Notes under the pieces: model-generated
What the model was told of the DNA's origin: nothing
Seen by the model: only the letters and a program-made list of their open reading frames with translations
Database searches by the model: none
Position numbers and translations under genes: made by a program
NCBI GenBank assembly: GCA_963402885.1
Contig: OY727095.1
Coordinates: 5,957,001-6,021,000 of the forward strand
From: Antedon bifida
Lineage: Eukaryota; Echinodermata; Crinoidea; Comatulida; Antedonidae
Direction: 5' to 3'
Length of the DNA stretch: 64,000 nucleotides
Shown: one piece after another, positions 1 through 64,000 of the stretch
How positions within the stretch are numbered: the stretch's first letter is position 1
Layout: each line of letters opens with the position of its first letter

Positions 1-464
1 ATAAGCCTGTATAAACACACTATCTTTTCCAGCTCAATATTAACAACAACAACAATACTAATGTTTAGACAATTGCTTGCTGAAGTCCACAGCATCAGGA
101 ATTGGCATGATTCCTAAATTAGTACCAACAGAACTACTGGAACCGATATAATGGTAGAACTACAAGCATACAATGCATTCAGAAAAAAAGGTGTGTTTCA
201 CTGTTTAATGATAGAGTGGTTTAATATGTTAATATGAAATAAATAAACCAGGTAGTACAGGTGAATAGGTTTACTGTGTGTGAACTAATCATTTTAACAC
301 ACGTAGCAGCAGATTGGAATTTTAATAGTAATACCCCCTGCTGTTACTTTACACTTTACTTTTATGTCTATTCAGAAAGAATCAATGGTACTCCAGTCTA
401 TTGACCACATGGTTGTAAGTTCAAATCCTGAACTAGATACGTACCCTATCTTCACATTAATCTC

Positions 465-630
465 TAAAGCTCTGTCTACACTATCAAACTAGTTTAACAA
501 AAAAAAGTGTGATGTGCCCAAATATGGTTGTGATATTATGTTTAAATATGGTAGTGATAAGACAACATCATCTCCATGTGCACATCACATTTTTTTTGTC
601 ACATAAAGTTTGACAGTGTAGACAGAGCAT
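465..630 (+). mobile_element. MITE family 1, copy 1 (reference description)
   Basis: Full-length copy of a family with 24 members here. The ends are inverted (AAGCTCTGTCTACACTATC against its complement) and the arms pair almost completely, so one strand folds into a long hairpin. The arms differ slightly: one carries CAAACTAGTTTGAC, the other CACATAAAGTTTGATAG, which lets orientation be scored. I call plus when the CTAGTTTGAC arm is on the left. The interior holds repeats of CCAAATATGGTAGTGATATG. No open reading frame, so non-autonomous; the TA/TTAA-rich edges suggest a Tc1/mariner- or piggyBac-type target, which I cannot settle. Confidence 0.85.
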
Positions 631-1544
631 GACGATGATGAAACTTCAACTCCAAATGTTATAGTTTATTTGAAGAATTTACAAAAGCCATTTATACATC
701 AAAACAAAAACACATTTACACAACAATCATTAGCATTTGTACTCATATCACCAATGAACACACAACATTTTAACACCAAAGTGCTAGTCTAAAACAACAA
801 AGAATTTTTGTTTTCAAAAGATGATAGAAGAGCAAACAATACAAATATAGTAAACACATTAAAATTAACTATTAGCAATTTACTTGAATTACTTGTTGGT
901 CAATTTGTTGAGAATTTTGATAATTATGCGAGATTTAGAGTGATTTTAATTTCTTGGCTGTGACAGCCTCGATTAGAACACAATTCACAGATTATGGGCG
1001 ATCTTTATTGCAATATCTAACACATGGGTAAACTAAAATTTAATTTATACTTTCTATCTATTGCGCTTAGCTTTTGTACTATTTTAATCAAATTTTTTTA
1101 CTTTATTTAATACGCACTTTGTAGACTAAAAGATCTAATTCCTATTTTCAAAATATAAGCAAAAAAATGTGTTGGAACCAAAACAAAGTGATGTTAAAAG
1201 AAACAGCTCCACAACAAATGTTACCTACTTTATTCTTTTTGAACCTGAAGCTGAGACGTCCTTTAGGCTGCTTGCAAATGAATAGTTATTAAAAATATTA
1301 AATTGTTTTTACCAATAAAAAAAAATTTATCACACGAAAAAATGGTATTATCACTGCTCTATTTACTTCTTAAATAGTATCGCTTCATTATAAATATGTT
1401 AGAATAGAAGGAATGGTGGTTTTACCATACTGTATAAGCCCACTTATGAATTTTAAGGATATGGGCTTACATCTGAGACTGTAGTAATTAGGACTCTTTA
1501 AAACCTGGACTAGTTGGTGGTTGATTTTGAGTTTGTTATTATTT

Positions 1545-1860
1545 ATTTATACTGGGCGACCTCTTCAGTCAGCAGCCAGAGGGCCCAGTTATGATCAGTG
1601 GCTGTGAGTGACAGTGGCCGTGTGTGTACTAGTACACCGGGGTAACCCCCTACTCGTCTCGAAAGATGTACTAGGTTCTTTAAAGTGCACATGAGCTAGA
1701 TGTGTACTACGGTTTATAGTCCTTATCTGAGAAGACTCGTTCTACCACCAGACCCATGGAGCTAGTGAGCCACGAACCCTTGCCGATGTTATGGCTACGT
1801 AAATTACGGTTCCACTGTCTTACTCAGCTACTGCAATGATATGCATGACTTCACAAGAGG
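1545..1860 (+). repeat. Dispersed repeat, GC-richer than flanks
   Basis: An island of higher GC content starting after a TTATTTATTTATACTGGG edge. The part at 1600-1690 (CCCCTACTCGTCTCGAAAG and flanks) recurs inverted at about 40827-40935, so it belongs to a dispersed family. No coding potential is visible; it is probably a SINE or LINE 3' remnant. Confidence 0.6.
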
Positions 1861-1934
1861 GTTGTGAAAAAGTCCAAAGGCGAGACAAAAAGTCATTAAA
1901 ATTCAGAAATTTCTAAAACATGCAAGAATGTTAC

Positions 1935-4900
1935 CTTCTCTTTGAGGTCTTTAATGACGATCTGAGCGCTATCCAGCTTGTCCAACGTCTCCTGTTCTTG
2001 TTGCTTAGTATAATGCAGTTCTTGCTTTACTTGGTACGAGTCTTCCGCCTCTTGCGCCCGTGTTAGTTGGTCCTGGATTAGCTTGTCTGCCAGGGTAATA
2101 TTCTCTTTTTCTAGGATGTCGATTCGCTGCCGAAGAAGTCTAGTTTCTGTGCGTAACCTCTGTGGAAAGATGTAGTTATAGTTTATCATTAAGGGGAATT
2201 TATGAATAAAATTATTTTATATTTCATTTATTGGAATTTAATTAAAACAAAAAAATTATTGAATTATATTGAAACATTCAGCAGTTATCTTTCATTTTTT
2301 AAAACAAATTTGATAAACTTTTTTTATTTTTGTTATTTCATACGCATCGTAACTCGCCAATTACAGGATGGATAAACTATTTTATAATTTATCGGGCTTA
2401 TAAACTAAGTCTTATTGGAGGCTTAGGGAGTGGAGTTGAAAGAGTCATGAGTTACCACCCTGGCACTAGGTCAAGATTGAACCCCGAACTTTGAGATTGG
2501 AAGTCAAGCATGTTATCTACCAAGCTTCATACTCTAAGCTCCAAGCTAATACTCATTTATACTATACTAATTTGTAAAATTATGAAGGAATTGTGCTTTC
2601 TAAAAGCTTTGCCCTTCTCTTTCTTACTGTTTTATTTTATAATTTTGATTTAGCTTTCTGCTTATCATATTTGTATCTCTTGTCTTGTATCCAGTCACTG
2701 ATACACACAGAATTTTTTCAGTAATTTGCCTTTTGATTTATACAATATATTAATGTTTGTTTGCTATATGATAACCAACATACAACAATGAAAACAAGTC
2801 TAACTTTGTATAATTAATTGATGAAATGAAAGGGAAAATGCCACCTACCCTCATTTCAACCTGTTCTTCCGTCTCTTTGGTCTTAAATGCTAAGTAATCC
2901 TTTTCTAACCTGTCAAATACAAAGAAGAAATGGGTTAAATGTATGGCTCTGTCTACACTATAAACTAGTTTGACATAAAAAGTGTGATGTGCCCAAATAT
3001 GGTAGTGATATGCACATTATTTTGTCACATAAAGTTTGATAATGTAGACAGAGCTTAAGACAACAAATCAATAAAAACATCTCCAATCCATTTTGTTTGT
3101 TTCACGAGATGATGGTTTAAGGAGGCAACTGTCTACTGAAATATTCAAATAATATTCTTACTAACCTTTTCATTTTTTTGGCATTATACTTGACTAGAGA
3201 GGCACTATTAATTAATATATCATGATCTTGACTATGTTTTAAAGGCACTGTTTTTTGAAGAAACTGAAACAAAAAAAGAAATATATGTAATCCGAATTGT
3301 TAATCAAAAAGTTAGAGTGGCGTTTGTAGTCTAGAGACCAATTTCGTTACCGTTTATGAGTATAGGATTAGTGACCAATTTGGTTACCATTAATGAGTAC
3401 AGAATACAATTAGAGATCAATTTGGTTACCTTTAATGAGTATAAGATTAGAGACAAATTTGGTTACCTTTAATGAGTATTAGATTAGAGACCAATTTGGT
3501 TACCTTTAATGAGTATACTGTAGGATTAGTGACCGATTTGGTTACTATTAATGAGTATAAGATTAGAGACCAATTTAGTTACCTTTAACATCTCTTCCAT
3601 ATCCATGGCAAGAAGTTCATCATGATGCATTTGAAGTATCGCCATTCCAATGCGAAATATAGTTTCCATGCCCTGAAAATATACAAATTTATAAAATTAA
3701 TGTGTATTTACTATTAATACTACTATTTATTTTATATATATTATTTATTGATATACATAATTGCCATGTAATTTGACCAATTGTAATGCGATGGATCATC
3801 TGAACTAATGATTGTGATTGGTCAACTCACTTGTGGGAACCAAGCTTAAAAAAAAAGACTAAAGCTCTGTCTACACTATCAAACTTAAGTGTGATGTGCT
3901 CAAATATGGTAGTGATATGTAGTGATATGACATCATCATGTCTATATATGGGCACATCACATAAAGTTTGATAGTGTAGACAGGGATTTAAATATAGATA
4001 ATACTTACATCTTGAATAAATAAATCCATAACCCTGCATGATAGTGGTATAGAGAAACACACTGAGAATAGCGTGAGGAACCAATGTGATGCGTACATAG
4101 ACGTGTGAAAACCTTGCGTGATAAAGTGGGTGTACAAATCTGGTAACAGTTCCTGTAGAAAATAAAGACAGATAATATCCATTTTTTAGGTTGGGATAAT
4201 ATGATTTCATTTTTATTAACTTAATTTACAATGCTGTGTTTTTATCATATATATGCAAAAATCCGTATAGTGCTTAACTTTATTTTTAACAAAATGCCCA
4301 TAGTTTGCTTTGTGTAAGTAATTTGTCTTATTTGTTTATGTTTGTCATGGTTTTTATTGTTCTTGTTCTTTTTATATGTATAATGGTAGCCACAAAAACG
4401 AGCATTGCTCTTCTGGTTTACGTTTTGCTTCATTTAAATATTTACTTTATTATTCTTATTGGGGGGTGGTGGTGGGTTTGGTTGGGGTGGGTTTGGTCGG
4501 GGTGACTGTGTGCTAATAGTGTGTATGATGAAGGAATAGTATTTTCAGAAAGCACTAATTTCTTGCTCTTGTTTATCGTTTTGATTTAGTCACTGATAAC
4601 CATTGTCATAATTCAGTAATTTGCTTTTGGATTTAAATATAAATAATAAAGCTCTGTATACACTATCAAACTAGTTTGACAACAAAAGTGTGATGTGCCC
4701 AAATATTGTAGTGATATTCCCATATATGGTAGTGATATGACATCATCGTGTCCATATATTGGCACATCTCATTTTTTTTTTGTTTGATAGTGTAGACAGA
4801 GCTTTAGTCTTTAATGAAAGAGAAAATGTGGAGACAGAAAGTAAATCCATCAGGAGGTGTTTACATAAAGAACTTTCAGTTTTGATTTAGAGAACGTTTA

Positions 4901-7900
4901 AAATCTACAACAAAAGCCATCAGTAGACAAATGAGATCTTAATGTAACGTAGCTTTTTGTTTATCTGTATTGTTCATTACATTATAAGTATAATATTATA
5001 TTAGTAATTAAAAAACTAGTGAAAACAGGCCTAAAGCTCTGTCTACACTATCAAACTAGTTTGATAATAAAAGTGTGATGTGCCCAAATATGGTAGTGAT
5101 ATGCTTAAATATGGTAGTGATATGACATCATCATGTCCATATATGGTCACATCACAGTTTTTTTTCACATAAAGTTTGATAGTGTAGACAGACCTTAAGA
5201 AATTTGAGAGGAAAACCATACCTGAACCATAGATTCCAGCTGATACATACATAGGCCTAGCTCAGCCATTGAAGGCTTGAATAACTCACGTAGTCTGTAC
5301 TCCTGCATTAGTTTGACTAGAACGCAGAATGCTTCCTCTTCTGGCATCTTAAACAAAATCAGAACATTTTATAAATGTTTAAAAATGATGCAACTCAGAC
5401 ATTTGATACTAGATCAGTGTGGTACTTGGTGCATTGACGCCTGCAGCTCAAAACAAAGCTGGTATTATTTTAACTACATGTACAGGGAAGATTTTAACCA
5501 GGGAAGCATAGTCAAATGCTATACATTACAATACCATCTCTAAAGCTCTGTCTACACTATCAAACTTTATGTGACAAGAAAATGTGATGTGCCCACATAT
5601 GGACATGATGTCATATCACTACCATATTTGGGCATATCACTACCATACTTGAGCACATCACACTTTTTTGTCAAACTAGTTTGATAGTGTAGACAGAGCT
5701 TAAATGGTAAGCAGTTATGTCTAAATTTTCACCAAAAATGTTGCATGTTGTAGTTGTATATCCTTGATATTCTTGTTGATATTTATTTGTTTGTGTTTAC
5801 AGTTATCACCTAATTCTAGTATTATTTTAATTAGATACAGTAAGGCACCAAATCGTGTCCTTCCCACCCCACTTTAAAATGGTAGAGTCCATTATGGATG
5901 GTCCTATATTTGATCAAATGCAACATATATTTATTATCGAATTATTTTTAGTAGGAACTTAGTTTAAATGAAAACAAAGCAATAATTATCTAAAGGAAGT
6001 GAGTATATATTTTGTGTGATTTGAATAATCAAATATATTAATATATTTAATCCTTACCTGCATTAGTAACAAGCCAACAATAAAGGCACTACCTTGGCAG
6101 TAGCCCACCTCACGATCATGTAATGAGTATGCCTAGGAATCAAATAATACAAGCAATATTAATTGTCATTTTTAACAGTAATTTACCTTTGGATTTAATT
6201 TTTTTTTATTTCACATAAATAACAAATACTGTTGATGAACAATAACTATTTTAGATGAGAATATTTCTTACTTTCATAACATTAAATAATGTTTCTTGTC
6301 CTGGTCCATCTTTTTCTTTAAAGAATGCGTGTTCTGGATAAGTTCGTGCAATATCCCTTCGTATAAGCTTTTCATGCGGTGATGTTTGTTTTAAGTATTC
6401 CGCGTAGCGATCTCGTAGAGACGACCCATATGCACCACACAACAGCTGCCAGACAATACCACGGAAATGGTGAGGAATTCCTGCTTTTACCAATTCCTGA
6501 TGGGACAAAAATATAATTTTATTATTAATATAAGTTAATAACATATTAAATAAGATAAAATGATAAAAAAATTCAACATTGTCTTCTTTCTTTCTCACCT
6601 ACTTTCTACCTACAGTAATAGTAATAGGATGCTGTTAGCTACTAAACAACAAAAGATGCATTACACATGTTACAAATGAAAGTATGACATATAAAGCTAT
6701 TTGTTAAAGTATGTGGTGCTAACTAAATTTAGACACACCTTACAAAACTCATGGTGACACCTACACCTGTTTTGGGCGTGACCATTACCAATATCATTAC
6801 ATTAGCTCCACCCAACTTAAATTCAAAACAATTCCTAACTAGCCTAAAGCAGCCTTATCTACACTATCAAACTTTATGTGACAAAAAATGTGGTGTGCCC
6901 ATATATGGACATGATGATGTTATATCACTACCATATTTGGGCATATCACTACCATATTTGGGCACATCACACTTTTTTTGTCAAACTAGTTTGATAGTGT
7001 AGACAGAGCTTAAGACTACTATAATACCTTTAATTGTTTAGGTTTCTTTCTTGAATATTCTTCCCAGTCGTTAACGATCTTGCCCCATGTTACCCACAAT
7101 TCATTGATGTCCATCTCACCCCCGCTGCTGGCGTTTGTGTTGCTCATATTGCTTTGAACCGATCCTGTCGATCTAAGACTTGAATTTGACCCACGCCGTG
7201 ATGACCTTGTTGAGTCCGTCAGCGATTTCATAGACTTCGTATCAGCTTCTAACAATCTGAAAAATATTTTAAAAATGAAAACATTTAGAAATTAAATGAG
7301 TAAAACACTAGATAGATAGATTTTATTATTTTAGTCAACATTTAAAGGGTTTCAAAGTGGAAGTCTTTTTAGTCTTCAGTTTGAATAACAACAAACAAAC
7401 ATACTTCTTGGTGCAAACATAAGAGATTTGTCCCGAGTACAGTATACAAATATGAGAGAATCATGTGAAAACTTCAACAATAATATTATATTCATACTAC
7501 AGTAAGAGTATGTCAACAAAATAATATACTGATAATTATTCAAATAATAAAAAAATAATACAATTTTAAAATACATACATATACAAATATTATAAGTTAT
7601 GAAAAAAATACATATTCAAATGTATAATCTTTTCAGCAACAAAGTGTAAAAGAAAACAAAATGATTAATGAATATATGTACTTTATACCATCATATCATT
7701 GACTGTAAGCTGACCCAATGATTCTATAGCATATAATCAATGTATTTAATCACACATGAACAGCATGTACACTTGCAAGGTCAAAGGTTGATTATTGTAC
7801 ACAGTTGACTCCAATACAAGCACGATTGACTTTGTACTACAGTATATGAACTTTAAAATAAACACGTGCTTGTTTTTCTAAGAGAGTTTGACTGTACAGT

Positions 7901-10900
7901 AAGACTAAAATAAATTACTAAATGTTGCAAATCCCTTCATCGTAAAAATAAATGTTGACTTTCGGATGTATTGTCGTATTGAAAAAGAACGTTAATGTAG
8001 CATAAAACATGTGGTACACACTACATGTGATGAATGTTCTTTCAAGACCATGGCATAACCAAATATGGGCAAACAACATAGGTTCGAAGGTCAGACACTG
8101 GCTGTACAGTACTAATATAATTTTCACTATTAAAGCAAGGTTAAATTAACTCTACAAAAATCTTACTCAAAAAGTCAACACAAGTAATCATTAAAGTATA
8201 ACCATACTCCTCTTTCACTTTCTCCGACACACGACATAATTGTCTGGTACCGTGCAGTGTTACCAGTCATTATATACACAGTAATGCAACAGTCTTTTTC
8301 AATATTCAATAACTTAGTAGAAGTATAAATACCTACCCATCTCCAAAGAAACTTTGTAAATAAGTGAAAGTGTCCATTCCATATACTCCTTACAATTCCA
8401 CTAAAAATGTTTCTAGGCCTAGCAAACTGATCCAATGATTGAGACAAGAAGCAGACCGTAAACAGAGTTTAAACACATCAACAACTGTGAGAATTTAAAC
8501 AAGCTGCAGGGCTTGGTAGACTAGGCCTCCTTATGAGTTTATTATGTCAACTGAGGTCATCATCGTTATCCAACTGAGGATAAAGTCCAATCAGAAAAGA
8601 GCTTTCACACAACTGTATTATTGGAGTACAGTGTATTGGAATATAGTGTTTGTTTTAGCAAGTTGTAGACAATAGTGCATTCCATACATTGTTCCCATAA
8701 CATGCCCAGGGAATTACAATATCTGTTTTATTTTTTGAAGTATAATATTATTCACCTCAATAAATTAGAAATAAATTTAAAAAAAATTAACTATATGAAA
8801 TTTAAAATAAGTTAATTACTAATTAATTAAGAATTCATTAACAAACAAAATGTACTATTGTGTGAATCCAGTCCAGTCTATATTGGCAACCTACCAGTAT
8901 TTTTGGCTTACTATAATAATACAAGCTATGCAGTTAAAACTAGGAATATCCAGTAGTATATAACAGGGAGACATCTCCCTGTATATAACAACCTCTTGTT
9001 TGGACATTCCTATTTTTAGACTACGGTCAATGCCTACAGTAGGCTATTCAGGGAACACACACCTATTTTAGCAGGCTTTGCAAGATACTAAATTTACCAA
9101 CCTTAAAACATAGAAAATAGATATTCCTGCAAAACATCTACAATATTGAAAAGAAGTGTTTGCAAAAGTCAAATGCAATCTCAATAAGTACTGATAATTG
9201 ACTGCTGAATGTTGCATCTCATTTAAACATTGATAAATTTAAACTAACAGGTCATATTGGACACATTGCTAGTATTAAAAGGTACAGTAGTAGTCCATTG
9301 ATTCTATATAGTGTCTGAAGTTGCTGTAATCAGGGTGTAATTGGTACTTTCCAAGTGAATGTACAGTATTATTGTAAGACTATAACGATTTCCTTTCAAT
9401 AACAAGTTCCTTATATAATACAATTTAATAATGATAGAATAAAGAGCAAACGGAAACATTAAAAAGTTACAATTAAAATAAAAAGTAGAACAAATACCGA
9501 AAGCTCCTAATCCAACAGCTTGGATGGGGGTGGGGGTGGTAATTTGGTATCTATCATGCTCCAACTCAGTGTAAAATAAACAAATTACTATTCCTGCAAT
9601 GTAGGAAAACAATACACAAACCAGAAATGGTGGTTGTCTAGTTCCGCTTACCTGGAAAAACTAACCTAATCCCTTTCCCTGAGCCACTAATTCTTTTCCT
9701 GCAGGAAAATTAGGGCTACAGTAATGTTTGTTAAGGAAAGCTAGGTATGAAATAGACAATTTAAATGCTTGTACAGTACAGTAGCTATAAAAAAACTTTA
9801 TAATAAGTCTGAAAAAGACTCTTGAAACTAATCTGAAAAAAAACCCCTTACTACCTTACCTGTTGCTGATACAACATCCCAGTGTCTAATACCGTAACAA
9901 ACGCTGTACAAGGATGTCCTATTCTCTATAATTTCATACAGTGTGGCTTTCGAAAAGTTCTGCAACCATTTACAAAGTATGCCTTTTGTTCTTATAATAA
10001 ATTAAGTTTCTGTTTCTAATCAAACACTTTCATAATCTATTCTATATTATTTTTTAAAAAGCGTTTCGCTGACTATTCTAAGAATTACAGTATAAAAAAA
10101 AAAACTGCATTCTAAAAGTTACAGTTAAACTACAGTGAACTATAACACTATAGTATATAATTTTGTATTAATTATTAATATTCTATTAAAAAATGAATGA
10201 ATAATTTTTATATTCAAACACAATAAATGAAGCTACAGGTGTAATCTAAAGAGGGCAGCATTCAGAAATTACTTATTCTGTACAAAGTGGAACAATTGAT
10301 AATAAACAGTATTAAGCAAATATTTCACAGGCAGTTATGAATTTTGTATTAATACTATATAAAACTACTGTACATTAGTAGTAATAGAAATACTGTACTA
10401 TCATATACAATATGTTCCAGTTTTAATTGAACAACCATAATGACTTTTTTCTCTAGATGACATGGTTCAAATTATTTGACAAAAAAAACTTGTTTTCCAA
10501 AATGTCAGTATAGAAATAAATAGAATTTGACCTAAATTGTAAAAAAATCTTGTAATTTACAATACCTTCACCTTCTTCAAACTTGAAACTTTTCCAAAAC
10601 CAGAATTTGTTTAAAGCTCTTCATAAATTAATTATTAATATCATGTAAAAAAAAACTTTCTCTAAAAGTAGACATTTTACTGTAGGTGTTTCTGTTATTG
10701 ACCAGCTTGGCAAGGGTATCCATTTTGGGATTATCCTACCGACTTTATGTATACCAATAACTGATCCATAATATATCACGGTTTTTACCTGTTTTGAAGT
10801 TCTAACTTGGCCACAAGCTCTGCCTCGCTGTTAGCCGTGATAGACTCAATCGCTGCTGTCTTCTCCATCAGTAAGTCCACACTTTTCGTTGAACTACTAT

Positions 10901-11108
10901 CAACGCCGCTATCGCAGCCAGACAGTTCCGATTCAATGCTTTTCATCTCTGCGCTTTCTACACTGCTACAGTTTGACAAAGCCTTGCCATTGGGGGAGTT
11001 GTTCGGACTTTCACCGGTATCGTTGCATCCTTCCACGATTATCCTGGTAGGGGTGGATGATGGGGTCGACACACACGCCATCAACTGCTCACAGTCTGTA
11101 TACTGTAC
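1935..11108 (-). CDS. EVI5: EVI5-like Rab GTPase-activating protein (TBC domain plus coiled coil), 3' end outside window
   Basis: Ten exons read on the minus strand with matching phases: 10789-11108, 7028-7256, 6272-6496, 6058-6132, 5222-5347, 4009-4152, 3583-3672, 3166-3263, 2849-2909, 1935-2159 (about 531 codons). EVI5 family proteins are Rab GAPs with a long C-terminal coiled coil, acting in membrane traffic and cytokinesis. A Ser-rich N-terminal region is followed by the TBC domain from about residue 184 (ELVKAGIPHHFRG). Both catalytic fingers are present: IRRDIAR, with Arg near residue 234, and YCQG, with Gln near 271. The helical stretch LRTETRLLRQRI follows in the last visible exon. 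The first visible exon is open up to its acceptor. An in-frame ATG lies at 11081, but an upstream coding or 5' UTR exon is possible. The rest of the coiled coil must lie left of position 1. Five MITE copies sit in its introns or beside its exons. Identity is by recalled family similarity and is strong. Confidence 0.9.
2420..2530 (-). mobile_element. tRNA-derived SINE head
   Basis: On the minus strand the stretch has a tRNA-like layout: A-box-like TTGGTAGATAACATGC, an anticodon-arm-like segment, then a B-box-like GGGGTTCAATCTTGACC. It lies in an EVI5 intron and runs on minus-wards into non-tRNA sequence, as a SINE body would. Poor acceptor pairing argues against a working tRNA. Confidence 0.5.
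2944..3057 (+). mobile_element. MITE family 1, copy 2
   Basis: Internally shortened copy in the EVI5 intron between exons 2849-2909 and 3166-3263; both ends retained. Confidence 0.8.
3334..3590. repeat. Tandem array spanning the 5' splice site of an EVI5 exon
   Basis: Seven copies of a unit marked by GTTAC on the plus strand at 3346, 3383, 3425, 3462, 3499, 3541 and 3578 (spacings 37, 42, 37, 37, 42, 37). Read on the minus strand, the unit is TTAAAG followed by GTAACCAAATTGGTCTC. The copy at 3578 is the authentic donor of exon 3583-3672 (TTAAAG|GTAACT). Three other copies keep the identical AAAG|GTAAC core, and the rest keep GTAAC. Confidence 0.9.
3861..3990 (+). mobile_element. MITE family 1, copy 3, beside a 5' splice site
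   Basis: The left arm is shortened. The right end stops about 18 bp from the donor of EVI5 exon 4009-4152. Confidence 0.8.
4464..4504 (+). other. G-rich tract, possible G-quadruplex
   Basis: Repeated G-runs of three to six on the plus strand (GGGGGGTGGTGGTGGG, then TTGGGGTGGG) within an EVI5 intron. On the EVI5 transcript this is a C-rich tract. Confidence 0.5.
4648..4806 (+). mobile_element. MITE family 1, copy 4
   Basis: Full-length copy in an EVI5 intron; the left end reads TCTGTATACAC, a small change from the family. Confidence 0.8.
5033..5196 (+). mobile_element. MITE family 1, copy 5, beside a 5' splice site
   Basis: Full-length copy. Its right end is about 25 bp from the donor of EVI5 exon 5222-5347. 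Confidence 0.85.
5542..5703 (-). mobile_element. MITE family 1, copy 6
   Basis: Full-length copy in opposite orientation to copies 1-5, in the EVI5 intron between exons 5222-5347 and 6058-6132. It has a clean TCTAAAGCTCTG left edge and AGAGCTTAAA right edge. Confidence 0.85.
6845..7013 (-). mobile_element. MITE family 1, copy 7, beside a 5' splice site
   Basis: The outermost left end is degraded (AAAGCAGCCTTATCTACAC). The right end lies about 14 bp from the donor of EVI5 exon 7028-7256. Confidence 0.85.
7257..10788 (-). other. EVI5 intron, 3.5 kb
   Basis: No exon or MITE seen. It contains a short perfect palindrome (8953-8990), a G-rich GGGGGTGGGGGTGG tract near 9523, and increasing numbers of TACAGTA/TACTGTA words. 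ORFs of 60-100 codons here lack any recognisable motif. Confidence 0.5.
8953..8990. repeat. Palindrome CAGGGAGA/TCTCCCTG, copy 1
   Basis: Inverted repeat TATAACAGGGAGA-CA-TCTCCCTGTATA. A close relative with a longer spacer lies at 45364-45405, so this is a small dispersed hairpin and not a chance palindrome. Confidence 0.65.
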
Positions 11109-11194
11109 CTATAAAAATAGATTAAAATTCATGGGTTAAAATGTGGCAGAAAATGCTATAAGTCAATACCCAATAAAAAAATAATTTAATTATT

Positions 11195-11355
11195 ATTGGT
11201 AAAAAGTGATCCAGGTGTACAAATGGGTTTGGTCAAGACACAACTTTAATCTGATTAATATCTGCTTATGACCGGGGTAATGAGGGCCCCAGTGGAAAGC
11301 AGTGATATCATTGATCTGGGCTTCCCTCTCTAAAGAAGACTAATAAAAAAAAAGT
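11195..11355 (+). mobile_element. SINE-like repeat, copy 1
   Basis: Shares GGTCAAGACACAACTTT and ATGACCGGGGTAAT, in the same order and spacing class, with 44880-45085. It ends in an A-rich tail (TAATAAAAAAAAA). This is consistent with a retroposed SINE. Confidence 0.6.
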
Positions 11356-12649
11356 TAATATAAATTTCAGATACAGATACTGTAGATCCTAAAGTTACCA
11401 CTCAATATCTGGTGCTGTATACCGAATTCCTGACCGAATCTGAACTCCATGAAAAACTACACACTACTGTATATAACGATTTTTCTCTCTTGTCAAACAT
11501 GGAAGTTACTCACTACTGTATGTTCCATGTCAATAATAAAAAGGGCAGAAAATAAGGCAGAATTGAAGTGTATTTTTTTAAATCCAAAACTTCCTTGTTT
11601 ACATAATACTATGAAAAGTAACTAAATAATGAATTCTATTGCAAATGAATTCAAACCAATCGTAGCTCACAGATTGTAATTATTAGTTGTGTTATGCGTT
11701 TATGACAAACATATTAATATTAGAAGTAAATCCTTTAAAAGAAGTAATGAGTCGACCTCGCCGATTAGGTCAAATAATTACCTACTTGTTTTGAAACATA
11801 TGTTCAACATATTGATTGATTCACTAATGAACAAATTGAAAGGCACTAAAAATATTACTGTATCTCTAGTGTCAAGTACTGTATACTATATAGGAAAAGT
11901 TTATAAACATTATCAACTTTAGTTGTACTGTAACATGCTTAGGAATAAATTGAACAAATTTCACCATACATGGACACATTTTGTACTGTAGTTGTTGTGA
12001 AGAATGGAGGTACACTAATAGGCACTTTACATCAGGTCAGCCCACTCTCCCAATACCAGACTCTTTGAAATCCGGAAACTCTCCCAAAACCAGATTTTTC
12101 ATGAGGTCCAAAATGTTCAAAATTCATTTTTACCATTATTTAAAAATTACACAAAACAGAAATGACTCCCACTTGAGTGCATGCTTTGTGGACTGTACCA
12201 TTTATGGAAAGGGACCTTCAATGAATTTTCTACTTTTCAAGTATATCTCACTCTTCGAGGAGAATAGGGCATTTTTCGGTTTATCCAGGTAACCTAGGCA
12301 CAAAATAGACACAGGATACCAGACTTTTCAGAAAACTCAACATTTTATAATTACTGTAGGCAGCCCATCGTGTCCAGTAGGAGGATATTGGGAAAGTTGA
12401 CTGAAGTATTATTGTTTATAAATTAAGAAGTCTTTGAAGCCAAGAAGTATATTCCTTGTACAGTGATACAGGTACAGTCTAGGGCCCATAAATGAAAACA
12501 ATAACTAATTGCTAAACACTGCATTTAATATACATTGTACAACTTTGATAATGTTGTTTTTTGGCGGTTTAAAATAAGAATTTAACCAGAATATAAATAA
12601 ACAGAGACATTTTCTACAATAATGAGCACTTAATAAGTTAGCAATGTTC

Positions 12650-12815
12650 CAGAGTGCAATTTCAACTCCCTATTTGAGCATTGCAGCTTGCAATGTCCAG
12701 GGATGCAATTCCAACTTGCTATTTGAGCATTGCAACTTGTAATGTCCAGGGCTGCAATCTCAACTTGCTATTTGAGCATCGCAGCTTGCAATGTCCAGTG
12801 CTGCAATCCCACTTC
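12650..12815 (+). repeat. 61-bp tandem repeat, about three copies
   Basis: Units begin near CAACTTGCTATTTGAGCATTG and contain GCAATGTCCAGG. The unit is about 61 bp, with point differences between copies. The ORFs found across it are repeat artefacts. Confidence 0.8.
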
Positions 12816-13057
12816 CTATTATTGAATGGGATGTACAGTACAGTCTCTACTATGTTGAATGAGAAACAGCTGTTTAAGTACACTAGTAAGTACAAACCTA
12901 AGCTAACATCTAATACTTGGAATATCACATGCTTAATCAAGTCTAAAATCATATTAGACCTTTTTTGTTTTGAGAGTTTAAATCAACAATCATCAGAGTT
13001 TAAAAGGTACACCTATTAATCCAAGATGGTTTGATCAGCAGCTCAATAACTTGCCTA

Positions 13058-13204
13058 TAAGCCATCAAACTTGATGTGACAAAACAATGTGATACGTCCA
13101 TATAGACGATGTCACATCATTACCATATTTAAGCATATCACTACTACCATATTTGGGCACATCACACTTTTTTGTCATAAAGTTTGATTGTAGACAGAGC
13201 TTTA
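13058..13204. mobile_element. MITE family 1, copy 8, degraded
   Basis: The left terminus is lost (it starts at ATAAGCCATCAAAC). The right end is intact (TTGTAGACAGAGCTTTAG) but carries the CATAAAG arm type on both sides, so orientation is unclear. Confidence 0.65.
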
Positions 13205-14693
13205 GAATTTAAATTTAACATGACAAATCGTTAATATTGTAGATTTGATGACTTTGAAATATTTGCTTACTTTCTTCAAAGAACTTTTAAACTAAAGATT
13301 ATTTTAAAGTTAACTGCAGAATTAAATGTTTTATGTACTGTACCTGTAAGTTTACAAAGGTTGTTCTTATTTATTAACTGTTTATTATTCAATGTTTATG
13401 GTCTGAACTTGATTAGTTCCATGATTATTTTTCAGCCCTTTCCTTGATATTGATAATGATGATGTTAAGTTTAATTTATGTTTACAATGTTTATAAATTA
13501 TTTTTGGGTAAATAAAAGAAAATAAAATCATAGTACTGTAAACAAATTTACACTAAAAACTTTTATCAAATTAATCTAGTAAATGTACAGTAGAAGCACA
13601 ATACTATACAGTACATCTCAAAGTGTTACAAAAGACTTTACATAATACATTCTTCCCATGACAGATTATTATTATTATTACAGAGGTTATTCAATAAACA
13701 TATGACAACAACAGTGACAAAAGTGACATAACAGGTAGTCCCCTTTGACATGGAGCTTACGTCATTACATCAACAATACTACTTCCTGGATGACATGACC
13801 CTGACAACAGATTAGATCATAGAGCAATTTTTTTTGTGGATATATAGAGTTAAACATTTAAGATCTGTATGTTCTCCTTTAAAAACAAAGCACTTCCTTA
13901 CAGTACTGACCAATGTCAAAGATGGAGCTATAAATTAATACTAATTTTATAGCTCCATGGTCAAAGTAAGAAATAAAAATGAGTTGTAAAGATATTATGG
14001 AGTTCAAATAAGACAGTTGCAGTAAGTAAAGATTCCTACTATATTATACAATAAAGTACTGTAACCCTGATATTTAAAATAAAAGATAAACAAATTTATA
14101 CAATTTTATACATAATTATAACAAAAATGTAAAAAATTAAAACACTTACTACAGTACATTAAAAAAGAAGGAAAATTCATGTGACAATCTGTACGACAAA
14201 CGTTCCATTTGAAAATGATTATATTCGTTCAATTCACACCTTAACTTTAATATGATAATTAGAAACAATTAATAACTGGTTAACCATTTCCTAAACATCG
14301 TTTAAATTGACCAATCACATTCATGATCTAATTCATGTTATAATTCTATTTGGGTAAATGAATATTTTCAGGTTAACTATCCAAAATAATGTTTAATTTG
14401 ACCAATCACATTCATGTTATAATTGTTAAATGGTGTGAACTCTTTTTATGGTCAGATGTTTATAGGTCCTTGAAATGTCACGTCCTTCAGTTACGCAGAA
14501 ATATATAATCTAATTTTCGCTTTTTTAATTCAAAGTACAAAGAATAATTTTATATTTAAAATACAACTGATTTACTAGAGAAAATGATTGAATTGATAAA
14601 GAAAAAATAGAGTTAGGAGAAAAATGTCAAAATCAGCACAAATAGATATATAGATTATCTGATTTCCCATCCTAGAAAGTAGGTCTTTTGCTA

Positions 14694-14709
14694 CCCCCCC
14701 CCCCCCCCC
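14694..14709. repeat. Homopolymer C16
   Basis: Sixteen C in a row; likely length-variable. Confidence 0.9.
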
Positions 14710-14999
14710 TCCAATGACTGTACTGTGATAGCTACATTCACTCTTGTAGTTTGTTTAAAAATGGAAAATCATACTACTGTATAAGAATTGAGCAGTGCCA
14801 TTTTGCGTTCCATAAAACAGTGAAGGTACTGTACATTAGCTTTAAGTTTAATATAGCTTACACTACAGTAGCTATACTTTAAAAACAAAATTACAATATG
14901 TCTGAGCATAATGTAGACTGACATGGAAGATGCATGTTAAAAAAAAGAAACTACAGAGTACTGTACTCTCTCCAATAGTGGATATTTTGAATGGGTTAT

Positions 15000-15130
15000 T
15001 TTTTATTTATTTATTTTTTGACCATATTTAATGAGGGTGATCCATCCAGCAATTGCTGATCATTAGGGACCCTCAGAGGTTCACAAGATCACCAAGCCAC
15101 AACTTCACTCCACAGAGTACAAGTCACAAC
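15000..15130. repeat. Probable dispersed repeat remnant
   Basis: A TTTATTTATTTTTTGACC edge followed by a GC-richer block (GATCATTAGGGACCCTCAG). The composition shift and layout resemble the repeat at 1545-1860, but I see no second copy here. Confidence 0.3.
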
Positions 15131-18100
15131 CATAACACACTTACTGTATGTTGTACACATTTGTGTCGTCGTCATTGTTCAAGTCTTCTGGTTGCATATT
15201 AAAGTACCAGTATCTTTCTTATTGTACAGTAAGCTGGGTATTACATACTGTATAGCTTCTAACAATAAAGAAAATAAAATCTAAACTTTACCTTCATAGT
15301 ATTAGTAATGATAAACATTTAAACAACTCTTTAGAGAACAAATAGTGAGTTGAGTATGTGGCATCACATTAGGTACAGTAGATAGATCCAAGGGAAGGGG
15401 GAGTGCTGCCTTCTAAATTCTAACAATTTCTACTAAAAAGATAGGACATTGTGTAGTTATATTTCAAATCTATATAGAAAAATTCAGATGAAAAATGACC
15501 TAATTAATCTTTACATCAAGACGAATTGTAGTTTCCATTGGAGTCAATTAGTTTATTTAAGTGCAGCATTTCATTTCACCGTTTTTAGGCCTTGGGTCCT
15601 TCTTTTTAAAAAATCTGGATCGGCCAACTGGGTAATATGAATAATATGTAGACTTACTATCAGTACTGTACGTCTTACTCTTTTCAGCTTAATGTCTTAA
15701 TATACAGTACAGTATAACAGATGTAGCACTTCCCTCCATGCATTAACTAAGACTATGTGATATTAATAATTATTTTCAAAACCCTGTCTCACAATTGTGG
15801 CAAAATGATTACTACAGTAATCATTTCATAATAATGAGTTATTTTTTCCACTATTCATTTCAAAACAGCCCAAATTTCCGGCTGAGGTAACGTAAGATTG
15901 TCAATAGCAATGAAGGTGAATAATTAAAATCAATAAAAGACAATAACGTTCACGTTACTATATTAGCTGGATTGTACCAACTACTACTAGTACTGTACCT
16001 GTACCAATGTTTACTGTAAGTTGCAATGTCAACAACTTTGTAGCCTACAAAATACTAAGTACAAACTAAGTAATCTTGTTTGTTTTTTATTTATTTTTCC
16101 AGAAGTGAAAGCTTTCAAGGATTTTTGGAAACAATTGAGTTTTAGCATTTTTTTGGAAAAATCCTTATACTGTTACTAATTAGCCATCTTCTGAAGGCAT
16201 TCAGTAGTCATTACTTTCTGTTGACATTCTTAATTACAACATTTTTTTTTTACTTTTCGACCATAATATTTCACTGTTAAAAAATTTAGATCCACAGACA
16301 ATATCGGGGATAATTTTGGAATGAGAGTTTATCCAACATAATTATAATTTGTGTAGTATGTTTTATCCACAGTACATTACAACCATTTTTCAACAGTACA
16401 GTATAAGTGATTTAGCAGACCTATGACCTAATATTATTTATAAGGTCGCTATCCAATGTACACTTTCTACCCTGGATAAATTACCTATTTGTTTTGCTTT
16501 ACACCAGTAATAATAATAATATCACTAAGATTGTTTTATTATTAGCTTCAACAATAAGGAATTTTTTAACTGTAACTGAATGACCAACTGAAAATAAATT
16601 CAATTATTCCCACAACTCTATGAACTATTAGTACAGTATATAAATTTGAATCCATATACAGGTACTCTGTACTGTATAGTTAAGAAAACATTTCCGTAAA
16701 TGATCCATTTTTCAAGTGAAATCTAGATCCTTAGATTAAATCAACAAGTAACAACTGTATAAGCATTATTATCCGTCAATAATTATCAGCATATCCTCTG
16801 CAACAAGAATAGCTTAATTGTAAACGTCACTTTTGTTCATTTTTTCCCAACGTCATCAGTAACTTAAATGACCTTCATAGGTTTTAACCAGACACAAGAA
16901 TGAGTAATCCAACAGGTTAACAATGGCATACAGTATTTTAATTTACAAACTGAAATAAAATATTTTGTACAGTACAATCATCTGTGAATATTTCCATTAA
17001 TAGTAATGGGAACTTTTCAAACTCACAAAAACTTTTGATTACATTTTTGTTTTGTTAGAGGAAGGAAACATTCAGTAATAACTGTAGAACTTTGGGACCT
17101 ATTACCATTAATGGTTTCATTGTTGTATATACTTAAACTGTACTACAGTAATTATTGAAATAATATTTATTGAAGCTACACCATTACAGCGGTGGCACAC
17201 GTTCATACACGTTGAGTTTTTTAAATAAATATATATCTAGACAAAATCAATACAACAGATACAAAATTTAAATTGTATGAGAACAGATGATATTTTATAT
17301 CTAAATTATCTAATCTATATCTAATTAACTTTAGTTTAATTTTATATCCTGTATTTATATTACACTGTTTGATTTGCACTGTCTCTATTACATACAGTAC
17401 AATAAAAAATATCAAAAATATTGACAATATAATAATCAGTTGTGAAACAACTTTCAACTGGTATTCAGATGTAGATGTTTATTTTTAATGATATCCTGTA
17501 TTTTTTTTTTTTTTTTTTTTTTATTTAGTTATTTTGTTTTTTTATTTTTTTAACTTGGTTTTTCTGTTTTGTTTTTCTAGATATATTGTACAGTTTAATT
17601 AAGTAATGTATTTCCATACATATCTGTAATTAGTTATTAATTAGTTTACATTTTGTGTTGATGTTATGTATTAGTATTTAGAACTTTGTGGCTTATGTTA
17701 TTTGTAATTTTGTCTGTAAATTGGATGCACCATTAACTGATAAATGTGTGCCACCGACATAAAGGTGATTCCTATGAATATGAATCTTTCTGCAGGAAAT
17801 CATACTGTACTTTGTACAACAACAATAAAAAAAGTGGTATAAGAAAACAGGAAGTAGAATGATACTGTGGTACAGAACAGACAGTATGGAGTAATTTAAT
17901 AATTTACAATGTTATCTCATTAGCTCTGAACAAATATTGCTTTTCCTAGCAAATTCGAGTATTCAAACAAAAGAAGCAAATAATAATTTTTGAAACATTT
18001 TATATTTAGGCACTCTCTTAGTAGGCCTACAGTACTGTATACTAGGTATACAGTAGTACACTATGTAAACTTTGTTATTTAATCAAAAGAATTGAATGTT

Positions 18101-19559
18101 TTCTTTAACTTTCTAGAGGTTTATGGTTTAATAATGAAACTATATAATAAAAATAAATAAAATGAATAATTCATTATTTATTAAACAATATCGGTAAAGT
18201 ATCCACATGAGAAAGACCTAATTTTATAATTTATGGATTGATTTCACTACAGAAATATTTATTTATGTCATTAAATAAATCAATTGACACACAAAATGAT
18301 AATACATCATTGAATGAATCCACTGCATAGTACAGTTTTATGCCATTCAGCTTACATTATTCACAGTAGAGCAAACTAGCCTTTACAATAAAACACACAC
18401 TGGGCAGGGACACCCACTTTGTATGACTCACTACATATTACTGTACAAGTTCCACTACTAGTCATGATACAATTTTATACACAGTAGAAGAGCTTACTAT
18501 TATAGTATTATATATCACTATTTTATCACAATGACAAATTTTAAAAGATTAATTATAGCTCCTTGCAGAAACTCCCCAAAAACCATAATTGTCTTTAGTT
18601 TAGGTTGAACTGATTTCTCTATGGATTGAAAAGGTCCCTAATTTTTAACTAACTGTATTACTATTCCTTTTCCAGACTGTAATAGACCAATGAAGCATGG
18701 AGAATTAACGATAATTGTTCGATACTCTAATTCTCAGTTCTGGATAATTCAAAATGTGTGGCTTATGACTATAATTGGTAATTATAAACACTCAAAATAA
18801 GTTGATAGTTCTACATCCTCAAACCAAGACATATTTTACATTGTTTTTTTTTTAAAGTCCTACTTTAATAATCAAAATATTTGAACAATATCCAAGATAC
18901 TGCATTAGACTAGACAGCCTGTTGTTAGTCATAAATTAGCTTTTAGGAAGACTTGGATTATATCGCATTATTCATTCTTTCTTATCTGTCTAGCTGTAAC
19001 AAACTATTTAATGTTACTTTCTACATAATTGGAAGAATATACTGAAAAATTAGAAAATACAGTAAATATAAAATTTAAATTTTTAAATAAAATGTTGGTT
19101 TTGGTTAATAATCTTTTTTGTGTTCATTATCAACACATTGTTCAGTACATTCTGCTGTGCAGCTAAAGAAGGATAGTACAGTATATCGTATCGGCGTCGC
19201 CAATCAACAAGGTGCTGTTTCTCAAGGGGGGTGGGGGCTGTTATTAACATAACTATTGATTGTTTTCAACTACTACTTGATAGGCCCCGTATGTAGTCTT
19301 TCAGGAAGGGCCCTCAATTTTTATTTGAAGGATTCTACAGTTTTTCCAGAAATGATATCTTCTGGTAATTTATTCCAATGGGGCCTAGGCCTAAATTAAT
19401 TATTTAATAGTATAATAATTATTACCAAAAATAGTTTTTTTGTGATTTCTGTTTTTGCCTGCCTATTTTTGGATGGCCGTCGGACTAGGCTAGATAGCCT
19501 AGTGAGGCTCAACATAAGAAAATTCTAGTCTGACCTCTCTTTAGTAGTCTAGGCCCTAG

Positions 19560-20142
19560 AGTATGCCTAGCTAGCAAGCAGCATGAGTGCAGGAGGTAGG
19601 TATCACCTCCACCACCGTCGCCGACCAAGCAAAGTACAAAAGTAGCCTAGCTAGTACTAGGCTAGCCTACACTGACTATTAAGTAGGCCTATTATCAATA
19701 TTTATCATTCAATAGTTTAGGTTACTTACTTTTAAAGCACTACTTCTTGCAGAAGAAGTATGGATAAATCACTAATTAAATCATGTCAACTTTCACAACT
19801 AAAAATATCTTAACTTGTCCCTCCTGTGTCAAATCAAAACACTGCTGTTTTACAGCAGCAAGCCTACAACTCGACAAAGCAGCGGACTTTGTGGGATGGA
19901 CCGCGAAACGGAGATTTATCAAATCACGCCCTCATTTTCAGAACAACACAGTACTGTACATTGTCATCAGTGACACGTAGTTGAACACTGTATGGCGAAT
20001 ACCACTGCAATGCAAAGTGTCTATGTTTTTTTGACGAAAGTAGTTTTCATTCAGTCGTTTTGCGGCAACCAAAATAAAACAGACTGGATTGACAACTAAC
20101 ACTCGGTCCGGTCCACTCTCTCCACTCTCGCAAAAAAAAAAC
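19560..20142. promoter_or_regulatory. Probable divergent promoter region, EVI5 / PIN1
   Basis: The sequence becomes GC-richer just before the PIN1 start and contains CTAGGCCT/TAGGCTAG-type words. On the minus strand TTTAAAA|GTAAGTAAC at 19729/19730 is a strong donor-like site, which could end a non-coding first exon of EVI5. No TATA box is seen. Placement of either transcription start is inference. Confidence 0.35.
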
Positions 20143-21096
20143 ATGGCAGACCAAGATTTACCGGAGGGATGGGTTATTCGTGAAAGTCGTAAAAACGGTT
20201 AGCTGTTTTTGCTTAATTGAAAGAAAATAGATAAGTAACATGTAAAAGCCATATTGATGGCCAAAGATTTTTCATAACAAATTTTCCCCATGGAATTAAT
20301 ACTTAATTTGATGTCTAAAGTTAGGCCTATCTCGGGTTGGTTTGAGTGTGATGCATGATTGAGAATTTTCTTGGGCGAGGAAAGGGGTTTTCCCTGGCTT
20401 TATTGGGATTTACCCTATTGCCATGATAATACTACTGTAATAACATGTAACTGCTCAACAAGCACTAGTCTTAGTAGGACTTAGTAGCCATATGCAGGAC
20501 TAGAATATAGAGAACTAAGTTTTACATACATAATTATTTTTTTTCACTTTCCATCAAAAAGGTAAAATATACTATCTGAATACGAAGACAAATGCGAGTC
20601 AATGGGAGAAGCCCACAGCAGCGGCATCGGATACTATGAGGTGTTCTCATCTGTTGGTGAAACATGTGGAATCGAGAAGACCATCGTCATGGAAACAGGA
20701 CACCATAACCCGATCCAAGGACGAGGCACTGGAGATATTAAAAGGTTTAAATTGTATTTAAATCATGGTTAAATTAACATTAATTTTAACACCTTTTTTC
20801 ATAATAATTAATACAGTATATATTGTTGTGGAAGAGCTTTTCCAGTTACAGTTTCAAAATCTAACTTTTTTTCAGGTCACAGAGAACGAATCGTTAGTGG
20901 TGAAATAGAGTTCAGCGAACTAGCATCTGAAGAAAGTGATTGTAGCTCAGCTCGTAAGGGCGGGGATCTAGGATGGTTCGGTCACGGTCAAATGCAACGT
21001 CCATTTGAAGAAGCTACACTGGCCCTTAAAATTGGCGATATTAGCGAACCTATTTACACCGATTCTGGAATTCATATTATTTATCGTACAGGGTAA
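20143..21096 (+). CDS. PIN1: PIN1 peptidyl-prolyl cis/trans isomerase
   Basis: Three exons, 20143-20197, 20562-20744 and 20876-21096, join in phase 1 at both junctions and give 152 residues ending [12 protein letters not shown]1 isomerises phospho-Ser/Thr-Pro bonds in nuclear and signalling proteins. The WW domain is visible (LPEGW with W10; ASQWEKP with W33 and P36). The parvulin domain follows, with H48 and K52 in CSHLLVKH, the phosphate-binding Arg pair R57/R58, catalytic Cys C102 in SDCSSAR, and the [11 protein letters not shown] and PFEEA motifs. The linker between domains is about ten residues shorter than in the human protein (163 residues). The start [10 protein letters not shown] matches the family N-terminus. 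A MITE hairpin begins about 75 bp after the stop. Confidence 0.96.
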
Positions 21097-21171
21097 ACAA
21101 GGATGAAAGACTCTTAATAATGTCATACTCAATGTTTCCTTGCTTTCCTACCTTCTAAACATGGATGTCGC

Positions 21172-21300
21172 AAAGCTCTGTTTACACTATCAAAAAAATG
21201 TAATGTGCCCATATATGGACACGATGATGTCATATCACTACCATATTTGGGCACATCACACTTTTTTTGTCAAACTAGTTTGATAGTGTAGACAGAATTT
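21172..21300 (-). mobile_element. MITE family 1, copy 9, in the PIN1 3' flank
   Basis: The left arm is shortened. It probably lies within the PIN1 3' UTR, given its closeness to the stop codon; no earlier AATAAA is visible. Confidence 0.8.
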
Positions 21301-22971
21301 TACAAAGTATTATAGGCAAAAAATATTAATATTAAATGTACTATTATCTCTTTTCTTAAAATTGAACAAAAATTAAAGATTATTTAGATCCTAAATTCTT
21401 ATGAAGATTTGAGTAAATGTTTTTCTAGTATCACTAATCATGATCAACATTCTTGTTCTTGCTAATACTTCATTATCTTGTATTAAAACCGTATTGCACA
21501 ATTATTGGACAAAAAAGTAAATTACTGTATTTTGCTATAATCAATGAAAAATATGCCTTTTCAAGTTTTTTTTACATATAAATTAAAGTTTTAGTTGAGT
21601 TTAATTTGATTTATTTATCGTATTTTTGTCAAAAAACTTGTGTACTTAATACAAATTCTATTGTACAATTGTTTTGTTAGATACATTTATTGCAAGGTAA
21701 CATTGTATCAATGAACGGAACTCTACACCTAAACCATGTCTCTTGCTATACTAATTGCCAGTATTTATGGAAATTCTACCCAATATCTATTCAGTTGAGT
21801 ACCTTCCTAATAACATACAAAAAAAACATTGTACATTCATTACACCATTATAAATATGTTTTTTTATGGTATTTAAGTGACCTACAGTAAGACTTATTAA
21901 TTGGTAGCCCTTAGCAGTAGACCACACGGTCAACAAATCAACACCTATCTATAATCAGAGGCCATTCAAGACTCCCAATGTATATAAAATGCAACAAGTT
22001 TTATATACAGCTTATAGTATATGAACAGTTAAGCACAAAATGTGGATTGTATTGGCCTTTTTGTAGTTTATTATGCCATATAAGGACAAAAATGTTTAGA
22101 AAGAAACAACTTACATGTATATTAATAAATAAGAAATCACATGATTTTTGTTAACACATACTAAAGGAAACATTTTAACCTGTGAAAAAGTAAGATTTTG
22201 TCAGACAAATCAATTTTACATTGTACCACCTGGAATAAATAATCACAGGTGTCAATGATAAAAAATCTAAAGAAATAAACAGTTCTTCTTTTTCGTAAGT
22301 TTCGTACATTTTTAAAATAATTGATATTTCTTTTGTTTCCTTGATATTTCTAAAAATGTATATAGTGTAATATAAAAAATACAAAAATCAAATACAAAAC
22401 CATAGCTGCCACAATCAATGATATGGGATGTGACCTAATTTAATCAAGATTACCCTCAGGTTAAACAAAATACATACCAACATACCTAAATATTTTCGTA
22501 TTTCTGAATATTTTCGTATTTCTGGTATCTATTTTAACGTTTTTGTATTTTTTCCACTACTTTCCCATTGTTGCAGATGATAAAAAAAAGTGGTTTGCCA
22601 AAATATAATCCTCGATTATGAACATATTTAAGCAGTAAAGTAATATTTTGAAATGTTATAATAAAATTAGTTTTTTTTGGACGATTTATTACTAAACTCA
22701 ACTGAAATATCTTTTTGGTTTTTACGTATAACACTATTGCATGTTAGTTATTTCTACATTCACCAAAACAATACCAAAGCCATGCTCTTAAAAAAAAAAC
22801 CACATACATATTAACATAATTTATGTATATATCTATGAATAAATCAACATAAATTAATAATATGGTGGATATACAAGTAACTGTGTGAAGTGGTGTACAC
22901 ATTCAAGGAATGCTTTCAGTCAACTCGTTCGGACGCAAGTTGCGCAATGTTTGATGACGTGCGTACATTGT
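21301..22971. other. Intergenic, tail-to-tail PIN1 / CSNK2B
   Basis: AT-rich, holding the 3' UTRs of both genes. There is no further gene. ATTTTCGTATTTCTG occurs twice near 22490-22525. Confidence 0.5.
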
Positions 22972-25326
22972 TCATTTCTTGTGACCACCAGACGTACGGG
23001 GAAAGGTGTAACGGTTACGTGATGCTGCCTGATACTGGTATTCATATGCGAGTGGGTGGATTTTAAAACCGTAAAGTCTGAAAAGTAAAACAAAAAGTTA
23101 TGTAAATGTCTAAAATGTGAATTTTTTATTTCCATAAATCTTGGTTCCCATTTCAACGCGGTGCAACACAAATGAGTTGACCAACCACAAGCAACATTTT
23201 GGTTTGGTCAAATTAATTAATGGTTTTGCATTGTGCCCAAGTGGAATCAGAGATGGTTGATACAAAATTTTAAAATAGTGAGAAAAAAATTATAATTCTG
23301 CAGTTTTGGACAGTAATCTATTGGAGGTAAATATTTGGTACCTATTTACACCTCTGGGTGTGACATGACAAGTCTACATACCTGGGCACAAACTGGTTGG
23401 CTGGTCTTTTAGGACGATACTCAGGATGAACCATAAACAACATGTGTGGGAAGCCGGTACCAAAATAAGCACCGTCTGTGTGGTGGTGACGAGATGACTT
23501 AGGTGTGTAGACATCTTGACATTTTGGACAGTAAAGTTTCACCATTGCCTCCCCTGGCACGTCTGATAAACCTGAAAACATAACCAATAATAATTTACAC
23601 ATTTTGTTTTTTTTTTTCTAATTTTAGATATATAAGAACATTCACTAATTACTAGTACAACAACGTTTTCTAAAGCTCTGTCTGCACAATCAAACTTTGT
23701 GACAAAAAAAATGTGATGTGTGCCCATAGAATTCTGCGGTGTTGACGTCACACTGATAGATGGCGCACGTCACGATAGATGGCGCTGCGTGGTTGTTAGA
23801 CAACCAAAAAATGCTATGATGTTTGTAATATACATACCTATTGGTAGGACTGGCTGATTTTCACAATATACCCGTGGACAATGGCCGAAATCACCCTGCT
23901 GATACTTTTCAACCTATAAAATCATCAAGAAAAAATACTATTGATCAATCTATTTTACTTTACATATTCATCTATTTGTTTATAAATTTTAAATTTACAA
24001 AGTGCTATACATGTACTGAAGTTTTACTATTTTGATTAGTATTTACTTGGGCCAACTACATTATACTTAAAAATAAACGAAAGAAACCTCATGTTTAATA
24101 CGGCACTCCTACATAGAACCCGGACACCCCAATTAAGACACTTTCAGAAGGTGTCAAGTTTAAAGCTATGTCTACACAATCAAACTTCATATTATGCAAC
24201 AAAAAATGTGATGTACCATATGGACATGATGATGTCATATCACTACCATGTGGGTATATCACTATCATATTTGGGCACATCACACTGTTTTTGTCAAACT
24301 AGTTTGATAGTGTAGACAGAGCCTTAAGCTAAGTTTTTAATACAGCATGTAATATTAATATCCAGTAGTACTAGAACCCCTCACCCCCATGGGGCCTACT
24401 AGTTATTTATCTAAGATGGAGGTAAACACAGCCCTGAGCTCACCATTAATGCAATACCCCTATTTGTCATTATAAATCTGGAGTGTATGAGTCCATATAA
24501 CATCTCTGCCGCCTGTTCTATCAAATCACTCTGATTCGGATTCTCTTCTAGTTCATCATCTTAACAAAACAGAACATTTCATTATTACAAAAAAGTTACT
24601 CAAATTTATCAAGTATGAAGTACAATTAGATCGGGGAAAAATATCTGCCCAATTTCATTATCCAATTTCAATTAGAAATGAATTGCCAACATTTTGCCAG
24701 TGACACAACCATTGTAACGCTCATGCATTTAATATATTAGTATTTAAAAAAGATTTTCTAGCTATGCTATGCATGCAAATGAAAATGTTAGAATCCTACC
24801 AGCGATGACCTAAATTTCTTGATGATAAAATGTTGTTTGTTTTGTTTGTGAAGCTCTCTCTTTTAATCACTCTTTTTAGTCAAACACTGAGATTGTGTAT
24901 AGAAAATAAAACTGGGTTGATGATGATGACTATCGATGCTAATGACATACTAAGAAAAGACAGGTTTTTATTTGATCACAAATACCTGGTTCTAAGTCTA
25001 ATATCATATCTAAAGCTTGTCTGTAATGTGGAACTTGTTCATTCAGTCCTGTTAGGTTAAACTTGTCTTGAATATAATCTTCATCAACCTAAAAGAGAAA
25101 AAATATCATAAATTATGTTAAACATATTAATTGGGTGAGATGGAGTCATGGGCAGATTCATAATTTAGGAAACAGGTTACACACAATAATAAAGAAAGTA
25201 AACAAATGGCAAATAAATAAAATAACACAATTAAACGATAACATTATCACTTACTTCACAGAAGAATTCATTTCCTCGTAAACCACAGAACCAGGAAATC
25301 CATGAAACCTCTTCTGAACTGCTCAT
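22972..25326 (-). CDS. CSNK2B: Casein kinase 2 regulatory subunit beta
   Basis: Six coding exons: 25255-25329 (ATG at 25326), 24986-25088, 24444-24559, 23838-23913, 23382-23571, 22972-23077. Phases agree and give 220 residues. CK2 beta dimerises through a zinc finger and scaffolds the CK2 tetramer. Visible marks are the N-terminal [14 protein letters not shown] with its autophosphorylation-type serines, the acidic loop [13 protein letters not shown], and four zinc-binding cysteines: C109/C114 (GHCPRVYC) and C137/C140 (YCPKC). These cysteine positions equal the human ones, so spacing is unchanged to that point. The segment [22 protein letters not shown] is also kept. Only the tail after [17 protein letters not shown] differs from vertebrates ([12 protein letters not shown]). 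It lies head-to-head with the DUSP19-like gene. Confidence 0.97.
23671..23729 (-). mobile_element. MITE family 1, copy 10, half element
   Basis: Only the left arm is present. It stops at GTGTGCCCATAG and abuts a segment with two GATAGATGGCGC direct repeats (23755-23785), inside a CSNK2B intron. Confidence 0.75.
24161..24327 (-). mobile_element. MITE family 1, copy 11
   Basis: Full-length copy in the CSNK2B intron between exons 23838-23913 and 24444-24559, right arm intact. Confidence 0.85.
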
Positions 25327-25883
25327 TTTCTGTAAAATGCAAAATTTTCTGTAAACATCATTTTATTTCACAGTGTTTCAAAAGGGAATAGAAAACAATA
25401 AGGTACCACCATTGACGGGAAGGTGAATTTTTTTCAATCACACAATCATATGAACAACAAACAACCCAACTATTCCCTAGTTCCAGAGTGTCTCTGACAT
25501 CATTTCATTTTGATCCGATTAAAAGCACAGATCCTAACCACAGAGAGGTCACACACAGCAAGAAGGAGGGCAGATAGAGGGCCTACCAACAACAGAAGAG
25601 ATGCAGTTAAGAGGACATTTAAACAAGTCACAAAAAAGTAAGATAAATAGTAATCAGATAAATGTACATAAAACCGACACGCATTTCATGTAAGTTATAA
25701 CAGAAATCAAGGCTAGCCTCATCGTTTTCCACATAACAAGCATAACCGCAACCAACCACAGCAGCAGTCACCAGTTACCCGGCGACTGCACACCGCGAGG
25801 AGAGCTCATCATGAAACCTCAGCCTGCCAATCCCAACTCCCGCGAAATACCACCTTATCAAAAGTTAAGATAAAATCACTTAC

Positions 25884-26326
25884 ATTTTGTTTAATTTGTA
25901 GATACTACAACTATACCAAGCCCAAGATTATCACGCTTTTAAAGGTGTTACAAAAAACATCAGTCACTTTCAGTTATAACACAAATTGATTGTTTTAATT
26001 TTGTAAATTTCGCCTAAATTCTCTGAATCAATGGACTTTCCATACACACCGTACCTTCCTGCTCAAATACCGCCCTCTCTAGTTACCGGGTTGCAAGAGA
26101 TTTTATTTTTATAAACTTTTTATTTTGAGTTGTACATTTTTTATGCAAATTTGTTTCAAACTAATTTATAATATTAGTAGTGGACCAGAAGAAGGCCAAT
26201 CTAACCAAGACACACATCAGGATGATATGGTCTGGTAGTAATTTAAATCATCATGATTTATTTCTGTAATTCCTGTTTATAATGTGGCTTGTTTCCCCAT
26301 TATTTTTTGTCAGGATTTTGTTAACA
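25884..26326. promoter_or_regulatory. Probable bidirectional promoter, CSNK2B / DUSP19-like
   Basis: The two start codons are 1.0 kb apart and face away from each other. On the minus side CAAAAT|GTAAGTG at 25883 is a good donor for a non-coding CSNK2B exon, which would splice to the acceptor just before 25329. On the plus side TTTTTTGTCAG ending at 26313 is an acceptor 13 bp before the DUSP19 ATG. CCGCCCTCTCTAG sits between. No TATA box is evident. Confidence 0.45.
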
Positions 26327-27787
26327 ATGAATTTGCAAGAGCAATTGGCATCATCCAAGAGATCACTGAAGCCAGTTAGCACAAAAGTCATTACAGTTGA
26401 TGGTCAAACGTTTACAGAAAGAAGAAATGAAGCTGGACAATTTGATGTGACAACAAGAGGAGGAAGTGACGAAGGAGCATGCGGTGGAGGGGGCTGTTTC
26501 TTTGTAGTAGATTCTAAACCTGACATACAGGTTCTGAAAGTTCGACCTGGGTTATATCTAAGTAAATGTTTAAAATAATTATGTTTAGAGATACTAATAA
26601 GCACCAACTACCATCGGACCCAATTGCCATCAACAGATTTGATTTTGTCCTTTAAACTATATATGGGGGTTGATGTCCACGAGTGATTACATGTTGGCTA
26701 TACTTTTGTTGTATTATATATGTATTATATTTCATGCAAAGCTTATGCTTTCCTTCAATAATTATTTCTTTATAATTATCAAATTCCATCATTTTTTTCC
26801 GGAAGCATTTTAATTAAAAAATTTTTCTTTTCTAGGTAGCCAGGATGTAGCACATCGATTGGATCTTTTGAAAGAGCATGGTATTACGCATATTTTAAAC
26901 ACAGCTACTGGTGTACAAAACATATATCCTGATGTGTTTGTATACAAACATGTTGAGCTTTTGGATTTACCGGAAATAGATCTTACAAGGTATTTATTAA
27001 GGCCATGTCAATTGGGGTCACATGTTTTTATAAAAAGAAATGAATGCAAGTACAGTAACATGAAGCAAGGCAATCTAACAACAGAACACTGAGCTTGTCT
27101 TGCCAATATAGAAACTCCAGTGATGTAGCCACAAGAAATAAAGTGGTCCGCAGGTTGAAACCTTACCAACCGTACTGGTGGTTACGGCCCTGGACTCGTA
27201 ACTGTCTTTTGATCTTATGTATGGCTGCGAAAAATACCACGTAGTACTGTACTATGTATATATTCTCTGTTGTGTTTGTGATGATAGTATCTCAGCCACA
27301 TATAAACCCTTTGATCTCCGGAGCTCAGCATTCTGTTGTTAGATTGCCTTGCTTGAAGGCATGAATGACAAGTATAGCATACTACATGAGAATATGCAAG
27401 GATATCCATCCAATGCGATACTGGCCACTGACGGCTATGAGCACTCTCTGGCTAAATCCAGGAGGCCCTGCATGTCATGCCCTCTTACAAATAATACCCT
27501 GCCCAAAAAAAAAGTATTTTAATCAAATTATGTTTCCCCCTAGTTTCTTGGATGAATGTATTGAGTTCATAGATAAAGGAAGAAAGGATGGTTGTACGTT
27601 AGTCCACTGCAATGCTGGAGTATCTCGATCTTGTACAGTGATACTTGCCTACCTGATACGCACTGAAGGTGTTGATGTCAAACAGGAATTATTAAAGCTA
27701 AGAATACTGCGACCAAGCCTACGGCCCAATGATGGGTTTATGAAACAATTACAGGTTTTACAGAATGATCATAAGACTGAAGTGTAG
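26327..27787 (+). CDS. DUSP19: Dual-specificity protein phosphatase, DUSP19-like
   Basis: Three exons, 26327-26561, 26836-26989 and 27544-27787, join to 210 residues (human DUSP19 is 217). DUSP19 is an atypical dual-specificity phosphatase that acts on, or scaffolds, the JNK MAP-kinase pathway. The N-terminal region ends in a Gly/Cys-rich GACGGGGC stretch. The catalytic domain has SSQDVAHRLDLLKEHGITH, the LDLPE loop carrying the probable general-acid Asp, and the signature VHCNAGVSRS with nucleophile C152 and R158. The start at 26327 follows a good acceptor at 26313; an in-frame ATG at 26282 would add 15 residues if that intron is not real. Intron 2 and the 3' UTR carry dispersed repeats. The phosphatase identity is very secure, the DUSP19 orthology good. 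Confidence 0.9.
27425..27478 (+). repeat. GCTATGAGCACTC repeat fragment in DUSP19-like intron
   Basis: Shares GGCTATGAGC..CTCTGGCTAAA with the larger element at 27800-28010, lying just before the last coding exon. Confidence 0.55.
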
Positions 27788-27799
27788 AGAGAAGAGGAG

Positions 27800-28010
27800 C
27801 AGTGGCGTAGCAGCTATGAGCGCTCACTGGCTAAACCTGAGCAGCCCCAATGCAACTACTGTACCCAGCGTTGGAGGGTCCCTTAGGAGTGCTAAACCAG
27901 GGGCCCAGAGCATAAGGGGACCTACAACATGAGCAGCCTCAGTGCAACTACCCAGAGTTTGAGGGCCCCTTAAGAGTGCTAAACCAGGGGCCTCTGCTCC
28001 ATGCGTTAAG
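27800..28010 (+). mobile_element. CAGTGGCGTAGC element in the DUSP19-like 3' UTR
   Basis: Starts CAGTGGCGTAGC, 12 bp after the stop codon. The interior motif GTGCTAAACCAGGGGCC occurs twice, so the element is internally duplicated. Relatives lie at 34371-34525 and 35439-35607, ending in TATGCTACTGAC or TATGCCACTG, the complement of the start. This suggests short terminal inverted repeats of a hAT-like non-autonomous DNA element. Confidence 0.6.
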
Positions 28011-28234
28011 CCTAGAGAAGAGTGTTGATACTGAAGCCTGTACTCAAAATTGATTTGTGTGTGAACTTATGCTTGCATATATTGTCAGTCCAAGCCATGA
28101 ATTTAATATTTTTATGATGGCATAAAAGTATTCTGGATTATAAATATAGGATCTATGTCTACCAGTTGTTATGTTGAGATAAACAATATTTGTACACTAT
28201 AAATGTATCAGTTTTATATTCTTATATTCATTGA

Positions 28235-28253
28235 AATAAATTTAAGCAATAAA
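28235..28253 (+). terminator. Polyadenylation signals of the DUSP19-like gene
   Basis: Two AATAAA hexamers 13 bp apart, about 450 bp after the stop codon; the first plausible 3' end for this transcript. Confidence 0.55.
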
Positions 28254-28724
28254 CATTTAAATAACTTTTATTAAAAATGTAGATAGAATAAAATTAAAAC
28301 AAAACATTTCTTTACATATTTTTCTTGGAAACAATGAAACACAAAATGCATACTTTCTGATATTCAAAATAAATCTAAAATGTTCTAATTAGAAAAATAA
28401 AAAGCACCAAAGTTTGGGAAGGCATACAATAGACCAGGTTTATGTGAACAAAACATCATCATCTTTTTAGTTTTCTTATTTTGCTGATTATTTGGCAAGA
28501 CATTGTACAAATAGGTAAAAACATAAACATGTGGCACAAGAGATAAAGCATAATTATCGGTGCTGGTGATGCAGTTGGCTTGGTTCAATCCTTTGATGAA
28601 TCATGTAATTTCATGCTGTCCAGCTAGTGACACGATTGACACATATTATCTTTATATAAATAAGTTTTTATAATGTAGACATCTAATTCACATACATATA
28701 CTGTATTGTGTTATACCATTAGGA

Positions 28725-28800
28725 TTCCTTCTGGTCTAATGGCTAAGATACTCGCTCTTGTAAAAGAGAGTTACAGGTCCGACTCCTGACAGACAATGCT
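28725..28800 (+). tRNA. tRNA-like sequence, probably a pseudogene or SINE seed
   Basis: The order fits a tRNA: A-box-like CTGGTCTAATGGC, an anticodon-arm hairpin around CTCTTGTAAAAGAG, and a B box CAGGTCCGACTCCTG that forms a T-arm stem (CAGG/CCTG). The 7-bp acceptor stem does not pair and the anticodon loop is not 7 nt, so a functional tRNA is unlikely. Confidence 0.4.
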
Positions 28801-29819
28801 TTATCATGCAAATATATATTGTACATATAACATTACTTTCCTAATTTGTATAATTCATATTAACATTGAACAATTTTACACATATGTTAAAATGGAAGCT
28901 TATAAGAATATTATGGTTCTTACAACAATGATACGGTTACAAAGGTACGGTTAAAACTATCCCATAATTTGAGGTAGTGATTTAAGGATGATGTAGTCTA
29001 AATAATTAAGTTAATAAAATGCTTTTATTTAATTGTTGCAGATTTTAATAAATAAAACATATTTTCAATAATGGAAAGAATATCAAAGATGCCTTTTTAG
29101 TTTACCAATGCTGTAGTTTTAATATGAGATTTATAAATTATTCATTATAAATTGACCAATTGAAAATGAGATTACTAATTATTCATTATAAATTGACCAA
29201 TGAAATGAGATTAATAATTATTTATTGTGAATTGACCAATGAAAATATGATTACTAATTATTCATTATGAATTGACCAATGAAAATGAGATTACTAATTT
29301 TTCAATATGAATTGACCAATGAAAATGAGATTACTAATTAGTCATTATGAATTGACCAATCAAAATGCGATTACTAATTATTCATGTTGAATCCACCAAT
29401 AATTACTTATTAAATAAAAGTATCACACAAAATCCATGCAAATTACAGTACATTATCCTGATTATTGTATACACATACTCTATGTTTTTTAACAATCTTT
29501 ATCGTTTGATTTATATTAATTCTCTTATTATTTATATTACATGATAAACGTATTTGTTTCCTTTATTACTTAAATAAATGATCTTTGGCACAACATCAAT
29601 AATTCGCATAGGTTTACTTCTAGTTTTTCATGTACAATTTAATATTAACACTTGGTGACTAACAATAGGGCAGCTCCTTTTGCTGGCACTGTGTGCGGTG
29701 ATCACACAATGGGCTCTGTAGGTAATTGTATCATAGAGTAAAGAAACAGTTCCTTCTTTTGCTTTATGCTTGTATGTACTATGTTCTGCTGGGGGTTGGG
29801 TGGGGCGGGGTGGTTGGTG
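28801..29819. other. Intergenic, tail-to-tail DUSP19-like / propeller gene
   Basis: Holds the ~39-bp tandem array at 29124-29400, a G-rich tract near 29792-29818, and TTTATT at 29562-29567 (minus-strand AATAAA), a candidate poly(A) signal for the propeller gene. No gene seen. Confidence 0.5.
29124..29400. repeat. ~39-bp tandem repeat, seven copies
   Basis: Units of the form GATTACTAATTATTCATTA followed by TGAATTGACCAATGAAAA, each containing a CCAAT (plus strand GACCAATG). Copies vary at a few positions. Confidence 0.85.
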
Positions 29820-32800
29820 TTACAGGATGGGCTCAATAGGCACTTGTATCCATACATTCTGAAAAACAAAAATAAAATTAATACTATAATTTTTTATTTT
29901 ATTTAAAAAGCAGTGAATATGATAAACTTGTGTGATATTATTTAACTTGTTTTTATGGACCTTCTGTACACAATGACTTGTGACCCATACAAATCCGGGA
30001 TGAGGAATAAATCGAAGATCACATACCAACTTCCCTGCAGGCGCACCATGAATTGACATGACATAACTTTTTTCTAAATAACAAGGTCTCTTTACACTAG
30101 GAAATATTACTTTGAATGAGCCACTGAAAACACTAGATTGATATTATATGTTTATTAAATAATACCTCTCTGGCATGACATGTCCACCTCAAGGCAGCCT
30201 CATCGTCTCCAAAATAGCCAGCACAGCTAACAACTGCTGCATCTTGTGTCCCACTAATACTGCAATAATATGGATACAAATGCATGGTTAGAAATAATCA
30301 GTAAATACCACTAATACTGCAATAATACAGATACAAATGCATGGTTAGAAATATCAGTAAATACCACTAATACTGCAATAATACAGATACAAACGCATGG
30401 TTAGAAATAATCAGTAAATACCACTAATACTGCAATAATACAGATACAAACGCATGGTTAGAAATAATCAGTAAATACCACTAATACTGCAATAATACAG
30501 ATACAAACGCATGGTTAGAAATAATCAGTAAAGAATAAAAAGCTTGTTGGGTAGAGTCTGTTTTGTATTAATGTAAAATAATAATAATAATTTCAATTTC
30601 AATTTCTTTTTACTTTGGAAATATCATCCATATTAATAAGCTTATAAACAGAAAAAGAAAAATCGTAAACTCTAAACTTAAGTTTAAAATCCTGGATCTA
30701 TAAAGTGCCTAAATGCTGTAAATAAATAAAAAGCTCTAAGCGCTGTACTTATGATCATTATGTAGTCTTACTCAAAAAACTATTATTACTGGGCCAAAAA
30801 AAAATTTATAGAAAATGTACTTAAGGATGTAATTTATACTTTTACTAATTAATTTCTAGAGTATACAGGAATCCAGCCAGACATTCTCGAAGCAGCGCCC
30901 TCTATTGACTCGCTCAAGTATAATCCCATCATCTTATTTCTCCCGAATTCCATACCCAATGCAACTGGCACTTGATGCAGTTATATGGTATAAACAATTC
31001 AACATGTACATACTATTACTAACCTTGATTGTACAAGACATCTAACTGGACATTCAGATATCTTATGCTGGACTTGTACTTCCAGGTCAAATCTCGGTTG
31101 AACAGCAATTTCTGAAAAGGCAAAGCTTGGCGGCAGTTCTCCTTGCAAGAGCATAGACATCACTGACTTTCTCTGTATTTTCTTAGGGTCTTTGCTGAAG
31201 TCCTCTGGATCCTCTGGTACTGGTGTGATGGTAGAGTTGGTTACATGTTCCAAACAAGTGGAGTTATTTGGCTCTTCAACGAATATTTGACTCAACCGGT
31301 ATCTCCTTGACTTCCTTGTTGCCCCACGTTTCAACTTATTAATTTTACCAATTACGCTCTGAACTTTTTCCATTGGTTTCGATGTTTCTGGTCCACTGAC
31401 TTCATCTTCAGGCTTTTTAACTTTTGTTGAGGCAATTTTTTTCGATCTTTTAGAACTTGAATGAAGAAGTTTTCTAACAGTTTGAGGACTTGATACCATT
31501 TTAGCCTTGATTTTTCCTCTTCTATTTTGTTGTTTGCGACCATTGCGGTATTTAGTGGTATACTGAGCTTCTTCTACTTTTAATTGCTCAACTGATGAGG
31601 GAGGCACGATTACAAAATCTCCTTCACTTTCAAGACTCTGTTTATCAACATCACTGATACTAGTTGAAATAGCAGATTGTCCATCTCTAGAATCGCTATT
31701 ACTTCCACCAGAAACCGCAGAGCTCTTATTGGACGACACACGAAGAAATGTTGACTTTCCACAAACTATGTTCCCTGACCTTAATTTTACGCTGGAAGTA
31801 AACTCTCCGCTAATGGTCAAGTCGTCGCTCACTAGAAATTCACCAGATGCACACAAAGTTCCATTGGTTTCGATACTTGATTCTAAGGGGTTTTCAAATT
31901 CTGGTGGGTAAGTTCTGTCATCTGGTGGGAAGGTTCTGTTTTCTGGTAGGAAAGTTCTGTTTTCTGTTGGGTAATTTCTGTCATCTGGTAAGTAAGTTCT
32001 GCCATCTGTTGAATATGTCCTTTCTACCTTTTTTCTTTCATTTCTTATATTCATTCTTTCATTTTCTTTATCACATGGTTCTTCTGTTTGAACCTCTTTT
32101 TCAACAGTTTGTTTATGAGCATGCTCCATGGGAAGGTGAAATATTGGAGGAAGTCTTCCATCTAAGCTCAAACCAGAAGTAGCCTGTGACAGACTATCAA
32201 GATCACTGCTTCCACCAATATCAACTGATAGTACAACCGGCGTTATGTCCGTCACAGAGGACGCCACCGATGCAGATTCTGAAACAGATTCAAAACAGCT
32301 TTCTTTACTGTGAGCTGCAGAAATTCTATTTCCATCAGATTCAACATCACTTTGCTTCTGATCCCCGGAGAAGGCACTCACATTGCCAGAATCTCTTTGT
32401 CCAGGAATTCGAGATATGTCGCTAGAGGTTATGTCCGATTCTGTTACAGATCTGTTCTCTGGACAAGGATATTCTGGTGCAACTGGATTATTAGCAACCA
32501 TTGATGCTGCAAGATCATAAAGGTTTACAATGACACCCTGATGGTCTTCGTTGATGTTGCCAAGTTTATCCATTAAACCATGCTGTTCTGTCATTAGGCC
32601 AGTCTCCATTAGATTCTGGTTTTCCTGTAACTGGTCATAGTTTTCCTCTAGGTGGTCATAGTTCTCTTCTGAATGATTATAGTTTTCTTCTAAATGATCG
32701 TAGTTTTCTTTCAAATGTTCATAATCCTCCTTTACATGATCACAGCTTTCTATGTTCCGATATTCATCTTGTTTAGCATCAGATTCACTGGTGTCTAAAT

Positions 32801-35800
32801 CTTTCTCAAATGATGAATCCGTATTTTCACTTTCTTTTCCAATACTCGTTGAGTTTTCTCTTGAAACTGCTGCAATTACACTGTTTCTATTTTCTGAAAA
32901 AGCTTCAGTGACATCGTTTCTGGAATCTGAAGTTTGTTCTGAGCTTGACTCCTCTCCAATATCAAACAACGGCCTTCTTGGATCATATCTGAATCCATCC
33001 ATTGTCACGACACTCTCCATACTTGCTTCATAACCTCTACTGTCCAAGCTCTCCTCAAAGCCTCTACTATCGATGCTGGTGTCAAAGCCTCTACTGTCGA
33101 TACTAGTTTCAAAACCTCTCGTCTCGAAGCTGCTTTCAAAACCTCTTGTATCAAGACTAGCATCAAATCCACGGCTATCGACACTTGTTTCAAATCCTCT
33201 TGGATCCACACAAACCTCTAACCGCTTCATGTCTGCCTTTGCTTGCCTTCCATCGTCATGGACTTTGACTGCTCTTGCGCTTACACTGTCTTCAAGGTGA
33301 TCTTCCTCTGAAAGAAATCCTTCGGAACCCTCAGACCTGAAGCAATCACGAGAATCTACCATTCCTTCTAGGACAGATAATGGATCAATTTCGTGGATGT
33401 TGTAAATGATCAGGTGACCATCTGCTGTTCCTACCCACACGGTGTCATGATATGGTAGAAGTGCCGTCACTCTTGGCGCTGTCAACTCGCGCATCTGAAG
33501 AAATCAAGAATGGTTGGTTATACAATAAATAACACTGCATGGCTCTATTGTGCCTATCTTATCAAGTAATCTTGTAAAACATACTCAAATTTGAAACGAT
33601 ACTCATTAAAAGAGTATTTAATTTAAACTGATGAAATACAATGTATGCATCTATAGTAATCAATACTTTCAAAAATTGTTATGTGCTACGTAAAAGAACA
33701 TATGCATTTATATACTGTAGCATTTACTTAAATAAATATTATTACAAAAACGAAAAGTTATAGCATACTTTTAGAGATGCTGGAGTACACATATAGTCCA
33801 TAGCTGTGTCGAAAACCATAATGCACGTTAAAGTTTTCACGTCCCAGAGACCGAAGGCAGAAGAGTTACGGATCGTGATCCACACTCCGTGCACGTCAAC
33901 CACCATGTTGTTGATGTGCACACCAGGATTCTTAGACACATCAAACGTTTCCAACAAGTCAAGTTCACTAAATATGGTTGAAAAAATATTATTAAACATG
34001 TTTACTCTATCAAGCTTTATGTGACATATATGGACATGATGATGTCATATCACTACCACATTTGGGCACATCACTCTTTAGACATAGTGTAGTCAGAGCT
34101 TTATGATAGTAGTACATCACACAGCATGTAAAAACAATTTCTCTTCTCAAAAGTTGCATTATGTTTGTAGATATTAAAACAGAACTTTTAAAAACACTGA
34201 ATGCATCCATTAAATCAACCAATAAATCAACCAATAAAGACTCATCCATCATCAAATAATTATTATCATATCTAATCATAAGAGTCATTATCATTCCCAT
34301 CATTCTCCTACATCTTGTTGATTACCACCACAAAAATCATTAACAACAACCATGGAAATCATTATGACACCATCCAATGGCGAAACGGATATGAGCGATC
34401 ACTGGCTAAACTCAGGGGCCCCAGAGGTTAAAGGGCCTTGTATGAAAAGCCCCAATGCAACTACCCGTTTGAGGGCCCATTAGGAGTGCTAAACCAGGGG
34501 CCTTTGCCCCATGTGTTATGCTACTGACACTATCACCATCCACAAACATACATCATAGTCTACTTCTTTGTGTTTGTAATTTACAATCTTATGATGGTTT
34601 ATAGGCAAAACTTTGTTGATAACTAAAATGAAATAAATACCCAAAAACCAAATCGATCAGTCAATAATATAATGATTTTAAAAAAAAAAGAAGATTTTGT
34701 TAAGCATGCAGTACATATAGCTAATTATTCTTACTCGCTAAGAATGCTGACAGAGTTTCCACATCCACACCATATCTGCTGCATGCCTTCCAAGTAGAGC
34801 ACAGCTTTCACTGGACTCACTCCTATTGAATGGTAGAAATTATCCATTGGCGTAGTGTCCGATATAGTCTAAGAAATAGATAAAGACAGAATTTTAGACA
34901 CTGATCAACTGACATGTAAACCAGGGGCGGATCTAGCATTATATAGCTAAATATTTCATAAATGATAAAAACAATCCGCTGCAGAAAAAAAAAATTTAAA
35001 TGACATGGCTGTTAAATTTTATGGGGCCTAAATTCGCACCTGCTAACCAAAATTATTATGGAGGGTCTAGGCAATCCAACCAACAAAGTTTTAAAGTCTA
35101 GGTTTGTCTTATGAATGGATTGTCACTTGTATCAGGCATCAAATAAAATTCCCTTTTGATAGTCCTTGGCAATGTGCGTAAATAAAATAACAATTAAAGC
35201 CTACATATTATGCACTATCTATTGCATATTTACCTCGACAATTGCCAGTGTGCCATTGGCTAACCCCGCATACAGGTTGCTACTCTTTACATGGAATGCT
35301 AAACTAAGAGGAGTGTCATGTAATCTTAAACACCAAAGCTCATCTCTACAAAACAAAGATATAGATAAATTACAATTACAATTTACACAGATTATATTTT
35401 CTTTTCATAATAAAGAACTCCTCAAATGTTTTACCACTACAGTATAAGCGCTCAATAGCTAAACTCAGGTGAACCGGAGCTTACGTGCACCTTGAGCAGG
35501 GCCAGAGGAAAAACAGGTTTTAAAATATGTCAAAAAAGGTTAAAAGCACCAGAAGCCTGGGGTCCCTAAACTAGGGCTCCGGGCCTCTGCGTTTATGCCA
35601 CTGCACTCCTCTCTTATATATAGGTATCAAAATCAGAGTCATAATTAAAATCTATTTTCATTGACTAGACAGGACAATTTTAGAAGAAAAGGTTCATAAT
35701 AAAAAGAAAAACAAACTTACTGGGACCTTATACTATAAGCATACAGATACCACGATAAAGTTCCTACAAGCACAATGTCGGAACCAGCCATAGTCATACA

Positions 35801-36168
35801 CACAATTTGAGAATCCAACTGTAACAGAAAAAAAAGAAGTATTAACGTCTTACAAAAAGTGATTTTTCAATCATAAACACTGGTGGTGAGTACCATGTTG
35901 TATAGCGGCATACAAACGATGAAAAACAATGACTTCTTGATTAAAGCTCTGTCTACACAATAAAACTAATTTGACAAAAAAAGTGTGATATGCTCGAATA
36001 TGGTAGTGTCCATATATTGGCACATCACATTCTTTTGTCACATAAAGTTTGATAGTGTAGACAGAGCTTAACTTACTACAATATTAAGCGTGTCTTTTGT
36101 ACATTTTTCAGCGTCCACAATGCCAAGCCAAGCCTCACGGATATCGCCTCTACATACAAGTAATTTAC
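29820..36168 (-). CDS. Beta-propeller (WD40-like) protein C-terminal region, possibly LRRK-family; 5' exons not found
   Basis: Nine exons fit by phase: 36077-36168, 35721-35818, 35234-35345, 34735-34868, 33769-33967, 31024-33494, 30166-30259, 30027-30089, 29820-29858 (stop). Propeller-blade strands recur: ICM-type DSQIVCMTMAGSDIVLVG, SNLYAGLANGTLAIVE, QQIWCGCGNSVSIL, VHGVWITIRNSSAFGLWD, YHDTVWVGTADGHLIIYN. After the long insert come VVSCAGYFGDDEAALRW and the end NVWIQVPIEPIL. This layout recalls the C-terminal propeller of leucine-rich-repeat kinases, but ARHGEF10-like or other scaffold propellers cannot be excluded. The first exon found starts in phase 1 without a Met, so coding exons are missing upstream, yet another gene's stop lies at 38232 on the same strand. 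The acceptor of exon 30027-30089 (TAAAG) is weak and was chosen for phase. Confidence 0.7.
30251..30533. repeat. 57-bp tandem array spanning the 3' splice site of a propeller-gene exon
   Basis: CCACTAATACTGCAATAATA starts at 30251, 30308, 30364, 30421 and 30478 (spacings 57, 56, 57, 57). On the minus strand each unit reads TATTGCAG|TATTAGTGG. The 30251 copy is the true acceptor of exon 30166-30259; the other four lie upstream in the same intron. Confidence 0.92.
31024..33494 (-). CDS. Giant exon coding a disordered insert inside the propeller
   Basis: 2,471 bp, 823 codons, open throughout, with CAG|ATG at its acceptor and TCAAG|GTTAGT at its donor. The first ~40 codons finish one blade and the last ~25 start the next. 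In between is low-complexity, acidic and Ser-rich sequence with three peptide arrays: seven 9-residue units of type DSRGFETSI (33018-33206), six 7-residue units of type DHLEENY (32616-32741), six 7-residue units of type RTFPPDD (31896-32021). A basic block with clusters such as KRSKKIASTKVKK follows. ATG at the exon start is probably internal, because the previous exon joins in phase 0. Confidence 0.85.
34001..34103 (-). mobile_element. MITE family 1, copy 12
   Basis: Right arm shortened. It lies about 34 bp outside the acceptor of exon 33769-33967, so it may overlap the branch-point zone. Confidence 0.75.
34371..34525 (+). mobile_element. CAGTGGCGTAGC-type element, copy 2
   Basis: Shares GCCCCAATGCAACTACCC and AGTGCTAAACCAGGGGCC with 27800-28010; ends GTTATGCTACTGAC. 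In a propeller-gene intron. Confidence 0.6.
34922..35060 (+). mobile_element. Possible hAT-like remnant
   Basis: Starts CCAGGGGCGGATCTAGC, a terminus widely seen on hAT non-autonomous elements. The far end is not clear, so limits are approximate. Confidence 0.35.
35439..35607 (+). mobile_element. CAGTGGCGTAGC-type element, copy 3
   Basis: Diverged copy: AGTATAAGCGCTCAATAGC at the left, CTAAACTAGGGCTCCGGGCC inside, TTTATGCCACTGCAC at the right. Confidence 0.5.
35943..36070 (+). mobile_element. MITE family 1, copy 13, beside a 5' splice site
   Basis: The right end is only about 6 bp from the donor GTA|GTAAGTTAAG of exon 36077-36168. The GTTAAG of the donor merges with the element edge. Confidence 0.85.
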
Positions 36169-38231
36169 CTAGCAAAAGTAATTATAAGTTATTAGTACAT
36201 TGCACAGAATGAAGGTGATGCATATATTAAATAGTATACAAATAATGAATGTTTATGAGTGAAATGGTACAAATATTTTCATGAGACGAAAGATGAAAGG
36301 TTATATTTTTACTGAGGTTAAACTTGTGAAAACAGAACAATGGAGTATTTATTAAATATCATGTGACCTACCATTCTATGACATTCATTCAAATGACAAG
36401 GATATACTTTAAGTGTTATTTTAATAATTATATAAATAGTAGTAATAGAATAAGTTTACTTTTACACAAATTACACAAAGCACATCCAACACCAAAAACA
36501 TTAATTTGTAAGGTACAAACTGTCTATAATTTTAAAAGCTCTCAAATTGTAATTAACTATTATTTTAGCAGTCCTACAAAACACCACAGGGAACCACAGG
36601 GAAGTAGTACATCATTTTGAAAACCAGAAAAGCATAAATAATTATTTGGAATAATTGTATTATTGCCTGCCCATGAGATTTAGCAGCAGTGTACATATTT
36701 ATTGTACTTTTTAATTTGATTAATATTAGACAAATAAACACATGGTACATTTACACAAAACACAATGAAAAAAATGTTCATTTAAAGATGTATTGTCCCC
36801 CAAAAACATAAAAAATGAAGATTAATTAAATCAGACTTTGAATAGGTTATTTTGTAGTTTAAATAAAGTTAATCACTTTCGTATAAAAAAAAAAAACCAA
36901 AAAAAAAATGTTTTTACTTATAAAATAACATATAAATGGTTAAATTCAACCAACAATCCATTGGCTGGCAGCCAATTTGACCATTTTCTTCTTTAAATTA
37001 CAATTTTTTCAGGTAAATACAATTTTTTTACATCCGATTTTTGGTCAAAGTGGATAATTATTATGTGACATTAAAATTCCATATTCAACAAAAAAATTGT
37101 AAAAATTATTTTTCAGGGGGACAATACATCTTTAAAGTGTGCACTGCTCCATTTTATAAACAGGGGATAGATATACTAAAACTAAAACAAACAATAATGA
37201 TCACATTTGATGGAATTAATTTAAACATTTATGTTAGTAGCTAAAATACAGTACATCATTCTAAATTAATAATACTGTAGTATAAAATAAGTAAAAGTAC
37301 TACAGTTACTACTGACAGACACCAATCACAGAAATAGAGATATTTGTTTGGTGCCAGTGTTAATACACAATATGAAGGCATGTTATTTTTTTTTAGGCTT
37401 CAGTGAGTACATCAAGAATTATAATATTCTACTTCAACTATGGTGAAGCTGCAGCCATGGTAAATCTGCAACCATGGTGAAGCTGAAACCATAGTGAAGC
37501 TGCAGCCATGGTGAAGCTGAAACCATGGTGAAGCTGCAACCATGGTGAAGCTGCAACCATGTTAGAAGATACAGCCATGGTGAAGCTGTAACCATGGTTG
37601 AAGATGCAGCCACTGTGAAGCTGCAGCTATGGTAAAGTTGCAACCATGGTAAACCCGCAACCATGGTGAATCTGCAAACAATGGTGAAGCTGCAACCATG
37701 GTAAAGGTAGAACCATAGTAAAACTACAACCAAAGTGAAGCTACAACTATGGTTAAGTTGCAACCATGGTGAAGCTAAGACAAGCATTGTTAACTACAAA
37801 GTTTGATGATCTCTATTCTAAAATTCAAAAAGTTTTCCATATAATACCAAGCATTTTCTAGATTTCTACATACGCCACAGACACACACAGAAAAGCAACG
37901 AAACAGTGGTTAGCAAAAAAAAAGAAGAAGAAAACGTACAACTCCACTCACATGTTAATCATAATCCTGTTTCAACTGAATAAAAGAAATCAATGGCGCC
38001 TGCAGTATCCAAATATTCACGGCCAGCTAAAGTCTTATTGCTGCTGCAGGATAAACTAAATGATTCTGTACACAACAAATTCTCGATAGTCTCAAAATTC
38101 TACAAGTTTTTAAGGTCTGTTTGCCGCAACGTTTAACTATACGTAGATGCTAAATATTTACATTACTATAGAACATATGGTAGAAATGGGTAAAAGGCGG
38201 ACTGTAGTAGAAAAAGTGTGATTGGACGAAA
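36169..38231. other. Interval between propeller gene and TBC1D2-like gene
   Basis: I searched here for the missing 5' exons of the propeller gene and found none. It contains T-rich and A-rich DNA, the minisatellite at 37434-37790, and presumably the TBC1D2-like 3' UTR. Confidence 0.5.
37434..37790. repeat. 17-18-bp minisatellite, CCATGGTGAAGCTGCAA type
   Basis: About twenty imperfect units, many with NcoI-like CCATGG. The minus-strand ORF across it, with repeats such as SPWLQLHHGCSFT, exists because the unit is close to a multiple of 3; there is no splice or family support for a gene. Confidence 0.9.
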
Positions 38232-41200
38232 TTAATCATCAGACGGACTGTTCTGAGCATGCTCGGCATCTTCATGCTCAGATCCGTTGGTCATGTGATC
38301 CTCACCTGGTGAGCTTTCAACGCAGCAATCCATTTTAAGGTCATTATTGCAATTTTCTCGGACCTTTTGTTTTTCTTTTTGAAGACCTTCTTGTCTGTCA
38401 AACTCCTCGCGCGCCCTCTGTTGTTGATCGTAAACGTTACGCAGAATCTTGATGTGATGGTTCTGTTTTTCGTTGATGAGACTCATACTTGGGAATGGTT
38501 CCAAATCAGAGTATGCAATCTTTAACAAACAAAAATACTTAAAAGTACAAACAGGTACACAGTATATGTATTAAAAACTAATCATGGTTACAATAATTGT
38601 TATTTGGTGTAAAGGTGGCTCTACCTAATCTAAAGCTCTGTCTACACTATCAAACTTTGTGTGACAAAAAAAATGTGCCCATATATGGACATGATGATGT
38701 CATATCACTATCAAACTAGTTTGATAGTGTAACAGAGCTTTATTTTCAAAAATAATATGTAGGGCATTGTGGGATATACTTTTTCTTATTACACTGTGTA
38801 TATTTAAACATTGTAGTTGTATTTTGTATGTGCATGACCCCAGGGAAGAACAACCATAAGTTTATCTGGACCTCCGTGGTAAAATAATATAATGTTGTTG
38901 AATATAATTGAAGGAAAGTGTTTGTTTTTTGTTTCTTTTTTCTTTTAGACAAGAACGAATACTTTCTAAATGTTCCATTTGGCGCACAGAATATACTGTC
39001 TAGAGTTGGATAATATATTCATTCTATGTGTTGCCAAGTATCAGTCACACTCTACATACACTTTTTATCCGTCAATCACCAAACCTACTGAGATTGATTC
39101 ATGTCACTTTTAATCTTTGTGTCATGACATTCATTATTCAGAATTGCGTTTCTTTTCTACTTTAGTTTAATATGAAGTTCATAGCACTCAACCTAATGTT
39201 CAATTTAAAACAGTATTACATGTTATCTATATTCAATGTTCCATCAAACAATTTCAATATACAAAAACTATAATATTCATAAATAATTTGATTAATATTT
39301 GCATAAACACCTTGATGAGTGTGTCGGCATCGTAGGTAACCTTTGCCAGATGTCTCATGTCCTTCATGATTGCCAGTGTATCGTCTTTTTCTAATAGCGA
39401 CATCTCGTGCATTTGTAGAAGACCGACAGCAAAACGGAAGAGAGCCTCAAGACCATCGAGAAGAAAACAGTCCCACACTCTAAGCATCACCTGAAAGGTA
39501 AACAAGATGATTTCATACAACAAGTGTTTGGCTTTAATTCATCAGAAAGACAGAGAGCCAATATGCTCCAAATAATTACAATGACTGCTAAATCAATTTT
39601 AGGCTACAGCTCTGTCTACACTATCAAACTAGTTTGACAAAAAAGTGTGATGTGCTCAAATATGGTAGTGATATGACATCATCATGTCCAACTTTGGGCA
39701 CATCACATTTTGTCACATAAAGTTTGATAGTGTAGACAGAGCTTAAGGCTCACCTCAAATGGGACAATGTCATAGAACACACCAAGGAACCAGTTGAGAG
39801 TGAATGAACACATCTCAATGCCAATATCTTCAAGATGAGCGTGTAGTCGTGGTAACTTGATCTGAAGCAACTCTTTGAGCACGCTCTGATCAGCTTGCGC
39901 TCCGATTAAACTGATGTCAAAGTAATTGGGAGGAAAACAATGTTCTACAATTGCAACAAGACTCCTGTAATTAAACATAAATAATAAAATTATGACTACA
40001 TGAACAAAAGTCATTAAAAATCACCTAGCATTGTGGGATACTTTACTTACACTTCTTGTGTATTATATTTAAAAATTGATAACAAATGTATTACCAGAAT
40101 GCTGTTTCCTCATCCATGAAGAGGAGACTAACTGACGTGATGAAGTTCATTCCTTGACAGTAACCAACGGACGGATTATGAATGCAAAATGCCTTTAATA
40201 CTTCCTCTAAACGACAAATCTACATGAAAACAATTTGCATACAAATGAATATTCAAAATAACATATTATTGAATAAAGTCTCTGAAAAGGGGGAAAAAAA
40301 ACTTAAAATGATATATAAAGTATACAAAGTAATAATATTAGTAAAAATGAAAGTTTTTATATTCAATATATTGTAATGAGCCCAGTATTGCGAGATGACA
40401 TTTTAGTGATTTCTTCTTTACTATGAAGTATGCTGTTGTATTATTGTACAGTTTTTGTATGACATTTTTTTTGATAGATATTATTTTTATCAAGAGGTCT
40501 TTGGTCTATGTTCAAGTGAAGGAACTGATCATTAAGGAAACTTTATTTAATAACAAAGAAGTAAACAAATGAAAGTGATATTTAAAAAGATAATATATAT
40601 GTATATCAGTTACCCCATCAGATTTCTTCTTTTCAAAGTGAATGTTAAAAGGCATTGTTCTTAGAAGATCTAAGTTGATTTGTCGACGATACTTCTCCAC
40701 TTCAGATGCATTATCAATACGATTACATAAACTTATGTAGTAATCACTGCCCTGTGGAGAAATAAAAATAAAACTGAAAATTCAGAATATCATTAAAATA
40801 TCTAATTTCATCTAGCTCATGTTTACTTTAAAGAACCTAGTACATCTTTCGAGACGAGTAGGAGGTTACCCCAATGTACTAGTATACACAAAGCCACTGT
40901 CACTCATCAAGAGTTGATTGTCAGCATAAGTTGTTTAGGGTCATCCTCTATAAATAAGGTGTAATCAAAATAAAAAATAAATTAATAAGATTTTCCTAAA
41001 GCTTGTTTTCGTTTGCTGCTTACTTATAATTTAGTTTTTGTCGATTTATTTAGCAATTTTGTAAATAAAATATTTAAACATCAGCCTTAACATTGTTGTT
41101 TCTTTTCAGTATTTTGTTTTTGATATTTATACAGATGAAGCGTTGGAGGAAAGGTCAGAAATAGAGGGCAGCGTCTGATCCTATGACCGCAAGGGTGTTT

Positions 41201-44200
41201 AAATCTCACTCTTTCCACCTGGTTTGGCACTAAGCAATGACTGGCATATATTATTGGGTGATAAGACACCAGACAACGAGTTACTCCATTTTTTTTGGAC
41301 AATTGGACAAGTATGAGTAATACAGGGGAATATCACTACTATGTTTTTCATTATAAGACTTGACAATAACCTAAAAACTAAATATAATTCCAGACAGTGT
41401 GTCTACAGATCTAAACTTTGGAAAAACATGAATTTTGACTGACATAAACCTTCTTGAACATGAATGATAAACGAGTCTACAAAAGTAAGACTATTTTTCA
41501 AACTGTCATAAAGTATCTAAAAGTTTTTGTATGATTACATATGCATTTCATTTAATTTATTATTCAATAAAATTTCTCCTATAATGTTTCAGACATTTTC
41601 TTTAGTGTGGAATTAAATTTACAAAATTTATATAACCATTTAAAAGTTAATTAAGCTCTGTCTACACTATGAAACTAGTATGAAAAAAAGTGTAATGTGC
41701 CCAAATATGATATCATCATGTCCATATATGGGCACATCACATAAAGTTTAATAGTGTAGACAGAGCTTTAGTTTATTAAAATCTTTTTGTTATAAATGAA
41801 ATTCATAAGTATCAACAAAGGAGATCAGATTGAAAGTTCGGACATAGTTTCTGATTTACAATATCCCATCATATCTTAATACATAATGTAATTCAATCTG
41901 TTTTAATGTCTGATAAAAACATACATTGAAACATATTACAGATTATGTGCTTTATGTAATAGGATTATAGAAACGAGGACAAGGACCGTGTCAAATTAGC
42001 AACAAGACATGAACTTAAGTGAATAATAACGTCTACTTAAAGAAATAAGTGCTTGGACGTATTAGAGGGGTATGAGTGGGTATGTCAAATTCCTCATTAA
42101 TTAAGCGAACAAATTACTACATCTAGTTATCTTTCGTTACGACATTTTGATCAGAATTTCGGTCCCGGTTGGTTTATGTTCTCTTAAATTAAATTAATTT
42201 CAAATTGTCCGCAGTGACAAATTTAAGTGCAAATCGGTTTGCGTTTATAAGTACCAGGTTCGATGCCATTGCAGACGTCACATGACTAATGAACATGCAC
42301 CCTACGAACCCTATCTGCGAAAGATCATGCTCCGGCCAGCAATTACAAGAATAAAATTAAATTTGATGGAAAGCAGGGACGTTCGAGCACCCCTAGTATC
42401 CTCAGGGGGTATGTTTAACATTTGATACGTCTCTTTAAATGGATTATTAGACATATTCAATTTGTTTGATAGAGGTCTTTGTACCTTTTCTTGTTGCACT
42501 TGTCTAACTCTGTTAAGTACCAACTTAGTCCATACATCACTGCGGATTTCTGAAGGAATTCCTCGTCTAACAAGACTTCTCAACTCATCCTACAATAAAA
42601 AAGAAACAAATATTAAATTCAGTAATAGTATATTTGCTTTCAAACTTATTTCAACTTGAAAGTATAAAGCTCTGTTTACACTATCAAACTTTATGCGACA
42701 AAAAATATGATGTTCCCATATATCGACATGTCATATCACTACCATATTTAAGCATATCATTACCATATTTGGGCATATTACACTTTTTTTGTCACACTAG
42801 TTTGATAGTGTAGATTTAGCTTTAGGTTTGTGGTACACCATGTGTTTCTAAAAGGAAAGGAAATAAAGTAAAATTGAGTTGAATCTAAATTATTTTGACT
42901 TCTTTCCATGTTAAAATACAAATTATATAATATATATTAATATTAATTTTGATAAAAGTGTCTAGAGAAATTAAATAAAAGAAACATATTAATATATTTA
43001 TATATATTAATATAACATATTATAATATAATACTATAATTCCATGCTCGAGTCCTGGCTCGATTGTGTATAATCTCACCCCTAATTTAGACTAAATTCAG
43101 ACACACACCATTAGTAAATCCACTGTAAATACCAACCAAGTTTAATCCCATACCCTAATTTTCATACCCAGCCACCAGAAACCCTGAGTCGTATACAGTA
43201 TATAATTTCACAGGCTTACTTTTCATTAATAACAGAAGGTAGTAATGTTTTACAAAGATTCTCTCAACACAATCAATGAAAAAACCTGCTTGTTAACCGC
43301 AGCGAGTTAGCAACATATGAAGGTAATTTAGACTTCAAAGCGCACTTCCACATCAGGGTGTGAAAAACAAGATGTGCCTGAGTGCTTGCAAACACTAATG
43401 TAATCGCATTCTCACACTCTTGTAATCAAATTGTGTTCATACATAAAAATAACTACATTAAGACATCAGAGAACGCAGCATAATGTTGTCCATAACATTA
43501 GTCATGTATGTATCGTGGAAAACATGTAAGAGAGAATGGCAGAACATGAAAACGATGTACAGTACATATCAATATTAACATTTTAAATGTATAATATTAG
43601 TCATGTATGTATCGTGGAAAACATACAAAAGAGAATGGTAGAAGTGACATGAAAATTATTTACAGTATATATCAATAACATTTTGAATGTATAACATTAG
43701 TCATGTATGTATCATGGAAAACATGTAAAAGAGAATGGTAGAACATGAAAATGATGTACAACATACTGTATGAATAACATTTTGAATGTATAACATTAGT
43801 CATGTATGTATCGTTGAAAACATGCAAAAGAGAACAGTTGAGAACATGAAAATGATGTACAGTATATCAATATTAACATTTTGAATGTAAAACATTATTA
43901 ATGTAAAATAGAGCCTCTTTATCAAATTTGGATGCTCAAATGATATGAAGTATGAGTTTTTATTTTAAAGTGTGGCTCAAAATCTCCCTGCATGTTATAT
44001 CTTTTTTCATGTTAAATCTTAATTATGTGTTAGATTTCGAAAAGGTTTCACCAAACAAGCATGGAAGGGAAATCAACAATGAATATGCTTAGTTCTTTGT
44101 TTTTAAATCCTGTATTACTTTTGTTAATGTTATTTTGTACATACTTTAAGTTTCCTTGTAAATAAGCCTATTGTTAAATCTTTATATATTTCACTTATTC

Positions 44201-47200
44201 TGGATGCACCTTCATTCAAGAAGTGTGCCTGTTTTAAAAGTGTAGCTTCCAAATAAATTATTATTATTATGTAAATTTAATTTAAAGAAATTTATTAAAG
44301 CAGAATATCAACATTTTAAAAAACTGGATATCATTTTTTACTGCATAATTTAAGTAAACTAGTGTAATACAGGAAGAAGCATGGGTAGTAATGTGTCTCA
44401 AATCTATCAATAAACTGACGATTGAATGTAATCAAAATGCCACAGAGACTGGACTTGAGGAAGTAGTTCAAATTAAACATTCAAGTAACGAATACATAGC
44501 TGTCACATTTATTTAGTGTTCATTAAATTATAATGTAAAACTATAATTATTTAACAGAAACTGCAATTTATGACTTTTAAGACTTTTGGTATTGAGATAT
44601 TGGTTGATAAATGTTCAAAAGGAATACGGCGTATAAAGCTCTGTCTACACTATCAAACTTTATGTAACAAAAAAAATGTGACGTGCCCATAAATGGACAT
44701 GATGATGCAATATCACTACCATATTTGGGCATATCACTACCATATTTGGGCACATCACACTTTTTTTGTCAAACTAGTTTGATAGTGTAGACAGAGCTTA
44801 ATAATTTTGGTATTAAGATATTGAATGATGAATGAACTAATTGATTCTCAGAAAAATGTTAAAAATGAATACTGCGTATGCGTATAAAAACAAGGCACAG
44901 AGGGTGGTGTAAAAATGGGTACCTGGTAAGGTCAAGACACAACTTTGCGCTGATTACTAGCTGCATTATGGGAGTATGTTCCCCTACGTGTTTGATCCAA
45001 AAATGACCGGGGTAATAATATTCAGTGCTTAGAGGTTTCACAACATTAGGTGCTTTATAAATCCTGGATATTATTATTATTAAACAATATTAGCTGAATC
45101 TTTATTTATCTACTATATTGATAGGATTGTTTGGAAAATCTCAACAAATCCAATCATGTCAAAGGTCAACCTACAGAATACTGACATTATGTTAGATGTT
45201 ACCATTTCAGCATTTCTTGTACAAATAGGTTCCGAACAGTTTCTTTTGGCCGCTGTTAGAGCACTGAATGTACGAGAATCATGTCAAAGACACAATCAAT
45301 TGAACGAATGAATATATCCTAAGAGTATATCCTTTAATGAAGTAATGAAGTATTAGTAAAACGGCATATACCAGGGAGATGTATTACATCTCCCTGCATA
45401 TACCAACATTTCTTTCATTTGCTTTTGTGAAGAAAAATGACCTTTGACATTCATGCAACCTTTGACTTTTTTTTTCTTTTTATACATCTGTGACATTTAA
45501 CTTCTTTACTCACTAATGCAATTATATTATCTGAAAGCATGCAAGTCTAAAATAAGTTTTTTTTTTGTATTAACAATGGTTGTCAGTTAACACCATATGG
45601 TTTGTATTACGTACTCCTTAACTTACTTTTTTAATAACTTGCTTTTAATTACCAAAAATACTGCTACACGAGATTAGTAAACTACTCTATATATGACCAT
45701 AAAATGACCATATTCACTAGCTTTCTTTTGTTTTAAAAACACACAGGTTTTTCTACTAAAGGTATTTATTGCCGCCCTCAAGCTTAACTGGAACTCGGAT
45801 TAGGCCCTCTATGTAAACTTACCGTCACAATAATTTGGTTGGAATGGGCTTCAAAGTATTTTTGCCACTGTAGTAACACTTGCCTTTCCTCCTGTGAATT
45901 GAATACAAACGGTCATTACTGTCGAAAATGAATTTGTGTTCAATTTTACAAATACCTAGTTTAACAGGGTGAGGGGGAGGGGGAGAGGGGGAGGGGGAAG
46001 AAGAAGCATAGGTGTTGTCCTATTTGCCCAGGCAACACCCTTCATACCTATATTTTTTTTGTCATAAATAATAAGTGTTAAGATGAAATCTCCCAGATTG
46101 TCAGGTTCCCTAAACCTTCTTAAGGCAGAAAGGTTTCACCTTTGAACTTTCACCTTTGACCTTTGTGGGTATATGTACCTCTTTCATATGTGTATCTATT
46201 GATAAATTTAAAAGTCACCTTGATCTGTGATTTGAACTGTGTACAGATCTTATTGCACAACTGTTGCACTAGTATTGGCTGGTTGTCTGGGTAATTAACA
46301 AAACCATAACTATCAACAAAACCATCTTGCATCATCGTTCTACAGAAAACAGAAACATTATCAAAATAATATTTTTTTTGGTGATTTTATTAAAAAAACC
46401 ATTAGAAAATAACAAAAATATCATAATTAATGAAAGTAAAATGAAGATTTTATGGTGATGACATGACTATGATGATATTATTGTGATTAAAAATGGTGTT
46501 TACGTCACAAAAGAGAACAAAAAACCCATTATTTCTTATATTAGTAGTATTCATACATTGTGTTGCACATTACTGTTATATTACAACTGTGTACTTTCCT
46601 AATCTATGATGGGTGACTTGGATCTGCTTAAGTTGTTAGCCTTTTTTTACATTTCATAAGTATATTTATTGTGTAGCACGTATGAAGAAATGATGTTTCT
46701 CAAAGCCTGGCAATTTCTTTCTTTATAGTTTTGATTTTTTTAGATTATAAACAGATTTCAAATAAGTTAACTATGATTTAGGTCACATCTATCACTGTCA
46801 CAAATGTTCTCATCTTCAAATTTATTCACATAGTTTTTATTAAGTGAAGTTTCTTAAATTCCTTGTCTATTTAAATATTCTAAGATTCCTTAAAGATCTT
46901 ATCGCCATAGCGATCCCTGGATTTCTAGGGTAAATTTGGCCGACACCACGGCACAAATACATTGCAATTTAAATTGAACTATACTGAACCAAAAAATGTA
47001 TCAAAAGTTAATTTAGATCATCAGAAAAAGAAACAAAAAAAAAAGAACATTTTAATAAAGTAATAGTATAATTGGCAGGGGATGCACTTAAGTTGACGCT
47101 GTTAGGAAAAGATTAGTTAGGACTTAAGACAACCAGTAGACACGAGACTTAATTGTGTACTTAACATTTATATTTAAGTTTGTACAAATTATTCACTTAC

Positions 47201-50200
47201 TTAAAATCAATTAACTCATCACATGACCCTCTGGCTTCTCCATACACTTGTTGAAACCGTTTCCATTTCTAAAATAACACAATTAATAAAATATTAAACA
47301 TATTAAATTGGATTAAATAAATATTAAAAAGACACCTTCGGAACCAAACTGTATCCCTTCAGTATTTCATATTGGGAGGGGTGTCATCAGAATAGTGGTT
47401 TGTTGTATCATGGCATGATCGTATTAAAAAATGCCTTTATTTGGGAAAGTGTACCCTAAAGATCTGTCTACACTATCAAACTAGTTTGACACAAAAAGTG
47501 TGATGTGCCCAAATATGGTAGTGATATGACATCATCATGTCCATATATGGGAACATCACATTTTTTGTCACATAAAGTTTGATAGTGTAGACAGACCTTT
47601 ACAGTATGTAGAGTTCTACTGTAAAGGTATGATAAAATAACATTATTGGAAAGTATATGTTCTACCCATCTGTAGAGAAGTAGAGAACATGAATTTGATT
47701 AATGTATAATGCACATTAGTGTTTATATTTGTAAAATTGTACAGCCTTTATGATGGCTGCCTGTATGATTTCTTTGGATGAATTAATGAATAAATAATAA
47801 TTGTACTTAATCCAAATAACGGAATACATTCTAATATCGAAGAAGTTTTAATTTCAAGACAAACAAAACAAGCTTGGATTTTTTTAAATGTTTTTTTAAA
47901 TCCAATGTTTCAATACCTGGCTCTCCTGATGCAATCTAATTTGCGCTTTATCTTTTGTATCAAATGACGTCACCACCAAACTGTCTCGCAGCATACATAC
48001 AAAGTCAATCTTGGTTTGTAATAATTCGGTTTCAAGTGATTGAATACACCTACAGAAAAAAAAAAACATTTGCAAGTGACAGATTACACATATAGAAAAA
48101 AAATTATGAGTTTCAGATTTTATAAATAATCTTTTTTTTTTAGAGTAAAACCAGCTAAGCAAATATACTGACCAATACTAACCATTATCTCTTAGTGTAC
48201 GTGAATTCTGTAATCCGATTGGTCAATATGTATGAGATATAATTCCGAATTACAATTTTATATGTTTAAATGTATATTGTATGTTATGATGTTATGATAT
48301 GATAAATAATTCTATGTAGTTAAGTTCTTCTACATTTTTGATGTCGAATAAATAAATTAAAATGAAAATATATTTAATTGAAAATTTGTTTGAAATGGAT
48401 GATATCATGTTGATTCAGAATACAGATACTGTATATAGATACTGATGTACACACATGAGGCTACTGATGGCTAATGGCAATATGTATCACCAATGACCTA
48501 GGCACACTGTCAAATTCCTGAATGTTGTTGACAAACACATTAGTAATTATTTCCATTTTGTAATTGGTTAAGTAGTAAACAAATTGCATGCATACTACGT
48601 GGATGATTCAACCAAGGCAATCTTGATTTAATGATGACATAAACTGTAGATAGATTTTACTCACTACTATATTATTAGTCTCAAATGGTCAATGGGATCG
48701 GAAATCTATTTGAATGGGGTCCTCCTAAATACCAATCCCTACTAGTATAAATTAGATTTTATTTTTTTTTACGCCAACATTGCTATAAAAGTAGGATTAT
48801 TAATAATGAAAGTGGAAATAACACTCTAATTATAACCTATTTTGTATAATTTACACTTTAAGGCCAATTTACACACACAAGCAGTACTTGTAAGCAAAAA
48901 ACAGCATAGCTTGTCCCACATAAAATCGGTATCTATCCTGAGCGGGAAAAAGGCCGTCCGCTCCGCATATAAAAACATAGATTCTATATTTTTATTACTG
49001 TTACTGTTCATCTGTTTATATTGGCCTTAATAATAATTCTAGTTCTGTGCACTTTTATTTATTTACATTTATTACATTTATGACACCAACAATTTTTCTT
49101 CCAAACCGGAAATCTTAATTCATACTCTTTTTTTGTTGTTTTTAAATTTTGTATTTATTGTAACCTGACCTGTGTACAAGCTTTGCTTCTTGATTTCAGT
49201 ACTTGTATTTATACTTATTATTATTTAATTATTTATACATTGTATATACAAATGAATAAATCAGTTAGGTTACCATTTATAGCAAATTTTAGTAGGCTTA
49301 TTTAATGTTTTATAGGCAATGTCTTATATAAGTCAAAGATTATTTCCAGGTGGAATGCCATCCTGAGATGAGTAGTAGTAATTAGTACAGTCTTGTTTAT
49401 TTTTAATTAAATTCATTTATAGGTAATTTTACTTTCTATGGACCAGAGATTCCGAAATAAAAGATTTTGAATTGATTTATAATAAACTTCTTTGACAATG
49501 TGTTCTTTTTAAAAATATCAGATGTATCTAGAAATGAAAGTAGTGAATAGAGGCAGTTATTTTGAAACTGACAAAAATTATTCCTTTGTGGTTCTTAGAT
49601 TGTAACATTTCCAGCAACAGTCAGTGCTGGGGATTTGGCATTAACATTGCTATCATTTCTATAAATACAATTGAATGTTAGAACCTTTATTCTTCAAATA
49701 TGGCTCAAACATTTTATACTTTTGCATAATTTATGTTTTCTGGCATAGCACTAACCCAAATGACTTTATTTTTACACAATACATCTACATGTACACAATA
49801 AGCAGAAGAGTTCCATTAGAACAATCATTCATACTATACAAATTGTAAAATTGTATGTTATGCTAATATATCTCTAGATTATGCAAATTCATATAGTTCT
49901 AATTATATAAACTTGACTTTAAACAGAAACTCAAGTCTGACAAACAGGTTACTATAAATCATAAATCTAAATTAGCAAACGGCATTTCCTTATAAGGTGG
50001 GTTATAATAATTAGCAGATTGGGAATTTCTTTTTGTTCAATTAAACGCAACCTTACTGTAGTGTGTGTTCGAAGGTGCTGCAATCATTAAATAATGTACT
50101 ATATTTCTTACAGTTGTTAAAATGGTAAATACTATTACACTACCTACCATATATCATCTGGTATAATCCTATCCTCACTAGAACACAGAATTGGGCCAAC

Positions 50201-53200
50201 TTTGGGGAATATACCCAATTCAGGGAAAAAAAATTGTAAGCATTTCTGAACTTGCTAGAGAGAGGCCAACATCCAGACCAAAAATCAATACTGGGACTAT
50301 ACCCGGGGATATGCTTGTTTGTGAAATCAGACATAAAGTAGGGGGTGGGATTAGAGTTAAAGTGGGATTATACCCGAGGATATAAGATATATACTGTAAC
50401 TGAATATAATCCTATGTTAAAGTATAGTCTCACCCTCTAAATTAGGCTAATTTAGGACACACGACTGGTTAATTCATTATTAATTCGAGTATAAATTTTT
50501 TCATATACTGTACAATATATTTATTGATAGGGTAGGTATGTCTGAATTAAAAAAAATATAGCGTTTATATAAAATCTTGTTTACTTTTATCCTTTTTAAA
50601 AGCTTTTAATATTTCCTAGTGGAAGTCCTCTTATTATCTGCCTAATTATCTACGTAGTTTTAAGACATGCCACGCCCTGGAAGTGTGCTATACTGCTGTG
50701 AGCGTAGGTGAGCATCTGCCAACACAAACTGGATACTATCAATTACATTCTTAATTAATGACCTAAACTTGTTCTCGTTTATTTTGAATCGGAAGGGTAG
50801 ATAGTATAGAGATATTATGTAGTGATTTCATTTTCAGATTTGCAATTTATATAATGATTACTTTTAAGCTATGAAAGTAAAACAATAAGATTTTTTTCAG
50901 TGAGGTCTTTTCAGTATTATACAAGAAATATTTCTTACAAAAAACGCTGCTCGCTTATTGACGTAACAGTTTTAAAGATATATTGTCAGTGTGTAGTACT
51001 ATAGACTGCTGCTTGTTTCATCTAATAAATGATTTATCTCTTGTGACGTAGCGGGCTAGAGCAGCAGCGTGAAAAAACATTGAAACATTCAGTTTAAACA
51101 TAATGTAACAATAAATATTTCTTGCAAAAACACCGCTCGCGATATATGCGCTACGCATGTAATTGTATTGCCATATGATGAAATATGTCCTGAAATTTAT
51201 GAGTTCCAAATTTGGTTAAATTATGATACATGCTTGTGAAGATATGATTCCAAATGTGATTTCGTTAAATCGCGCGTAGACCACGTAATTTTTTATTGCG
51301 CACTGTGAAAAGATAACCACATCGATTCCTGGCCATAAGGAATATATATTGACGTAGCTAGATGAAATTGATCTCAAGATAATTGATTGACAAAATAGTG
51401 CTAAGGAAAGAATAAATAAATAAAGATCCTGACAAAATCAATAAGATAATGCATATAACCTGCTGTAATAAGCTATATAAATTGACAGGCATAAAGAAAC
51501 ACTAAACAGCCTGGTGACATACCGGAAATCCATTAATTTTTAAACGATTAATATGGGGGACATCTTTGAGATTAAAGCCGCCCAAACCAAGATTTGAAAC
51601 CAATATCGTCTGCTTGATATGCAGACATCTTACCCTTAAAAATAGGCCATCCATTTCTATGTTTTTTATGTTATCAGTAATGAACTTCCAAATAAATTAC
51701 AATCAAATCAATTTTACTCAACAGTAGTTTATTTATGTCAGTAAATAGTTTTCCTGTTTATATTAAGTTTTTCATTAGATGAATGATAAAGACATAAATA
51801 CATCATTAACAAAATGTCAAGGTTACCGTTACAACAAATCTTGATAATTTGAGGCTGAAAAAGTCCCATTGCGAAATAAGTTTGATATTGTGCCGTTTGT
51901 AAAATTAATTTGATACGAAAGGTGTTCCACAAGTATGAACTTAACATCTATGCAAATTAATTTGATGCGATAAGGTCCCTGGTACGAACTATGCAAATTT
52001 GTGTAAATAGTTTAAAACTCCTAAGGTGTCTATAAAGATACATTATGTGTTAAGGTCAATCCAATACTGTGACCTCTATGTCATTGGCAATATCGTAAAG
52101 TGAAAACAATTAGCCATACCGCATCAACGTGGTGCACGCAATGAATACATTTAAGATTTCATTAACTGATAAAGAAATTGTCGTCAAAACTTACTTTTAA
52201 ATATTTTTTGTGGAAAGCCTTGTCTACACTATCAAACTTTATGTGCCAAAAAAATGTGATGTGCCCATATATAGACATGATGTCATATCACTAGTATTAT
52301 TTGGGCATATCACTAGTATTATTTGGGCATATCACTACCACATTTGGGCATATCACTACCACATTTGGGCAGATCACACTTGATAGTGACAGAGCTGAAG
52401 GTATACAGAGTAAAGTATAAAATCATGGTTATATTGAATAGAACGCCTAGGAGTTTTTTTCATATTTACATAATTGTATAGTATTTTATTAATTTATTTT
52501 TTAAATTTAATTAAGTAATATTCTATTCATTTTTACAAAATTTGTGATTATAATTACTTCTAACGATTAGGAATAATTAAACCGCAAAGTTGTACACACT
52601 TTAGTTGATCACCTTGGTGTTACTTTTAAGTTAAGCATAATACAATGAGACAAGGGTGGTGAGAGCTGTTCCACAGCGTAGCCTAGCATAGGAAGTACCT
52701 AATTACACTAGTACACTAGGAAACAGTCAAATGAGTTGACAAGATCGGCTAGGCTAAGTATATCCTTGCTGGCAGCAACGACTTCCACGGCTGAACACCT
52801 GAGTACTAGTCACAACAAAAGCCAGCCTAAGCCCACGCACATGAAAGTGAAATAAACGGCGGGGTAACGTGTCATTCGTAATTATGACAACGGTGTTTGA
52901 ATTTTTGATGAAATCTTAGTGTGGTTGACTAATTAAAGGTAGACTAATTAATATAGACATAGACTGAGTTTACATAAATTAAACAGAAAACAATAGGCAA
53001 CCAATTTTTCACTACTCTGGTACTTCTTTTTGAGTAAAGTTACTTAGTCAATAGTTTAATAATTATATGCATTTCATCACTAGGAAAAAATATATATATT
53101 TAGAGGTATAATGTGTTCAGAATCTTGTTAGATTCTTTTTTTATTACGATAATAACAAATAATTTGACAAAATACCTTTTTTGTTTGTGAATTTTTTCTT

Positions 53201-56200
53201 TGTCCAGCTTTCGCAAGGCTGACTGTTTTTGAACTTCGTTGTTGAGGAAGATGTTCTGTTCTTGGTACATTCTACAGGTGTCTTCACTGTCTTGTATACG
53301 CTGCTTAGCTGCCTCTAGGTTACCCCCAGGTGATCCTGTATGTCTATGCAAATTAGCAAAAGTAAATTTAAACCATTTGACAACATTAAACAAATGTAAA
53401 GAAATAATTGAATGTAAAAATATTTTCAAATCCCTGTTTTTAAAATGATTAAAGGAGTAAGAACAATATCGGAAATAAATTCACAAACATTTGTTATTAA
53501 ATTGGTCAGTGCAGATTTAAAGGGACATGGCAAAACAAACTTGCATGACATTCTATCTTTTTAATAACAGTAACTAACTTAACTTTTTATATAACACCTA
53601 AATAAATTACTGTCATTTGATTGGACGATTTTGGGTCACATGGCGTGCAATAGTATGCACTATTAAACGATAAATAGTACTTTTGTTCGTGTATGTTTTC
53701 TTTTCATTATTCACCTTATGCCATTATTTGTACCATTACACTCATAAACATTATTTGTATACCATATATTTCTCCTTTAAATGCACTCAACCATGAGAAG
53801 ATATTTTGTTAAAGGCACACTTACTTGGAAAAACACAATACTGGCTTTATTTCTATGATTTCAAACATCATTAGGATCCCCCGTGACAAAATGGAGCAGT
53901 CTAATATCCCTACAGTTATAAACACCATGAAATTTCTTTTCATATCATGGTGATTCTCTTGAGAGAAATAAAGCCAATATCAGACTTATCCAGGTAAGTA
54001 GATGTAGAATCGCAGATATTATGGAAGATTTATGCATAAAATTATGCTTGCATTTAGAAGAACTTATTATGCTGCAAACACTTCATGCTAAAGACCTGTC
54101 CACACTATCAATCAATGTTTATGTGACAAAACAATGTGATATGCCCATATATGGATACAACGACATCATATCACTACCATATTTGAGAATATCACACCTT
54201 TTTTTGTCAAACTAGTTTGATAATGTAGACAGAGCTTTAAAGAAATATAATTCATTCAGTAATTAATAATTACAAATATCATTACTACTTCACATTCGAA
54301 TGCCTGCCTCACGCTGGCACCAAGTTATTAATATAATTTATTCAATTAATTTGTTGTCTTTATACATACCTTCCTGTCAAGGTAAAAATGTTCATTAAAT
54401 ATGCAACAAATATAAAACATAATATGATAATTATTTGTTATAATTTTGAACAGACAGTGATATTATTATATCTGGCAATATAAATTTGTTCAACTTAGAT
54501 AATTTGATCAAATGGTATATTTAAACAAGCAAACAATGTTTTAACTTTTAGAAGCAGACAAAAAAAAAACCCCAGACAGTGTACAATAAAGAGATAAAAG
54601 ATGAAATGGTTTGTAGTTCATGTTGATGTGTGATTGTAAAAACATTATTGTACAGTTAAAAATATGCTTCCTAATTTAGAGAATTGGCTAATAATGTATT
54701 TTCAGACTTTCCTTTATTTTTGTGCTAAGTACCAAAAGATGTGCAACCAATTGGAATTTAGGAATGTTGACTTCACATGATATAATAAAAAAGGAAACAA
54801 TGATTAAAATGAAAAACCCACAACTCATAAATCACTATTTATTTGTGATTATAACAATTTTTGTTTTTGGTTATTCTTGTCTAAAAATTTGCAATTTTCA
54901 CCACTACCCCCATCCCTGGCACATCGTATAACTTATGTTATACTTTATACTTAAAACATCGTTTTCTATTTTTAACCTTTCACTACAGCCTCATCTGTAA
55001 TAACAGATTAGATCAAATTGAATATGGGAGAGATAAACACTACAATATAAACATTAATATTTGATTTGAGTTTTTAGAACATACAATGCATGTCAAAGGT
55101 TAAATACATGTCAAAGGTTAAAGTGTTAGTTTGAAATGCTTACACATGCTGCATATCCTCTTCGTGGTACCTTGATAACTGTTCATCTAACGACATTATG
55201 TATTTCTCTCGTTGTTGACACATCTGTTTATACGCCGATTCACGGTCCCGTATCTTGCTCAATTCTTTCCTCGTAATCCTACGAAAATGAAACATATGCA
55301 CAAACAATAAAAAAATCTACGTCAACTTTGTAAGATCATTTTAAAGAAGTAATTTTATTTGTGTTAAAACTTCTCATAGATTTTTCAGAGGCAATATAAT
55401 GCACACATAATGGTGCAATATCTCAATGGTGTTGAAAAACAGCCCAACGATTTTGTCCATATTTTTTTTTATTAAACTGGTCGATAATTTTATTATACAG
55501 ATTCCATTGTCTCAGTAGGTCTTTGGTGCTGCATACAGAGTAGGTAATTTAATAATGTTTAATATTGACCTTTAAGGGTAGGAACCAGCAAGAAATATGA
55601 TGGATCCAAAGGGTGGGCACACACAGAAGACAACAAAACACAAAATGATGAAGAGAATAACTTTTAATGATGATAATGATGATGAAAATAATGATTATAA
55701 TGTTGATAATAATGATGATGATAATGTTGATGATTATAATAATGAAAATGATGTTGATGATGATGATGATAATGATGATGAAATGTTGATATAAATGATG
55801 ATGATGTTGATAATGATGTTGATGATAATGATGATAAAATGTTGATATAAATGATGATGTTGATAATGATGATGATTTTGATAATGATGTTGATGATAAT
55901 GATGATGAAATGTTGATATAAATGATGATGACGATGACGATGATAATGATGATATTGATAATAATGATGACAATGGTCATGATGATGATGATGATAATAA
56001 TGATGACGACGATAATGATGATAATGATGTTCATGTTGATAATGTTTAGGTCTCACAATAATACATTCAATGCTTTGATTCATATAATGAAATATAATTG
56101 GCAGGTAATTGTATTAGTACGTCATTGACTTGTATTAGTACGTCACTGCATACAAATTAGAACATTATTCCTATGATAACATTAATCAAATCAATATGTG

Positions 56201-58734
56201 GAAATATAGGCTTACCTAGTCATATATTAAAAGAATTATGCAACAAAAGATTCTATATTTAAAATGTTGTTTTTCATCCAGTATATTATTATATAATGTT
56301 GATAACAATGATATTGAAGATGATATGACATTTTTGTGCTTGACCAACACATTTTAATAATTGTTGCTTATATGTAAAAACTGAGACTAAGGCCAATTTA
56401 CAAAGACGAGTGGTAACGGTAAGCAGAAAAACATGTAGGTTGTCCCACACAGAGTCTGTATCTATCCCGAGCAGAAACCGCCCCTCCACTCCGTGTTGTG
56501 TGTAAATGGTCATAAGGAGTAACTTAGTTTCTATTTTTTTATAACCATGACTACCATTCATCTGTGTAAATTGGCCTTAATGAAACTGATTTGAAATCCA
56601 ATATGCCGAATGCGAATATCTATAATTTAAAAAGATAAATTACCTTAATTCTTTCTCCATCTGTAATACGCGGGTAACAAGTTCCTCTTTGTCAAGAGCT
56701 AGCAAGTAGTCCCTGTCGATCTTTTCTCCTGCTTCCGTAAAAACCCTGAAAGAAAAATAAATGATTTAAGGAAACTAGAAATAAGAGAATTTTTCAATGA
56801 ATACATTTTGCAAAAAATAACAGGTGGTTATGAGAGATGGTACCAAAATGATTTTTTTTTTTTAAATCATTTTTTGATGGATTTGTTTAAAACATAAAAC
56901 TTGATCTAGATCTACAATCATTTGAGAGATTCATCACAATTATCAAAAAGACCTACTCTTCTTTTTCTTCTTCTAAATTTGTAGCCATCTTTTCCGATCT
57001 TTCATCAACGTTCTGATTTGTTTAGCGATCCTTCAGGATAGAGACTGGTACTAACGAACCAACTGGGCACAACTACGATCGTATTACTTGGGTTATACCA
57101 TTTTAATGTACGTCAATCAAATTAATTTAAATCATGATTACTTTGCAATTACAAAGAGGTTTAATATTTAAAATAATTTGATAGTTTAAACAATAATTAA
57201 GCATCATTAATTTTAAACACTGGGATTGTTATATTTATCTGAACAACACCATTTTTTTAGAAATGAATTTAAAATCTCCCTAAAGGTAATGGAATATTCT
57301 TGTCATAGCTCAACGCCTTAGTACTACACTACATACCACATAATGTGCTTATTACGATGCCTATCAATTTATGCAGGATTCCTAGATACTTGGACACTCA
57401 GTCCGTTGTCTAAAGGTCATAAGGTCATTTAGGAACTGGCTTGATAAATATATTCTATTGATTATATAATAATATTATTATAGCGATTTTAATAATTCTT
57501 ATTCTTTTCTAGCAAATAATTAAACTGATAATTATTGTTTAACCACAGAAATATAATATTAAATTCATAAATCTAGGTTTATTACTGTATTCTTATAACA
57601 AATTCAGATTTATTGAGGGACCATTATATTTTCTAGGACCTACAAGAAATGTAATGTTAATTCACTGTGCATTAGGATGTGTTTCCTCAACACAGTTTTT
57701 GCCTGGCATATACTAGGTACAGGCAACTACTGTATTTGACACATATACTTCAGTTGTCACATATCAAAATCTCCATATTGACACAGAAAATTAAATTTCC
57801 AATGTATTAAGAAATACATATTTCATATAAAAGTAATCTGGTAAAATTCAAACTTCAGCATTGATATGGCTGTTAAACCTGTCTATCACCGTTATGATAA
57901 TGATCTGCAAGATGGGGCCAAACAGATCAACTCAGCTTTACTGACTGATTTTAACCCAGCCTAGAATTGTCAGTTCCAATTTAGTACCTCATCATCTAAG
58001 ATTATATTATAGGTTATCTTTCAATATTTAACCTCATTCTATTTATATCGAAATATGTTGAAAATAAACATGACTTTAATATTGATTCTTTAAAATGATT
58101 AGTTAATATTTATAGAAAAAATAAATGCCATACATGATTACTATGAATAACCAATTAAAATATTTAATTAATTGAGCAACAGTAAGCAGGCTGATGACGC
58201 TGTGCTTGCAAAGTTCATACATTATTCTTAAAGAGCATTAAAATCCTTTTCTAAAAAGGAGTTTATTTCAAGATGAATGTTGTGTCCTCTTAATAGCGAT
58301 GCCCCCTGAATAATACTGTAGGACTGGCTGTGATGATAAAACATATGCTGCTTCTTGTTTTATAGGGATGTCCTCTGGATAGGGATTGGCTGTAGTGTTG
58401 AAAGCTGTCTACACAACATATTGTTCCTTGTTTGTTTCACAGGAAAGTGGGTATTTTCTGAATAGGAGGTTCCTAAAGAAGTTCTACTATATATTTTTAA
58501 ATATATAACAAAAAATATTAAAATAGATTTTAATAAATGCAATGTTTACTTACTCTATATCACTGATTTCTGTACTTATGGTACAGAATGATAACGTATC
58601 GGTGCTAGACATGGCTAGAGATATACTTCCGTCATCATCGGTATCTATTGAGGGCACCGATCGATTGCTACTGAAACTGGATCGTGGGATTGATAGTGAG
58701 GATGGTGTGCTGCAGATCGAAGAATGGCTTCCGT
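38232..58734 (-). CDS. TBC1D2: TBC1D2-like Rab GTPase-activating protein, two alternative 5' ends
   Basis: Exons from the 3' end: 38232-38519, 39311-39490, 39754-39964, 40095-40219, 40614-40751, 42485-42589, 45823-45891, 46219-46339, 47201-47268, 47917-48049, 53176-53343, 55144-55278, 56644-56745, then 56957-56988 (ATG) or 58554-58734. The short form has 624 residues and the whole chain stays in frame. TBC1D2/Armus-type proteins inactivate Rabs such as Rab7. A coiled coil lies at about 12-200 and the TBC domain begins near 277 (DELRSLVRRGIP). Catalytic fingers are INLDLLR with R342 and YCQG with Q379. FPPNYFD, KLPRLHAHLEDIGIE and NWFLGVFYD follow, with an acidic Ser-rich tail ending QNSPSDD. 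The PH domain of full-length relatives is not in the window; it would be coded right of 58734 if present. Confidence 0.88.
38632..38741 (-). mobile_element. MITE family 1, copy 14
   Basis: Interior deleted; the right end reads GTGTAACAGAGC, lacking AG of GTAGACAG. In the TBC1D2-like last intron. Confidence 0.8.
39607..39746 (+). mobile_element. MITE family 1, copy 15, beside a 5' splice site
   Basis: The right end is about 7 bp from the donor GAG|GTGAGCC of exon 39754-39964. Confidence 0.85.
40827..40935 (-). repeat. Inverted copy of the 1545-1860 repeat
   Basis: CTTTCGAGACGAGTAGG and CACTGTCACTCA correspond, complemented, to 1600-1690. Confidence 0.65.
41130..41240 (+). mobile_element. Possible tRNA-like SINE remnant
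   Basis: CTATGACCGCAAGGGTGTTTAAATCTCAC resembles the anticodon-to-B-box part of tRNA-derived SINEs. There is no second copy here and the edges are unclear. Confidence 0.3.
41653..41771 (+). mobile_element. MITE family 1, copy 16
   Basis: Flanked by TTAA at the left and TTTAG at the right; interior shortened. In a TBC1D2-like intron. Confidence 0.85.
42666..42824 (-). mobile_element. MITE family 1, copy 17
   Basis: The right terminus has decayed to TGTAGATTTAGC. It lies 77 bp outside the acceptor of exon 42485-42589. Confidence 0.8.
43065..43110 (+). repeat. Dispersed repeat pair, copy 1
   Basis: TATAATCTCACCCCTAATTT and CAGACACACACCATTAGTAA resemble 50420-50470. Confidence 0.45.
43500..43890. 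repeat. ~90-109-bp tandem repeat, four copies
   Basis: GTCATGTATGTATCGTGG-type starts at about 43501, 43610, 43700 and 43800. Each unit also carries AAAGAGAATGGTAGAAC and CATTTTGAATGTATAACATT. Confidence 0.85.
44635..44801 (-). mobile_element. MITE family 1, copy 18
   Basis: One of the best-preserved copies: both termini and both arms intact, flanked by TATA and TTAATAAT. Confidence 0.9.
44880..45085 (+). mobile_element. SINE-like repeat, copy 2
   Basis: AAATGGGTACCTGG, GGTCAAGACACAACTTT and ATGACCGGGGTAATA, then a tail GGTGCTTTATAAATCCTGG followed by (ATT)n. That tail is the kind many invertebrate SINEs share with the LINE that mobilises them. Confidence 0.65.
45364..45405. repeat. Palindrome CAGGGAGATGT/ACATCTCCCTG, copy 2
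   Basis: Inverted arms of 14-15 bp round a short ATT spacer, matching 8953-8990. Confidence 0.65.
45966..46003 (+). other. GGGGGA repeat tract, possible G-quadruplex
   Basis: Six G-runs of three to five separated by one or two bases, 75 bp outside the acceptor of exon 45823-45891. On the pre-mRNA it is a long pyrimidine tract. Confidence 0.55.
47457..47600 (+). mobile_element. MITE family 1, copy 19
   Basis: Well preserved, in the TBC1D2-like intron between 47201-47268 and 47917-48049. Confidence 0.85.
48859..49030. mobile_element. MITE family 2, copy 1
   Basis: Ends AAGGCCAATTTACAC and its complement TTGGCCTTAA. Inner arms pair partly (TTACTGTTACTG against CAGTACTTGTAAG). The middle has TCGGTATCTATCCTGAGCGG. 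Confidence 0.75.
50420..50470 (+). repeat. Dispersed repeat pair, copy 2
   Basis: TATAGTCTCACCCTCTAAAT and TTAGGACACACGACTGGTTA parallel 43065-43110. Confidence 0.45.
52213..52398 (-). mobile_element. MITE family 1, copy 20, internally expanded
   Basis: The interior unit TTTGGGCATATCACTA is present four times in tandem, while the right arm is shortened to CACTTGATAGTGACAGAGC. Confidence 0.8.
54089..54240 (-). mobile_element. MITE family 1, copy 21
   Basis: Left end AAGACCTGTCCACAC, right end intact; TBC1D2-like intron. Confidence 0.8.
55657..56045. repeat. Imperfect GAT/AAT trinucleotide array, ~390 bp
   Basis: Mostly GATGAT/AATGAT with a longer-range unit: AAATGTTGATATAAATGATG recurs at about 55781, 55838 and 55910. 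Long Ile/His/Ser or Asp/Asn ORFs on both strands are by-products. Confidence 0.9.
56388..56581. mobile_element. MITE family 2, copy 2
   Basis: AAGGCCAATTTACAAAGACG at the left and CTGTGTAAATTGGCCTTAA at the right; lies only about 60 bp from exon 56644-56745. Confidence 0.8.
56957..56988 (-). CDS. Alternative first coding exon of the TBC1D2-like gene (short form)
   Basis: ATG at 56988 starts MATNLEEEKEE and ends in GAAGA|GTAGGTC, phase 2. It joins the acceptor before 56745 to read EVFTEAGEKIDRD. No good acceptor lies directly before the ATG, so this is taken as a true first exon with its own promoter to the right (56990-57100). Confidence 0.6.
58554..58734 (-). CDS. Upstream Ser-rich exon of the TBC1D2-like gene (long form)
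   Basis: Acceptor TTTCACAG before 58734 and strong donor ATAGA|GTAAGTA at 58553. Open in one frame (HSSICSTPSSLSIPRSS ... SFCTISTEISDI) and ends in phase 2, exactly as the short-form exon does, so it too joins 56745 as ..SDI-E-VFTEAG. It begins in phase 1, so more coding exons must lie right of it. Confidence 0.65.
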
Positions 58735-58994
58735 CTGTGAAATATAAAAATATTAAATATAAAATATTTGATTGTTGTAATGCTTAATTTTTCAAGACAT
58801 GAATAAATATCGCAATTATGACTATGATGATTAAAAAAATATACTGATTGTGATATTGATGTTAAAATAAAGACAAAATATTGTTTGAAGGTTTGATTCA
58901 TGGCACAGAAAAATTATAAGTAAATTTAAAGTAAAATCCAAAATACCTTAGATCATGGAAGAATTAGAAGATACATAATATTATGAAATTTAGT

Positions 58995-59174
58995 AAACGC
59001 CAATTTACACAGACGAGCGGTAACGGTAATAAAAATATAGAATCTATGTTATTCCTTATTTACCATTTATGCAGAGCGGACGGGCGGTTTCCGGATAGAT
59101 ACAGATTCTACGTGGGGCAAGCTACGCGGTTTTCTGCTTACCGTTACCGCTCGTCTGTGTAAATTGGCTTTAAG
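58995..59174. mobile_element. MITE family 2, copy 3
   Basis: The best copy: arms GCCAATTTACACAGACGAGC and its complement pair over about 35 bp, including GGTAACGGTAA/TTACCGTTACC, with AGATTCTACG and TATAGAATCTATG inside. Confidence 0.85.
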
Positions 59175-59972
59175 CTTTCAAAGTGAAAGAAACACAGTGG
59201 ATTTACTTTGTGAAAATAAAACTGTAGAAATATACATGTTGACTGTGAACAAGATCATAACGGCTTCTTATTTCCTTGTCAATAATTATATTGCAAAATT
59301 TTAATCCACATAAATATTTTTCCCTGAAATGACCTTATTTCTTGTCTTTTTCAAGAGGGACAGGCTTAAAAGGTCAATGATCAGAAGCAAAAAAAAAGTG
59401 ATATCTACATATAGTTATTACTTCTATTTTACTATGTTCAGTGTGATAATGAAATATGCAAGTATCATAGGCAACGTTTATATTTACCATTTACACTATA
59501 ATAAATATAATAAATAATAATAAACAGGCACAGAAGAAATTCTAAACTGCCCCCGTTGATATATTGAAAATTGTTTAATATTATACAAATAATGAATGTT
59601 TATGAAAAAAGGTACTATTAAACGATCGTTAATTGTGCGTACTATTGCATTCCATGTGACCCACATTCGTCTAATCAAATGACAGGAATTTATTTAGGCG
59701 TTATATAAAATAAAATAATTAATCTAATAAAATAATATTTATACATGAATAACTCAGTAGACTACTCACTATTGTATTGGCAATTTTATTCAGATAATTA
59801 CATTTTGTAACTTTTATTATTTTTTTAATCATTCCTTTTAAAGTTTAATTTGTTTGTTTAATTTAATCAGAGAGTGGGAGAAAACAAAAAGAAACATAAG
59901 AAAGCCGAACTAGATGTTTAGTTCATCCAAAATCTTATTTATGTTGGTACATTTTGTATTTGTTTTGTAACT

Positions 59973-60118
59973 GTTCAAACTTTATGTGACAAAAAAATGT
60001 GCCAATATATGTACATGATGATGTCATATCACTACCATATTTGGGCATATCACTACCATATTTGGGCATATCACACTTTTTTGTCTAGTTTGATGGGATA
60101 GTGTAGACATAGCTTTAG
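59973..60118 (-). mobile_element. MITE family 1, copy 22
   Basis: The left terminus is lost; the right arm has a GGGATAGTG interruption. Confidence 0.75.
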
Positions 60119-60568
60119 AATCCACCATCAACATGCAGATTTGAAAGCAATGTTCAAAGGTTACAGTTTTCACAAAATTTTTATAAATAACTCATCGTTT
60201 TCTGTCATCATTTTAACATAACCATGACCCAAACAGTTAAGTACTGCTAACTCATTTTACTTGGAACCTTATTTATGCTAATTAATAACAAATTGATTAT
60301 AATTTAATAAGATTATGATTCATAAACAATGATAATTAAAAGTTAATCTAATGAAATAATTTAATAATGTGAGATAATATGTAATTTACACTAATTTGGA
60401 AATGTACCGACTTACCAAAAGGTTATTTTTGTATTTGATTTTTCAAGGTTAGTAACACTGATATACTTAAGAGTAAGACTGTATAAACTAATCCATGCTT
60501 TACCCCAACCGAAATTTGGTACATTTTGCTAGAAAATGATTCTATAAAATGATGAAGAAATTATTTCA

Positions 60569-60717
60569 GATGTTCTGCTGTGGCAGCCAAAACATGGGCT
60601 TGTAAAACAAGGAAGGCCAGCTTTCACATACATCTAGAGACGGATACTGGTATGCAGAGCGATGAACTGGCTGTCACAATGGCAGATAGGAAGTTATGGA
60701 GGAATCTAGTCATATAA
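60569..60717 (+). pseudogene. LINE ORF2 C-terminal fragment, frameshifted
   Basis: Reads DVLLWQPKHGLVKQGRPAFT, then TYI and a stop; after a frame change, ETDTGMQSDELAVTMADRK and LWRNLVI, stop. The order PKHG, GRP, TY-I, DTG, MADR-LWR is typical of the extreme C-terminus of invertebrate non-LTR retrotransposon reverse-transcriptase ORFs. Only this tail remains, consistent with 5' truncation and later decay. Confidence 0.7.
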
Positions 60718-61056
60718 GTTTGGGTTGTACCAGACTAACTAAGTAAAATGACCTGGGCAAGGGAAGCAAAGAAGAGAAATAATTGAGGATCTAAAAAAGA
60801 TGAGGATGCCATGTACAATATATAAATTTGTTGACAAAATGCATCTTGTGTATGTTTGTCTTGTGAACAGGATTGTCACCTTTAAGAAGAATAAGTGAAT
60901 GAATTCGCTTATGGTTATTCTTGGCAATTTGCCTAAATGTATAATAATAAAAATAATAATAAGTGTTTACGGTACATTTCCAACCAACATGGAGACGATG
61001 AATACAAACACACGAGGTAAACGTAAATCTGACCTTTCTACCTGGCACGGCGGCCA

Positions 61057-61146
61057 CAAAGCTACAATCAAACTGCATGTGACAAATAAATATAAATATC
61101 AATTTTTTTTTTGTCAAACTAGTTTGATAGTGTAGACAGATCTTTA
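61057..61146 (-). mobile_element. MITE family 1, copy 23, interior deleted
   Basis: Only the two arms remain (AAAGCTACAATCAAACTGC and GTCAAACTAGTTTGATAGTG). Confidence 0.75.
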
Positions 61147-61455
61147 CTGTATTAAGATCTATACATTACATAAACTTCATGACTGAATGAATATGTTTTA
61201 TAGAAAGCAATAGATTGCATTTTACAAGCCGACACACACTATATATGAACATATTTCATCAATTAAGCCATTTGGCTAAGTCATAACATACAACTTTCAA
61301 TTGCAAATTACAGTAAACACTCAAATCAAAGTGAAATCATTAGTTTTTCTCTCATGAGGTGCAAACCTATTTTATAGAATTAAATTCAAGAGCAAGTTTC
61401 CTGACATAATCTAATTTTCTTTACTTAATAACGTGGCACTATGTTAATAAAGTGT

Positions 61456-61552
61456 ATGGGACTATATACTCGAGTATAGGACTATACTCGAGTATGGGAC
61501 TATACTCTCGAGTATAGGACTATACTCGAGTATGGCACTATACTTTGTCATA
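61456..61552. repeat. CTCGAG-centred ~20-bp repeat
   Basis: Four to five units of GGACTATACTCGAGTAT, each itself a palindrome (ATACTCGAGTAT). Confidence 0.85.
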
Positions 61553-62607
61553 TACGGTTATAATATACTTTTTGATAATTTGCAATCTAGAATTAAATTA
61601 GTTTCCATGACTACCCCATGTTATCATACTTTGGTACGATTAAAATACATTGAAACTTTACAATATTCAACATTTTTTAAATGCACTATTGTTTTAACAA
61701 AACCAATAAAGTTTTAAAAAAGAAACATTTTTTTCATCAAATTATCTTAATTGATCTTTTAGTAAAACATTGTTAATCTAGTGTATCATCAAAATGAAGT
61801 GAGATTAACTCGCCCACGACTACAGGATGATAGATTAAGTCTTGTCAGTCTTAGAGATGTCAGGAACTGGAAGAGGTGGGGACAACGTACTTGAACAAAA
61901 TGAGATGCAAAAACAGATAATTTGAAAAATTATCCAAAATAAGTTGTTTGCATTTCTACTGAAATGATCTATTTTCTTTGAACAAATATAATATAAACTT
62001 GGTATGCCAAAATAAGATAAACATAGCTTAATTAAATATACAAGTAAATTAAATAGTAAATATATTAAATTTATATATTATATTAAAGAAGCTTCTGAGA
62101 ATTTATAATATTAGTTTTGTGTCCATACTTTGGGACACCCTTATTATTGGGGAACGCTTCCTGTGAAACAAACAAGGGGCAATACAGTATATATTAACAC
62201 TAAACAAACACTTTTTTCTACTGTATAGTAAACCCTAACAATTTTATATATGGTCCAATATGGAGAACACTCTGACTGCAAGAAAGTGAAAATTCACTGT
62301 AAATGAGTTGAAATCAAGCGAGTGTAATACTTTGATGAAAATTTGCCTGAATTTAATTTTCAATTAGAATAGAATGTCGATTCGGGAAGATCACGATTCT
62401 AATGTGCAACACCATTGATTCAACAAGATAATTCTGAGTGGTTGATAATAATTTGCATATTGTTGAAGGTATAATAAGCAACTCGTTAACACAGCTCTAA
62501 ATTAATTAAAAATGACAGGTGTTCACCTATCAGGATTAAGGAAGCTCCGATATTGAGTCATGTTACAGTGTGAATGCACATGTAAGATGATCATGGTCAT
62601 ATAAACT

Positions 62608-62678
62608 ACCACTACCATATTTGGGCACATCACACTTTTTTTTGTCAAACTAGTTTGATAATGTAGACAGAGCATAAA
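62608..62678 (-). mobile_element. MITE family 1, copy 24, half element
   Basis: Right half only, from CTACCATATTTGGGC to TGTAGACAGAGC. Confidence 0.75.
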
Positions 62679-63084
62679 ACAACAAATGTCTAATCAGAAT
62701 TAACAGTCTGATTTACCTTTAATAGCTATACCTAAGATAAACAAATTAATGCTAAAATATTCCAATTTTAGCAATAGTAAGTCGAAATCTACAATTTCAA
62801 TCTTCAAATTAAATATGTCTAGTTCTTAAATTAATTTCACTCTCACTATGAAAATGAGAAATCGTATCCTTACGTAAACTTAAAATCCAAATGAAGAATT
62901 ATCCATTTAAACACTTGTTTACTTGCAATGAAAATAAATTGATAATTTCACTCTCATTAATGCAACTATCCCATGAGTTTATAATAGAGACATACTATGA
63001 GCATCAATGGTCCCACTGGATTAGGATCATTGGGTGCATGACCTTCTTAAATATTATTAAGTCTTTTACATAATTGCTGTGTGC

Positions 63085-64000
63085 ACCAATGAGATAGCAC
63101 AATATTAATAAATATGAATAATTCATGTATGCAAATGAATATTCATAATTATAATTGAATAATTAATTTATGTAAATGAATATTCATAATTAAGATGGAT
63201 TAGTTTATTTCTCCTTTAGTTCTACAATGCTTTTTTCACCTTAGCATAATGTTAAAGTGTATGAATAATTCATTTATGTAAATGAATATTCATAATTAGG
63301 ATGGATTGGTTTATTTCTCCTTCTGTTCTACAATGTTCTTTACATCTTAGCATAATGTTAAGGAATGAATAATTCATAATAATTCATTTCAATTTAATGA
63401 ATATTCATAATTATGATTGATTAGTTTATTTCTCCTTTAGTTCTCCAATGCTTTTACATACCTTAGCATAATGTTAAAGTGTATGAATAATTCATGTTTG
63501 TAAATGAATATTGATAATTAGGATAGATTGGTTTATTTCTCCTTCAGTTCTACAATGCTATTTACACCTTAGCATAGCATAATGTTAAAGTGTATGAATA
63601 ATTCATGTCTGTAAATGAATATTCATAATTAGGATTGATTGGTTTATTTCTCCTTCAGTTCTACAATGCTTTTACATACCTTAGCATAATGTTAAGGAGT
63701 ATGAAAAATTAATTTATGTAAATGAATATTCATAATTAGGATGGATTGGTTTATTTCTCCTTCAGTTCTACAATGCTTTAACATACCTTAGCATAATGTT
63801 AAGATGTATGAATAATTCATTTCTAGTGATTGAATATTCATAATTACGGTGGATTGATTTAAAAAAGTATTAGGCTATAGTATTGTACTTCTACCATATT
63901 ATTGTTAGGAATATGAATTATTCATGCATAGTTGATGAATATTCATAATTAGGATGAATTATAGTACTGTATTTCTACCATAATGTTAATGAGTTTAATA
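63085..64000. repeat. ~107-bp tandem array running off the window
   Basis: GAATATTCAT-type cores at about 63136, 63177, 63284, 63400, 63509, 63620, 63724, 63831 and 63938. A unit carries GAATAATTCAT, AATGAATATTCATAATTA, GGTTTATTTCTCCTTCAG, CTACAATGCTTT and CTTAGCATAATGTTAA. Two AT palindromes per unit. The array continues past 64000. Confidence 0.9.

Follow-up and report, generated by a model that had tools for sequence, protein, structure and literature searches.

Five near-identical 3' splice sites stand head to tail at an exon of a gene for an LRRK2-type beta-propeller in the crinoid Antedon bifida. The tandem array that carries them is probably an ordinary minisatellite whose founding unit lay across the exon edge; the site next to the exon would have been kept, the array tolerated, and the decoy sites either ignored or cleared by nonsense-mediated decay (NMD) with some leak. 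It lies in the window, the 64,000-nucleotide stretch of DNA analyzed here (C8:5957001-6021000, with 65 predicted junctions), and a sample of exons from elsewhere in the genome shows it to be one of many junction-straddling arrays.

The acceptor array and its host gene

The array (Table 1) has 97% matches between copies (TRF score 529) and reaches nine bases into the exon. The minus strand has five copies of the junction sequence TTGCAG/TATTAG (slash, splice boundary) at spacings of 57, 57, 56, and 57 bp, one unit thus being one base short, which bears out the claim of an earlier note that the acceptor had been copied four extra times upstream together with nine bases of exon. All five copies have TATTAGTGG in common, and each unit contains a branch-point-like CTAAC motif, with 28 nt separating its A from the exon start, followed by a weak T-rich tract, CAG, and the nine exon bases. 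The three distal copies differ from one another only in one base at their outer end; the fourth copy lacks one T and has one base in common with the authentic copy, which differs from the distal type at three positions. These graded differences fit step-wise tandem copying. A second AG, six bases inside the exon, has a low score (1.83).

As is typical of minisatellites, the repeat consists of head-to-tail units of between 10 and 100 bp and is specific to its locus (57 bp x 5.0, one genomic match in the one assembly used). In a DNA search of the whole genome of the species (315.6 Mb in 27 contigs, very common words skipped) the only match was the locus itself, which rules out a mobile element or dispersed satellite, and exact matches to the pattern in viral contigs numbered zero. 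A chance likeness of AGs is ruled out by the 97% unit identity over 282 bp. Folding of the array as RNA gave a z of +1.65, with 98 of 100 shuffles folding at least as well.

Table 1. Positions of the features in the window (all on the minus strand)
Feature	Position	Strand	Basis
Tandem array, 57-bp unit x 5.0	30251..30532	-	TRF
Exon, 94 nt; frame-continuing acceptor 30259, donor 30165	30166..30259	-	gene-finder prediction and frame; acceptor score 8.60
Decoy acceptor 1, first exon base 30316, +57 nt	30316..30317	-	score 9.53
Decoy acceptor 2, first exon base 30372, +113 nt	30372..30373	-	score 9.53
Decoy acceptor 3, first exon base 30429, +170 nt	30429..30430	-	score 9.53
Decoy acceptor 4, first exon base 30486, +227 nt	30486..30487	-	score 9.53
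Putative branch-point motif CTAAC, authentic site	30287..30291	-	motif and distance; coordinates derived
CTAAC equivalents in the other units, putative branch points	30344-30348, 30400-30404, 30457-30461, 30514-30518	-	motif
Weak donor GTG/GTATTT, 8 nt past a decoy AG	30308 (equivalents 30364, 30421, 30478)	-	score 6.46
Upstream exon; donor G 31023, AAG/GTTAGT, score 9.27	31024..33494	-	gene finder
Predicted last coding exon, ends VWIQVPIEPIL and stop	29820..29858	-	prediction; 29858 is the best-scoring acceptor in the intron
Donor array (AAAG/GTAAC), TBC-domain gene	3332..3588	-	TRF and copy listing

The exons were predicted with a small gene finder, whose training set was other exons of the window plus a 200-kb sample from C1 (10.0-10.2 Mb). 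The trained version returned exon 30166-30259 and the donor at 31023, while an untrained run put the exon end at 30188. When exons 35721-35818, 35234-35345, 34735-34868, 33769-33967, 31024-33494, 30166-30259, and 29820-29858 are joined through the acceptor at 30259, they make one open frame of 1048 residues that ends in ARENVWIQVPIEPIL and a stop; the joined exons cover 35818 to 29820, and past about 30215 the gene end is a prediction. The introns on either side of exon 30166-30259 are 764 and 307 nt long by coordinates. With the long insert omitted, the propeller part of the joined exons matches Pfam PF23748 (LRRK2 beta-propeller) at 94.7 bits, against a cut-off of 26.9. When PF23748 was searched against the whole genome, the one match listed was to a single exon on C16; the propeller gene was missing from the result because that search scores single exons. 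A PDB search with the propeller alone found a weak LRRK2 match (E 0.0013), and one with part of the low-complexity insert retained found no LRRK match. The host protein is called an LRRK2-type beta-propeller by its Pfam match, and no orthology with LRRK2 is claimed. The long exon of this gene also holds in-frame coding tandem repeats of 21, 21, and 27/54 bp (31900-32011, 32619-32750, and 33024-33211), which sit in the insert between propeller strands.

Only the acceptor at 30259 carries on the propeller frame. When the frames are joined, each of the four upstream acceptors gives VQSSISGIY and then a stop, as the earlier note had read it (ISGIY, then a stop), because the next unit supplies ATT TAC TGA. 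That note had the last blade removed, which is close to the mark: the protein loses 40 C-terminal residues and gains IY, and the PF23748 match shrinks from residues 2-258 to residues 2-243 (90.7 bits). The stops lie 132, 188, 245, and 302 nt ahead of the next junction, itself predicted. A stop more than 50-55 nt upstream of a junction marks a transcript for NMD, as in poison exons, and the decoy transcripts would therefore be eligible for it. Predicted acceptors scored with the trained matrix have quartiles of 6.56, 9.19, and 12.01; since the scores of the decoys and the authentic site (Table 1) fall among these, all five look like middling, plausible sites.

Junction-straddling arrays in the window and beyond

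The second array described in the earlier note, which multiplies a donor, is real. It lies in a gene, called EVI5 in that note, of which one exon matches a TBC domain at 36.6 bits. The authentic donor has its G at 3582 and scores 9.71; five decoy donors score 8.55 (3503, 3466, and 3429), 6.42 (3387), and 6.0 (3350), and all five read into NLILINSNQIGH and a stop.

Arrays of this kind were also found in an independent sample of 118 conserved exons from elsewhere in the genome, each with about 250 nt on either side. The sample comprises 40 of 84 myosin, 38 of 139 kinase, 40 of 137 kinesin, and none of 123 SNF2 matches, and it was taken down the match lists with many near-identical paralogues skipped, so it is not a random draw. 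It provides 212 junctions, namely 101 acceptors and 110 donors above the score limit and one myosin donor identified by eye. Arrays span three of the 212, in three unrelated genes (1.4%, 95% interval 0.3-4.1%). Tolerated arrays of competing splice sites, one of the possibilities raised in the earlier note, are the best fit.

In the first case (L081 and L083; G000:C16:11962687-11964593), a kinase exon ending TPCYTPYYV/GTAAGT, which we take to be MAPKAPK and activation-loop-like, bears an array of 51 bp x 13.0 with 98% matches that includes 29 nt of exon and presents 13 donors of equal score. A 51-bp unit is a whole number of codons and each of the 12 decoy extensions stays open, so use of the decoy donors would insert 17-residue repeats without a frameshift. 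The second case (L049 and L084; G000:C7:16384948-16386660) is a myosin-head exon ending SATGFPT, with the donor CAG/GTCAGC, an array of 128 bp x 10.5, eleven GTCAGC donors, and 41 nt of exon. Its in-frame donor is at 429, and an alternative call at 501 scored 3.47, under the score limit. Several similar myosin matches are present on C7 besides this one. The third, a kinesin acceptor (L109; G000:C10:32400487-32401196), is a close analogue of the propeller-gene array: a 70-bp unit is repeated at least 4.0 times with 20 nt of exon, and three upstream decoy acceptors each lead to stops. In all five junction arrays, the two in the window and the three outside it, the site that continues the frame is the exon-proximal one. 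In the C1 sample a predicted coding end is likewise spanned, together with its stop codon and the following sequence, by an array of 111 bp x 10 (19658-20750 of joined L002-L021), and there too the boundary leaves one side free. All these cases would be explained most simply if a founder may straddle a boundary and its copies persist when they pile up on the non-coding side.

Two arrays anchored on junctions in 64 kb had seemed too many for chance, but that argument does not hold, because junction-straddling arrays recur in the genome. At the rate of 3/212, 0.92 would be expected for the 65 junctions of the window (P of two or more, 0.24); if only the two automatically found cases are counted, the expectation is 0.62 (P 0.13). 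The result of placing arrays at random depends on the null, and P for an excess at junctions runs from 0.0018 to 0.47 over the window and sample nulls. The window has a high content of tandem repeats: TRF returned 49 rows, which merge into 32 arrays making up 6.65% of its length, and the 200-kb sample has 54 arrays (4.47%). With free overlap, which takes no account of selection on exons, arrays cover 3.7-6.7% of the window and 2.4-4.2 of the 65 junctions should be covered, against the 2 that are; of the 173 predicted junctions in the 200-kb sample, arrays cover 0-1 against 3.8-7.6 expected, so arrays there avoid exon edges. The sliding-array null moves whole arrays at random, as grown blocks, with at most 10 nt of exon permitted, and expects 0.07-0.34 in the window (P 0.0018-0.045, or 0.006-0.18 with the 200-kb sample added); permitting 15 nt of exon changes these to P 0.004-0.089 and 0.013-0.32. 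In the founder null, a unit of period P lands at random and then multiplies. It expects 0.40-0.70 in the window against 2 seen (P 0.06-0.16) and 0.7-1.6 at 139 outside junctions, where 2 were also seen (P 0.15-0.47). We hold the founder null to be the right one, because an array grows out of a unit rather than moving as a block, but this is our own choice and the sliding-array null disagrees.

The sampled exons allow the same comparison with local rates (210 junctions). For arrays of at least 2.0 copies, the local intron rate gives 1.5 expected against the sampled cases (P 0.18-0.20), while for a period of at least 20 and at least 2.5 copies the local founder rate gives 0.33 against three (P 0.005). 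The sliding-array null and this strict-filter threshold leave room for an excess at junctions. Coverage by arrays with a period of at least 15 and at least 2.0 copies was 7/208 at 180 nt, 12/210 at 150, and 10/211 at 100 on the intron side, 6/211 at 50 and 4/212 at 20 nearer the edge, 3/212 at 5 nt on either side of it, and 1/212 at both 30 and 60 nt inside the exon. With the stricter filter (period at least 20, at least 2.5 copies) the coverage is nearly flat as far as the junction, with 4/208, 4/210, 5/211, 3/211, and 3/212 at 180, 150, 100, 50, and 20 nt in the intron, 3/212 at the edge, and 1/212 and 0/212 at 30 and 60 nt in the exon. The numbers are small, and there is no bump in coverage at the exon edges of these 212 junctions; a seeded process should give one, which argues against the earlier suggestion that duplication is seeded there.

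Origin and likely behavior of the array

A history consistent with the observed anatomy would begin with a 57-bp segment that by chance straddled the intron-exon edge. Tandem copying would then have stacked extra copies on the intron side, sparing the exon and the acceptor nearest to it, and every extra copy resembles a complete 3' splice site. The exon-proximal acceptor would be the one most likely chosen, with sites pairing across the short exon, because that exon lies between introns of 764 and 307 nt; Carranza and colleagues report such pairing across the exon where introns are over about 250 nt (PMC9225289). In the available text of the same report, however, the preference for the upstream of two 3' sites is lowered in long introns and not reversed (PMC9225289), which counts against an exon-proximal choice, and the decoys have slightly the higher scores (9.53 vs 8.60 for the authentic site). 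Transcripts spliced to a decoy would stop five codons on, and should either fall to NMD or yield a protein without the end of the propeller. Some leak to the decoys is likely, and NMD would hide it. The array would thus be tolerated, probably with some leak.

The same anatomy could act as an attenuator of dosage, in which the upstream acceptors take a sizeable and roughly constant share of transcripts that is then degraded, and repeat number tunes the output of the propeller gene. We consider this rather unlikely. The four decoys are equal to or stronger than the authentic site, all of them lead to a stop 132-302 nt ahead of the next predicted junction, and the length of the human ABCA7 repeat is reported to affect both expression and splicing, but retention of an ABCA7 unit is described as rare and independent of length (PMC5954066). 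An AT-rich in-frame stretch of 57 nt is estimated from base frequencies to contain a stop about three quarters of the time, so the decoy stop is no sign of design. A regulated switch is still less probable, and very unlikely in our view. Here, factors would shift the choice of acceptor by tissue or stage to give full-length or truncated propeller, or to turn the gene off. The anatomy allows switching, with a poison-type stop in all four decoy forms, but the array as RNA is less stably folded than shuffles (98 of 100 at least as good) and the copies are 97% alike, from which the array would be young or homogenized. To judge from reading frames, a switch would be most attractive in the kinase gene, where every one of the 12 decoy donors keeps an open reading frame, rather than in the propeller gene. 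Hardly credible is a series of microexons, in which an acceptor and the weak donor 8 nt on define an 8-nt exon, TATTAGTG, used once or more. Donor-like sites are present in four units and score 6.46 vs 6.92 for the exon's own donor, but even one 8-nt insert puts translation out of frame and soon ends it, and exons are usually far longer than 8 nt.

A further reading concerns how the arrays began and not what they do: repair or replication at junctions, or structures linked to transcripts, might start tandem copies there more often than elsewhere. The two arrays in one window, the low P values of the sliding-array null (0.0018-0.045 in the window, 0.006-0.18 with the sample), the P of 0.005 from the strict filter in independent exons, and the 111-bp array over a predicted stop codon and the sequence after it all speak for such seeding. 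It is nevertheless quite unlikely, given array coverage without a junction peak, the few covered junctions of the 200-kb sample (0-1 of 173 predicted, against 3.8-7.6 by free placement), and founder-null P values of 0.06-0.47 (0.18-0.20 for at least 2.0 copies). A bolder proposal, which we regard as unlikely, is that splice-site minisatellites stand at about 1 in 70 junctions and that some are real splicing dials, such as the five acceptors of the propeller gene and the 13 identical, in-frame donors of the kinase gene, which could add 0-12 17-residue repeats.

Related systems and neighboring features

The one clear published precedent found, as far as the available text of the sources goes, is the VNTR in intron 18 of human ABCA7, which also starts at an exon edge with a unit that includes the authentic splice site (PMC5954066). 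Each unit there begins with a splice donor, the authentic donor of exon 18 being one of them, and the repeat is tolerated with little unit retention (PMC5954066). When the next donor is used, one unit is retained and an early stop follows; the early-stop forms increase under cycloheximide, and unit retention rises when NMD is blocked (PMC5954066). Of the two frameshifting forms, reported at 14% and 2% (PMC5954066), we take the smaller to be unit retention. The ABCA7 repeat concerns a donor, with a 25-bp unit in 12 to about 427 copies that varies from person to person, is linked to disease, and has had its splicing measured (PMC5954066), whereas the propeller-gene array concerns an acceptor and has a 57-bp unit with its own branch-point-like motif in five copies. 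The propeller-gene array shares with ABCA7 a unit that holds an authentic splice site and is repeated into the intron (five acceptors with nine exon bases each); it does not share the repeated donor, which is found in the companion, kinase, and myosin arrays. No genome-wide count of junction-spanning arrays turned up in the literature listings searched, a result of little weight. The cases in two further reports (PMC7536079 and PMC8912139) are not junction arrays.

Other systems share only part of this anatomy. The VNTR in TERT intron 6 is likewise an intronic minisatellite that alters the splicing of its gene, but its distance from exon junctions exceeds 1 kb, and it is said to work through RNA pairing and has units that, unlike those of the propeller gene, are not presented as splice sites in the available text (PMC3948165, PMC11830802). 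NAGNAG-type acceptors also give an exon several usable acceptors, with AGs a few bases apart and a common branch point (PMC2279118, PMC2951375), while the propeller gene has whole 3' splice sites 56-57 bp apart with CTAAC in each unit. Equal or near-equal sites compete in duplicated-site constructs as well, and position decides between them; that work, in its available text, dealt with pairs of sites, in laboratory constructs and in human EST data (PMC9225289), and the series here is natural, with five acceptors or 13 kinase donors. Intron gain through tandem duplication of coding sequence similarly multiplies splice signals, but produces a new intron within an exon (PMC2891723, PMC4974935), whereas in the propeller gene the end of an old intron has been multiplied and none gained.

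The choice of the spliceosome among equal sites has been studied mainly on engineered duplicates. This genome offers natural, near-identical competing series of five acceptors (propeller), 13 donors (kinase), and eleven donors (myosin), in which position changes while the sequence hardly does, so that its effect could be read out; length variants would serve as a dose series. Annotation and short-read mapping may go wrong at junctions that bear arrays, and repeat-rich genomes may quite generally give rise to junction-straddling repeats such as that of ABCA7. If the reading as splicing dials were true, the birth of repeats at exon edges would be a steady source of heritable, length-variable control of splicing.

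The remainder of the window contains other repeats and genes. A 21-bp unit, GTGATATGCCCAAATATGGTA or its complement, forms short arrays at 4690-4739, 5075-5124, 5612-5661, 6922-6970, 42732-42778, 44710-44758, 52284-52377, and 60025-60074 and also occurs at several sampled loci; it is probably part of a dispersed element. An array of 17 bp x 19.9 at 37435-37776 has open frames on the minus strand. Neighboring genes encode a WW domain (20534-20758, plus strand; presumably PIN1-like), casein kinase II beta (23345-23617, minus strand), and a dual-specificity phosphatase (27365-27787, plus strand), and a second TBC-domain gene (38.2-42.6 kb, minus strand) lies on the same strand as the propeller gene.
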